A DNA stretch of 64,000 nt from Telopea speciosissima (Eukaryota > Streptophyta > Magnoliopsida > Proteales > Proteaceae), in the NCBI RefSeq assembly GCF_018873765.1, contig NW_025317532.1, positions 1-64,000 on the forward strand. Reading direction: 5' to 3'. Positions 1-64,000 of the stretch are shown here, one piece after another (within the stretch, counting starts at the first letter, position 1; each line of letters opens with the position of its first letter). Below the pieces are notes generated by a model. It was not told the DNA's origin. It saw only the letters and a list, made by a program, of their open reading frames with translations, and searched no databases. Made by a program: the position numbers and the translations under genes.

Positions 1-39
1 TTTATAAATAAAGAGAATGAAGAAGTAGAAGAAGAATAC

Positions 40-59
40 CTGAGCTGCTCTTCCTCCAT
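40..59 (-). CDS. First coding exon of an unrecognised minus-strand gene, left copy (partial)
   Basis: On the minus strand an ATG opens the short peptide MEEEQLR and is followed directly by a GT donor. The identical exon lies at 58024-58043, where further exons follow. Here the rest of the gene would run off the left edge of the window. Seen directly: ATG plus donor. Inferred: that this is a real first exon, because the downstream exons of the right copy join to it in frame. Confidence 0.4.
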
Positions 60-162
60 GCTGTCTACATGTTTATCCCCAGTGCAGCGGCCTTCCTCGT
101 CTTTTTTATCAAAAAAACAAAAAAAAAGCCTTCCTCGTCTTATTGTGGTGAAGCCTGAAATT

Positions 163-318
163 GGAAAATTATCGCCCCCAGTCTGGGGCGGTCAAGTTCG
201 CATCATGAGGTTGGGGCACCGCCCATGTGTGCATAGTGGGCCCCACCGTGCACAGATGGGTGGTGTCCAACCGCACGATGGCACTTGACCGCCCCCAGTA
301 CTGAGGCAATAAAGATCC
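163..318. mobile_element. Foldback Mutator-type MITE, left copy
   Basis: A 156-bp element that is almost one long imperfect hairpin. The left end starts GGAAAATTATCGCCCC and the inverse of the right end starts GGATCTTTATTGCCTC; the arms pair through most of the element. It is flanked by a perfect 9-bp direct repeat, CCTGAAATT, at 154-162 and 319-327, the target-site length of Mutator-like elements. It has no coding capacity; the open frames on both strands are mirror images created by the palindrome. Confidence 0.85.
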
Positions 319-862
319 CCTGAAATTTGCCATAAAATTGATCTTGCGAGTGAGAAACATTCAAAACTCAGAATATACCTAGGAGAAGCTTCGTTCTAAC
401 AACTAGGACAGAGCTTCATTTGAAGCTTGATGGCAGAGCGATGGAGGTTGGAGCTTGATGGTAGATCTGAGAGCGATGGAGGTTCGATCCCTGTCGCTTT
501 TTTCGTGAGAGCTAGATAGGTTGGAGCTTGAGAGTATTGAGAGTGGTTAGGTCGAGGCAACATTTGAGAGTTTTATTAGGCACATTTTTAGCATCTAATA
601 CTTCCAATATTCTCCTGTTTGGAATGCCATTTGGTTATCTCAAGATTTTTTAGCTTAATTGAGCTTATTCTCTTTTGATAGCTGCCCCATTGAGATTGAA
701 TATAGATGCAGTTATCCTCTTTGAATTGCAATGATGTAAAATCATTTATTTTAGCACCATTCTATTTATAAACTATGGAATAAATGTATTGGATTAACTA
801 AACGTTTTATACTTCATTCTAATATTGTATTCTTCTATTTTTTCAAATAATGATTTTTGTAG

Positions 863-1490
863 GTTCCTGTGTTGGACGGCGGAAACCCAAAAGAGGTTTT
901 CGCAATTTTGATTGCACTCAAGGCAACGAAACTGGTGTTGTTGTATCCGATTCATCTAGTAAGTACAGAGATCCATATGTTGTATGCGGATACGATTCTG
1001 GATGTGGTGTTGGATGTGTTTGGTTTGATATGTGGTGGAGTGGCCAAGCTAGCGAAGATCCGTATTATAGATCCTATTAGTTGTTTAGTGGTAAGTGTTT
1101 TTATAATTTTTAAATCTGCATTTCTTTAATACTAATAACAACTTTTTTTAATACTAATAATGGCTATTTTTTTTATGACAGAGTATTGGAATCGCCTTGA
1201 TTAAGTACTTTGAGGTGTTGAAGCAGTTTGCATCGCAAGAAATTGCATCAGAGGCACTGGTACGCTTGATAAGCCTTCAATGCATGGCTAATCTTGGCGT
1301 CCGAAGAACGGACAATATACAATATTTTCGTTTTGGGTTGATTAAAGTTGTGAATCTCAACATTTACTTTGACGGTGATATTTCGCTAGCTGTTGCAAAA
1401 GAAAGGTGTCGATTGATTCAGTACAGATTGGAGATGATGGAGGGTATCGACCGGGTTCTCTTCGATATCATAACTGAACAAGATAGATAG
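863..1490 (+). CDS. Metal tolerance protein-like gene (CDF family), exons 3-4, left copy (partial)
   Basis: Two exons, 863-1090 and 1182-1490 (stop included), joined by a GT-AG intron of about 90 bases. They encode the C-terminal half of a cation diffusion facilitator: a TM4-TM5 region with the motif DTILD, an IDP motif before TM6, then a cytoplasmic domain with the family's FG and late DI positions. The right copy at 58846-59473 has the same exons joined in phase to N-terminal exons. Here the N-terminal exons would lie left of base 1, so this copy is cut by the window. Both exons are open. It could be a complete second gene or a 3' fragment; the window cannot tell. Confidence 0.65.
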
Positions 1491-2075
1491 ATTTAGAAAT
1501 AGATACCGAAATGACTTGTGGGTTTTTTTGTAAAACACAAATTATACGTGTTTTGGTATCTTATCGGTATTAAATACCGGTCAATACCGTTATGCATCAT
1601 TGATACCTTGAATTTTGCTACCACAACCATCGACGTCGAAGGACCGTCAATATATTTTTTTGCAGGATTCTGCCTAATATTCTTTCTTCTCCAAAGCCTA
1701 TGAAGCTGACGGCTCAACGCCTCAACGCCTCAACCCTCAAAGGCGAAACCAAACAAATAGTATTTGCAATAGAAACCTCTCTCAAAGAGGAAGCCACGAA
1801 AGTAGTTAGGATGAATCAAGTATTTTTACTTCGGTTTCAAAAACAAAAAAAATTTATTCCATTTCAACGGCTCTTACATGTAATCAGTGGAACAAACCCA
1901 ATCCATTCAGTAGAATCTTTTTCACTTTCATCAAAATACAGTGGCCAAGTCTTATATAATAATAAGACCAATAAAAAGCTGTATAGGTTGTAACGTCTCT
2001 TGTCAACCATCTCTTCTACATTCTGTTCACCTTAAAATTAGGGATAGGTTGTGTAATTTCATGTTGGACTTTTAG

Positions 2076-2116
<41 letters not shown>

Positions 2117-2575
2117 ATAAGACTTTTAAGGGATTCAAATTGTATACAATGTGAGTATATTGGTATATGAAAAACTTGTCCTTCCTTATATGCAAAATTT
2201 CCAATATTCCTTTTAACCAAAAAAAAAAAAAAAAAAAAACCAAAAAAAACAATCCCCAGTTCTTACCTCCCAGACTTTTGCAACTCATATTATATACTCA
2301 TCACTAAATCTGGTTTATTTATCAAATTGATCCAACGGTAACAATTTTTTTGGATAGACAAGCCCAAGGAAAGTCGAATGCATGACCTTTTAAATCGTAA
2401 GGTATTAGCCAACAGAACCGTCACAACTTACGAACAAATAAACTTTACCATGTCTCCAATGGGCAGCGGTAAAAAAGTACGGTGTTAGGGCCCCTCTACC
2501 ATATCTATAGAAATAGAATAGCCCATTTATGCTCAGAAGTATAGCGCCCCAGCCTCGATCCTGCATCGTGTCATC
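1491..2575. other. Non-coding stretch with (AT)n and A-run microsatellites
   Basis: No gene is visible. An (AT)n run lies at about 2079-2112, 17 units against 12 in the right copy. A long A-run starts near 2219 and is shortened in the right copy. Short open frames here have no recognisable domain. Confidence 0.7.
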
Positions 2576-3184
2576 ATGGATACTAGGCTTGCTTTTGGGG
2601 ATTGCACGAAGAAAACCATTGATACCAGCCTAACCCGAGCTTTCTTTAGTCATTGGGGTATATCTGTTCCATTTTCACTTCCACAGGGTTCCTATCACTT
2701 TTGGACGCCACCTCCCTTGTCGGGTTGCGATTAATTGTGATGGTTCAGTGCGGCAAGGAAGAGGAGGTTATGGGGCACTTGGGGAGATCACTTGGGAAGG
2801 CCTTTATTTGCGATTGTTGGTGGGTGTTGTGATGTGAATACTGTGCACATGGAGTTACAGGCCATTAGATGTGGTCTTGTCAACGCAAGGATTCTCAACC
2901 TATATCGAGTTCAAGTAAGGCTTGACTCAAAGGTTGCAATCCAGATGACTGTTGGGACATTTCGGATCACTTGGGATGTTAGATGGCTAGTGGAGGAAAT
3001 TTGGGAGTTGCGTGATTCATTTGCAAGTCGTGTTTTTGCTCATCATGTTCGTGAAACCAACAATTGTGTGGATTTCTTGGCGAATTTGTTGCACTCCTCA
3101 CAGGAGGATGATCTTTGTATTGACTCCTCCCCACAACACTTTCTGGTTTCTTGCAGAATGATGCTATGGGGAAGAAGTACTTAA
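2576..3184 (+). pseudogene. LINE-derived RNase H domain fragment, frameshifted
   Basis: This is the C-terminal RNase H (RVT_3 type) of a plant L1-like LINE. The right copy at 60529-61140 is open for 203 residues, with the INCDGS motif that holds the first catalytic Asp, ELQAI with the Glu, RLDSK with the second Asp, and a closing C-V-D-F-L-A segment. In this left copy small changes near 2710-2725 and near 2785 break the frame, so only the last 130 residues stay open. No reverse transcriptase sequence precedes it. Expression as a host gene is not suggested by anything seen. Confidence 0.7.
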
Positions 3185-3745
3185 GACTGCAACTCTTTAT
3201 AGTAATTTTTAATATATAAGCTCCCTTATAACCAAAAAGAATAGCCCATTTATACACAATGGTAAAAGGGGCCCCTATGATCGATGATCATAGAGATCAA
3301 TAGAAAAATGAAGGGATATTTTGATCCCTACCAACTTGATCTTGTTGCCCCCGACAACAAGCATGCATGAACTATTTCATGAAGCATGTGTCCTGATAAC
3401 CCAAAGTCTCGATAATTAACTCTCGGTCTTGCGGTCAAAAAATAACATCGATGAAGACTCGTAGGTGCACTATTACGCAGTGGGGATTGTAATTTTCCAT
3501 GAATTTCCCATTTGTCACTCAACGACGCAACTTTGCTTATTTCTTTTTTTGAAGATCGACGAATCAAACAATATTTCTATTTCAATTTATGCCTATAGGA
3601 ATGCATTAGGATTTTGTTCAAAGATCACAGCCACACACAAAGATGGTGTTGGGTTTGAGGGGTTGATGGTCACATGTTAAAGGACCCAAGGTATGAGGCC
3701 TTTAGTGTTCAAGCGACAAGGCCTGTTAGACGGAGACATCCAACT

Positions 3746-4198
3746 GGAATTTTTATCCTCTCAAGTGCAGTGCAGTGTCCAGTGCACCACATTTGAGCAT
3801 CGACGAGCCGAGAGGATGAACTTTAAAGGTGCCTTGCTCGGTGCATCGTCGGATGCACGAGTGATAGGAGTATGATGTCTTTTTTAAAGACTATATGGGT
3901 ATTTCAGTAAATTTCTTATATAAGGTTTTACTATAAATTTGTAGCGAGAGTTCTTTCTCTGTAACAATAGGAATCTGAGAGAGGTGCGAGGACGAGCGAA
4001 TCTAACCATATTCTCCATTGATAGTGAAACAGATTTCATCTCACAATGGACATAGGCAACCTTGTCGAACCACGTAAATCTTGTGTTTATTGTGTGATTG
4101 TTGTTGTGATTTCCATTAATTTCTGCATCATATTAAGTTTTCTATAGTGAAATGCACTGGGCAATGCACCTCAAGGTGCACTTGAGAAGATAAAGATC
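3746..4198. mobile_element. Mutator-type non-autonomous element with LTR-like interior, left copy
   Basis: Terminal inverted repeats begin GGAATTTTTATCCTCTCAAG on the left and, read inversely, GATCTTTATCTTCTCAAG on the right. A perfect 9-bp target duplication, CATCCAACT, lies at 3737-3745 and 4199-4207. The interior looks like a small solo LTR rather than transposase. The ends resemble those of the MITEs at 163-318 and 21977-22169, so all appear to be one family. Confidence 0.75.
3873..4130 (+). repeat. Putative solo LTR of Copia type inside the Mutator-type element
   Basis: The segment starts TGATG and ends CATCA, a short inverted repeat typical of LTR ends. Near 4045-4080 it carries a motif common in plant Copia LTR U5 regions (GACATAGGCAACCTTGTCG followed by a CCACGTAAATC run). 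No clear 5-bp target duplication was found, so the exact ends are uncertain. The right counterpart is about 61832-62089. Confidence 0.45.
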
Positions 4199-7100
4199 CA
4201 TCCAACTGTCCATTTGAAATCAAACTATAACACTATTTTTTTCAATTATTCTATTGGCGCTGCCAAAGTGAATAAAAAGAGAAGTGTTAACACGAAGAAC
4301 ACTGAACACCGAATTTGAAAGAGAAACAAAAGAAAGAACGAGAAAGCATAACAAGCCAATCTAGTACTTCTTTATTCCTCACATCATATGAGGATATCAT
4401 AGAGCGAGTCGTCTTTTGTGGAGAACGTCATCCCATATCTAGCCTTCCAACCATATTAGTTCGGTCCATCAATAAGCTATGGTGGATCTGGTCGTGCATT
4501 TTCAAGTACCAGTGATCTCTATCTTAGGTTGGATTACCTAGATTATGATGAAGATGACCATTTTTTTTAAATTTTTTTGTGTGGTAAGGATAACGATGAC
4601 AATTGACACCTATAGGGTTGTTGTGTTGGACTTCAAACATTTCTTTAGGTTAGGTTTGGTTGTCTAGAGATGGATAGAAAAGAAAAAAGTAGCTCATGGG
4701 TCTTTCTCTCAAGCAAGAGATCTCTACTTGGTTGCATGGTCTCTATACAAAACCAATGGAGAATTTGTTTCAGAAATAGTCTTTGTCCAATTTTCCCGAA
4801 AGGTACTCAAAGTCGAGTGAAACGTAACAACACGAGATGACTCTGCTTGCAACTCAATAACAACCCATGGACGTCCGTCTCAAAAACAGTGGCAATTGAC
4901 TATGACAGACACAACATGGATTTCCGTCATTGTGTCTGTGGACATAGAATTTACGGTACGGATGATCGCTGTAATAAATTACAGGCACATTTGTGAGCCT
5001 TTACAGAAATGGTCATATCTCCGTTTGACCTGATTCTAGTGGCATTAGAAAGTAGACTCGATGATCTACATTTCATATGCAAATAACTTTAAGTCATATT
5101 CAGCGTACAATTCTCAAAAATTATCCTGAACATGACTGATGTGCATAATGATCTCAACAACATACCATGCTTAAAGATTATGCTATAACTCTCTACTCCA
5201 TTAGTAGCTGAACCTCATTCAAATTTTCTTGTAAAGCCAACTCATAAATTAAGGTCAAGTTCTTTGTCCCTCTATACCCTTTCTTCAATGCTTCGTATCT
5301 CTGCTGTTGTTACATATCAATGAGTATGAGGTTGTGAATAGAAAAATCGATTTGTAACAATTCTTCCATTGATCTCCTTGTTCATTATATTTGATAATAA
5401 ATGCATGATTTGATATTATGGTTCAAATATTAATTATCTTCTCCTTACAATTAATGATATATAATAATATGATTTGTAACAATGATTTATCTATTAATTT
5501 TAATATTAGTTATTTTCCGTTACAATTTATTCCTCTTTGTTCGGATTATAACTTGAACACATCAAATCAATTTTGTTATCCATGATCATTTACTTGTTTG
5601 ACTTCGAAAGAGCGAGGACAATTGACATTGCGAGAGATCGCCGCGTGTCATCCACTTCATCACTCTTTGGGAGGAAGAAAGAGAGATAGAGATGAGATGA
5701 ATGTTGGAGTCATCACCTAAATGAAGGTCTAGGACCCAGAGTGTAATGTAATGACTCATGCAACGCCTTTGGGAACTGATGGTTCGTTGGTCTAAGTACA
5801 GGTCAAGTTATGGTTCAGAAGAGGAATTAGGCACCCTAGTCTACCCAATCAAGTGGGTCTTCCTATTACTTGGCTGGGTAGAGTTACAACATGTGTGAGG
5901 GCAAAATCGAACCAAGAGTACCGACCGATACACAAATCGAAAATCGACCTGAACAAAACTATTAAAAAATATCATTAAGTATGAGGTTATGAATAAAGAA
6001 ATTGATTTGTATCAATGCTTCCATTGATCATCTTGTTCACTAAACAATTTGTTCGACAATTAAATGAATGATGTGATAGTAGTTCATTTTATGATTTCAA
6101 CATTAGTTATCTTCTCACTTATTAGTTATCCATTGATTTCAATATTCATTCTCTTCCCCTTGCAGTGATAAAAAATGATTTTTCAACAATCTCAATCTAT
6201 CCATGGATTTCAGTGTCATTATTGTTATCTTCTACTTACCATTTATTCCTCTATGTTCCGATTGCAATATAAACACATCAAATCAATTTTCTTGTTTCAG
6301 GTTGTTTACTTGTTTGACATTGGGAATATGATCTAAAGTATTTTTACTAAATCTTTCCTCACTATAGGTTATGAATATAATTTTTTTTGTGATTCAAACA
6401 AACTGATCTAAACCAATATTAACCCTATACTAAAAAATTGAAATAAATTGAAAATTGAAGTTCCGTAACAGTTTGGTTTTAATCTCACTCAATCAAGAAT
6501 GAAAACGATTCAACTCGATCGAAAACAAACCAAACCGACTATTTGACACCCTTATAACTAGTACAGTTGGCTATGTTTCACACCATTGAATGGACACTTA
6601 TAATCTCAGTTAGATAATATACATACCTTTTGGCGGAAACGGGATTTTATACAACCTCTTAGGCGGAAAAGATGAAATTTTCTATTGTGGAATGCAAACA
6701 TTATCATCTCTAGGACGAGTAAAAGTGATTTTTCGAGGGAGAGATGCAGAGAGAACGGGAGAGGGGAGCTAAAAAGAGAACCAGAAAGAGTGGGGTAAAG
6801 AGAAAGGGGTTGGGAGGCAGAAAGATTTATAGAGACCGGAGAGTGAGTGAGAACAAAGCAGGGAGAGAGAAAAGAGTGAGCGCACTTAGGAGGGAAAGAG
6901 AAAAAGGTACGGGGAGAGAGAGAGAGAGAGATCTTTTCCTATGTTGATGCCTCTGCTCAAGAGAAGAAAGGGTCATCGATGCGTCTTTCTTCCTGCCGAA
7001 AATGCCTAAAAAGCCGTCCTCCAATAGGTAAACTAGCAGTGGGCTAACTCTGTTGTATTTTATTTGTTATAAAATAATTTTTTTAAAATTTTAAAAACAA

Positions 7101-7429
7101 TTTTATGCTTTCCTTCCAATATTTGAATTCTTGCATTTGGTAGTGTGAGCTAAAGCAACAAAGTGCATTACTTTTAGTCCCACATTAGAAGTGGAAGAAT
7201 GAATTCTCAAGCTTATAAATTGGGATTGGAACCATGGGGATGGATTTCTAGAGAGAGGTATCTCTCATATAAGGTGAGGGGTGCGGTCCAAGTGGGCCAT
7301 GCCCGAGGTCGGGTCCAGGTGTGGATGTGGATGTGGGATATGGGTTGAGGTAAGATACATGTATCTTTTTATTTTAGCTCCAAGAGATGCATCCAAACAA
7401 GAAGAAATACCATTGAGCCAAGCAATTCG
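4199..7429. other. AT-rich intergenic DNA without a recognisable gene
   Basis: Nothing coding is recognised. 4199-6059 is shared with the right copy. 6735-6935 is purine-rich (GAGA runs), which creates artificial open frames on both strands. 7150-7380 has a promoter-like or LTR-like look but no defined ends. Confidence 0.6.
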
Positions 7430-7715
7430 TATTATTTTTTTCGAAATAGGGAGGAGATTATATTAATAAAAATAGGAGGAAAGAAGGATTACAATCTGTA
7501 ATAAATTTTCCCTCTGGCATCGTCCCTTGCAAGGGAGATCAACTCATCGGGAAGATTGCTCGCACAAAATCGAACCTCATTAGGAGCATGGAGCAAGCCA
7601 GCCAAGAAGTCAGCACAAAAGTTCAATTTGCGAACGTGAAGAACGAAGGAGCAGCAAGAGAAGGAATCTCTTTAATCACAGATCTCTTCAACCACTTGTA
7701 AGAACCATGCGATTC
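7430..7715 (-). pseudogene. 3' tail of an L1-type LINE (RNase H C-terminus)
   Basis: Read on the minus strand, part of this stretch encodes a segment ending in CADFLAGLLHAPNE and a further 30 or so residues before a stop. This is the usual C-terminal end of the RNase H domain of plant L1 elements, and is related in form to the fragment at 2576-3184. Upstream sequence is interrupted by stops and the element is strongly 5'-truncated. Identification is by pattern only. Confidence 0.5.
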
Positions 7716-7829
7716 CGAAGAATCCGAAAAAACTCCCCGACAGGGGGTGGTTCTCCACAAATGCGAACTGGCTTGCCGGTGAAACCTAAACCAATGACTC
7801 CAACTCCCTCGAAGAAGGTAAGCGAGTCA

Positions 7830-9400
7830 AAAAGGAAGTCACCACCTAGAAAGGGTCTAGGACCCAAAAAATATTCCCACTAGGGGAAAATGCTATGGCT
7901 TAATGGATAAAGACGATCTGCCCAGATCATTCGGATAGGTGTCAGGTTACGGACTGGGAAGGTGTTTGGCACCCAGTCCGCTCGGCCTAGAGCCGGTCGT
8001 CCTTCTTTTGACCATTGCTTGCATGAACTGGCTTGCTAAGTACCTAAAGCTAGGCATTCTAAATCTAAGTCATCCTAAGCTAAGTACCTAAAGCTAGGTA
8101 GCTATATACAAGGGTTCAAAACCTAAGCCAGATTTGTCAGTTGTTCTAAACTACATGTAAACAAACAAATAAGCAAACTAATTAACCATTACACTAACAT
8201 ACAATGACATACTAAGCACAAAGCATGGAATATAATACAATAAGCTTGGGGCATAAAATTCAATTCAATGAGCATGGAGCATAAAAGACAAAAAAATCCA
8301 TCAATGTGATTAAGCCAAGGAACAAGATCACCACGGTCTAGAGGTAAAATCTAAATCAACCTCACACGGTTTATTGCCCCAAACCCCCCACGCCTACCTA
8401 TAATAGGCCGATCCGATTTATGGAAAGACTTCTGATTCGACATAAGGAAGGGCAAAGGATATCCGGAGCCCTCTATGGGCTCAGATTGGTGACCTTCCTT
8501 TACTTAGTCTGAGTCCTAACGACAAATGGTCTGCCGGTTCCGTCCTCAAATAAGCAGTCATTGGGCAGACCTACTGGGCCCAAGTCCAAATCTCAATTAA
8601 AACCTGTCACCATTGGAGGTCCATGGTTATTACCCACATTCTTATTAACCTAAAAATGGGCCTAACTTTCCCAAAGCCCAACCGTTTGGTTATGTTTATT
8701 CAATTAAATCGAGCCCATTTCTAATCTGTCCATTTATCAAATGGAAACCTGAACAAAAATACCAGGCCCAATTTGATCACATGGCCAATTGCCCAGCAGT
8801 CCGTGCCCATTTCCAATGGGCCGAATCAAATCTAAAATTAATCCCTTTAAATGATGGGCATCAAAATTGACCCTGCATTTTCTAATAGAATCTAAAACCC
8901 GATTGGCCTTGCTGGCAGAATTTTAAAAGAACTTTCAACACCTAAAGGCTCACACCATTTCGGCCATGCCAAGAACACAAAAAAATTCAGAAACAAATCA
9001 AATATGACAGCAACATGGACCAATATTCAAAATCGAGAGGATCCTGGTGTAACAAAATGTGGTTCAAGAAATAAAGATTAGACGAGATGCCAATGGGGAC
9101 CGAAGTCCCCATTTCTCTCTTTTCCTCTTTTCCTCTCTCGGTTCTCTCTCCCCTCCCCAGATGACCGAAGTCCCATCTCCAAAAATGAAACAGATGTATT
9201 TTTTCCCCTCTTATTCCGCTGAGCACCCACCCTTTTTCTCTCTTTTTTTTTTTTTTTATACCCCATAAGTGGACCAAAAAGGACAGACGCACCCCTAATT
9301 TTCTGACAATGCCACCTGCACCCCTCGAAATCCCGGCATACACCCCTAATTCACACGACAATGCCATTTTGGCCCATTCCGTTAAATGCAAACGGAAATC
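7830..9400. repeat. Diverged copy of the LTR-like repeat
   Basis: Begins with a block reading AAGTCACCACCTAGAAAGGG and contains the GGAAGGTGTTnGGCACCCA motif that recurs in plant Gypsy-type LTRs. It aligns, with many differences, to 10470-12000 and 13000-14600, including a shared block around 8340-8600. No coding sequence. It is interpreted as an older copy of the same LTR-like sequence. Confidence 0.6.
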
Positions 9401-9473
9401 ACTAACTGGACCACTGTGAAAAGTCGATTTTACCCTTTAATGAAATAAAGAAAATAAAACTTGAATAACGAAT

Positions 9474-9587
9474 TTGTAATATTTATGACATACCCAAAAT
9501 ACCCTCCCTTATTTCCCTTTCATCTCTCATTTGTAATATTTATGAAATACCTAAAATACCCTCCCTTATTTCCCTTTCATCTCTCAT
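9474..9587. repeat. 57-bp tandem repeat, two copies
   Basis: Two adjacent copies starting TTGTAATATTTATGA, at 9474 and 9531, with only a few differences. AT-rich and non-coding. Confidence 0.85.
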
Positions 9588-9753
9588 CTTTCCTATCTCA
9601 CCTCCTTTCATGATCGGCTGAAACCTAACTGGAGAGTTCTTCTCTGCAACTCACCATTGTTCGATCGATGTTCCTTCGTTAGGGGTTTGGTTTCGAGTTC
9701 CACAGTGCTGCTACTCGACTGAGACGAAGAACAGGGACATGGTAATTCATAGC

Positions 9754-12246
9754 CAACAGAGAGAATCAAAATCAGGGGGGTTGGGGCATGGTAATTCATA
9801 GCCAACAGCAATATATCTGAGATTCAAGAATGAACAATAGAAAATGAAAGAAAAGAGACAATAAAAGGGGGGCAGATTTGTTCATAGGTAATGAAATAAG
9901 GAAAATAAAATAGGGAAGGTGGATATACCTGCGGGTCTTGTATGGAGCTCCCAACACAAACGGCAATGGTGATGGCCACGAACCAGTGAGGGTGGGGATT
10001 ATTACAAATTGGGGAAATAAAGTGGGGAGGAGATCAATTACAGACGACTCACAGAGAAACGAACATGATAACAAATGAAAATAAAAGGGGAAAACAACTT
10101 GAATCGGCTCCCTGGACGCTTCAACAAAGGCCGACGGAGCTTTGCTGTTGCTGCACTTTGCCATCGCCATCGATTTTACAACCTTGAAAATGGGTTCTAG
10201 GAGAATGCATGGGGGTTTCGGTTGGAAATTTTTGGAATAGGTTTCAATGGAAGTGGAATCGGCTGTGATGGGTGGAGACTTGATCAATGGGATAGAATAG
10301 AAATGGGAATCGATGGGAAATGGTACAAAAAGAAACCGAAAGTTGAAGGAGAAGTGGAGAAGAAGCCTCTTCCTCGGCTCAGGGGAGTTCCGCAAGCTTT
10401 ATCTTAGCCATCGCTCTCCTTTCCTCTCTATTTTTCACTGTCTTTTCCAACCGGGTCGGTAGGAAGTCCCCACCTAGAAAGGGTCTAGGACCCGTAAATA
10501 TCCCCCACTGGGAAATGACTAAGGACTCGATGGATAAGCCTGTGGTCTACCCAAATCATCGAGCAAGCGTCAGGTTACGGACTGCGAAGGTGTTAGGCAC
10601 CCAATCCGCCGCCCGGCCCGGAGATAATCATCCTTCTTTTGACCACATGTTTGCAAAAGCTAGCTTGCAATCTCTAAAACTAGTCATTCTAAATCTAGGT
10701 CATCCTAAAACCAGACACCTAAGACTAGGCATCTATGTATACGAAGTTGCATCCTAAGCCAAATTCTTACTTATCCTTGACTAACTAACGTGTAATCAGA
10801 TAATTTAACAAAATGATTAAGCTACTAAAACATTATACAAAAATATATAAGGCAAGGAATATGAAATACAGAACAAACCCCCGTCATGGGGGAAGATAAT
10901 CTAACTAATAATATCATAAGAATTTTTAGAACCTCCACGGACCAGCCCAACTCCCGTCCTAAAGATCATGCATCCATGCCCCAAGGGAACCCTAAAATCA
11001 AATGTATCTCAACTCAGGCCACTAGTGGGCGACTACTCTCTCACACGCTCTAAATTAAGGATTGGTGATAGGGCCAATGCTAAGACACCCATGACCCAGG
11101 CAACACTTAAGTAAGGTCTCAAGTGATCCAAAACGGGGTAGGGGACCAAGATGAAAACAATGCTGATAGATAGGAATTTAAAATCCCGATACAAGTCATA
11201 GCCTCATTGGTTTTCATGGCATGATGTCAAGATCACATTAAACCCTACATTCTATCCAAATCATTTTCTTGAAATTCATTTGGAAACCCATAACCTCGGA
11301 TCAAAATTGAAAGAAATTGGGGAGGACTTATTTAATCCTAAATGGTGAATTGAATGAACGCAACTCATCCCCGGTTGGAGAGGCCTAAATCCAAGGTACA
11401 ATCCAAATCGACCCCACACGGCTTTATTAGTCAAAACAAACACGCCCGCCTATAATAGGCAGATCTGATTTATGGAAAGACTTCTGATTCGACGTTAGAA
11501 AGGACAAAGGATATCCAGAGCCCTTTATGGGCTCAGATTGGTGACCTTCCTTTACTTAGTTTGAGTCCCGACGACAAATGGTCTGCCGGTTCTGTCCTCA
11601 AGTAAGCAGTCAATGGGCAGCCTTAATGGGCCCAAGTTCAACAAAAATCATCTAAATTCTCTTACAATTCATGGATCCGCGCGCTGCAATGATTCGAGCT
11701 CAAACCAAACGAAATCCACATGGACATTAGATCGATAACTACTTGGGCCATTGCAGCCCCCGAACCCATGTCTTGAAATGGATCAAGTCCAAATCCTATA
11801 TCCTCAGATTTAATCCCTTTTTAATTAAATGATTTTAGCAATCATGAAAGTCCAACCCATATTAGAAAACCCACCAACACATGAATATTGATAAGCAAAA
11901 CAGAACGAACACATTAGCCCAGGCCCACAATCAGATCCAAATTGATCCAACCAAATCCACTCTAACAGAACCCGAAATTAAGTTATAGGACCATATCACT
12001 AGGGGGTTAGTCAAGAAGAGAAGGCATAGATTCCCCATACGTCGCCTAGACAATGAACTACGCCTAAGCACAGGAGAAAAAAATGATACACACAAGCAAA
12101 ACAAATGGGTGCCAAAGCTACTGGAAACGCAGATAACAAGAGGGGATTGAGGTCATATGAACAAGACACGCACAAAAGGGAAAAAAATAATAATAATAAC
12201 CTAATGGGATCATGATTTCGTTGATCTACAGCCATTTAAAACAAAT
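9754..12246. repeat. 2.5-kb tandem unit, copy I
   Basis: This unit starts CAACAGAGAGAATCAAAATC followed by a G-run. It repeats at 12247 and 14811 with high identity. It includes the GGTCTAGGACCC and GGTGTTAGGCACCC blocks typical of long plant LTRs. A minus-strand open frame of 199 codons (10395-9796) exists only in this copy; in copies II and III it is broken, so it is not treated as a gene. Confidence 0.85.
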
Positions 12247-14810
12247 CAACAGAGAGAATCAAAATCAGGGGGGGGGGGTTGGGGCATGGTAATTCATAGC
12301 CAACAGCAATATATCTGAGATTCAAGAATGAACAATAGAAAATGAAAGAAAAGAGACAATAAAATGGGGACAGATTTGTTCATAGGAAATGACATAAGGA
12401 AAATAAAATAGGGAAGGTGGATATACCTGCGGGTCTTGTATGGAGCTCCCAGCACAATCGGCAATGGTGATGGCCACGAACCAGTGAGGGTGGGGATTAT
12501 TACAAATTGGGGAAATAAAGTGGGGAGGGGATCAATTACAGACTACTCACAGAGAAACGAACATGATAACAAATGAAAATAATGAAAATAAAAGGGGAAA
12601 ACAACTTGAATCGGCTCCCTGGACGCTTCAACAAAGGCTTACGGAGCTTTGCTATTGCTGCACTTTGCCATCGCCATCTATTTTACAACCCTGAAAATGG
12701 GTTCTAGGAGAATGGATGGGGGTTTCGGTTGGAATTTTTAGGAATACGTTTCAACCGAAGAAGAAGTGGAATCGGCTGTGATGGGTGACGACTTGAACAA
12801 TGGGATAAAATAGAAATGGGAATCGATGCGAAATGGTACAAATAGAAACCGAAAGTTGAAGAAGGAGAAGAAGAAGGTGAGGAGAAGAAGCCTCTTCCTC
12901 GGCTCAAGGGAGTTCCGCAAGCCCTGTCTCAGCCATCGCTCTCCTTTCCTCTCTATTTTTCACTCTCAGTCTTCTCCAAACGGGTCGGTAGGAAGTCGCC
13001 ACCTAGAAAGGGTCTAGGACCCGTAAATATTCCCCACTGGGGAAAGACAAAGGACTCAATGGATAAGGCTGTGTCTACCCAGATCATCGGGCAAGTGTCA
13101 GGTTTTGGACTGGGAAGGTGTTAGGCACCCAATCCGCCCAGCCCGGAACCAGTCATCCTTCTTTTGACCACATGTTTGCAAAAGCTAACTTGCAATCCCT
13201 AAAGCTAGTCATTCTAAATCTAGGTCATCCTAAAACTAGGCACCTAAGACTAAGCATCTATGTATACGAAGTTGTATCCTAAGCCAAATTCTTAATTATC
13301 CTAGACTAAGGTGTAATCAGATAATTTGACAAAATGATTAAGCTACTAAAACATTATACAAAAATATATAAAGCATGGAATATGAAATACAGAACAAACG
13401 AACTTGGAATACCGAGCATGGTAGAAGATAATCTAACTAAGAATATCATGAGGAGTTTTAGAACCTCCTCGGGCTAGCCCAACTCACATCCTTAAGATCA
13501 TGCATCTATGCCCCAAGGGAACCCTAAAATCAAACGTGTCTCAACTCAGGCCACTGGTGGGCGACTACTCCCTTACACGCTCTAAATCAATGATTGGTGA
13601 TGGGGCCAATGCTTAGACACCCATGACCTAGGAGACACCTAAGTAGGGTCCCAAGTGATCCGAAACGGGGTAGGGGACCAACATGAGAACTATGCTGATA
13701 GATCAGAATTTATAATCCCGATACAAGTCATAGCCTCATTGGTTTTCATGGCATGATGTCGAGATCACGTTAAACCCTATATTCTACCCAAATCATTTTC
13801 TTGAAATTCATTTGGAAACCCATAACCTCGGATCAAAATTGAAAGAAATTGGGGAGGACTTATTTAATCCTAAATGGTGAATTGAATGCGCGCAACTCAT
13901 CCCCGGTTGGCGGGGCCTAAATCCAAGGTAAAATCCAAATCGACCCCACACGGCTTTATTAGTCAAAACAAACACGCCCGCCTATAATAGGCAGATCTGA
14001 TTTGTGGAAAGACTTCTGATTCGACGTTAGAAAGGACAAAGGATATCCGGAGCCCTTTATGGGCTCAGATTGGTGACCTTCCTTTACTTAGTTTGAGTCC
14101 CGACGACAAATGGTCTGCCGGTTCTGTCCTCAAGTAAGCAGTCAATGGGCAGCCTTAATGGGCCCAAGTTCAACAAAAATCATCTAAATTCTCTTACAAT
14201 TCATGGATCCGCGCGCTGCAATGATTCGAGCTCAAACCAAACGAAATCCACATGGACATTAGATCGATAACTACTTGGGCCATTGCAGCCCCCGAACCCA
14301 TGTCTTGAAATGGATAAAGTCCAAATCCTATATCCTCAGATTTAATCCCTTTTTAATTAAATGATTTAGCAATCATGAAAGTCCAAACCATAATAGAAAA
14401 CCCACCAACACATGAATATTGATAAGCAAAACAGAACGAACACATTAGCCCAGGCCCAAATACCTAGACAGGCCCACAATCAGATCCAAATTGATCCAAC
14501 CAAATCCACTCTAACAGAACCCGAAATTAAGTTATAGGACCATATCACTAGGGGGTTAGTCAAGAAGAGCAGGCATAGATTCCCCATACGTCGGCCTAGG
14601 CCCTAGAGTCCTAGACAATGAACTACGCCTAAGCACAGGAGAAAGAATGATATACACAAGCAAAACAAATGGGTGCCAAAGCTACTGGAAACGCAGATAA
14701 CAAGAGGGGATTGGGGTCATATGAGCAAGAAACACACAAAAGGGCAAAAAATAATAATAATAACCTAATGGGATCATGATTTCGTTGATCTACAGCCATT
14801 TAAAACAAAT
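12247..14810. repeat. 2.5-kb tandem unit, copy II
   Basis: Aligns along its length with copy I and is slightly longer. The junction to copy III repeats the same CAACAGAG start. The duplication appears to lie inside an LTR-like sequence, since the end of copy III continues into an LTR-like 3' terminus. No coding sequence is recognised. Confidence 0.85.
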
Positions 14811-15567
14811 CAACAGAGAGAATCAAAATCGGGGGGGGGGGGGGGGTGGTTGGGGCATGGTAATTCATAGCCAACAGCAATATATCTGAGATTCAAGAAT
14901 GAACAAAAGAAAATGAAAGAAAAGAGACAATAAAATGGGGACAGATTTGTTCATAGGAAATGAAATAAGGAAAATAAAATAGGGAAGGTGGATATACCTG
15001 CGGGTCTTGTATGGAGCTCCCAGCACAATCGGCAATGGTGATGGCCACGAACCAGTGAGGGTGGGGATTATTACAAATTGGGGAAATAAAGTGGGGAGGG
15101 GATCAATTACAGACTACTCACAGAGAAACGAACATGATAACAAATGAAAATAATGAAAATAAAAGGGGAAAACAACTTGAATCGGCTCCCTGGACGCTTC
15201 AACAAAGGCTTACGGAGCTTTGCTATTGCTGCACTTTGCCATCGCCATCGATTTTACAACCCTGAAAATGGATTCTAGGAGAATGGATGGGGGTTTCGGT
15301 TGGAATTTTTAGGAATAGGTTTCAATGGAGGAAGAAGAGGAATCGGCTGTGATGGGTGGAGACTTGAACAATGGGATAAAATAGAAATGGGAATCGATGC
15401 GAAATGGTACAAATAGAAACCGAAAGTTGAAGAAGGAGAAGTAGAGAAGGAGAAGAAGAAGAAGAAGGTGTGGAGAAGAAGCCTCTTCCTCGGCTCAAGG
15501 GAGTTCCGCAAGCTCTGTCTCAGCCATCGCTCTCCTTTCCTCTCTATTTTTCACTCTCAGTCTTCTC
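14811..15567. repeat. 2.5-kb tandem unit, copy III (first 0.75 kb only)
   Basis: Matches the first part of copies I and II. It opens with a G-run of about 17 near 14831. At about 15568, where copies I and II jump to a GGTCGGTAGGAAGTC block, this copy runs on into pyrimidine-rich sequence. That suggests it holds the original arrangement and the other junctions are duplication breakpoints. Confidence 0.8.
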
Positions 15568-16398
15568 CGTTTCTGCTCCTTCCTTCCCTCTCTAAACTCC
15601 TTTGCTCTCTCTGCCTTTTTGTTCTCTCTGCTGTGCCCTTTTTTTTTTCAACTCCTTCTCTGACACTCTGTCTCTCTCGATCTCTTCTTCTCTTTCTTTC
15701 TTTTTTTCACTCCGCTCTCTGTTCTTCCCTCTCATTCCTTCTGCTCTTTTTTTTTTTTGCCTTTTTTTTCCGTTTTCCTCTCTAATCCGAAGACCTCCCT
15801 TCTTTTCCCGTTTTTTCTTCCTTATATCTCTCTCTCTCTTCCTTGGAGAAACACGGCTCCCCTTCCCCTAGATTAGATTAGAATCTTTTTTTCTAATCTC
15901 TATCTCACCTCGCCCTTTTTAGGGTTTTGGATTTTACTGTTTTACCCATCCCCACTTTAAGTTTAGATATTTCTTTTTCTCTTTTCACTTTAGCCCTTTC
16001 CTCTTTTCTTTCTTCTTTTCATTTTTTCAATTTTACCCTCCCCTTTGATAAGTTAGGGTTTTAATATCCTCCCCATTTTACCCTCACCTTTAGATAGGGT
16101 TTGTTAGATTCTAATTATGTTTCCCATTTTACCCCCACCTTTAGATAGGGTTTTTCTTTTATTTTCCTGTTTTACCCTCCCGCTTTAATCGGTTTAGGTT
16201 TTATTGCTTGTCTTTTTTTGTTTCCGATTTCGACCCTCCAAATTGATCCCTCAATGGGCTTGGCCCAATAAACCTTTATGGGCTGGGGTTTAGGTATTCT
16301 ATTTTATTTTCTTATTTATTCTTTGATATCTAAAACAGATTGCCAGCACTCCGTGTGTCATCATCGCCAGGGAGGGTGACAAAAATTAGGTGTCTACA
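15568..16398 (+). repeat. Pyrimidine-rich 3' part of an LTR, ending TGTCTACA
   Basis: CT-rich DNA followed by a terminal block GTGACAAAAATTAGGTGTCT and then ACA, which matches the usual 3' end of plant Gypsy-type LTRs. The matching 5' terminus and target duplication were not located, so the full element is undefined. The open frames within it are low-complexity Ser/Phe/Leu runs and are not genes. Confidence 0.55.
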
Positions 16399-17472
16399 AA
16401 AAGGAACTAGCATGAGTAAACTGTAGAAAATTAACCAAGATGCCATTTAAAGTGATGGCATTTAATGTCAAATAAATCAAAAAATTAACGCAAGATGCTG
16501 GTCAACTGGATGCTCTGACCAACTGAAACATGCACTTCTGATGGGAGTTGAACAATTTTCCTGGTCCTCTTGATCAATCCAATTAGACAGATGTGAGTTC
16601 TGTTAGCTTTCAAGCATTAGAATAGGGCTTACAACAGAAACAAAAGGAAGATATTCAAATTAGGTTAGATATCAGATCTGAAGGAATCAAAATAACATAT
16701 CAGAAACAGAGGGAGAATGATATGTTCTCATCAGAGGCTGAAGCAGAGAATAAGGAGAACACAAATAGAAGAGAAGTAATAGAAGTGATAGAAAAGAAGA
16801 ACTATATTGTTACTTGTAAGAGATGATTTGGTAGTCTTTGCTGGAAGAATGGAATATTGATTCATAAAAAGACATCAGCATCATTGCATTGTTTTGTTCT
16901 AAATTTTCTCTTTCTTAATGTGGGTTATGGTGTGGATTCTGGTGTTTTAGGTTGATTAAGGATATCAACTTTCATTTAATTAGTTTTCTTTAAAGGTACA
17001 TACTTTAAAGGCATATTTTAGGAAGGACGTTTTTTCTTCTTTTTCTCGTATTATGGAAGGGTTGGATGGGTGTTGAACAGTTGGTCTAACAAATGCTCAA
17101 CTGTTCAGAAAGTAGCCTCCTGACTGTTGAGTCTCTCTTAAGTACATAAAAAGGTGATGCCAGACAAGAATATAGTTTTTTAACTTTGATTGTACACGAG
17201 TATTTTGGCTTTTGTTTTCACATCTCTAAATCTTCTGGAGTGCATTATTTTACCAGCATTTTGGCTGGAAACTGGAATTACTGAATGCATGTTTGTGGAT
17301 AGTGCTTTGGCCCAGAGCATGCCTGAATTCATTCTCCTTCAAGTTATACCCTAAATAGAGTGGAATAGTGAAACAAGATTCATGTAGTAGACCCTTGTCA
17401 GTTGGGATAAGGCATAGTTGAGTTGAGATTAATTCAAATATTTACTTTATTTTCAATTCAATTATTTCCTAT
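16399..17472. other. Intergenic DNA, nothing recognised
   Basis: AT-rich sequence between the LTR-like region and the Copia target site. No domain, RNA gene or clear repeat was seen. Confidence 0.5.
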
Positions 17473-17477
17473 GATAG

Positions 17478-17716
17478 TGTTAAACATATAGAAGATTGAC
17501 ATAAAATAACAATTGAATGGTAAGATTTTGAGTGTCTTCTCCATTGATGTGAGGGTTGAATTTATACAAGATAAATACAAGATACAAGGGATCAATCATC
17601 CCATATTAGTGCCTAATCACTTCCTAAGATATGGCCATGTGTAATGGAAAGAATCAATTAGTATCAATTAGCCTAGTCAGCATATCTACAAATTTATGAA
17701 AACTCAGATGGTAAGA
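17478..17716 (-). repeat. Copia 3' LTR (element on minus strand)
   Basis: Runs from TGTTAAACATATAG to GATGGTAAGA on the plus strand. In element orientation it starts TCTTACCAT and ends GTTTAACA, so the usual TG start is TC here; both LTRs share this. Confidence 0.9.
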
Positions 17717-17727
17717 CTCCCCCTCAA
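17717..17727 (-). other. Polypurine tract of the Copia element
   Basis: Minus-strand TTGAGGGGGAG directly before the 3' LTR, the usual plus-strand primer of plant Copia elements. The pol stop codon overlaps it. Confidence 0.85.
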
Positions 17728-20700
17728 GTTGGAGAGTGAAGGTCACAAACGCCCAACTTGGAATTAAGATGCCGAAAGGGTTCACGTCCAAGGGACTTGG
17801 TGAACAGATCGGCTAATTGATCGGAGCTAGCAATCTTTGTGGGTCGTAGGAACCCCTGTTGAAGTTTTTCACGAACAACATGACAATCAATCTCGATGTG
17901 CTTGGTTCGTTCATGAAAAACCGGGTTGGAAGCAATGTGTAGAGCGGCCTGATTGTCACAAAATAATGGCGTTGGCCAGGAGGGAACAATGCCTAAGTCT
18001 TTCAGCAGATAAGAGATCCAAACCAGCTCGCATGTGGCGACAGCCATGGCCTTGTATTCGGCCTCGGCAGAGGAACGTGACACGATGGTCTGCTTCTTGG
18101 TCTTCCAGGAAATAGGGCTCGAACCAAGAAGAATACAATATCCAGTCATGGAGCGTCGTGTAAGCGGACAAGCGGCCCAGTCAGAGTCACAATAGCCTCG
18201 TAGCTGTAACGAGGATGTAGCAAAATAAAAAATCCCTTGTCCTGGAGTGCCCTTTAAGTACCGTAGTAATCTATTTGCCACATCCAGATGAGGCTGACGG
18301 GGTTGGTGCATGAATTGACTCAAAATGTTCACTGTGTGAGTAATGTCAGGGTGGGTAACCGTAAGGTATATCAAGCGCCCAATAAGCAGTCGATAAATCG
18401 GTGGATCAAACAATAAGTCCCCCGATGTGTCATTGAGGCTTAAATTTTGCTCCATAGGGGTCTCGACAGGGCGTTCCCCAGTGAGCCCTGCATCGACCAA
18501 AATGTCCAAGACATATTTGCGCTGAGAAATGCAAATGCCCTTGGCTGAACGGGCGACTTCAATCCCCAAAAAATATTTCAAGGGCCCAAGGTCTTTGATA
18601 TGAAAATTATGATACATAAAATTCTTGACTTCAGTAATCAAGGATGCGTCTGATCCAGTGAGAATAATGTCGTCCACATAGAGCACCACAAAAATAGAAC
18701 CATGGGACCGATGAAGAACAAACAAGGAATGATCCGCCTGTGACTGTGTGAAACCATATTCAAGAAGTTTGCTTGAAAATTTTGAAAACCACTGGCGAGA
18801 TGCCTGCTTTAACCCATATAAGGATTTTTTAAGCTTGCACAGAATGTTCTCCCCCTTAAGACGATAACCCGGGGGTGGTGTCATGTAAACGTCCTCAGCT
18901 AAATCCCCATGGAGAAACGCATTGTGAACGTCCATTTGATGGAGAGACCAACCTTTAATAGCAACCAGGGCAATTAGAGTGCGAACAGTGACAAGTTTTG
19001 CTACTGGGGCAAAAGTTTTATGATAATCAATGCCCTCCACCTTATTGTATCCCTTGGCTACAAGACGGGCTTTATACCGTTTGATTGTACCATCGGAATG
19101 CCTCTTGATTTTAAACACCCACTTTGAACCAATGGGTTTCTTGTGGGATGGTAAGGGAACCAATGTCCAAGTGCCATTTTCTGTCAAGGCCTTAATCTCA
19201 GTCTGCATTGCATCACACCATTACGGGAATTTCATTGCCTCAGCAAAGGTTGTGGGTTCAGTAGTGCTGGCCAAAGATGTTAGAAAAGCAACATGATTGG
19301 AAGAAAAGCGTGAGTACTGTAAATAATTGCGAAGAGGGTGATGTGTACCTTGGACCAAAGCTGAAGAAGGCAATTGAGACGGAGTTAACGTATAGTGGTA
19401 ATCCTTCAAACGAGTGGAGAGCGTCCTAGTACGTTGCGGGCGAGAAGAGGTGGCAAGTGGGATTGGGTTCGGCCCAGTAGGAGCAAGAGGAGGGTTGGCA
19501 TAAGGGGGGGGGTTCTCAAGGAACCAGGTCGATGGTGTGTGCATGGGTTGGATCCGAAAAAATGTGATCATCATGGTCGGTGATGGGAATGGGTTGCACA
19601 GGAGTGGGAGAGGTGTCGGGTATAGATTGGAAGGGAAAAATTGTCTCATGAAATGTGACATCACGAGACACGAGATATTTTCCAGAAGTTAAATCATAAA
19701 CCCGATACCCTTTCTATGCATAGGGATAGCCAAGGAAAACGCAAGGTGATGCCCGTTTATCAAACTTATGGTGAATGGTGGTGTTACGAGCAAAACAAAG
19801 GCACCCAAAAACCCGAAGATGATTAAAAGAGGGTGTTCTTCCAAATAATAGCTCATATGGGGTTTTACCATCAAGAACTTTGGTGGGTAGGCGGTTGATT
19901 AGGTGGGTGGCAGTGAGAACCCAATCTCCCCAAAATTTTAAAGGTAAGTTGGCCTGAAAACGTAACGCCCGGGCGACGGTCAAAAGATGGCGGTGCTTAC
20001 GTTCCACCACACCATTTTGTTGGGGGGTGGAAACGCAACTGGACTGATGAACCACCCCCAACTGTTGTAAGAAATGGAGGGTAGGATGGTTAAAAAATTC
20101 GGTTCCTTGGTCAGACCGAATAATCTTAATGGGAACCCCAAATTGAGTCTTTATCATGGAAAAAAAATTCTGAATTAAAATAGGAACTTCATCCTTTGTT
20201 TGCATGAGAAATAACCATGTGCTTCTGGAAAAATCATCCACGATGGTTAGGAAATAACGGGCACCCGATAAGGTGGGTGTGCGGTATGGTTCCCAAACAT
20301 CGAGATGAATCATATCAAAACAAGCAATAGTAGATATAGAACTATTAGGAAAAGGTAAACGGGTCTGTTTTGCTAATGGACAAACAGGACATAAATTATC
20401 CTTATGAAAAGAAATATTAGAGTCCAAATGTCTTAAAGAAGGAAGAACTGAAAAAACCGGGGTGACCTAGGCGGCAATGCCATAGGTCAAAAGGCGAACG
20501 AGCAGCAGCAACAACGGATGAAGGAAGAAGATCTAGGAAATAAAGATCACCACGGCATTTACCCATCGCAATAGTCCTCTTCAAGCGAAGGTCCTGAAAA
20601 AGACAAGATGAATCAGAGAAGATAATGGCACAAGAAAGCTGAGAAGTAAGTTTAGGAATTGATAACAAATTAAACCGAAATGTAGGAACATAAAGCACAT

Positions 20701-21049
20701 TGTTAAGAGTCAAAGAAGGGCCCAAAACAATATCGCCTATGTGAGTAACGGGGGTTTGAGTGCCATTAGGTAAGGTTATAGGTAAAGCATGGGATGGGGT
20801 AGAAATATTGGTAAACAGAGACAAGTCACAAGAAATGTGATCGGTTGCCCCGGAATCAATTATCCAAGGGGGGGAACCGAAGGAAGAGGCCAAACTAAAC
20901 TTACCTGCAAGAGATGCTAGGGGATGAGGATTACCAACATTAATCAAGGCCAATAACTGAGTGACCTGATCAGCGAACAAGGTTGGCGCAGTAGGCGTGG
21001 TGGCCACGATGGCTGTGGTGGCCGCAGGGAGGGTGGTGGTGCCGTCCAT
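17724..21049 (-). pseudogene. Copia polyprotein (protease, integrase, RT, RNase H), broken
   Basis: Protease has DSGATDHIS; the pre-integrase zinc motif starts at HCRLGHPG and ends CPVCPLAKQ; the integrase core has DVWEPY, RSDQGTEF and QQNGVVERK; the RT has FLHGD and YVDD; RNase H has CDSDWA and SSAEAEY. Breaks seen: a frameshift near 20420 between protease and integrase, a TAG at 19714-19716, a frameshift near the G-run at about 19505, and a TAA at 19221-19223. The RT-RNase H part (19208-17724) stays open for 494 codons. The start at 21049 is the first ATG after the primer-binding site. Confidence 0.9.
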
Positions 21050-21079
21050 TGGAGAAAAAAATTATTGTCCTATAACCGT

Positions 21080-21094
21080 GCTAGGCTGACACCA
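21080..21094 (-). other. Primer-binding site of the Copia element
   Basis: Minus-strand TGGTGTCAGCCTAGC lies directly inside the 5' LTR. It resembles the TGGTATCAGAGC complement of initiator tRNA-Met used by plant Copia elements, with several changes. Confidence 0.75.
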
Positions 21095-21333
21095 TGTTAA
21101 ACATATAGAAGATTGACATAAAATAACAACTGAATGGTAAGATTTTGAGTGTCTTCTCCATTGATGTGAGGGTTGAATTTATACAAGATAAATACAAGAT
21201 ACAAGGGATCAATCATCCCTTATTAGTGCCTAATCACTTCCTAAGATATTGCTATGTGTGATGGAAAGAATCAATTAGCATCAATTAGCCTAGTCAGCAT
21301 ATCTACAGATTTATGAAAACTCATATGGTAAGA
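21095..21333 (-). repeat. Copia 5' LTR (element on minus strand)
   Basis: Partner of 17478-17716, same length, about 8 substitutions. It is followed by the right GATAG target duplication. Confidence 0.9.
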
Positions 21334-21976
21334 GATAGTATTGCTGCAAGTGAAGGGCTAGTTCTGAAGAAATTCTTTTGTAATGGTTAGGGTTGGTGAC
21401 CGAACCATTGGGTCCTTCCTCTTGTATACGTTTTCCAGTAGGTATAAGGAAGTTTTGAGCAAGGCCCACAGTGCAACATTTGCGGTAGCTCCCAAGTGTT
21501 TGACTCTTCTTACAAAAGAAGAAACTCATTGTGAGATTTCAACATGTTTGATTCTTCTTTTTCTTTTTCTCTTCACCATGGATTATTAGTGAACCATTGA
21601 AATCATTGTTGTGCCTTTTGAAGTGTATGAAGCATCCTGATCTTCAATGGCAGCATTTAAGAAATGGCGGACAGGTGGGCCTAGATTTGAAAGGGCATCC
21701 ATTCTTGGAATAAAGAGGAAACCTGCTAATTAGATGCAAGCTTTGGCTGCCATTCTATCTCAATCCCTTTGCCAACAAAAAGTGGTAAACTAGGAATTTT
21801 AATACTTGAGGTGGCATTAATTAGTTTATCAAGTTGCCTTACAGTATTCATTTGTCTCATCCAGTGTAAGAATGTAGCAATGGAAAACAATAATAATACT
21901 AATACAAACTTGATGGTGCTCATTTGGTTATCTGTTTTATCTTTTTTGTTTCCTCACTTACCCCCCTTTGGTTATT

Positions 21977-22169
21977 GAGTGGATCTTTATCCTCTCAATT
22001 ACACTGCCCGTACTTGACTCAAGTACATCTAACAGAGGAGGCAGAAATGACTATCCTACCCCCAGCCCGAACACACTTCCCTAGACTGCCCGAGGTGGGG
22101 TCCACCTCCCTCTATTAGAGATGTACTTGAGTCAAGTAAGGGCAGTGTAATTGAGAGGATAAACATTCG
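21977..22169. mobile_element. Foldback MITE with 45-bp inverted repeats
   Basis: The 45 bases from 21987 (TTTATCCTCTCAATTACACT...) are repeated in inverse at 22119-22163 with a single mismatch. Direct repeats GGTTATT flank the element at 21970-21976 and 22170-22176. The left end also contains GGATCTTTATCC, the terminus shared with the elements at 163-318 and 3746-4198. Non-coding. Confidence 0.85.
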
Positions 22170-22176
22170 GGTTATT

Positions 22177-23202
22177 TTCCCTGCTTTAGTTATCTTTTTA
22201 TTATTAACTTGTAGCTTGTGATATTTTGATCATTTTAATTGAATTAAGTATTGTCTCATAAAGTAATTATGGTTTGTAGTAAGGATTAAGGAGTAGAAAG
22301 TCAGATATTTTTATCACCCAGAGCATTTTTGGTAATCGGGTTCCCAACTGGATAAAACACTAGGCAATAAATAACTGAATTACCTTGCAAACAGTTAGAT
22401 GGTTAAGATCAACTTATTAGACTCGATATATGAGGCTTTAGATTTCAGGGGATATAGTTGAATTAAAGATTTTATTGTCCTTATCCAACATGTGGAATTG
22501 ATAGTAACCATGCCTTGTGGCAAGTAGGTGGATGAGCCTGATCCTAAATCATGCTGATCCAAATTGGCTAATCTAGAAAGAGTTAAGGGTTACCATTGTA
22601 ATTCGCTTTGTTTCAAGAATTTGTTCATTCTGCCGGTGCAAGTTCTATACCCTGGAGGAGAATTAGATGAAGGCTCCTCCCCCTTGTGCTGTTAGTTTCT
22701 TACCTTTGAATGACAAGCTTTCTATATCTTGCAGGTGATTACCCTATATTTTGGATCGTATAATGTTAAATTAACCACTCTCTCTAATCAGTATAAATGA
22801 AGCTCTGACCTCATTAACATGGTTGATAGGGACTGAAAGGAGCTATTATGACAGTATTCCTAGACCTCAGAGCATCACCATGGAGGTTGCATTGGGACAT
22901 TATGTGTTCGCCCCTTATATACTGATTCTATGGGTGCATGGTTGATTTTTTTTTTTTTTTTAAACCTTTTAAACAAAAGAAAATCACTGTCAGGCTCTCT
23001 CTCTCTCTCCCTCTGGGATTCTTGCACATAGATTCTTAGTAATTTACTCTTTACCACCATTTGCAATAACGAAACAGCTTAATATATCCAATTTTTTTTT
23101 AATACTCATAAACATTTTGTTTTTCCCCACATGCAATTGCACACATACATACGTGAGTTTTTTTTGTTTTTTTTTGGTAAACATACACACGTGAGTTTAC
23201 TA

Positions 23203-23234
<32 letters not shown>

Positions 23235-24322
23235 TAGTAAATATGCACGTGTGGGCAAGAGATAGAGAGAAAGAGTGGAAGGGTGAAGGGGAAAATGACG
23301 AGGATAGGGGAGAGAGGGATTAGTTAGGAAGGGGGGCTTGGGGAGTTGACAAATTATTTTTATTTTTTGCCTATTCGATAGAAAAATTATTGTAGTTGGG
23401 CATGAAACCTCAACAAAAAAATGATGGAGTAGCATTATCTAGGGCGGATTTCGCAAGAAAATTCAACTGACTTACGAATTATCAGGTTGTAATTCTTTCT
23501 TTCTTTGTAGGGTGGGTTTTGCCTTTTGTTTCGGTTAGTTTGTGAGTGTTCTATGCTCCTTGGGCTGGGGTAAAGCGGGTTATGTTCCCCTCAATTGTCA
23601 TTTGATTTTTTTTTCATCATTAATAAAATTTTAGGGACTTCCCCGGGTCCTAGATAATATTCGGAGGTTAACCAAAAAAAATAGAGTTACCTATGTGTGT
23701 ACAACAGCATAAATGCATATCAATGTAATCATAATTCCAAAAAGATTATAAATTCAAGTTATTAATCACAGGGGGAGAGAGTAAGAGGGTAGTGACGAGT
23801 ACTTAATAAGAAAATCTTGAAATTTATTAAAGGAATATTTATATTATTATTCATCAATAAGTTTTGTTGCATCCCTGTTAAGTATGTCAATGAAACAACT
23901 TACCAACTACCACACAGATCTGTTTGGATACGTCAGGTAGTTTCTTTGTTATCAAATAAAAGATTGATGTATAGAGCCAGTTAGAGAAACAAGTTTGCAA
24001 GTCTGATTGCTTTCTTTTTGTATTGGCTTCAACAAGTTATGTCCCCGTGGCCTTTGTTTGCCCAGTGTTGCATTTAAGAAGCGTAAAATAACTTAGTAGA
24101 AATATAGATATTGTAAAGGATGAAAAGCAAACTGAAAAGAGAATAAAAAAGTAACGTAATACTTCCACTGAAATTTACCAGCTGAACCAAGTAGGGGCAA
24201 TCAGTGAGATGAAGAAATGGCAACTACAGTGATTTGTTAATCAAAGCCCATTGCCAAGAAAATTTTATACAAGCATCGTGCCCTGCTTGACCAACCAAGT
24301 ATCAGATGTTGAACAAAAATTA
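22177..24322. other. Intergenic DNA with an (AT)n palindrome
   Basis: No gene is recognised. 23196-23241 is a perfect 46-bp palindrome, TTTACTAGT, an AT-run, then ACTAGTAAA. A CT/GA microsatellite lies near 22998. Confidence 0.6.
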
Positions 24323-24514
24323 TCAAATCTGTTTCACTTTCTCCAAGCAAGAATAGAGCAACTTCTGTTCCAAAAGACTTGACTCTACCATTGTCAGTTC
24401 CCAATTCCCAAACCCAATGAAGAACTTGAGACTCTGAATCCCAGCAATCTTTAGATTGATTGACCTGTCCATCTCAATCCGTTTTTCATGCAACCTCTCT
24501 TTCACTCCTTGCAC
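24323..24514 (-). CDS. Possible terminal coding exon, unrecognised
   Basis: On the minus strand a TTTTAG acceptor is followed by 63 open codons and a TGA. The peptide is charged at first (VKERLHEKRIEMDRS) and then more hydrophobic (LKFFIGFGNWELTMVE). This looks like the last exon of a gene or a relic of one. No upstream exon could be connected with confidence, and I do not recognise the family. It lies 2.6 kb downstream of the SDN stop on the same strand and could belong to a neighbouring decayed gene. Confidence 0.3.
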   Translation of the reverse strand: MQGVKERLHEKRIEMDRSINLKIAGIQSLKFFIGFGNWELTMVESSLLEQKLLYSCLEKVKQI

Positions 24515-27121
24515 CTAAAAGGTTTACATGCATGTCAGAACTGAATTCCACTAGAGAATCAGATTCCAATGATGAAGAGATTCTCTCTTCGCTATGGGTT
24601 AATAGAAATTGGGTCCCTTAACCAAGTCCTATTCATGGGGAGGGGCAGGGAATCACTTGGAAAACTCTATTTCTTCATAGAGCAAATAGCTCTTGGTTCC
24701 TAAATGGCCCACCTACGAAATGCATCTTGCACGACACAAATATTTGTCACATGGCAAGCTAGGTAGGGATCAATTTTCACGGGCAAGTAGACCCCAAGGT
24801 CCTCTGCTTAGTGCTCACAGGTCAAATTTCAACTCAAATGGTATTTGCCAAGTAGCAAAATAGGGGTCTGAAAATTTCAAGATTGGGGAAACTGCACTTT
24901 AGTGACCCAAAAAAGACAGGTATCCATTGATATAAATGTGGATGTATTTCAATACATGAAAGCATATTTGATTGACTTTGCGTATAAATTTTAACATGTG
25001 ACTAGTTTAAACCATGTACTCTCTATCCAACGGTGCCAAACATGAAACTCTCCAACAATAAAGGGTCTTGATCATCCATATTAACAAGATTCTTGACTGC
25101 AAGATGGGGCCCGTGTAACGCTTATGTGTACGTATTTTGTGTATAATAATGTAATGATATGGCTTTATTTGTATTTATTAATTACAACTATATAACTATA
25201 TTGTTGTTCAGGATAAACTCTTCTCCACTCTCTATTGTACTCATGGGAGAGCTCTGATTAAACCCCCAATTATTCTCCTAATGAATGCACCATGCGCTTA
25301 AGTGATCTTGGAACATAGCTAAACATGTATGATAGAAAGATATCAAGCGTCTATTTTCATCATAAAAAATAACAGGTTATAGGTTCATTGAATGAGGGAT
25401 CCAATGAATTGGAAGTGGTATGAATACCACCAACATGCCTAAAAAACGACTGAGCAATGGTTGGGAGATTATAAACTCTCTCACCATCATTATTCAAGAC
25501 ATATGGTTCCTAATATTACAGGTTATCTTAGCATGAAAAAATCTAGTATTACTGTCGCTCTCATTTAAGAAAGAAACTCGTGATTTTTACATCCAAAAAA
25601 TCTCTTCAGCTTCCAAAATCCACAAAATCTGATTGGATTCCTCAATCAAATGTGAAATATTTTCAGATGTTAGAGACATATTTTTAAGAAGAAAATATTT
25701 TTCAAACAAAAACAATTTCAACTGGAAAATATTCCCAAAAACATCTTTTTAGTTAAAATACAGAAGAAAAAAAAAATTAACTTAGTTGCATAAATTCTGG
25801 TTCACACACTCATTCCATTTATTTTTTTTTTTTATTTTGAAACTCTGGGTGCTTAAACCAAACGGCTTGAAAATGAAAAACTTCTAAAAGACTGTTGAAA
25901 CAGACAAGTATTAAGTAAAATTGGGCAATGATCAGACGAGAACGAAGCCAACCAAAACAAGCAAGGACAGGGTCATAAGAAAACCCAATCAGGCGTATCC
26001 ATGCACCTATCCAAACACTCCATTAATTTATAGGGTTTTTGCTTAGGTGCGATGTTCTCTGCCCGGGAGCGCAAGCTGATTTTGGTCATTTCACTCACCC
26101 CCAAGTGTCTGGGCGGAGGATATAGAGAACATTTTCCCTTTTACTTATTGCTCCATGTGAAAAAAGATCCATGAACGTTTATATTAATTAAATCAAAGGA
26201 ATGAATAACTCCCCTGTAGTTCTTCCTACCATTTATAGGATTCTTCCTTAGCATTTTTCTTACACCCTTACTCATTATTTGAACAGTCCCACGTTTTAAA
26301 TACTGTTTATAATGGCTCTGAAAAGCCATATTAGTTTTAGAAATTTAAAACATGACTAGGTGACTCACATGTTCATGCCCATTGGCTTTGGGTTCCAAAT
26401 GTGAAGCTGTAGAGGATCTTCAGTAAAGAGTTCTCATAACGATTATAATAACTGAACATTTGCACTCAAAATGTCTGCAAATATCACCAGAAATCAGAAA
26501 CAGGCTTCAGACTCCAGTGGCAGCTGCAGTTCATTAAACACTGTCAAAATCCTGCCATTCCATCGCCTCTTCTTCATGTCCATCTAAATCCAGCAATTTC
26601 GCCATAGGGCATATCCACACCCACACCCTCCCCCTCCCCCTCCCCCTCAGCCAGTAGTTCATCTTCCGTAGACGTAAACACCCGCAGAACAAAAAGGACC
26701 CCATTGTCCTCCAGGTTGTTTTCTCTGAACTCTTCATCCTACTCCTACTCAGCTTACCCTTGTCACTGCATCTGTGAAATTTAAGATAAGCTATTTTGCC
26801 TTTCTTTACCTGGATGTCTACAGATACAACACCTAACATATGCTAATGACATACAGAAGGTTAACTTAGTGAAATTACAGCCAAACATGTAATAGCCCCA
26901 TCCTAAACCTAGACTAACCTTTTCCTTACAATAAATGCCTGTGTAGACAAATGATCAAGGCCTGGTAATCGTTTAAGGTGTCTAAGCTTAATGCTTTCAC
27001 TGTTTCAGATGATAACTTACTCCGCTTACTGGCTGGTGTGGATGTTCATTCTCTTCAGCTCTAGGATATTCTTTCGTCAATATTAAAAAAAGGTATTCTC
27101 ATCTATCCATGCACATAAATT
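24515..27121. other. Stretch downstream of the SDN gene, no firm gene
   Basis: AT-rich. 26620-26650 has a CCCTCC repeat that creates Gly/Arg-rich frames on the minus strand (26839-26534). Those frames end in EEEAMEWQDFDSV, which looks like coding relic, but frame changes inside the repeat prevent an assignment. The SDN 3' UTR should lie in the last few hundred bases before 27121. Confidence 0.45.
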
Positions 27122-30100
27122 TCAAAGCCCATGTTTCCTTGTAAGAGTAGAGAGTATCTTCTGCAGGTTATGAAGTTCATCATCCTTCTGGCGCAGTTCC
27201 TGCTTCAATCTTTCTATCTCTTTGACATGAGTACACTGATCTGAAATTGTCTTTGGCTCTGCCAATTCCTCAGTGACCACCATATCTGTCTTCCGCTTCT
27301 TGGACTTATTGATGAGCTCTTCAACTTGGGCTAATTTCTTTTCCAAAGAAGTAGATTGGTCAGAGGGATCAGCACATGCCATCTTACGGACATAGAGATT
27401 GGCAGTTAGTCCAGTCCTAAGCTGAATCGAAACAAGTTTCTGGGGCAGTCCGCATGAATCCTGTCAGAGGAGAAACCAAGAAAAGAAAAAAGAGTTACAA
27501 CTCCGTAGTTCATGATCACAGCAAGCAATTCTTTCTCCAAGTTCCCCTATCATTTGCGGAAATTTGCATTTATGCTTGAGTTGGAACACACCAGATAGGG
27601 CAGACAATCGAGATCTGATCTTAAACAAACTACCGCTAACATTGAAAATGTCCAATGTAAATTAAAAGGGGGGTGGGGGGTTATAGATCAAAAGGTACAA
27701 GTTTTCCCATGACACACCTAACCCCATAGGACCGTGTTCTCAAAATTGTGGCACAGATTGGCCTCTTCCATCTTATCAAAACAGTTTAAAGTCAAACAAC
27801 TTGACTATAGCTGCATGTTTTTCAAGGAAAATTTGACAGTTGATTAATAAGGGGAAATAGTTTCTTATAGTGATATGCTTCTATAAGGAGGCATCATGAC
27901 ACAGAGACTCTTCCATGAAACAACCACTTGCATAGATCATGACAAATCAGAAATCAAATTAGAGAAATTCCTGATGAAGCATACCTGCTGTTCATCTCCT
28001 TTAACTGTTTCAAATGCTTCATTTGCTTTCTGTCGATCTTTAAAAATGGCAAATACAGAGTATTTTTGTCCTCGAGCATTTCCTTTTGCCTGCCAGCAGA
28101 AAATTCAGCATTGCACTCAGAACTTCTATGAAAAATCAATTTGTTGGATTTTGAATTTACAAATAACAGGACAACCTAGAATCTGTATGCCTGTGTGTAT
28201 GTGAGTGCAGATCTTGCACCAAGGTCTCCCCAGGTCGTACAAGTTAAATTGATCTGATAAGATTATTCTAGCCATCTAATTGCACTTTCGAACCCTCAAC
28301 AATATTAATGGTAGTGGTCAATAAAATTTTCAATCTTGGAGACTAATAGTATCTTTTTGATGTAGAAGGTCTTCACAACACCCATGTTTCAGGGTCCAAA
28401 TACCCAGGCATGTGACACACATGTAGCATTTTTCAAATGGTAATGCCTTGTTTAGAATTCTCAAAAGAAAAGATTTCCATCCATAAGGTATACACAACCT
28501 GAAATTCTATTTTGAATTCCTCGGGAAATATGTCCCGCAATTCTTGTATAGGAACATCAACTGGTATTCTGTGAAGCAGCAGCTTTTCCTGTTCAGATTC
28601 AGGTACCTATAATTTCAAAGAGCCAACATGAATTAGCAAGAACTGTCATTGGGTAAACAAAAGATAAGAACTATTTCAAGTCCAACTTACATCTTTGCAG
28701 GGTAACATTATAGCATCATCAAAACCATGCTCTATCTTGGCAAGAACTAATTTCATTGCAGCACGTGCATCATCTAGACAATTATGTGGAGCACCCTCCT
28801 TCCGAAGTTCATAGCCCAAACACAGACAGTCAAAGATTTAAAGGTAAGGAAAATTAAGCAACCAACATAGTTAGTCATTACACAATTTGGTAATAAACTA
28901 AGAACTGATTCATTAATGGCTCATTACCTTACTCTAGTTTTTTTTTTTTTCATTCTTTTCATTTGGCCTCTTCTTTTTCACCAATTACTTAAAGAAGAGA
29001 CAAAAGAAGAAGAAGCTCAGTCCAAAATTAGTCTTCTCTGTCCTTTTCTTCTTTTCACCATCTATTTAAAGAAGAGACAAAAGAAGAAGAGGAAGAAGCT
29101 GCATCCAAAAACCATGATGGAACCCATGACATTTTTGACAATCTGTATTTGTAAAACCCATTCATAGTCTAGGTCTTGTATCAAGTATGACCTCGGATAG
29201 AGCCTATTGGAGGGCAAGGATCCATGGAGCAGATCCCATTTATCTGAGATTCTCCTAACTTACTGGGTTGTGCCTCTATCCTCTTACTTTCATCTTTCAT
29301 CTTTTTTTTTTCTTTCACATCCCTCTTTTCCCTTCTCTTCATTCTCCTTTGTATGTTTAGACAGCAATTTTACATACTTCGCTTTGTTTGGATCCATGTT
29401 GCTGACCCCATTAAGTTGGGATAAGGCTGAGTTTTTTGTTGTTGTTGACATCTTTTGTTTAGTCAAAAACAATTGTGAATAATAAGCTTCTCCCTTTCAT
29501 GTGGGTCCACTGCGAAGAAGAAGATCAAGAAATTTCCATACAGACTTTCATCTGCTACCATAATCTTGGTTCTTTGCTTCAATTTGCCACGAGATCAGTA
29601 ATTATACAAATTTCTGATTTTATAGAATTCTTAAAATATTTTCCATCAGAAAATGAAAAATGAAATGCTAAGCTCTTTATCTCTTGGAAGTGGATCCTTG
29701 GGGAAAATATGTGCCATTAGAGAAAGGAGGATGAGTAAGAGTTTCGGTGAGAGAAGTGACAGTGAAACCCAAGTTAGATGCAAATGACTACAGCTAAAGC
29801 TACCAAATTCATCATCGAAATATGCAAATGGTATTCCTTCCCAAAAAAACAAAACCAATGGTCGTTATCAGATATAAGATGGGATACTTATGACTTTTTA
29901 CCGAGATATTGAAATTGAGTAGTGACGTAGTGTGGTTGTGCCCTTGAAGGAATTCCTCCCCAAGAAAAAGAACCCACACATTTTATCTAAATAAATTAAC
30001 CTTCTTTTGAGTAGCATGGTTGTGACCTTGAAGGAATCAATCGATTTCAACATCTATTTTTCCAGATCAATAATTAGGATGAAAACGTTCCCCCTCCCCC

Positions 30101-33100
30101 TCCCACCCCCCAAAAAAAAGGAAAGTAAATGAAACCGTGTGCATATCATTTTTTATCAATGATTGAGAACTTTTGTTCAAAAAATAGATGCAAAGCCAGG
30201 TGTTGGTGCCTAGTGGTTCATAGAGAAACCATGAGGGGGTGGTAATGATAGCCTTTTTGGGCCCTATTAAGGCAGAGTTTAAGGCAATTTATTCAGTGTA
30301 TGAAGCTATCTTTGGATTTTGGTTGAACAAGGCTCAACCGTTGTTATTCATTGGTTTCCGTCTCATGTTGGCGGACCTTGGCGCTATTTACATCTTATTA
30401 TGTGGGCCAGGGCTCTTGCTGCGTGGGGAATTTTTCTTATTTCTTGGAGGATAAGGGTGGTGTGGCATGTGGGTAGACTCTTTTATGGGTGAATCTCCTG
30501 TCATGAAGTCCTCATATGAGATTGTTGGCCTTTAGGCTTTGTTGTTGTATACTATGCTCTACTCTCTTCTTTTTCTGTCATAAATCTGGATGAGTGAGGG
30601 AGAATGTATACTGCCCCTGAAAGTTAAAACATCCCAGAAAGTACTGTAAAGATATGCAGTGTGTTTAGTACGACAGACGGTGTGTCCCTATTGCACTGTG
30701 AGTCGAGTCTTAGAGTTGGTTTGTAAGTCATAGAGAGTTGTTTTTGGTCTTTAATTCTTTCCTTCATTGTACTTAGACATCTGAGGGTGGAACTTGGTGC
30801 AACAGAAAGGTTGCTCCATTGTGGCCAAGTTGGTCACGTGTTCAAGTCAGTAAACAGCTTCTCTGCGTTGAGTCTTAGAGTTGTTTTGTGTTAAGTATTA
30901 GAGTTGTTTTTGGTCTTTAATTCTTCCCTTCATTGCACTTGGACATCTGAGGGTGGAACTTGGTGCAACGGTAAGGTTGCTCCATTGTGACCAAATTGGT
31001 CCCGTGTTCAAGTCAGGAACCAGCCTCTCCACGAAGCGGGGGCAAGGCTGCATACATTATGACCCTCCCCAAACCCCACAGTGGCGGGAGCCTCATGCAC
31101 TGGGTATGCCCTCTTTTAAATTGAAAGTGAGTACGTACAGTTTGAACTCTATAAGGCTATGAGCCAAGAAAAGAAAAGAAAAAATCCAAAAAAAAGAATT
31201 TGAGGAGAGAGAGAGACACATAATCAATCATTCCATCATCATGATTTTTGTCTAATTATGTTTTTTCTTTTTTTGGCATCCAAACATAGCCTTATTATTT
31301 CACAGGATGGCGAAGATGTCACTGTAAAACTCTAGGGAAGGATGAGATATTACAGTTGTGTAAACTATATCATTAATAACTGTCAACTGCATGCATGATA
31401 TAAATACAAATCAATCATGAACAGCTGCTTGGTCAGTTGGCTGGTGGCTTGCCAGTAGAGTGCATGCCCCCAGGAGGTCAAGGGATCGACTCTCCTGTTT
31501 CAAATTTGTGCCATAAGGCACCCTTCCCCCATCCCCCTCCTCCTTTAGTGGTTAAAAGTTTTCTTGTAGTGTAGTTAAAGTCCCATTGGGCAGTTAGATA
31601 GGATAAACCCAAAAAAAAATTTAAAAAATAAATAAATGAAAATACAAATCAGTCGATTCAAATGTAATATAAGTGGTACTCAGCTTATCATGGAAGGAAA
31701 TATAAGGCACCAATTAAATATGGAATCACCAGTTTGTTAATCAAAGTTCAAAAAATTTTGGTTATAGCTCAGCAGATCTGTTAATTGGTTAAAAATTTAC
31801 GAGAAGTGAAATGTTGCCGTAAACAATGTCTCAGAAACTTGCCTTAACACAAATCTTTCAAAGAAGGATTTCTGGGTCCATCCAGAACTTTGAAGATAAA
31901 AGATGTATCAATTATTCTTGCATGATCCAACTTTAATGCTGTAACACAGAAAGCCAAAAAGTAAAAGTGCTAGTAGAAGAGACTAAAGCAGAAATTGGGA
32001 TAGCCAAAAAAAAAGTCTAATAATCAAAGTCGTCTAACAAACTCATATTAGTAGAAAAAGATTAATAAATTTGAGCACAGTCCATGGAATATACCACGTA
32101 GATCATTATTCAAACTATGGCCAACTAAAATAGTCCCGCGTGACAGTAGCTTCTTCAATGATTCCTACATAATAACCCATATCTGGTCAGAGCAAGGAAA
32201 AAAAGAACATAAGACTCGAGAAACTTCAACAACAAATCAACAATGCCATGTCACCTGTACATCTGCCAATGAACAATTAATTCTGCGCAAATCCTTTGCA
32301 GAGATTCCAGTAATATGAGTTCTGTAATCGGCAACAGCTTTATTTGGGTTAACAAGTTCATTAAGTTTGACCTGAAACATTCCCCAAGAATATTTTAGAG
32401 TCACAATTGTGGCTCTGATACCAAGAAAAAAAAAGCAAATGAATGGAAAACTCTCATTCATTAGAGATAGCTTTATTATTATTAAGGCACCAATTTAAAA
32501 AGAAGTGATATAATTGATCCCTACAATAGACCTTAACAAAGGTTACCCAAAATCATCAAAGCAGTTAATTAAATATTTAAATGCCAGAAAGAACATACCT
32601 CCAAATTGTGATCCACAAGACATACTTTCACTACAGCTTCTGTACCATCTTCACAAAGAACCATCTCACAATCAATAGCAGCCATTGAATTGGACTTCAA
32701 GGCTTTTGAACTTTTACCAAGCTTTGTAACCGCCCATTCCTGTTTCACCATTGAAGGATGAAAAAAATAAAAAATGAAGAGAGAGGGGGGAAACATTATT
32801 TACAATGTAATGTATCAAAGTACGAGCTACTTGCCTACTTGTTTTGAGGTTGGGTTGGGGAGGGGTGAGAGAAAATTGAACAGAAATACTGGATGTTTCA
32901 GAATAGTAAAAGCAGATTGTGAGTAGTTAAAAGAATTATGGATGATATTTCCATAGTAGAAATCTGTAAATATGATTTTTCATAAACAATGTCAGACAGC
33001 ACACACCCCAATCTTCACTTCATAATACTTCGACCACCAACCAGTTTTTATTTTTTGAGTTGGAACTAGTTTCCATGAACATTACCAAAGTTTTCAATCC

Positions 33101-36100
33101 TGCTTGCCCCCTCATTTTTTCTAGTGAAATATATACACTACCAAGTTCCTGGTATAAGTTCTTCAACATTTAATGAAGAATTTCTTCCGGTTGATGCAAC
33201 TTTAACTGCATTATTGGCTCTGCGATAGCATTCAGACACTATCTCATTTTATTTTTAACAGTAAATCCCCCTTTCAATGCAATCATGAGTAGGAAAAGCC
33301 CAGTGATCAGGGGAGTAAAGACACATGTTCATACATATATTACTGTCCATTTCACACATTTTCTATTTTTGTGCTGATAATGGTACACACTCCCAGATTT
33401 CAAAAACATATGATTGTGATTGTTCAAAATTGGAAGGAACTTTGAAAGAGCATTGGTCAATTTGCCTCAGGTAAGAGATGCTCCTGGAAGCTCTCATCTC
33501 CTTGTGGAGGCTTGTTCTAATGCATCTTCGGTTCCTTATTGAACTTGTCATTCTCATGGATGCCAACATTACCAAACCAAGCAGGGGGTCCTCAAACCAT
33601 ATATGTGTATTGGATCATATGAAGAATAACAGCAAAGCATCTTTCCTGGGAGTATATATACATTTTCATGGCATACATAACTTCCACTCAATAGATGCCT
33701 AAATCAGAAAAAACTCGTGAAGTTTCCTTCTTTTTTTCTTCTTTTTTTGTGGGGGTGGGGGGGAGGAATCTCTTTGTAACCGAGCAGGTTACAACAGATT
33801 TTGTAACCAGTTTTTTTTCCCCCCCTGCCTATAAGATAGTACAATGTTTTAAGATGGGGACAGTTTTGTACTTGGACTTGGAAGTTTGGGACCCTTCCCA
33901 AAAAGTCAGATTCCATCTTAAAAACCAAACAAGGTTAGTTATGTGACTTCTCATTTGCAATTGCTGAAGACCAACCCTTTGTGTTTACCCTTCCTCCTCA
34001 TCTTCCACCTCCTTATCCGATGTCAACACCGCTGCAACTACAATGTTTCAGATGTGCTATATGGAGAGCCTTCAACTTCATGACATTGAAAATCCTCGAA
34101 GTGAACTTACCCAGATGTCCATCAGACTTCCTGGCTCCGTCGCTCCTCCCTCCAAGCAACCCTCCATTTTTCGAGAAGCTACTTGATGCAGTAGCATTTT
34201 TTTGGACAGGCACAATCCCGTTTGGAAGCCCAGACTGAGACAAACAGGGTCCAAATATGGTTTCTATCTAGTAGGATTTATTTATTTGTGTAAGTTATTC
34301 TTGTAATTTGAAATTTAGTTTTATTTTATTAGAGAGTTAGCCACGATAGAGCTGTACGAGTCTGAATTGTTCAGTATGGAGTTTGAGTAGTTGCCTTTCT
34401 AATTCTAGATATGCATGTAGTTAGTTGCCTTTTCAAAAAAGAAAAATAGAATGAGAATGGAGTTGAGTTTACTGCACAGCTGTGGAGCTGCATGAGACCA
34501 AGTTGGTCTCTATCCTCTTCTTCCTCCCATCTTATTTAACATCTTAGGCACAATCCATCCTTCTTCTCCTTGAATTTTCTCTTTTCTGTTTCAGCTCTTA
34601 AGAATTCTGTTCATCGTGCTCTGTTTCTGGACGATACTTCAGCCCCTAGAGTTTGAGTTCAATCTCCCTCATACTTGAATCTTTCTTACTGAGATTGAGG
34701 ATTTACTTCCCTAACCTAGGTGGACTCAGGTTGAAAAGTCTTGCGACCAAAAGTCTGCCTGGACTGGAAGTTCCAAATCGAACTTCTGATCTGGTTCTTC
34801 CCTTTTGCCAGATCTGATTTCAGAACTATCCCTCTAATTCTTTAGTTGATTTCTGGGATTGATTTTTGTTGCATTAAACAGGACAAGGTGTTTCGATTCG
34901 GTACCTAAAATTTCAGGACAATTGGACCTCTTATGATAGAGATCCCTCATTTGAACTCATAGAGGTTACCACCAGTTGCGTTTGATCAGGAGGTTGAGGA
35001 CAACCTAGGTTTATTAGTTACGGTTAAGGGCTTCTTCTTCCTGATTTACCAAATAGCCCTATTTGTTAATGTTATTTCTATTTTAATCCCAAGGCCAATC
35101 TAATTACCAGAATACTCCTTTTTGTTCAATTTTGACTACGGTTCCGTCGTAACTTATGCGTCCTTCACCCGAATGGGTTCTGAGCTTATCAGAAATTATG
35201 AAATTGCCACCATACTCTTAACTTGAATCATTTATCATTTCAGTGAAATTTTGACAAAAACGTTAATTTGCTTTAATGATAAATGCCATATTTCAAACGA
35301 AATGGCTCAAATTTTCGACCCGTTTTGTTCACTTCATTAGTTTCAACTGGAAAGCTTGGGAAAACTCTGATATTTGTCATTTTTGGCCAAATCACCCCTG
35401 TAACAGTGTGAAACATGTTGGGCAGTATAGGAACAAATTGGAAGCAACGATTTACTACATTGTACGAAGATTTGTGTAAGATTCAAAATTGAAAGCATAT
35501 CACTTTTCCAAAAATTAATTTTTGCAAAAATAGGGCAAAGACTTGATGGTTGGCCTTCAATTTTTCATATGTTACACACCGTAACGTGATATATGACTTC
35601 ACAGAGCCCGATTTTATTTTCTGTTTTAAAATTTTTTTAAATTTCTAGAAAATGAATTTCCCTGCAACAAATTTTGGAAACAAAAAAAGTTGTGGGACTT
35701 CAAGCGCTTCTTCTGTAATACTATGACATGGCCAGCATTTGCGATATAATTGGAGGATAACTTGCTTTGACAGCAGTAGCAACATTTCAAGCGATTTTGA
35801 TCATGCCCATAACTCAATATGGTACTAGGACCTAGGATGGGCATAGCCGCATAGGGATGACTTGCTTGTATTCTTGACTCCCATATCTTTGACTCTTTGT
35901 AATGACCCATGCATACAACAACAACAACAACTCAGCCTTATCCCAACTAAATGGGGTCGGCTAAATTGATCCTTACCCTCCAATCAGCTCTATTCGAGGT
36001 CATACTTGATACATGGCCTAAGCTCTGCATGTCTTTCCTCACCGCTTGTCCCAAAGTCATTTTTAGGTCTGCCCCTAGCTCTCTTGGCTCCTTCAATCTG

Positions 36101-39100
36101 AATCAAATCACTCCACTATACTAGAGCATCTAAAGGCCTCCATTAAACATGGCCATGTCACCTCAAACGACTTTCTCGTAGCTTGTCATGTATTGGGAGC
36201 TACTCCCAAATCAGCTCTAATTTGATCTTTCCTTACTTAATCCTTCCTACTTTTGCCACACATCTATCTCAACATCCTCATCTCAACTACACTAAGTTTT
36301 ATCTATAAGATGCTTCTTAACTGCCTAGCATTCTGCACCATACATCATAGTTGGTCTTACAATTGGCCTATAAAATTTTCCTTTTACGTTTTAAAGGAAT
36401 ACGCCGATCACACAACACTCCAAATGCACCTCTCCATTTCATCCATCCTATTTTAATTCTCTGTGAAATATCATCCTTTATATCACCTTTATTTATAATT
36501 GAGCCCAAATACCTAAAATAATCACTTTGCAAAATCTCCCTCTCATCAATTTTCACCACCTCATTATCCGTCCTAGTGTAACTAAAGTTAAATACCATAT
36601 ACTCCGTTTCCATTCCACTTATATTAAAACCTTTTGATTCCAAGGTTGATCTCCATAACTCCAATTTGGCGTTAATCCCCGCTTTTGTCTCATCCACCAA
36701 AACAATCTCATCAACAAAAAGCATACACCAAGGAACCTGATCTTGAATGACTCTGGTTAAATCATCTATGATAAGAGAAAACAAATAAGGGCTTAAAGCA
36801 GATCCTTGACCCCCTGACAGTTCTTACACTAATCACCACACCATTATGTATATCTTTAATTATGTCCACATAATTACTTGAAACACTTTTCTAGGTCAAT
36901 AAAGACCATATGGAGATCCTTCTTGCAATCTTTCCATGAATCTCCTAAGTAAATAGATTCTGTCATAATCTTCCTGATATAAAACCAAATTAGTTCTCTG
37001 TGATAGTAGTTTCTTGTCTCAGGAGAGAGTTATTGCTCTGTGATAGTAGTTTCTTGTCTTAGGCGAGTTTCAATAACTCTCTCTTCTATACTTCCATAGT
37101 ATGACTCATTAGTTTCATTACAACTTTGAATATCACCCTTATTTTTATAAATCGAAAGCACGATGCTTCTCCCCAATTCATCTAGCATTTTCCTTGTGCT
37201 CATAATCTTATTAAACAACTTGGTTAACCAAGATAAACCACAGAATCTTAAGCTTTTCCACACTTCTATTGGGACCCTCTGGGCCTGATGTCTTGCCTAC
37301 TTGGATCCTCCTTAAAGCTTCTTTTACTTTAAGCACCCAAATTTTTCGTATATATCTAAGATATTTGGTGTCTTGATGAGTAATGAACCATGTATAACAT
37401 TTGATAATTATGAAACCTGGAACTATGCATGGAATGATTTGTTGAATACATCAGTATCATCAACATGGAACCCTGACTCTGACCCAATAAAGTCCGACAT
37501 CTTCATGTAGTGATTCCAGCCGAGATTGGTGTTGTCCCCATTATTATTCTCCGCAAAGTGCCCATACGAGTCTTGGTGCATGTTGTTAAGCAGGTTTCTG
37601 GTTCAACACCGACATTTAGAACAAACACAAGCAGCTTGAGTTGGGAAAAACAGACTTCTTTGTGTCCTTCCTCTCCAAACACATTGAGAGATACTCAACC
37701 CCATTGAGAGAGCTCTGGGAGACGCTAATCCAAATATTACATTCCCCAATAGGGAAAACAGGGCTCATTTTCTTCTGGATTTTGATCATCTTTTTAAACA
37801 AACTGAATTATGAACCTTGCAAGTGAGCTTCCCACTCGATACATCCAAAACTGGACCGGCGACGACAACCAAGGACGATGACGAAGAAGACTGTAACTCA
37901 TTATTGTCACGGGTGAAGGTAATGGATTCATTCAATATAAGGAGATCAACAACAATGAACAGTCTTTCAACAAACAACGACCATAACCTTATCACAACTA
38001 AATGGGGTCGGCTAAATGGATCCGGAGAGGCCATGATAGTCATAGAAATAAGAGAAGTAGAAGGGAGTAAAAAGGAGTAAAAGAAAATAAAATAGATAAA
38101 ATAAAATTACTAAAGGAAAAAGTATAAGCAGTAGTCAAAGTAGCATCCCAGGAACATCCACCTACAAGGGGTTGACTACACCGGTCCCAGTCCTCCACAC
38201 AACTCTATCCGCGGTCATACTAGGATCGAGCCCTACCACATGCATATACTTTCTTACCACTTCTCCAATAATCATTCTAGGTCTTGCCCCTACCTCTTTT
38301 AGGTCCTTCAAACTGAATCTAGGTACTTTTCCTTACTGGTGCATCCATGGGTCTCCGTTGGACATGACCATACCACCTCAAGCAACTCTCTTGGAGCTTG
38401 TCATGGATTGGTGCAACTCCCAATTCAGTTCTAATACAATTATTCCTTACTCTATCTCTCCTGGTCTTGCCGCACATCCTCCTCAACATCCTCATCTCTG
38501 CTAAACTCATCTTATCTATATTACTCTTCTTAACGGCCCAACATTCCGCCCCATATATCATCATTGGTCTTATTATTGTCTTGTAGAATTTCCCTATAAG
38601 CCTAATAGGCATGTGTTTGTCACATAAGACTCCCAATGTACCTCTCCACTTCATCTATCCTACTTTAATTTTGTGGGAAACATCATCCTCAACATCCTCA
38701 TCTTCGCTACACTCATCTTATCTATATTACTCTTCTTAAGGGCCCAACATTCTTGCCCATATATCATCGCTGGTCTTATTATTGTCTTGTAGAATTTCCC
38801 TTTAAGCTTAATAGGCATGCGTTTGTCACATAAAACTCTTGATGCACCTCACCACTTCATCCATCCTGCTTTAATTATGTGGGAAACATCATCCTCTATA
38901 CCACCCTCTTTGTTAATGGTTGATCCCATGTATCTAAAGCATTCACTTTGTGATAGCTCTCGCTCCTCAAGTTTCACCACTTCATCACCTCTCCTGGTTT
39001 GACTGCAATTAAAGTCTTTATTGAAGAGGAAACCAGCTTTGGGACCTAGAATTGTGGAAGAAGGGGTAAAGTCACACCGACCAGGAGATTTCTTCTTGCT

Positions 39101-41827
39101 TGAGAATCGATGCCACAAGTACCTCTGAATGGATTTGGCCTCGTCGAAGTGGTTAACAATGGTGCCCTGATAAATAGCAAAACAATCCCACTCAGGATCC
39201 ATGATTTGGAGGTAGGTAGAGAAATAACCAGGGAGGGTTTAAGAGTCCCCTTTTGGGTATATGAGAAGAGAATAGTCATATCCACCAACCTCAATGTAAT
39301 GGCTCCATAGTGCCCTAGCTTTCACTTTGGGGAAATTGATGACCGTCCATCTACAGACCACAAATGATCTCCACTGGCACTCCACAGAGACCGATTCTCA
39401 GCTGCCCCCTTCGTGGGACCTAGCGGTTTCTTCTGCAGTTAATATTGATAGAGAAACCATTTTCTCCGATGTCACTGATGATAATACCTTCGCCTAGTTG
39501 GTACCAAAGACGAACCACCAGCACCACCACTACCAGAATCTGATCTGCCTGCATAACTCAATCTTTCTCAAGCAAGAAGCACCATGCACATCATCATGAT
39601 CAATCACTCTCTATCCTCTAACCCCATGAATCTTTGATCATTTTAGGCACTAAAGCCTATTTTATGTGAAATTACATCATTTACCCCTATGTGAAAAGTT
39701 AAAACCAATTGTGCTGAGAGGCAAAAAGTATGGTTACAAATTGGTTACAATAAGACGAAAAAGATTAGTATGTCTTTTTATTTATTTATTATTTTTTGTA
39801 TAGGTTTGCTTGGCCTAGATAGTATAGAGGGCCTTCTTTTCTTCATCAATATAACTTTGATGATGGCTCCAAATATGGAGGAGGCTATCAGCCAAAATAA
39901 GAGTAAAAACTAGTGCACTAAACTTCAGATTTTACTTTTGGATTCAGAATAAACATGATTTAGTAAGTCAATCCTTCTTTTCCTATACCAACATACACAC
40001 ACACAGGGAGAACTACAACTACCATTATGAAGCCTGTATAAGTGATGGCCATGCTGTTTATTCTATATTGGGGAAACATCTGTTCTACCACCTCCACCAT
40101 TAGTCTTGCTAATCTTACTTGTTAGCCAATTTATGTGCATAGATGGTAATTCAATTTAGCTTCACAGCACAAAATGTCACCCAATACAAGGGAGTATTGA
40201 ATAGGTTCAGCAACAGACAAGAGAAGAAATAGAACAATTAAACCAAAGAGTGCAGGTAAACAATCCTGAATATAAACTTTGACGAAAAAGATAAACAGAA
40301 TACATAATGACAAGGAGAATTAAGAATTAGAGTCAGTGCCGAACCTCACTATGGGATGGGAATGAGTAATTTAATGAGTACTGTGGTGTTCAAGAGTCAG
40401 GCGGACCAGCCTCTGCATTGCCAACATAACAGTTAAAATAGAATTATAGTACTTTTTTTTTTGGGCGAGGGGAGGGAATCAAAAATTTAATGATGGCATG
40501 GTGAAAGCCTAAGCTTGACACCTCTGGCACCATGTACAACAAAAATTATCTGATTAGACACCAGAGATGCATGATGAATCTACAAATGTCTATTGACTAC
40601 GACTGAAGATGTTCTATCAAAATCATACCTGTTGAGGGGACTCAAGGTCAGGAGAACTCTTAGAAAGTTCACTAAGTGCTTTACGGTTCGAATGGCACCG
40701 CATTACTTTTGCCAAAACCTGCAGTCAAGAAGGTAGAAAACTACAATATTATTGATAATGGAATAACTCCATGACCAAAAGTGCATCCCAAAATATTGAC
40801 TCCTAGTTTTGTTAGCGTACCTTTAAATCTTCATCTTTCGTAAATGTCTTCAGAAATGCAGCCAATGTATCCACTGTCCTTCGTGCAGGATCACTTACGC
40901 TAGAACCGAACCTTTTATCATAGAAATTCAAAAACTCTTTCCAGCCCCCTTTGGCACCCTTCATACCATGTTTTTGGGTCCACCTCACAATTTCAGCGAG
41001 AACCTAACAACATTATAGTTGGTGAACATGAATTAAGATACGAAAAATGGTTGGGGAGGACATCAATTTTTTTATTTTTTTTTTTAAAAAAGAGTAAAAA
41101 AGTGACCCTCTCCCAAGAAAATTTATAAATACCAACCAAAGAAACATTTTCATTACAGAATAAAAATGATAATAAGACGCATTATTGAGCTAAAACCACT
41201 AATAATTCATACATAGAATTAGTATTGCCCAAACAGGTGGTAAACAAAGTTCTAAATGCTAGACTTTTACGATCTAACACCATCAGATTTGAACAAACCA
41301 ATTTTCAAATCTACATTGTGCAGCAATGGGAGCAGAATGGACAAAATTTCATCTTGGCGAGTTTATTAGACACGTAAAATATATACAAGTGAGAAGAGAC
41401 CTGCAGTTCAAGGTCAAGGTTCGTAGGCTCATGCATACTAACTAGTATAGTGTTTTGCCCAGAGATTTCACATTTATGCTGATCCCAAAGTACCAAAATC
41501 CTGGTGCTTTACTTAGAAACCGTTTAATTTATCCAAAATGTAAAATTGAATATAGCCCATATATTCAATTTTGATAAGTAACAAGCAGAAACCTCACTAT
41601 AAAATCCACCCCAAAAGGTCCGGAACTCCCAAAATGTGTAATTGAAGAACTGTAAACAAGCTAACTCACTCAGTATGTGAGAATACAAAGTAGTTACAAA
41701 CATGGTCGAGAATCAGGATTAAACAATAAAGGCATCCTTTACTAACAGAGAGATGGCAGTTGGTCAGGATGGAATGGGAGCTTACCTCCTTTTCTGCAGC
41801 GTCAATCTTCTTGTCCATTGGCGACAT
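27122..41827 (-). CDS. SDN: Small RNA degrading nuclease (SDN-like, DEDDh 3'-5' exonuclease), possibly damaged
   Basis: SDN enzymes trim mature plant small RNAs from the 3' end. Exons read on the minus strand: 41827-41786, 41003-40821, 40718-40629, 32739-32599, 32371-32255, 32164-32095, 31938-31843, about 28829-28691, 28606-28499, 28089-27985, 27460-27122. The N-terminal domain has GGWKEFLNFYDKRFGSS; the exonuclease has IDCEMV (Asp, Glu), VGHSLNNDLR (Asp) and HNCLDDA (His, Asp). An RRM-like part (LLLHRIPVDVP, then YSVFAIF) and a C-terminal coiled coil follow. Oddities: the exon that usually joins exon 3 to the nuclease domain was not found in the 7.9-kb intron; exon 7 ends in TGTTAAG, where one extra T makes a stop; the exon 8 acceptor reads TG instead of AG and the exon has one extra T. 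The start is the first ATG, 14 codons before a perfect donor. Confidence 0.8.
28969..29090. repeat. 79-bp-spaced direct repeat in an SDN intron
   Basis: Two copies of a roughly 43-bp block containing TTAAAGAAGAGACAAAAGAA, at 28969-29013 and 29048-29090. Confidence 0.6.
29170..29455 (+). mobile_element. RTE-type LINE 3' ends, two overlapping relics
   Basis: 29187-29245 has GTATGACCTCGGATAGAGCC and GGAGGGCAAGGATCCATG; 29388-29450 has GATCCATGTTGCTGACCCCA, then AAGTTGGGATAAGGCTGAG and a TTGTTGTTG tail. Both are blocks of the conserved 3' end of plant RTE LINEs. No coding part is attached. They lie inside the SDN intron between exons 7 and 8. Confidence 0.65.
30782..30868 (+). mobile_element. 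Au SINE, truncated copy
   Basis: Matches the tRNA-derived 5' half of Au SINE (TGAGGGTGGAACTTGGTGCA, then a second box with TTCAAGTC). It ends where sequence like 30690-30780 starts again, so it was cut by a roughly 170-bp tandem duplication shared with 30948. Confidence 0.7.
30948..31117 (+). mobile_element. Au SINE, near full length
   Basis: Recognised from the conserved plant Au SINE: a tRNA-like head with GGTGCAACGGTAAGGTTGCT, then GGCTGCATACATTATGACCC, GTGGCGGGAGCC and a short pyrimidine tail. No open gene. It lies in an SDN intron in antisense to that gene. Confidence 0.85.
31428..31600 (+). mobile_element. Candidate tRNA-derived SINE
   Basis: The region has A-box-like and B-box-like blocks (TGGCTTGCCAGTAGAGTG and GGGATCGACTCTC) spaced as in a tRNA head, followed by unrelated sequence and an A-rich end near 31608. 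The family is not identified. Confidence 0.4.
35915..37263 (-). mobile_element. RTE-type LINE, 5'-truncated relic
   Basis: The 3' end lies at 35915, seen on the plus strand as CAACAACAACAACTCAGCCT followed by the conserved GGGGTCGGCT block. 36784-36368 (minus) encodes a reverse transcriptase segment with the LFVDEIVLVDET catalytic loop (usually FADD), a KTEYM-like motif changed to ETEYM, and the GWMKWRGA segment. Earlier RT pieces extend to 37263. Stops and frameshifts are scattered throughout. It lies in the large SDN intron. Confidence 0.8.
37967..38654 (-). mobile_element. RTE-type LINE, second relic
   Basis: 3' end at about 37967 with the GGGGTCGGCTAAATGGATCC block. 38654-38319 (minus) encodes the post-catalytic part of the RT, with MKWRGTLGVLCDKHMP, YGAECWAVK and LRWYGHVQRRPMD. 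The catalytic loop is not included. Confidence 0.8.
38655..39010 (-). mobile_element. RTE-type LINE, third relic with an internal 210-bp duplication
   Basis: 38690-38895 repeats 38479-38690 with modest divergence, so part of the same RTE region was duplicated in tandem. The following minus-strand frame has FRYMGSTINKEGGIEDDV and KAGWMKW, typical of RTE reverse transcriptase. Upstream of 39010 the frame continues into sequence I do not recognise. Confidence 0.65.
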
Positions 41828-42600
41828 GGTCGCGAGGCACTCTGTGAAACACACAGAGACAGAGGTTTTCGTAAGAGAAGCAAAGGAAGAGTGGGATTTT
41901 ATCTCCTTTCAAGGAAAACTAGGGTTTTCATTGTTCGGTTTTACCCCAGAAACTCAGACCAAGTCCCTCAAGTTTCCGACACTTCTCGGATTGTTTCCCG
42001 CCGCATGGGTTAGGGAAGAAGAGAAGCACATGAAGCGACGAACACGGGTTTTAAGCCGATGGTTGGAATACAGGTTTAATGAGTCGACTCGACTTGTTGA
42101 AACTTCTTACTGGGGAGAGTCACTAACGAGTCAGGCCGAGTCAAATAATTTTAAAATAGTCTAGAATAAATATTAACAATTTGGAAATAAAGGCGAAGGA
42201 CCTAATTTTCCTTAAGCCAAGGTGAAGGAGGAAATCCTTCACGATGGCCATCATGCACTTGCGGATCACGATCGTCTCTAGGGAGTAGGGAACGCTCAAG
42301 GCACTGTCAGCTGTTGGGCTATGTAGCACACATCCCTAGGCATGCACCGAGATGTGTGCGACATAGCTCAACCGCTGGATGCCCCCTGGCAGCACTCTGG
42401 GCGCACGCCTCCCTGGAGACGAGCTAAATTGTGCACTTGCATGAGTGCCTAGGATCATTGAAGGGCATTTTAGACCTCTAAAACATATAAGAGAACAATG
42501 ATGATCATATAGATTCATAGATAAACCATTCATCATAGGTGAAGGAAAACTTCCCCCTTCACTTTAAGTCATGGAGTCTCGTAAAACTTAGTTTGCCTAC
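41828..42600. other. Upstream flank of SDN and a hairpin-rich segment
   Basis: 41828-42160 should hold the SDN 5' UTR and promoter; no defined element was recognised. 42180-42575 has hairpins built on GTGAAGGAGGAAATCCTTCAC and GTGAAGG...CCTTCAC near both ends, suggesting a small non-autonomous DNA element, but its exact ends and target duplication were not resolved. Confidence 0.4.
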
Positions 42601-42744
42601 TAATTAAGCGGAAGAAGCATATGGTATGTTACACTTTTGAGTCTCACATTGGTTGCCTTAGTGACTTGACATGTGCTCATAACACTTTGGGCTCTCCCTC
42701 CTCTCAAGCTAGCTTTTGTGCTGGGCTCTATGATCCATTAAGAT

Positions 42745-43062
42745 GTTTTCCCATCTATCAAGCAGTCAAAGAACAAATAACTCTAGATTTCTTAGATCCG
42801 CGGGCCAACATACTTTCATCCAATCTACCCTTTTTTGCTATACCTCAATTTTATGTCTTGCTTCCACCTCCCTCATCCGAGCATTCAATAATCCGGATCA
42901 GAGTAGTAGAGATTTCTTTTGGAGCTTTAGAGATAAGAAATTGGTTCCAATTGTTACTTGGTCTTCCATTTGTAAGCCTAGAAACTTAGTAGGATTGAAC
43001 TCAGAACGGTCCCCATTCATATGAACAAGGCCCTACTAGCTAAAAAAGTTTGGAAACTCCTC
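42745..43062 (+). pseudogene. L1-type reverse transcriptase fragment (thumb region)
   Basis: Across two frames the plus strand encodes SSRDFFWSF, TWSSICKPRN and then MNKALLAKKVWKLLK, the conserved stretch after the RT palm of plant L1 elements. It is cut at its 3' end by the MITE at 43065. It is in the opposite orientation to the large L1 that follows. Confidence 0.7.
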
Positions 43063-43064
43063 AA

Positions 43065-43230
43065 ATAATTATCACCTCCAATTTGTGGGCACCTCCAATT
43101 TCTCTAATAGGGGGGAGTGAACCCCACTTTGGGCAGTGTTTTCGGGCAGGGGATAGGGTGGTCATTTCTGCCCCCATGTGAGGAATTAGAGGAATTGGAA
43201 AGGGCAGCGAATTGGAGGGAATAACGATTC
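43065..43230. mobile_element. Mutator-type MITE with an 11-bp target duplication
   Basis: A 166-bp element whose ends pair (left ATAATTATCACCTCCAATT; inverse of right GAATCGTTATTCCCTCCAAT). Direct repeats AAACTCCTCAA flank it at 43054-43064 and 43231-43241. It is inserted in or beside the LINE fragment ending at 43062. Confidence 0.8.
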
Positions 43231-43385
43231 AAACTCCTCAACCCATCTTCGTCTCTTTCAAGGGAAACAAATGAAGGCTAAAAAAAAAAAAGGGGACGGG
43301 TATTCAGCTTGCAAAGCTACAAGGGTTGACAATTGTAAAACCAACATTTCTTCTTTCTTTTTCTTTTTTGTGGTAAAAAGGGATT

Positions 43386-46300
43386 TTATTGAAGTGGGCA
43401 AGAGGAGCTCAAGACATCCTGATTACAAATATCAAGAAGCCAAGGAGAGGAAGTTGGCCAAACCGTCATACTTGCCAAAGACAAGGCCATCCTAGTTAGA
43501 GAATGTGCAGCAAAGTTAGCACCTCTAGAAACATGAACAAAAGTATAATAGGGGATACTTGAGGCTATATGTGCAATATCCTCCACGATACTAGCCACTG
43601 ATAACGGAGGATGGGAGTTAACACCATTCAGGAAAGTCACCATCTCAAAATTATCAGACTCAACCTCCACTTGATGATGCCCCGCATCTGCAGCTGCACT
43701 AACACCTTTGAGAATCGCTAAAGCCTCACCAATAAGAGCTTCATCAAACACAAGGGGTTCTGAGACTGCCATAGATGGAATACCCAAGTGATTTCGTATG
43801 ATGAATCCCACCCCACCCATAATAGAATCTCTTGGGAGAGCCGCATCGCAATTCAGTTTCAAAGTGCCAGCTGAAGGAGATTTCCATTTCGGAGTAGGGG
43901 ATGTCTCCACATAGCCGAGCGCTGGACCAGTATTTAAGACCTTGCCATTCTCAATGTCCATGAAATCGTTAAAGGCTTGTTGGGCCTTGGAGAAGACTTC
44001 AACCGGTGAGAGCTCCTTGTGGTTCAAAATCAACTCGTTCCTCGCTAGCCAAAGGGACCAGCACACAACGGAGAAGAGACTTAACACTTCAGCACTGCTC
44101 TTCTTAGAGGGAAAACCAAACCGATCCCACGCTTGCAATAAGTTCTCGGGCCGAGGAGGGGCATTGCTTGGGACGATGAAAGTCAAATCGCTGCCGAACC
44201 AAGTAGCTCTAGCAAAGGGGCAGTCTAGGAGAATGTGGTTGCAGGATTCCATCTCTGCCCCACACCTAGGACAACCAAGATCGATGGGAATGTTGCGTTT
44301 TTTTAGGTTTTCGCCAGTAGCAAGGCCTTGAGCGCAACATTTTCATAGAAAATACCTTATCTTGGGAAGAGTCTTGCAATTTCAAATTAGCTTCCAGACT
44401 TTAGGGGGAATCTCTTGCCATTCTTTCCTGCGGGAAGAAGAGGCCTCGGCTTCTGTTAGGATATCTCTTTGGTTAGATAGAAGGTGATACGCTGTTTTCA
44501 CCAAGAAAATCCCATTTCGAGATCCTCCCCAAACAAGGCAATCCTCTCGAAGAATTAAATTGAGTCTGATCTTCAAAATTGCCTCACGATCGACCTGGCC
44601 AAAGAAAGCATTCAAAAGATCCATTCTCCAAGCTCTGTTAATAGGATCGATAAGGTCACTGACTTTCTGAAGATCACAAAGGAGAGGTTTAGGCCCTTGG
44701 ATTTTAAAATTGGGATGAGAAGGTACCCAATTACTTCCCCAAATGTCGATCCTCTCTCCATCACCAATCCTCCATAGAAGACCATTCTCTAGCACTTTCC
44801 TGCCTGCCAATATGCTCCTCCAAACCCAAGAAGGACTACTACCAACTGGAGCTTTAAGAAAATCGCCATGGAGAAAGTAAATCGCCTACATAAATCGAGC
44901 CCAAAAAGAATCTTGGTTATCCCATTACCTCCAAGCTACCTTAGAAAGGAGAGCTCGGTTGTGAAGAATAGGGTCCCTAAACCCAAGCCCTCCCTTCTCT
45001 TTGGATCGACACAAACGGGTCCAAGAGATCCAGTGCATTTTCCTTTCCTGCTCCTTTTGGCCCCAGAAAAAATTTAACATAGCCTTTCGGACAGTATTAT
45101 GATGAGAAGCAAGAAGGGTAAAGTGAGAGGCTGCAACGGTAGATAGAGAAGAAGCCACTGATTTAATCAAAATCTCTTTTCTTGCTGGTGATAGAAGTTG
45201 GTGTTTCCAACCTTGAACTCTTCTGTTAGTTTTATCGGCCAACTCTTTAAACACCTCTGATTTGGACACCCCAATTTCAGATGGCAACCCCAAGTATTTT
45301 GATGGCCCATTCCCATAAGGAATCTTAAGAGTACGGGAAATCCACCTTTTTAATCGATTGGGAGTGTTAGGGCTGAAGGTGAGACAAGATTTCTTAAGAT
45401 TGATCTGTTGGCCACTGGCTTTGCAATACAGCTCCAAGCATGCAATAAGATGATCAACGTTATGCAGTTTAACCTCAGAAAACAAGAGACAGTCATCAGC
45501 AAATAGAAGGTGAGTGACTTCAGGGGCCCGATTCTTCACTTGGATGCCATGAATGAGATTGCCTTCTTCTGCTGCCCCAACAATAGAACTGAACACCTGA
45601 GAGCACAAGATGAAAAATAAAAGGGGATAGGGGATCTCCCTGCCGAATACCTCTAGTAGGAAAGAAGGACCCCCTCACTGCCCCATTCACCAACAAAGAG
45701 TACGAGACAGAAGTGATACATTCCATTACAATATTAACACATTGATTACAAAAGCCCAATCCGGTGAGTGCTTCTCTAATAAAATCGTTTCTAGCCTATC
45801 ATAAGCCTTTTTCATATCAAGCTTAATGCTCATGTATCTCTTCTTTGATTTTTTTTCTATTCTTAATGTAATGAAAAAGTTCATGGGCAATAAAAATATT
45901 ATCCGAGATCAGACGATCTGGGACAAAGGCAGATTGAAAAGGAGAAATAATACCACTGAGGCCCAATTTTAATCTATCAGCAAGAATTTTAGAGATTACC
46001 TTCACCACGACTCCACAAAGGCTGATGGGGCGAAATTGTTCTGCTTGCTCTGGAGATGGAGATTTTGGAATGAGGCAAATGAAAGTCTTGTTGAGGTCTC
46101 TCGGTAAGGAACCTGAACTGAAGAACTCAGTAACACAGTGATGAATATCCTCCTTAGTCAAATTCCATAATTTTTGAAAAAATAGAGGGGGAAATCCATC
46201 AGGTCCGGGGGATTTTAGGGGACCCATAGAAGATAGAGCTGCCGAAGTTTCCTCCATAGTAGGTGTGACACAAAGAGTTACGTTCAAGTCCTCCGACACC

Positions 46301-47572
46301 ACCGGCTGAACATAGGAAAAGGCTTGATCGAGGCTACCCGTTTCCACTCCTTGAGAAGAAACTGCTTCTTTAAAGTGAGAGATAAGCTCCGAAAAGGACT
46401 TCATCTTCCGAAATGGTCCACTCGCCAGAGGCTTTCCTCAATTTAAGAATGCGATTCCGTTGCCGCCTTGTGATAGTTGATGCATGGAAAAAGGCCGAAT
46501 TCTTGTCACCACTTTGAATCCAATCCACTCTTGATTTTTTATGCCACATCATTTCTTCTTTAGCTAGCTCCTCTTCTAACTCCCTTGAAATAGAATCAAC
46601 CGAGTCCTGACAATAGTCACCTGGCAGCTGACTTTGCATTTGCTCCAACTTAGCCTTCAAGGCTTTAATTTTAGATTGAACATGCCCCAAAGTATCCTTA
46701 TTCCACTTCTTCAAGGCAGTTTCACAATTCTTAGATTTAAGCATCACAGGAGGAACATTATCTTGGTAAGGAGTTGTAGTCCAAGCTTGACTCGCTACTT
46801 CTTTGCAACCAGGGTGCCGAAGCCACATAGCCTCAAATCTAAATGGGCGAGGACCACCCGATTTACCACCATCGGTGTCCACAAGGAGAGGATTATGGTC
46901 AGAGCAAAAGGCTGGGTGAATAAAAACTATGGCGTCAACGAATAAGGTTCTCCATTCGGGATTGGCTAGGGCCCGATCAAGTCTGATTCTGATATTCGAG
47001 TCACCCTTCCTCCTATTGGTCCAAGTGAACTTGGGACCATTTGAACCTAAATCCATGAGGCTGCACCGATCCATCATATCATGGAATTGATCCAAATCTC
47101 TCCCTCCCTGATGGTTACCCCTTGATTTCTCATGCCATCCCAAATAAGAATTAAAATCCCCTACACAAATCCAAGGTTCTCGCCTAGATTCGCCAAGAGA
47201 TATAAGCCGATCCCACACAAGATGTCTCTGATTCCTGACGGGATCACCATAGACACAAGAAAGAAGAAACTTACTTCCTTGATTAGTTGAAACCATTGTG
47301 CCCAGAATTCTTTTGGATGCAAATATCACTTGAATCGAAATATGCTGCTGCCATAATATCGCCAATCCTCCCGAGGCCCCATTGGAATTCACAGTATAAC
47401 AACCAAAAAACTTCAACCTTCTCTTCAGCTTCTCCATTCTATTTTCTTGGCTTTTGGTTTCTATTAAGAACAGAATATCAGGAGACTCTGAATTGGAGAG
47501 ATTTCTTAAAGCTCGAACTGATCGAGGGCTCCCCAACCCTTGGCAGTTCCAGCTAATGATCTTCATGGCCAC
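43386..47572 (-). pseudogene. L1 ORF2 (endonuclease, RT, zinc knuckle, RNase H), broken
   Basis: Domains in order on the minus strand: an APE-type endonuclease with ISWNCQGLG at the start, then ETKSQ, VGDFNSYLG and SDHNPLL; the RT with [34 protein letters not shown] and the FADD catalytic loop; a zf-RVT segment; and RNase H with KLNCDAAL, GEALAI and VESDN. The reading frame is interrupted at several places (46370-46404, about 45823-45760, 45520-45608, 44925-44810, 44382-44252). The endonuclease part stays open for 400 codons. It starts at the ATG used by this class, right after ORF1. Confidence 0.9.
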
Positions 47573-47880
47573 CCGTGGGACTGATAAACCCCAGTCTCCA
47601 CGGGTCCCTTCGATAAAAAAGGCTCAGTAGTAATGTTATGTTGCCCAGCTTCCATGACTTCAACTGTTGGCCCATCGTTGATGCTCTCGACAGCCAGTTT
47701 CCTTCCAAGACGAGCCTTTTTAACCTTCCGAACAGCTCTGGTTGAATCTGATATATATAGGGAATGTCTACCTTTAGAAGTTTGGGGTGGGGCACGCTGG
47801 GTGCGATAAAGTTGGGTAGGAGTAGAGTTATGGGAAGGTTGCGGGGAAGGTATAGTGTATGGTATCTGTGGAACATTTGG
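47573..47880 (-). pseudogene. L1 ORF1 C-terminal part
   Basis: Minus-strand frame with a proline- and threonine-rich stretch and then basic sequence (RKVKKARLGRK) ending in a stop next to the ORF2 ATG. This position and composition match the ORF1 tail of plant L1 elements. It is cut at about 47880, where Copia sequence begins. Confidence 0.55.
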
Positions 47881-47884
47881 AACA

Positions 47885-50663
47885 TTTGGACTCTAGGTCA
47901 CCCTGGTTCATCCATTTTATCTTCTTTGAAACATTTGGACTCTAATATTAATTTTCATAAGGATTGTTCATGTATTGTTTGCCCTATGGCAAAACAAACA
48001 CGCTTACCATTTCCAAATAACTCTATTTCAACTACATCTATTTTTGATATGATACATCTTGACGTTTGGGGACCGTATAGAACTCCAACCTTATTCGGGG
48101 CACGTTATTTTCTAACCATTGTGGATGATTTTTCTAGAACAACTTGGGTTTATCTTATGCAGCACAAAGCTGAAGTTCCTTTGTTGATCCAATCTTTTTT
48201 TTCAATGGTTGCAACACAATTTGGCATCCAAATTAAAATCTTTCGGTCCGATCAAGGCACATAATTTTTAAACCACCCTACATTTCAACATCTACAAACC
48301 TTAGGGGTTCTCCACCAATACAGTTATGTTGGCACACCACAGCAAAATAGTGTGGCGGAACGCAAGCACCGCCACCTTCTCAATGTGGCTCGTGCTTTGC
48401 GCTTCCAAGCCCATTTACCCATTAAATTTTGGGGTGACTGCATCCTAACAGCCACCTATTTAATTAACCGTTTACCCACCTCTGTTTTACAAGGAAAAAC
48501 CCCATATGAATTACTTTTTGGTAAACGGCCTTTTTTTTCCAACCTAAGGGTTTTTGGGTGCCTATGCTTCGCAAGAAACACTTCACCTGCTCATAAGTTT
48601 GATAAACGTGCCTCCCCGGGAGTTTTTATCGGTTACCCATTCGGGCAAAAGGGGTATCGTGTCTATGATCTTCAAATAGAAAAAATCATAATTTCTCGGG
48701 ATGTCACATTTCATGAACATGTATTTCCTTTTGAAAAAATTTCAGATTCCACCGAGCAATCGGTGCGCCCTCTTCTACCCATTGGTAATGAGGAGGATGA
48801 GGCTCTAGCTCCATTAACCAACGAGCTACCTGTCCCACCTCCCATTGCGCCTTCTAGTCCACCATCACCACCACCCACCACCGACCCTTCACCACCTCCT
48901 GCTCCACCACCACCCCCAACCGTACCACCACTTGCACCAACAAATCCTAGACCGCAGCGGATTAGACTCAAGCCCAAACACCTCAATGATTATCAATGCT
49001 CGTTTACACACTCGCAATTGCCGTCTTCAACAACAGTCCAAGGTACCTCTCATCCACTTCATCCTTACTTACAATACAATCGTTTTTCCACAAAACATAT
49101 TGCTTTCCTTTCCTCTTTGATTAGTACCACAGAACCTGTTACATTTACAGAGGCAATGAAATACCTGCAGTGGAGCAATGCAATGAAGGCAGAAATTTTG
49201 GCTCTCTTTGAAAATCAGACATGGTCCCTAGTCCCATTACCGCCTGGCAAGAAACCCATTGGATCAAAATGGGTGTACAAAATCAAACGGCGTTCTGATG
49301 GTTCAATCGAACGCTACAAGGCTCGCTTAGTGGCTAAGGGTTACAATCAAGTGGAAGGTATTGATTACATCGATACCTTTGTACCTGTCGCAAAACTAGT
49401 AACAGTTCGCACCCTCATTGCCTTAGCAGCTGTGAAAAGATGGGTCCTTCACCAAATGGACGTTCATAATGCATTTCTACATGGGGATCTCAACGAAGAT
49501 GTCTATATGACACCCCCGGGCTATCGTCGAAAGGGGGAGACCCTTGTTTGCAAGCTCCAAAAATCTCTATATGGCTTGAAACAAGCGTCTCGACAATGGT
49601 TCTCCAAATTTTCAACGGCTCTACTCACATTTGGATTCTCCTAATCAAAGGCAGACAATTCCTTATTTATTTTGAACCAAGACACCAAAAGTGTCTACAT
49701 TGTGCTCTACGTAGACGACATTATCATCACTGGCACAGATAGCACCTTGATCGACACAGTGAAAAACTTTCTCTTCAACAATTTTCACATCAAGGACCTT
49801 GGCCAGTTAAAATTCTTCTTGGGCATTGAAGTTGCCAGAGCACACCAAGGGATTTACCTCTCACAGCGGAAATATGCCTTAGACATCCTTCAAGACAGTG
49901 GTTTCACTGGAACTCGGCCAGCTGACACCCCTATGGAGCTCAACTTGCGTCTCACTGATTCCCAAGGAGAGCTCCTCACTGAACCTGCTTCTTATCGCAG
50001 GCTTGTTGGGCGATTAATATATCTCACAGTAACGAGACCAGATATCACTCACACTATCAATATTCTAAGCCAGTTCATGCATGCTCCTCGGCAACCCCAT
50101 TTAGATGCCGCGCACAGGTTACTGCGGTTCTTGAAAGCCACCCCAAGCCAGGGAATTTTTTTCTCAGCCAATACCGAGCTCAATATTAGTGGTTACTGTG
50201 ACTCGGACTGGGCAACTTGCCCCATGACCCGGTGATCCATGACGGGCTACTACATATTTCTTGGATCTGGCCCAATCTCTTGGAAGACCAAGAAACAAAC
50301 CACTGTCTCACATAGTTCGGCGGAAGCAGAATATAGGGCCATGGCTGCTGCAACCTGCGAACTCACCTGGATATCCTATCTACTACATGATTTGGGCATT
50401 GTTCCTACCTCACCAATCCCATTATACTGTGACAATTAGGCGGCCATTCACATCGCCTCGAATCCCGTTTTTCATGAACGTACGAAGCATATCGAGATTG
50501 ATTGCCATGTTATTCGTGACAAACTCCAACAAGGCTTTCTCCGTCCGGCAAAGATTGCAAGCTCCGCCCAAATTGCCGATCTCTTTACCAAATCACTTGG
50601 CCGGGAACAATTCAACGGTCTTGCTTCCAAGTTGGGCATTTGTAACCTACACGCTCCAACTTG
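47885..50663 (+). pseudogene. Copia polyprotein fragment (integrase, RT, RNase H) with four nonsense codons
   Basis: All parts are in one reading frame with no frameshift. Motifs: TLGHPGSS, CPMAKQTRLPF, DVWGPYRTP, a proline-rich linker (about 48835-48950), FLHGD, YVDD at about 49708, CDSDWA and SSAEAEYRA. The frame is closed by four stops: TAA 48262-48264 (in place of Glu in the DQGTE motif), TAA 49642-49644, TGA 50233-50235 and TAG 50437-50439. The last three each differ from the expected codon by one C-to-T change. The natural stop is the TGA overlapping the polypurine tract. Confidence 0.9.
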
Positions 50664-50671
50664 AGGGGGAG

Positions 50672-50925
50672 TATTACCGTATGAATCTTCATAATCTGCT
50701 GAGTAGGATGATTGATTGTATATTCATTGTATAGCTTGATTCTAGGCTTGGGATAGTTGAGAATAACTTGATCTTAGGAATCATGTTGATTGTATATTAT
50801 TGTATAGCTTGATCCTAGGACTATGTTGGGTATTTGAATTTTGTATCTCTTGTATATATGGATGCCTCCATATCAATAGAAGGTAACCATTTCCATTCAA
50901 ATCCTTGTCTTTAGTATTTCCATAT
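50672..50925 (+). repeat. 3' LTR-like segment of the second Copia
   Basis: Starts TATTACCGTATGAATC directly after the polypurine tract, comparable to the TCTTACCAT start of the other Copia. It contains a repeated TTGTATATTnATTGTATAGC block. No partner LTR exists, so the end is approximate. Confidence 0.6.
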
Positions 50926-50939
50926 TATACAACTTTAAT

Positions 50940-51485
50940 AAAAATAGTGTTTGGGAGACCATATAGACGAACCCACAGGGGCAACTCAGACTCTTTGATC
51001 TTAGTCAGCGAAATCTCCGGCGACTAAGGCCGCAAGATCAGTGGACGGGTACCAAGGGTCCAAGGGCCCTCATCCAGTATCTGCCGACTAAGATCATTTC
51101 CTTGAAAATCAAACACAAAAATACCACTCTCTAAACCAAAAACCTCAACGCCACCAACGTGCCCCCACTTCTCTTTCACAAAGCCTTGTACAGTAGTAAA
51201 CGATGGTCTAGGGCCGAAGACATACCCAATTAACGCTGCATCCCATTTATCTTTCTCTTCCTCTAACTCTTCGGCAGGATAAAATGCAACCCTTCTGCCA
51301 TTAACTACTGCTGGCTCAAAGTAGGGCAGAGAACCTGCACCTCACGTACCTTAAAACCGCGAAAAAGATTAACCCAAAAACGTTGGCCACCACTGCGTAG
51401 CCCATTACCATCTACAGATATTGGGCCTGGTCCGCCATTAACCACCGATGAAGAAGCCCAGGCGAGCATAAACATAAAAAGTAAA
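50940..51485 (-). pseudogene. L1 ORF1 N-terminal part (DUF4283)
   Basis: Minus-strand pieces in different frames: SSSVVNGGPGPISVDGNG, FWVNLFRG, then PYFEPAVVNGRRVAFYPAEE and KWDAALIGYVFGPRP, and at the far end LPLWVRLYGLPNTIF. This is the DUF4283 domain of plant L1 ORF1 and related gag proteins. Frameshifts separate the pieces. It ends where the Copia LTR begins, which supports an insertion there. Confidence 0.7.
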
Positions 51486-51574
51486 ACTTCAAAGAAGTTA
51501 ACTTTCCCCCCCCCCCCCTCTTTTTCAATATATCTGACAAAGATTTTTTGTTTTCTCGGGTGACGTAAAACCAA

Positions 51575-51865
51575 ACACTGACAGCTCGATCAGTGACTGT
51601 GCACAGATTTTATGCAGCACACGTTTACACAAAAACACCAATTTCAAATTTTATTTTGCTTTGAAATTTTTCTGTTTTTTTCTTTTTCTTTTTCTCCCGC
51701 TAACCTTTAAATACCCTAAACTATAATTTGAATTCCTATAATTTGAATTCGTTGAAGTGAGATTTCCATATCTGTCTCCCGCTCGTTCTCTCCGTCGTCT
51801 CTTTCTCCTCTCTGCTCTTTCTCTCCCGCTCCTTCTCTCCTTCATCTCCTTCTCCTCCTGAAGTC
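51575..51865 (+). promoter_or_regulatory. Upstream and CT-rich leader of the MTP-like gene
   Basis: 51774-51860 is a CT-rich leader of the kind common in plant 5' UTRs. Before it, ATAATTTGAATTC occurs twice in tandem near 51722-51750. No certain TATA box was fixed. The L1 5' end lies just upstream at about 51530. Confidence 0.4.
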
Positions 51866-54800
51866 ATGGTTTCTCCGGCACGTTCTGCGGCTGGTGAAGA
51901 AAGTAGAGAAGCTTATCGTTCTTTTCAATTGTACGATGCTGATCCTGATCCAGGCCTGGACTATAATCCTCTCTCTCCTCCACCTCGTGCTCCTCCTGCT
52001 CCTGGTGTGTTGGGGATCTTCATATCCTTCGTAACATCAATGATCTGCGGTAAGAACGATGTATTTTAAATGTTTCCTCTTTATTTTTGCTAATTCGGGA
52101 ATCTAAAATAAAATTTTTTTTTTTTTCTCCAGGACGAGGCACTGATGACCTCTTGTACAACCAGAGGGCCGATCAGATCCAATCTTTGACTGAAGAAGAG
52201 AGAGAGGTTGAGTTGCTGAGTCGTAAGGATGAAATACTCGCAAAAAAAAAATTAAAATATTCAGCTTTGTTAATGAACGTGATAGTCATGGTGGGAGAGA
52301 TTATTGGAGGGCTTCAAATCAGATCATTGGCTGTGCTGGCCTCTACCGCTCTGTCGATCCTCACTGTTCATCCTCTCTTGATGGTGATGCTCAGTGAGAG
52401 GAGTGGTACTGTGGGAGCATATCTTATATTCATGGGCGTTATTGTAGTTATTCCTGTTTTGGTCATCTACATATCATTCTTCGTCGCCCTGAAGGCTGTT
52501 GGAGTAATACTGGGACAGGTACAGAGCAATTAGTCCTGTTTGAACTTTGAATAAGCTTTATTTTTCCTCTGTCTTCCACTAGTCTCAATTGGTTCATTTT
52601 CTCTTATAATTATACTCATGATTCTGCTATAAATGTTGTACTTTAGATATGTGGTCACAATGCAATTCGATAAAGTATTCTTGTACTTTAGATAATAAGG
52701 TTTGCTATTGTCTTTTGAGGATTAAGATTTATAGATAAACCTTTTTCATTCCTAAAATATAAACACAATGAATGGGAAATGACTCATAAAGGTATCTTTC
52801 TTCTCTTCCTTTTGAGGACCTATACTGACAAACTTTGCAGTTTTTCTGAATTTCCTCACTTTTCTTATTATCTCGAAAGGATCAGCATCTCCAGTTACAG
52901 ACACTGTGCTTTTGGAAGTGTCAAGGACGATAGAATTTATGCAATTAACTTCATCACCTTCTTCTTGCACTTTGAACATAACAGTTCCACTGACACTATT
53001 GTTTTCTGCAAAAGTTTCACTGAGGACATTCATCACTGCTATCGGGTTGAATCTCGGCAGTCTTAGAACCTCCACTATTAGCAAAATATGATGGTCCATT
53101 ATTCATCTTCTCCATTTGAGTGTAGCAGCTCACTATATGCTGATCCAATTCATAGTAGTAAACCATCTTCTCCAAGGGTTTCATATCCAGATCAATGAAA
53201 TACACCTTGTATTCAAAGCTTTGGTTTGTAGACTCCAGGCATACATGTGGGGACCCTGGATCCCCATTTTCCCTCGGTCTAAAGCTGATCATTAGACTAC
53301 AATCCTTTGCAGTTGTAGCCATCAAATAATCCCGCACAATCTTCAGGCTTTCTTCCAATGAAATAGAATGCAGAGATAAACATATGCGTGAGAATTCGTC
53401 GTCACCCAAATCTCTACATACCTTGCAAGGTTGAGAAACAATGTTGTAGTATGCATGTATAGCCCCTTCTATGTCAAGCAGATCAAGCTTCTGTGCTTCC
53501 GAAAGCCGGTCCAACACTCCTGATCTGAAAATTGTCTCTGATACAAGCTGTAGAAAACTTGCTGTACGCAAACCATTGTCCACCTGAATAAGACCCTCAC
53601 TCGAATCTTCAAGTGCCTCACTACCCACGAAATTAGTATTGTCAGTGCCACCTCCCAATCCCCCAAAAATCAGAGAACCATTTCGGAATATGCGAAAATT
53701 GTTCTGTGGTGTGACAAACAGAGCCTTGATAGCCTTATGTATTCTTTCACTGGATCCAGAGAACAGATCTAGTGGATCATACTCACTAATCTGTGAAATC
53801 TGAGATACAATTTGAAACAAGTCTCTCCTTGATGAAGCTTCAGGACTTGGTGCATTCTGAAACGAGTTATACTCCTTTTAATAGCATTTCCTTCAGCTAT
53901 GAATCTTGAACATGGAATAAATCCACATTTGGGCTTTATTTCAACTGATATGCAAGGACTCTCTTTAAGAGCACCTCAGGGTTATCCTTCTTTGGACATA
54001 ATTAAAGTTAAATAATTTGATAATAGAGAGAAATATCAAACCCGAATCACCTCATAAGAGCACGATTAGAGGAACAAAAACAAAAAAAATAAACAAGTAG
54101 GCCTACAGACAATAAAAATGAAAGGAAAATTTGTTCTCGAGTCCTGGTGGAATCGAACCACCATCCCATGGGTGTAATCCCACGTGCTCTTCCGTTTGAG
54201 CTAAAGACTCACCTATTTTAATGATTGAGACAACAACCATTTTGGAAAATCCATTTCTTCATTGAAAATTGTGTTCAAGCTATTGTTTTCCCTTTTTCTT
54301 CATTCAAATCAGTACTAATTGTGGTGTTCAGATTGACAAAAGGGTTCAAGTTATTGATTTCTCTTTTTCTAGTGTAGGTGTGTATTAAGTAATTACAAGG
54401 GAGTGGGTACCTTTGACTCCTGTTTAGGTTTGCCTCTCACTTACTTTTATTAAATAAATATGCATATGCCTCATTAATTTTATTTACCAAGATGATAATG
54501 ATTCAGTGTGAAGTGGGAGCAGAGTACACAATGTTCTTCAAATGTCATGCGTGACACAACCCTCCCAGTTAAGGGTCACAACTATAACAGAACCATTTGG
54601 AGCAACATGGTAACAACAATATCCAAAAGCTGCACTTCAATATTTCAGACACTAAACATTAATAGTAGAAATACTAATGTAACTCATTAGAGCACACCAA
54701 CACTTACTCCAAGGACACACTCCAAGGACAACACACCAACACTATCTAGTAGAACGGAAAAAACATACGCTGAAGATGGCAAACAAGCTAATAGAAGGGG

Positions 54801-57800
54801 GGATTCCGGTGTCTCAAATCATTCTTCCTCTGACTCGGATTCTGCTCTGGAGCCACTCGATGAAAGGTTTCACATTCTTTCAGATATGTGACTTCGTACT
54901 GCCTCCAGCCAAGCCTTCCTGATACCACTGCACTATAGTTTCTTCCTCCAGAACATCGCTGCCGTACAGTGCCTTGAGAGCCAAGGCCAACACTTTCACA
55001 ACTTCAGGGCTAGACTTTCCACAGAAATCCTCAATTGCCCACAGCAGAAACATTTGCGATCCTGCACCTGTGGCAGCAGCAAGGTAACTCTTCTTCTTGG
55101 CCACCTCTTTGCCAAATCCTTTCCCAACACCTTCAAACAGGGCCTCAAACAGAGCATTCATGACCTCTTGGGGTGTGCCAGACAGGGAGCCTAATCTGGA
55201 CTGCAGCTGGCTCACAGTGCATCCTTTCTTCAGACTCACTCTGATCTCCTCAACAAGCCTCTCTTGGGTACTCCCAACAGTTGTCCCATTCTCATTTCCT
55301 TTGTGCCCAGCTTTTGCTTCTGATTCTGGCGTGCCATTCTTGCTAGCAACTTCTGTTTTCTTTGCTATTGGGTTTGTCCCTCACTCAACTATCAAAGATC
55401 CACTTTATCTGACTCCTCTATAGGTTTGTTTCTCACTAACATTGTGACCATGACTCTCCAGCAGCATGCTATATTGGAGATTCCCTAATTGACTCGATTA
55501 CTAAAGAAAATAATGAAAATAAAACCCCCAAGTGTGAATGCTACCTCCTCCATTGCCCAATTTTTTTATTTTTTTTTTGTGAAGGGGCATTTATTCAGAG
55601 GGAAAGAAGAAGATTAGGCATTAGCACAAACTGGCAGAAAGTAATATGGTCATAGCAGATACAATTTAGTCATAACCCACACTTTAGCCGCAAGACATGA
55701 GGAGGTTCATGCTTTAATAGAATAGCAATATGTCACAAACCAAAATCCCCAATAGCAAAATATTATATTCGCAAGGAGACATACTACTTATAAACAAGAA
55801 ACTTTATGAAGCTCTTAAGCATAAAAAATGGTAGATTATAAGGAACAGGTCAATACCAGAGAATGCTTAGTACAAAGCTGAAAACATACAGTGGATAAAA
55901 CCAAAATATCTGCAAGGGAAACACCAAAACAAAATACTCAGAGTCAACTGGATTATTTATGACAAATAAATATGAATGGAATCCACAAAGAAATAAAGAC
56001 TAGTAATACAGCACAAACTAGACTTTAAGCAGATGATGCCAGAACAAGCTATAAGAAGGAAATAAGAAGACGGTCTCAGAGAAAATAACTAGGAGAAAAG
56101 ACAATAAAAATAACAGCAGATAAAATGTATCAAATATCTACATCAGGAAAGAGGCCAATGATATAACTTAGGCTCACTGCACGTGACTTTTAGCCAAAAC
56201 ATATGATAAATCATAAGTAGACTTTAGCATCTAATGGGATGAGATGTTCAATCTGGTAGCAAAGGCTTGTAGATTCAACAATGAATCTCCACATACCACC
56301 ACTGAGGTTGGGGGACCGATAATGGAAATAAAAGAGAAGCGAATCCAAAATATGCATAAAATATTATAGACAATACTTCACTCTGAAGTCTTAATGTCAT
56401 AACTGCTAGGTGGGTACAGCGGTACTCAACGGTAAAAATATTAGAAATGCATAATCATCAATTATTGTACCAATCTCCAGACAGGATATGGAAGTTAACC
56501 AATAAGACACATAAAGGTACAACACAATAATACAGGCCCATGTCTGGGGTAAACATATAAAAGACATCTATAAGGAAATCAATTGCAAAAGAAAAAGCTT
56601 AATTATATAGATAATCTGCATACTCACATAGGAAAGCTGAATAAGTCCCGAGCGTAAGATGGAATAAAGTTTTACTACACCAGCAAAGGAACATTGATCG
56701 TCTGAACCAAAATTTGGGCATCGATTTGGTATCCATCCTAGAGTTGGAATGACAACTGAATTTATAACAAACATGCTGCAATAGTGAAAAGATTCATAAA
56801 TTTTAAAATATGTGTCCAAGCTGAAATGAGATATTTTGACATGCAAGAAATTCTACACATCAACCGGATACTGGTCCAAGAATATAAACAAGCTTCTCAC
56901 TAGGGGGAATTGGGAAATAAAAAAAATAAAAAAATTTGAATAAAAGCAAAACAGAAACTATAGAGAAGGTACATAGAAGTAAAGTAGTAAAGTGGGCTGT
57001 TCAGCTCATTTACATTGTGCAAGTTAAAAAAGACAAAATGGATCCATAGAGGAAATACAACGAAAAGTTTAAGCAAAATCTGCTAGACGCCCCAGCTGTT
57101 GACCACTGGAATTTGAACTACAATTTTAAGACTCAGAGCCCAATTTTGAGCCACCTGGATGAGCCATAGTTAATCCAACTACTATAAAAATTGGACATTG
57201 AGGATTCTTGTCCAATTATTTTGGGTAAAGTATTATGCCAAGCAAACAACGCAACACATTTCCCATCCTTACCCTAGACTTGAATTGGCAGTCAAAGTTG
57301 CAGGGAAGTGGTCCAAAGAGAATGCACTAAAATTCTTTGCACCCAACTGTGAAGATTATTTGAGTCAACTTAGAATTGGTTAAACTGTGTTGGAATAATT
57401 TGTAGGACCCTTCAAACCAAGTGCACTGAAAATGCGTTCCCAAAATCTAGTCCTAACAATGGAATGCAGATCTTCCTTAGACAGAAAGAACTCAAGTCAG
57501 TAATAAAGAATATTCTGAAGGGAATTACAATGTAAAACACAAACTTGTGACAGTGTCAACCCAATAACAAGGAGAAAAGAGTAAAAGAAAACCGCTGGAA
57601 CTGAAAAGATGCAAAATTGAAAAACCAACAGAGAGAGCGAGTAGATTACCTTCCTAAGAAAATCAAGCCATTCAATAGAAAACACTGCCCGATTCGGATC
57701 AGGAGCATCCTCGACCTGTGAAAAGAAAAGTTTTGACCATAATTGTTAATATAATTAAAAAAAAAGAATTAGAATTAGAAAGTAGAGGTAAAAGGGTGAA

Positions 57801-59473
57801 CCTGAAACAGAGGAAGACGACCCTGTGAAGACAACATGCCTCCCTGAAACCATCAATCCTCTGTAACACGGCTTGCTTGACCTGTGGTCTCAGAGAATCC
57901 ATCTTCAGTGCCATAATTGTTTACAAGAGAGAGAGCATACCTGCCAGGGGAGTTGAACCTCAGGGCTACTAAGGGAAAAACGAATTTATAAATAAAGAGA
58001 ATGAAGAAGTAGAAGAAGAATACCTGAGCTGCTCTTCCTCCATGCTGTCTACATGTTTATCCCCAGTGCAGCGGCCTTCCTCGTCTTTTTTATCAAAAAA
58101 ACAAAAAAAAGCCTTCCTCGTCTTATTGTGGTGAAGCCTGAAATTGGAAAATTATCGCCCCCAGTCTGGGGCGGTCAAGTTCGCATCATGAGGTTGGGGC
58201 ACCGCCCATGTGTGCATAGTGGGCCCCACCGTGCACAGATGGGTGGTGTCCAACCGCACGATGGCACTTGACCGCCCCCAGTACTGAGGCAATAAAGATC
58301 CCCTGAAATTTGCCATAAAATTGATCTTGCGAGTGAGAAACATTCAAAACTCAGAATATACCTAGGAGAAGCTTCGTTCTAACAACTAGGACAGAGCTTC
58401 ATTTGAAGCTTGATGGCAGAGCGATGGAGGTTGGAGCTTGATGGTAGATCTGAGAGCGATGGAGGTTCGATCCCTGTCGCTTTTTTCGTGAGAGCTAGAT
58501 AGGTTGGAGCTTGAGAGTATTGAGAGTGGTTAGGTCGAGGCAACATTTGAGAGTTTTATTAGGCACATTTTTAGCATCTAATACTTCCAATATTCTCCTG
58601 TTTGGAATGCCATTTGGTTATCTCAAGATTTTTTAGCTTAATTGAGCTTATTCTCTTTTGATAGCTGCCCCATTGAGATTGAATATAGATGCAGTTATCC
58701 TCTTTGAATTGCAATGATGTAAAATCATTTATTTTAGCACCATTCTATTTATAAACTATGGAATAAATGTATTGGATTAACTAAACGTTTTATACTTCAT
58801 TCTAATATTGTATTCTTCTATTTTTTCAAATAATGATTTTTGTAGGTTCCTGTGTTGGACGGCGGAAACCCAAAAGAGGTTTTCGCAATTTTGATTGCAC
58901 TCAAGGCAACGAAACTGGTGTTGTTGTATCCGATTCATCTAGTAAGTACAGAGATCCATATGTTGTATGCGGATACGATTCTGGATGTGGTGTTGGATGT
59001 GTTTGGTTTGATATGTGGTGGAGTGGCCAAGCTAGCGAAGATCCGTATTATAGATCCTATTAGTTGTTTAGTGGTAAGTGTTTTTATAATTTTTAAATCT
59101 GCATTTCTTTAATACTAATAACAACTTTTTTTAATACTAATAATGGCTATTTTTTTTATGACAGAGTATTGGAATCGCCTTGATTAAGTACTTTGAGGTG
59201 TTGAAGCAGTTTGCATCGCAAGAAATTGCATCAGAGGCACTGGTACGCTTGATAAGCCTTCAATGCATGGCTAATCTTGGCGTCCGAAGAACGGACAATA
59301 TACAATATTTTCGTTTTGGGTTGATTAAAGTTGTGAATCTCAACATTTACTTTGACGGTGATATTTCGCTAGCTGTTGCAAAAGAAAGGTGTCGATTGAT
59401 TCAGTACAGATTGGAGATGATGGAGGGTATCGACCGGGTTCTCTTCGATATCATAACTGAACAAGATAGATAG
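51866..59473 (+). CDS. Metal tolerance protein-like (Mn-CDF family) with a degenerate metal site
   Basis: Four exons with GT-AG borders: 51866-52049, 52133-52518, 58846-59073, 59165-59473, giving 368 codons (plant MTPs have about 400). N-terminal proline-rich segment (PPPRAPPAPG), then YNQRADQ, LTEEEREVELLS, TM1, and TM2 with RSLAVLAST. The family motif DSLLD of TM2 reads LSILT here, so both Asp are lost. The TM2-TM3 loop is short. Exon 3 has TM4 and TM5 with DTILD, which keeps both Asp. The C-terminal domain has YFRFG and a late DI. Plant MTPs of this group move Mn into vacuole or Golgi; this one may not transport. The start has a good context (GTCATGG). Intron 2 is 6.3 kb and holds minus-strand gene fragments. 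It could be a non-transporting paralogue or an early pseudogene. Confidence 0.7.
52765..53070 (-). pseudogene. HIPP-like heavy-metal-associated (HMA) domain fragment without CxxC
   Basis: The minus strand encodes TVMFKVQE, then NSIVLDTSKSTVSVTGDADP and EIIRKVRKFRKTAKFVSIGP. These are the first strand and the C-terminal half of an HMA domain as in plant HIPP proteins. The loop with the CxxC metal-binding pair and the first helix are missing, replaced by a short acidic stretch. It directly follows the IPK1 fragment on the same strand, in another frame. Confidence 0.6.
53090..53976 (-). pseudogene. IPK1: Inositol-pentakisphosphate 2-kinase (IPK1) fragment
   Basis: IPK1 makes phytate (InsP6) from InsP5. 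The minus strand encodes the C-terminal two thirds: GALKESPC, VEIKPKCGF, CSRFIAEGN, HQVLKLHQ, then ISQISEYDPLDLFSG, FGGLGGGTDN, DIEGAIHAYY, SQPCKVCRDLG, AATAKDCSLMISFRP-like sequence and FIDLDMKP. The lysine of EIKPK and the Asp pair of the DLDMKP motif are present. A 23-bp segment at 53800-53822 breaks the frame; read on the minus strand it ends TATCTCAG, like the tail of an intron whose start was deleted. The N-terminal third is absent. It lies antisense in intron 2 of the MTP-like gene. Confidence 0.85.
54138..54210 (-). tRNA. tRNA-like sequence, probably a tRNA pseudogene
   Basis: On the minus strand the acceptor stem GAGTCTT/AGGACTC, the D stem GCTC/GAGC and the T arm GGTGG-TTCGATT-CCACC fit a tRNA, and the overall length of about 73 fits. 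The anticodon arm does not: GTGGG and CCCAT enclose only six bases (ATTACA), so no anticodon can be assigned. It could be a decayed nuclear or organelle-derived tRNA. No CCA is encoded. Confidence 0.5.
54838..55375 (-). pseudogene. eIF5 C-terminal (W2 domain) pseudogene
   Basis: eIF5 is the GTPase activator of eIF2 in translation start-site selection. The minus strand matches its C-terminal third: a KAGHKGNENG linker, TQERLVEEIR, LQSRLGSLSGTPQEVMNALF, GKEVAKKKSYLAA, IEDFCGKSSPEVVKV, LEEETIVQWYQEGL. The frame stops at TGA (54880-54882) where the family has Trp. Beyond it KPFIEWLQS is readable and then a 2-base loss shifts the acidic end out of frame. A stop also lies near 55361. The N-terminal GTPase-activating part is missing. 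Confidence 0.85.
55376..56627. other. Part of MTP-like intron 2, nothing recognised
   Basis: AT-rich non-coding DNA with no recognised repeat or domain on either strand. Confidence 0.5.
56628..56775 (-). CDS. Possible internal exon of the unrecognised minus-strand gene
   Basis: Minus strand: a TATTGCAG acceptor, 49 open codons (with IPTLGWIPNRCPNFGSDD and GVVKLYSILRSG), then a GTGAGT donor. The composition is that of a real exon. It cannot be joined in phase directly to the exon ending at 57650, so an exon between may be missing or unseen. Family not recognised. Confidence 0.4.
57650..58043 (-). CDS. First four exons of an unrecognised plant gene
   Basis: Minus-strand exons 58043-58024, 57968-57941, 57843-57802 and 57715-57650 have GT-AG borders and join in frame to 52 residues. 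They begin MEEEQLSSPEVQLPWQ, continue GGMLSSQGRLPLFQ, and end VEDAPDPNRAVFSIEWLDF plus three residues before a GTAATC donor. The first exon is in the duplicated segment, so it also exists at 40-59. Alternatively an ATG at 57914 opens a longer frame through the third exon, which I consider less likely. I do not recognise the family. It is antisense inside intron 2 of the MTP-like gene and its 3' exons are unclear, so it may be a gene fragment. Confidence 0.45.
58146..58301. mobile_element. Foldback Mutator-type MITE, right copy
   Basis: Counterpart of 163-318 with the same CCTGAAATT target duplication. It lies in intron 2 of the MTP-like gene, about 100 bp upstream of the start of the minus-strand gene at 58043. 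Confidence 0.85.
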
Positions 59474-60053
59474 ATTTAGAAATAGATACCGAAATGACTT
59501 GTGGGTTTTTTTGTAAAACACAAATTATACGTGTTTTGGTATCTTATCGGTATTAAATACCGGTCAATACCGTTATGCATCATTGATACCTTGAATTTTG
59601 CTACCACAACCATCGACGTCGAAGGACCGTCAATATATTTTTTTGCAGGATTCTGCCTAATATTCTTTCTTCTCCAAAGCCTATGAAGCTGACGGCTCAA
59701 CGCCTCAACCCTCAAAGGCGAAACCAAACAAATAGTATTTGCAATAGAAACCTCTCTCAAAGAGGAAGCCACGAAAGTAGTTAGGATGAATCAAGTATTT
59801 TTACTTCGGTTTCAAAAACAAAAAAAATTTATTCCATTTCAACGGCTCTTACATGTAATCAGTGGAACAAACCCAATCCATTCAGTAGAATCTTTTTCAC
59901 TTTCATCAAAATACAGTGGCCAAGTCTTATATAATAATAAGACCAATAAAAAGCTGTATAGGTTGTAACGTCTCTTGTCAACCATCTCTTCTACATTCTG
60001 TTCACCTTAAAATTAGGGATAGGTTGTGTAATTTCATGTTGGACTTTTAGGGG

Positions 60054-60077
60054 ATATATATATATATATATATATAT
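60054..60077. repeat. (AT)n microsatellite, right copy
   Basis: Twelve AT units against seventeen in the left copy at 2079-2112. Confidence 0.85.
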
Positions 60078-60528
60078 TTTGATAAGACTTTTAAGGGATT
60101 CAAATTGTATACAATGTGAGTATATTGGTATATGAAAAACTTGTCCTTCCTTATATGCAAAATTTCCAATATTCCTTTTAACCAAAAAAAAACCAAAAAA
60201 AACAATCCCCAGTTCTTACCTCCCAGACTTTTGCAACTCATATTATATACTCATCACTAAATCTGGTTTATTTATCAAATTGATCCAACGGTAACAATTT
60301 TTTTGGATAGACAAGCCCAAGGAAAGTCGAATGCATGACCTTTTAAATCGTAAGGTATTAGCCAACAGAACCGTCACAACTTACGAACAAATAAACTTTA
60401 CCATGTCTCCAATGGGCAGCGGTAAAAAAGTATGGTGTTAGGGCCCCTCTACCATATCTATAGAAATAGAATAGCCCATTTATGCTCAGAAGTATAGCGC
60501 CCCAGCCTCGATCCTGCATCGTGTCATC

Positions 60529-61140
60529 ATGGATACTAGGCTTGCTTTTGGGGATTGCACGAAGAAAACCATTGATACCAGCCTAACCCGAGCTTTCTTT
60601 AGTCATTGGGGTATATCTGTTCCATTTTCACTTCCACAGGGTTCCTATCACTTTTGGACGCCACCTCCTTGTGACTGGGTTGCGATTAATTGTGATGGTT
60701 CAGTGCGGCAAGGAAGAGGAGGTTATGGGGCACTTGGTCGAGATCACTTGGGAAGGCCTTTATTTGCGATTGTTGGTGGGTGTTGTGATGTGAATACTGT
60801 GCACATGGAGTTACAGGCCATTAGATGTGGTCTTGTCAACGCAAGGATTCTCAACCTATATCGAGTTCAAGTAAGGCTTGACTCAAAGGTTGCAATCCAG
60901 ATGACTGTTGGGACATTTCGGATCACTTGGGATGTTAGATGGCTAGTGGAGGAAATTTGGGAGTTGCGTGATTCATTTGCAAGTCGTGTTTTTGCTCATC
61001 ATGTTCGTGAAACCAACAATTGTGTGGATTTCTTGGCGAATTTGTTGCACTCCTCACAGGAGGATGATCTTTGTATTGACTCCTCCCCACAACACTTTCT
61101 GGTTTCTTGCAGAATGATGCTATGGGGAAGAAGTACTTAA
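60529..61140 (+). pseudogene. LINE-derived RNase H domain, open frame (203 codons)
   Basis: Open counterpart of 2576-3184. It starts MDTRLAFGDCTKK and has the WVAINCDGSVRQGRGG motif, ELQAIRCG, RLDSKVAIQ and the closing NNCVDFLANLL segment of a LINE-type RNase H (RVT_3). It is a relic of an L1 ORF2 whose upstream domains are absent. Because the frame is open it could be predicted as a gene, but nothing seen suggests host function. Confidence 0.65.
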
Positions 61141-61702
61141 GACTGCAACTCTTTATAGTAATTTTTAATATATAAGCTCCCTTATAACCAAAAAGAATAG
61201 CCCATTTATACACAATGGTAGAGGGGCCCCTATGATCGATGATCATAGAGATCAATAGAAAAATGAAGGGATATTTTGATCCCTACCAACTTGATCTTGT
61301 TGCCCCCGACAACAAGCATGCATGAACTATTTCATGAAGCATGTGTCCTGATAACCCAAAGTCTCGATAATTAACTCTCGGTCTTGCGGTCAAAAAATAA
61401 CATCGATGAAGACTCGTAGGTGCACTATTACGCAGTGGGGATTGTAATTTTCCATGAATTTCCCATTTGTCACTCAACGACGCAACTTTGCTTATTTCTT
61501 TTTTTGAAGATCGACGAATCAAACAATATTTCTATTTCAATTTATGCCTATAGGAATGCATTAGGATTTTGTTCAAAGATCACAGCCACACACACAAAGA
61601 TGGTGTTGGGTTTGAGGGGTTGATGGTCACATGTTAAAGGACCCAAGGTATGAGGCCTTTAGTGTTCAAGCGACAAGGCCTGTTAGACGGAGACATCCAA
61701 CT

Positions 61703-62158
61703 GGAATTTTTATCCTCTCAAGTGCAGTGCAGTGTCCAGTGCACCACATTTGAGCATCTGACTGAGACTGAGAGGATGAACTTTAAAGGTGCACTGCTCA
61801 GTGCATCGTCGGATGCACGAGTGATAGGAGTATGATGTCTTTTTTAAAGACTATATGGGTATTTCAGTAAATTTCTTATATAAGGTTTTACTATAAATTT
61901 GTAGCGAGAGTTCTTTCTCTGTAACAATAGGAATCTGAGAGAGGTGCGAGGACGAGCGAATCTAACCATATTCTCCATTGATAGTGAAACAGATTTCATC
62001 TCACAATGGACATAGGCAACCTTGTCGAACCACGTAAATCTTGTGTTTATTGTGTGATTGTTGTTGTGATTTCCATTAATTTCTGCATCATGTTAAGTTT
62101 TCTATAGTGAAATGCACTGGGCAATGCACCTCAAGGTGCACTTGAGAAGATAAAGATC
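61703..62158. mobile_element. Mutator-type element with LTR-like interior, right copy
   Basis: Same termini as 3746-4198, with the CATCCAACT duplication at 61694-61702 and 62159-62167. Several bases in the left arm differ from the left copy, near 61760-61800. Confidence 0.75.
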
Positions 62159-62167
62159 CATCCAACT

Positions 62168-64000
62168 GTCCATTTGAAATCAAACTATAACACTATTTTT
62201 TTCAAAGTGAATAAAAAGAGAAGTGTTAACACGAAGAACACTGAACACCGAATTTGAAAGAGAAACAAAAGAAAGAACGAGAAAGCATAACAAGCCAATC
62301 TAGTACTTCTTTATTCCTCACATCATATGAGGATATCATAGAGCGAGTCGTCTTTTGTGGAGAACGTCATCCCATATCTAGCCTTCCAACCATATTAGTT
62401 CGGTCCATCAATAAGCTATGGTGGATCTAGTCGTGCATTTTCAAGTACCAGTGATCTCTATCTTAGGTTGGATTACCTAGATTATGATGAAGATGACCAT
62501 TTTTTTTAAATTTTTTTGTGTGGTAAGGATAACGATGACAATTGACACCTATAGGGTTGTTGTGTTGGACTTCAAACATTTCTTTAGGTTAGGTTTGGTT
62601 GTCTAGAGATGGATAGAAAAGAAAAAAGTAGCTCATGGGTCTTTCTCTCAAGCAAGAGATCTCTACTTGGTTGCATGGTCTCTATACAAAACCAATGGAG
62701 AATTTGTTTCGAAATAGTCTTTGTCCAATTTTCCCGAAAGGTACTCAAAGTCGAGTGAAACGTAACAACACGAGATGACTCTGCTTGCAACTCAATAACA
62801 ACCCATGGACGTCCGTCTCAAAAACAGTGGCAATTGACTATGACAGACACAACATGGATTTCCGTCATTGTGTTCTGTGGACATAGAATTTACTGTGACG
62901 GATGATCGCTGTAATAAATTACAGGCACATTTGTGAGCCTTTACGAGAAATGGTCATATCTCCGTTTGACCCGATTCTAGTGGCATTAGAAAGTAGACTC
63001 GATGATCTACATTTCATATGCAAATAACTTTAAGTCATATTCAGCGTACAATTCTCAAAAATTATCCTGAACATGACTGATGTGCATAATGATCTCAACA
63101 ACATACCATGCTTAAAGATTATGCTATAACTCTCTACTCCATTAGTAGCTGAACCTCATTCAAATTTTCTTGTAAAGCCAACTCATAAATTAAGGTCAAG
63201 TTCTTTGTCCCTCTATACCCTTTCTTCAATGCTTCGTATCTCTGCTGTTGTTACATATCAATGAGTATGAGGTTGTGAATAGAAAAATCGATTTGTAACA
63301 ATTCTTCCATTGATCTCCTTGTTCATTATATTTGATAATAAATGCATGATTTGATATTATGGTTCAAATATTAATTATCTTCTCCTTACAATTAATGATA
63401 TATAATAATATGATTTGTAACAATGATTTATCTATTAATTTTAATATTAGTTATTTTCCGTTACAATTTATTCCTCTTTGTTCGGATTATAACTTGAACA
63501 CATCAAATCAATTTTGTTATCCATGATTATTTACTTGTTTGACTTCGAAAGAGCGAGGACAATTGACATTGCGAGAGATCGCCGCGTGTCATCCACTTCA
63601 TCACTCTTTGGGAGGAAGAAAGAGAGATAGAGATGAGATGAATGTTGGAGTCATCACCTAAATGAAGGTCTAGGACCCAGAGTGTAATGTAATGACTCAT
63701 GCAACGCCTTTGGGAACTGATGGTTCGTTGGTCTAAGTACAGGTCAAGTTATGGTTCAGAAGAGGAATTAGGCACCCTAGTCTACCCAATCAAGTGGGTC
63801 TTCCTATTACTTGGCTGGGTAGAGTTACAACATGTGTGAGGGCAAAATCGAACCAAGAGTACCGACCGATACACAAATCGAAAATCGAGCTGAACAAAAC
63901 TATTAAAAAATATCATTAAGTATGAGGTTATGAATAAAGAAATTGATTTGTATCAATGCTTCCATTGATCATCTTGTTCACTAAACAATTTGTTCGACAA
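62168..64000. other. AT-rich DNA without a recognised gene (right copy)
   Basis: Equivalent to about 4208-6059. No gene, RNA or repeat with clear ends was recognised. Confidence 0.6.

Follow-up and report, generated by a model that had tools for sequence, protein, structure and literature searches.

We analysed a 64,000-nucleotide window of Telopea speciosissima DNA, the whole stretch under study here, which contains on its plus strand a gene of four GT-AG exons joining in phase to 368 open codons. The first-pass annotation had proposed this model, and its coordinates, splice ends, phases and length are all borne out. The gene, and a duplicated stretch that includes part of it, comprise the following features:

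51706..51713, plus strand: TATA-like box TTTAAATA, found by pattern search as a consensus match alone, 160 bp upstream of the start codon
51866..52049, plus strand: exon 1, proline-rich N-terminus with a short hydrophobic stretch at its end
52133..52518, plus strand: exon 2, TM1-TM3 with a degenerate TM2 site, LSILT (residues 135-139)
52519..58845, plus strand: intron 2, 6327 bp, containing minus-strand fragments of other genes
58846..59073, plus strand: exon 3, TM4-TM5 and the start of TM6, with DTILD kept (residues 233-237)
59165..59473, plus strand: exon 4 including the stop, remainder of TM6 and the C-terminal domain, with four of five site-C residues lost
1..6059, no strand: left copy of the duplicated stretch, 98.7% identical to 57985-64000, cut by the window edge
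57985..64000, no strand: right copy of this stretch, truncated at the window edge
863..1090, plus strand: second copy of exon 3, identical
1182..1490, plus strand: second copy of exon 4 with its stop, identical

The introns lie in phases 1, 0 and 0, with donor sequences GCG/GTAAGA, CAG/GTACAG and GTG/GTAAGT for introns 1-3, and a pyrimidine-rich leader follows the TATA-like box. The joined sequence holds no stop in the coding frame, compared with 32 in one alternative frame and 21 in the other, and none of 5000 base shuffles was stop-free (mean 21.8 stops, minimum 8), ruling out a chance open frame. Codon-position composition is uneven (first positions 0.35 G, second positions 0.41 T), as a membrane protein leads one to expect. 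Four coding exons are fewer than expected of the Mn-CDF group MTP8-11, for which one survey gives six exons in Group 9 and seven in Group 8 (PMC3073911). A tobacco survey gives five to seven exons in Mn-CDFs and found no phase-1 first intron among them, unlike the phase-1 first intron seen here.

Intron 2 carries gene fragments between 52755 and 55380 on the minus strand, opposite the host gene: a piece of inositol-pentakisphosphate 2-kinase (IPK1; E=1.6e-61), a piece of an eIF5-type W2 domain (E=5.7e-11) and a sub-threshold HMA domain (E=2.9e-4). These look like captured or inserted gene pieces, and among 18 inverted pairs inspected no transposon ends stand out around them. The same intron holds a minus-strand tRNA gene at 54138-54210 (Rfam 49.3 bits; type unassigned by ARAGORN) and, at 58152-58295, a foldback-like self-complementary stretch (79%) that is also present at 169-312. 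Elsewhere in the window, a 3.3-kb sequence at 9754-15568 is repeated at a spacing of ~2.5 kb with 92% identity, and related retroelements lie at 17478-21333, with 239-bp terminal direct repeats of 96.7%, and at about 47761-50734, ending about 1.1 kb upstream of the gene; an RVT_2 match in the second marks them as Copia-like. Together, the introns, transposons and gene fragments of the window suggest a plant source.

The duplicated stretch, on which the first-pass annotation was silent, takes in exons 3 and 4 with intron 3, which are identical between 863-1490 and the right copy. Its first 2479 bp show 0 substitutions and four indels, and the following 3.58 kb show 13 mismatches, patchily spread, by blastn or 24 by MAFFT, many of the latter adjoining gaps; at an even rate, a substitution-free run of 2479 bp has p=1.2e-4 on the blastn count. 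The duplication is either segmental, with a ~58-kb period, or an assembly duplicate, two cases that look alike here because both copies are cut by the window edges.

Relationship to the CDF family

The predicted protein matches the NCBIfam CDF model TIGR01297 with E=6.4e-6 over residues 101-364 and profile positions 4-282 of 285, scoring 25.7 bits, under the curated cut-off of 82.35. Pfam Cation_efflux gives 8.3 bits, below its cut-off of 26.6, and by itself would miss the family; a phmmer search of the PDB returns a single weak match, SLC30A4 (E=0.014), and an hhalign comparison with five prokaryotic CDFs stays weak (probability 11). As plant Mn-CDF references we used two approximate sequences, recA and recB. 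At the 74 positions for which a published residue of OsMTP8.1 is named, recB agrees in 70, covering all 51 of the null and severe classes combined and 19 of the 23 mild ones. A profile of these two sequences scores the window protein at 34.7 bits, against a best of 10.3 among 2000 shuffles, and the TIGR01297 match owes nothing to them. Together with the register scores given below, these two results exclude a chance likeness to CDFs, and the CDF signatures that had been proposed from N- to C-terminus are recovered by the whole-length model match and the plant profile score.

Identity amounts to 75 of 309 aligned positions with recB and 73 of 308 with recA (about 24%), and to 38-46 of 268-273 with the five prokaryotic CDFs. 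The plant Mn branch, Groups 8 and 9 (MTP8-MTP11), thus appears nearest over the whole length among the sequences compared, two plant Mn-CDFs and five prokaryotic CDFs. The alignment with CDFs is collinear through exons 2-4, exon 1 is largely unaligned with the references, and the protein stops short of the last residues of the reference C-terminus. The window protein does not fit the Montanini signature of TM2-TM3; neither does one of the five prokaryotic CDFs tried (Deinococcus), and recA and recB both do. A layout of six TM segments with a C-terminal domain is suggested by hydropathy stretches only, and a single-sequence fold of exon 4 is poor (pLDDT 46.8). Searches of collections without plant genomes (tblastn of the protein against plasmids, the protein against viral contigs, exon 2 against genome contigs) found no relatives there and are uninformative on plants. 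Judged by its sequence, the window protein is a genuine, if distant, relative of the CDFs along its full length.

Metal sites and scaffold

To describe the metal sites we use the residue numbering of OsMTP8.1. The TM2 DxxxD motif (D135/D139) reads LSILT, placing L and T at the two ligand positions, and the TM5 motif (D244/D248), common to plant Mn-CDFs, is retained as DTILD; alignment to OsMTP8.1 positions thus agrees with the earlier reading of both motifs. Not noted earlier is the state of the C-terminal site, where D324, D340, H353, H375 and D377 correspond to D, N, K, D and I, so that only D324 survives and four of five published residues are lost. The ungapped register is well defined for TM1-TM2, which scores 35 where the next-best register scores 5 and 300 shuffles reach at most 32, and for the C-terminal block, which scores 48 where the next-best register scores -3 and the shuffles reach at most 25. 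Taken by itself, the TM5 block falls within the shuffle range (30, with 32 the highest of 300 shuffles), and its placement rests on collinearity.

According to a mutational study of OsMTP8.1 in yeast (PMC4995437), D135A, D139A, D340A, H353A, H375A and D377A each abolish function, as does single mutation of either TM5 aspartate, D324A reduces it, and Y161, P162 and R167 are each required. The last three correspond to I, F and V in the window protein, and the K117 equivalent is also changed; several of these four positions differ in prokaryotic CDFs too. The D270 equivalent is retained. Loop content between TM2 and TM3 is altered, with KYPIGKLR of the reference replaced by LIFMGVIV, but the shortening ascribed to this loop does not hold: the distance from D139 to G164 is 24 residues against 25 in the reference, one residue fewer, and the real loss lies between TM3 and TM4, where 35 residues stand against 44 (9 fewer). 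Loss of transport ligands within an intact frame is the configuration expected of an auxiliary, ZnT6-like protomer, and it is the one found here.

The hydrophobic pattern has outlasted sequence identity. At non-identical columns relative to recB, hydrophobic residues stay hydrophobic at 74 of 108 positions and others turn hydrophobic at 50 of 126 (odds ratio 3.3, p=1.3e-5), an association absent in all 7 slid registers tried. Among the four references tested, retention is also seen against recA (p=1.4e-4) and one FieF (p=0.0016), and is not significant against Halorubrum (p=0.18). The window protein keeps 10 of 16 columns identical across four CDF groups, the six lost including two C-terminal histidines. 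When conserved columns are defined with one group left out, it keeps 11 of 36, 13 of 27, 12 of 24 and 13 of 25, whereas the left-out group keeps 16 every time, so the scaffold too is relaxed relative to working CDFs. Published loss-of-function positions are kept at 7 of 31 (23%), with no excess over the others (56 of 237, 24%), a result that would fit a lost transport constraint although its controls are weak. The five prokaryotic CDFs keep 12, 12, 7, 10 and 9 of the same 31 positions, with an excess at p<0.05 in only two of the five, both haloarchaeal, and in none once the severe class is added; because these controls vary, we give the test little weight.

The open frame outlived the metal sites

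We compared the change at the metal sites with the time for which a neutral frame stays open. Replacement of the six lost metal codons would take a minimum of 12 base changes in total (D135L 3, D139T 2, D340N 1, H353K 2, H375D 1, D377I 3), and D244, D248 and D324 are kept. Treated as neutral, the nine metal codons give a maximum-likelihood distance of 0.94 substitutions per site (0.44-2.65), or 0.85-1.26 for kappa 1-4; site A or site C alone gives 0.79-1.33, the lower bounds being 0.25-0.44 and the upper ones lying beyond the grid. In whole-gene neutral simulations the frame was still stop-free in 37-50% of runs at t=0.02, in 1.1-3.2% at t=0.1 (1500 runs each; 2.0% in a separate set of 1500), and in 0 of 400 runs each from t=0.2 upward; with an assumed frameshift (indel) rate added, the intact fraction is 0.0033 at t=0.05. 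The change at the metal codons exceeds the neutral drift compatible with an open frame, so the frame outlived the metal sites, and most metal-site change happened while something maintained the frame. The fast change could also be explained as directional; directional change, or an ancestor already without these residues, would weaken the clock and leave this conclusion unaffected.

An open frame despite a lost transport site had been noted at first pass and stands, and had been attributed to either a new role or very recent decay. The second attribution survives in part: at least 12 changes set against the simulations disfavour recent decay alone and favour a period of non-transport function, and use may still have ended for good within roughly the last 0.03 substitutions per site. 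A gene recently dead in this sense, having lost transport while in use and then all use so recently that stops have had too little time to arise, is in our judgement rather unlikely, but it deserves to be weighed. The stop-free runs at t=0.02 allow it, and the transposon-rich surroundings, the 6.3-kb intron with its gene fragments and the early end of the protein relative to the reference C-terminus are in keeping with it, as is a rice precedent: OsMTP11.1, which lacks the TM5 motif and has very low expression, has been considered as a possible pseudogene (PMC5681648). Against it stand the intact frame and splice sites, and recent death by itself cannot account for the divergence of the metal codons.

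Discussion

The explanation to which we lean, with modest confidence, is that the gene is a fast-evolving paralogue of plant Mn-CDFs (MTP8-11 type) that no longer transports metal and has been retained as an intact membrane protein, C-terminal domain included. Most of site C and half of site A, the part in TM2, are lost, and the frame and the hydrophobic pattern persist. On its residues, the protein probably no longer carries manganese; Mn transport would no longer be possible for it, and the selection that maintained the frame would have acted on a non-transport role. By analogy with ZnT6, the partner of ZnT5, the likeliest such role would be that of an auxiliary protomer pairing with a canonical MTP, although a dimer-partner role is a guess. 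A stronger version, in which a Mn-CDF paralogue without membrane and C-terminal metal binding is kept as a dedicated regulatory protomer, which would be the first such partner on the Mn branch among the literature matches listed, seems to us unlikely.

Several known systems bear on this reading. Relative to plant Mn-CDFs, the window protein lacks the TM2 DxxxD, four of the five site-C residues and the TM2-TM3 loop motif. ZnT6 (SLC30A6), a protomer of ZnT5-ZnT6, is likewise a CDF relative without a complete transport site, lacking two zinc ligands (PMC7949119, PMC10932157); it differs in belonging to the Zn branch and in having a partner proven by experiment. The heterodimer precedents in these reports, ZnT5-ZnT6, Msc2-Zrg17 and MTP5-MTP12, are all Zn-CDFs (PMC7949119, PMC10932157), and among the literature matches listed no title names a Mn-CDF heterodimer, which is no proof of absence. 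Yeast Zrg17 combines a partial CDF signature with heterodimer formation with Msc2 (PMC1868760, PMC10932157), but concerns Zn and falls in a distant cluster, restricted to ascomycetes in the survey concerned (PMC1868760). Closer in branch is OsMTP11.1, a Mn-CDF paralogue also reported without half of site A (PMC5681648). It loses the TM5 half and keeps TM2, the reverse of the window protein, and is far less divergent, at 72-78% identity to normal MTP11; its gene model has been questioned (PMC3073911).

The protein could instead still transport, through a rebuilt site or with another substrate, by way of the retained TM5 aspartates. We regard this as very unlikely: the TM5 DxxxD and the D270 equivalent are kept, and in human ZnT10 the first TM2 position is occupied by N (PMC10932157), but neither TM2 ligand is left, the second aspartate of TM2 has been described as essential for CDF/MTP function (PMC5681648), and the K117, Y161, P162 and R167 equivalents are changed, with the proviso on prokaryotic CDFs given above. 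Highly improbable, too, is a wrong gene model, with a canonical exon missed or exons 1-2 and 3-4 drawn from different duplicate copies, for although the nine residues absent from the TM3-TM4 interval fall close to the junction of exons 2 and 3, and the limits of the duplication fall outside the window, exons 2-4 are collinear with CDFs and the losses in TM2 and the C-terminus are internal to exons, away from the joins.

Zinc CDFs are known to include pseudo-transporters in the service of a functional relative. Were the gene a dying one instead, it would be an ordinary relic. A Mn-branch example of such a partner would mean that the same route was taken again, and it would offer a handle on whether plants tune Mn loading through heterodimer formation.
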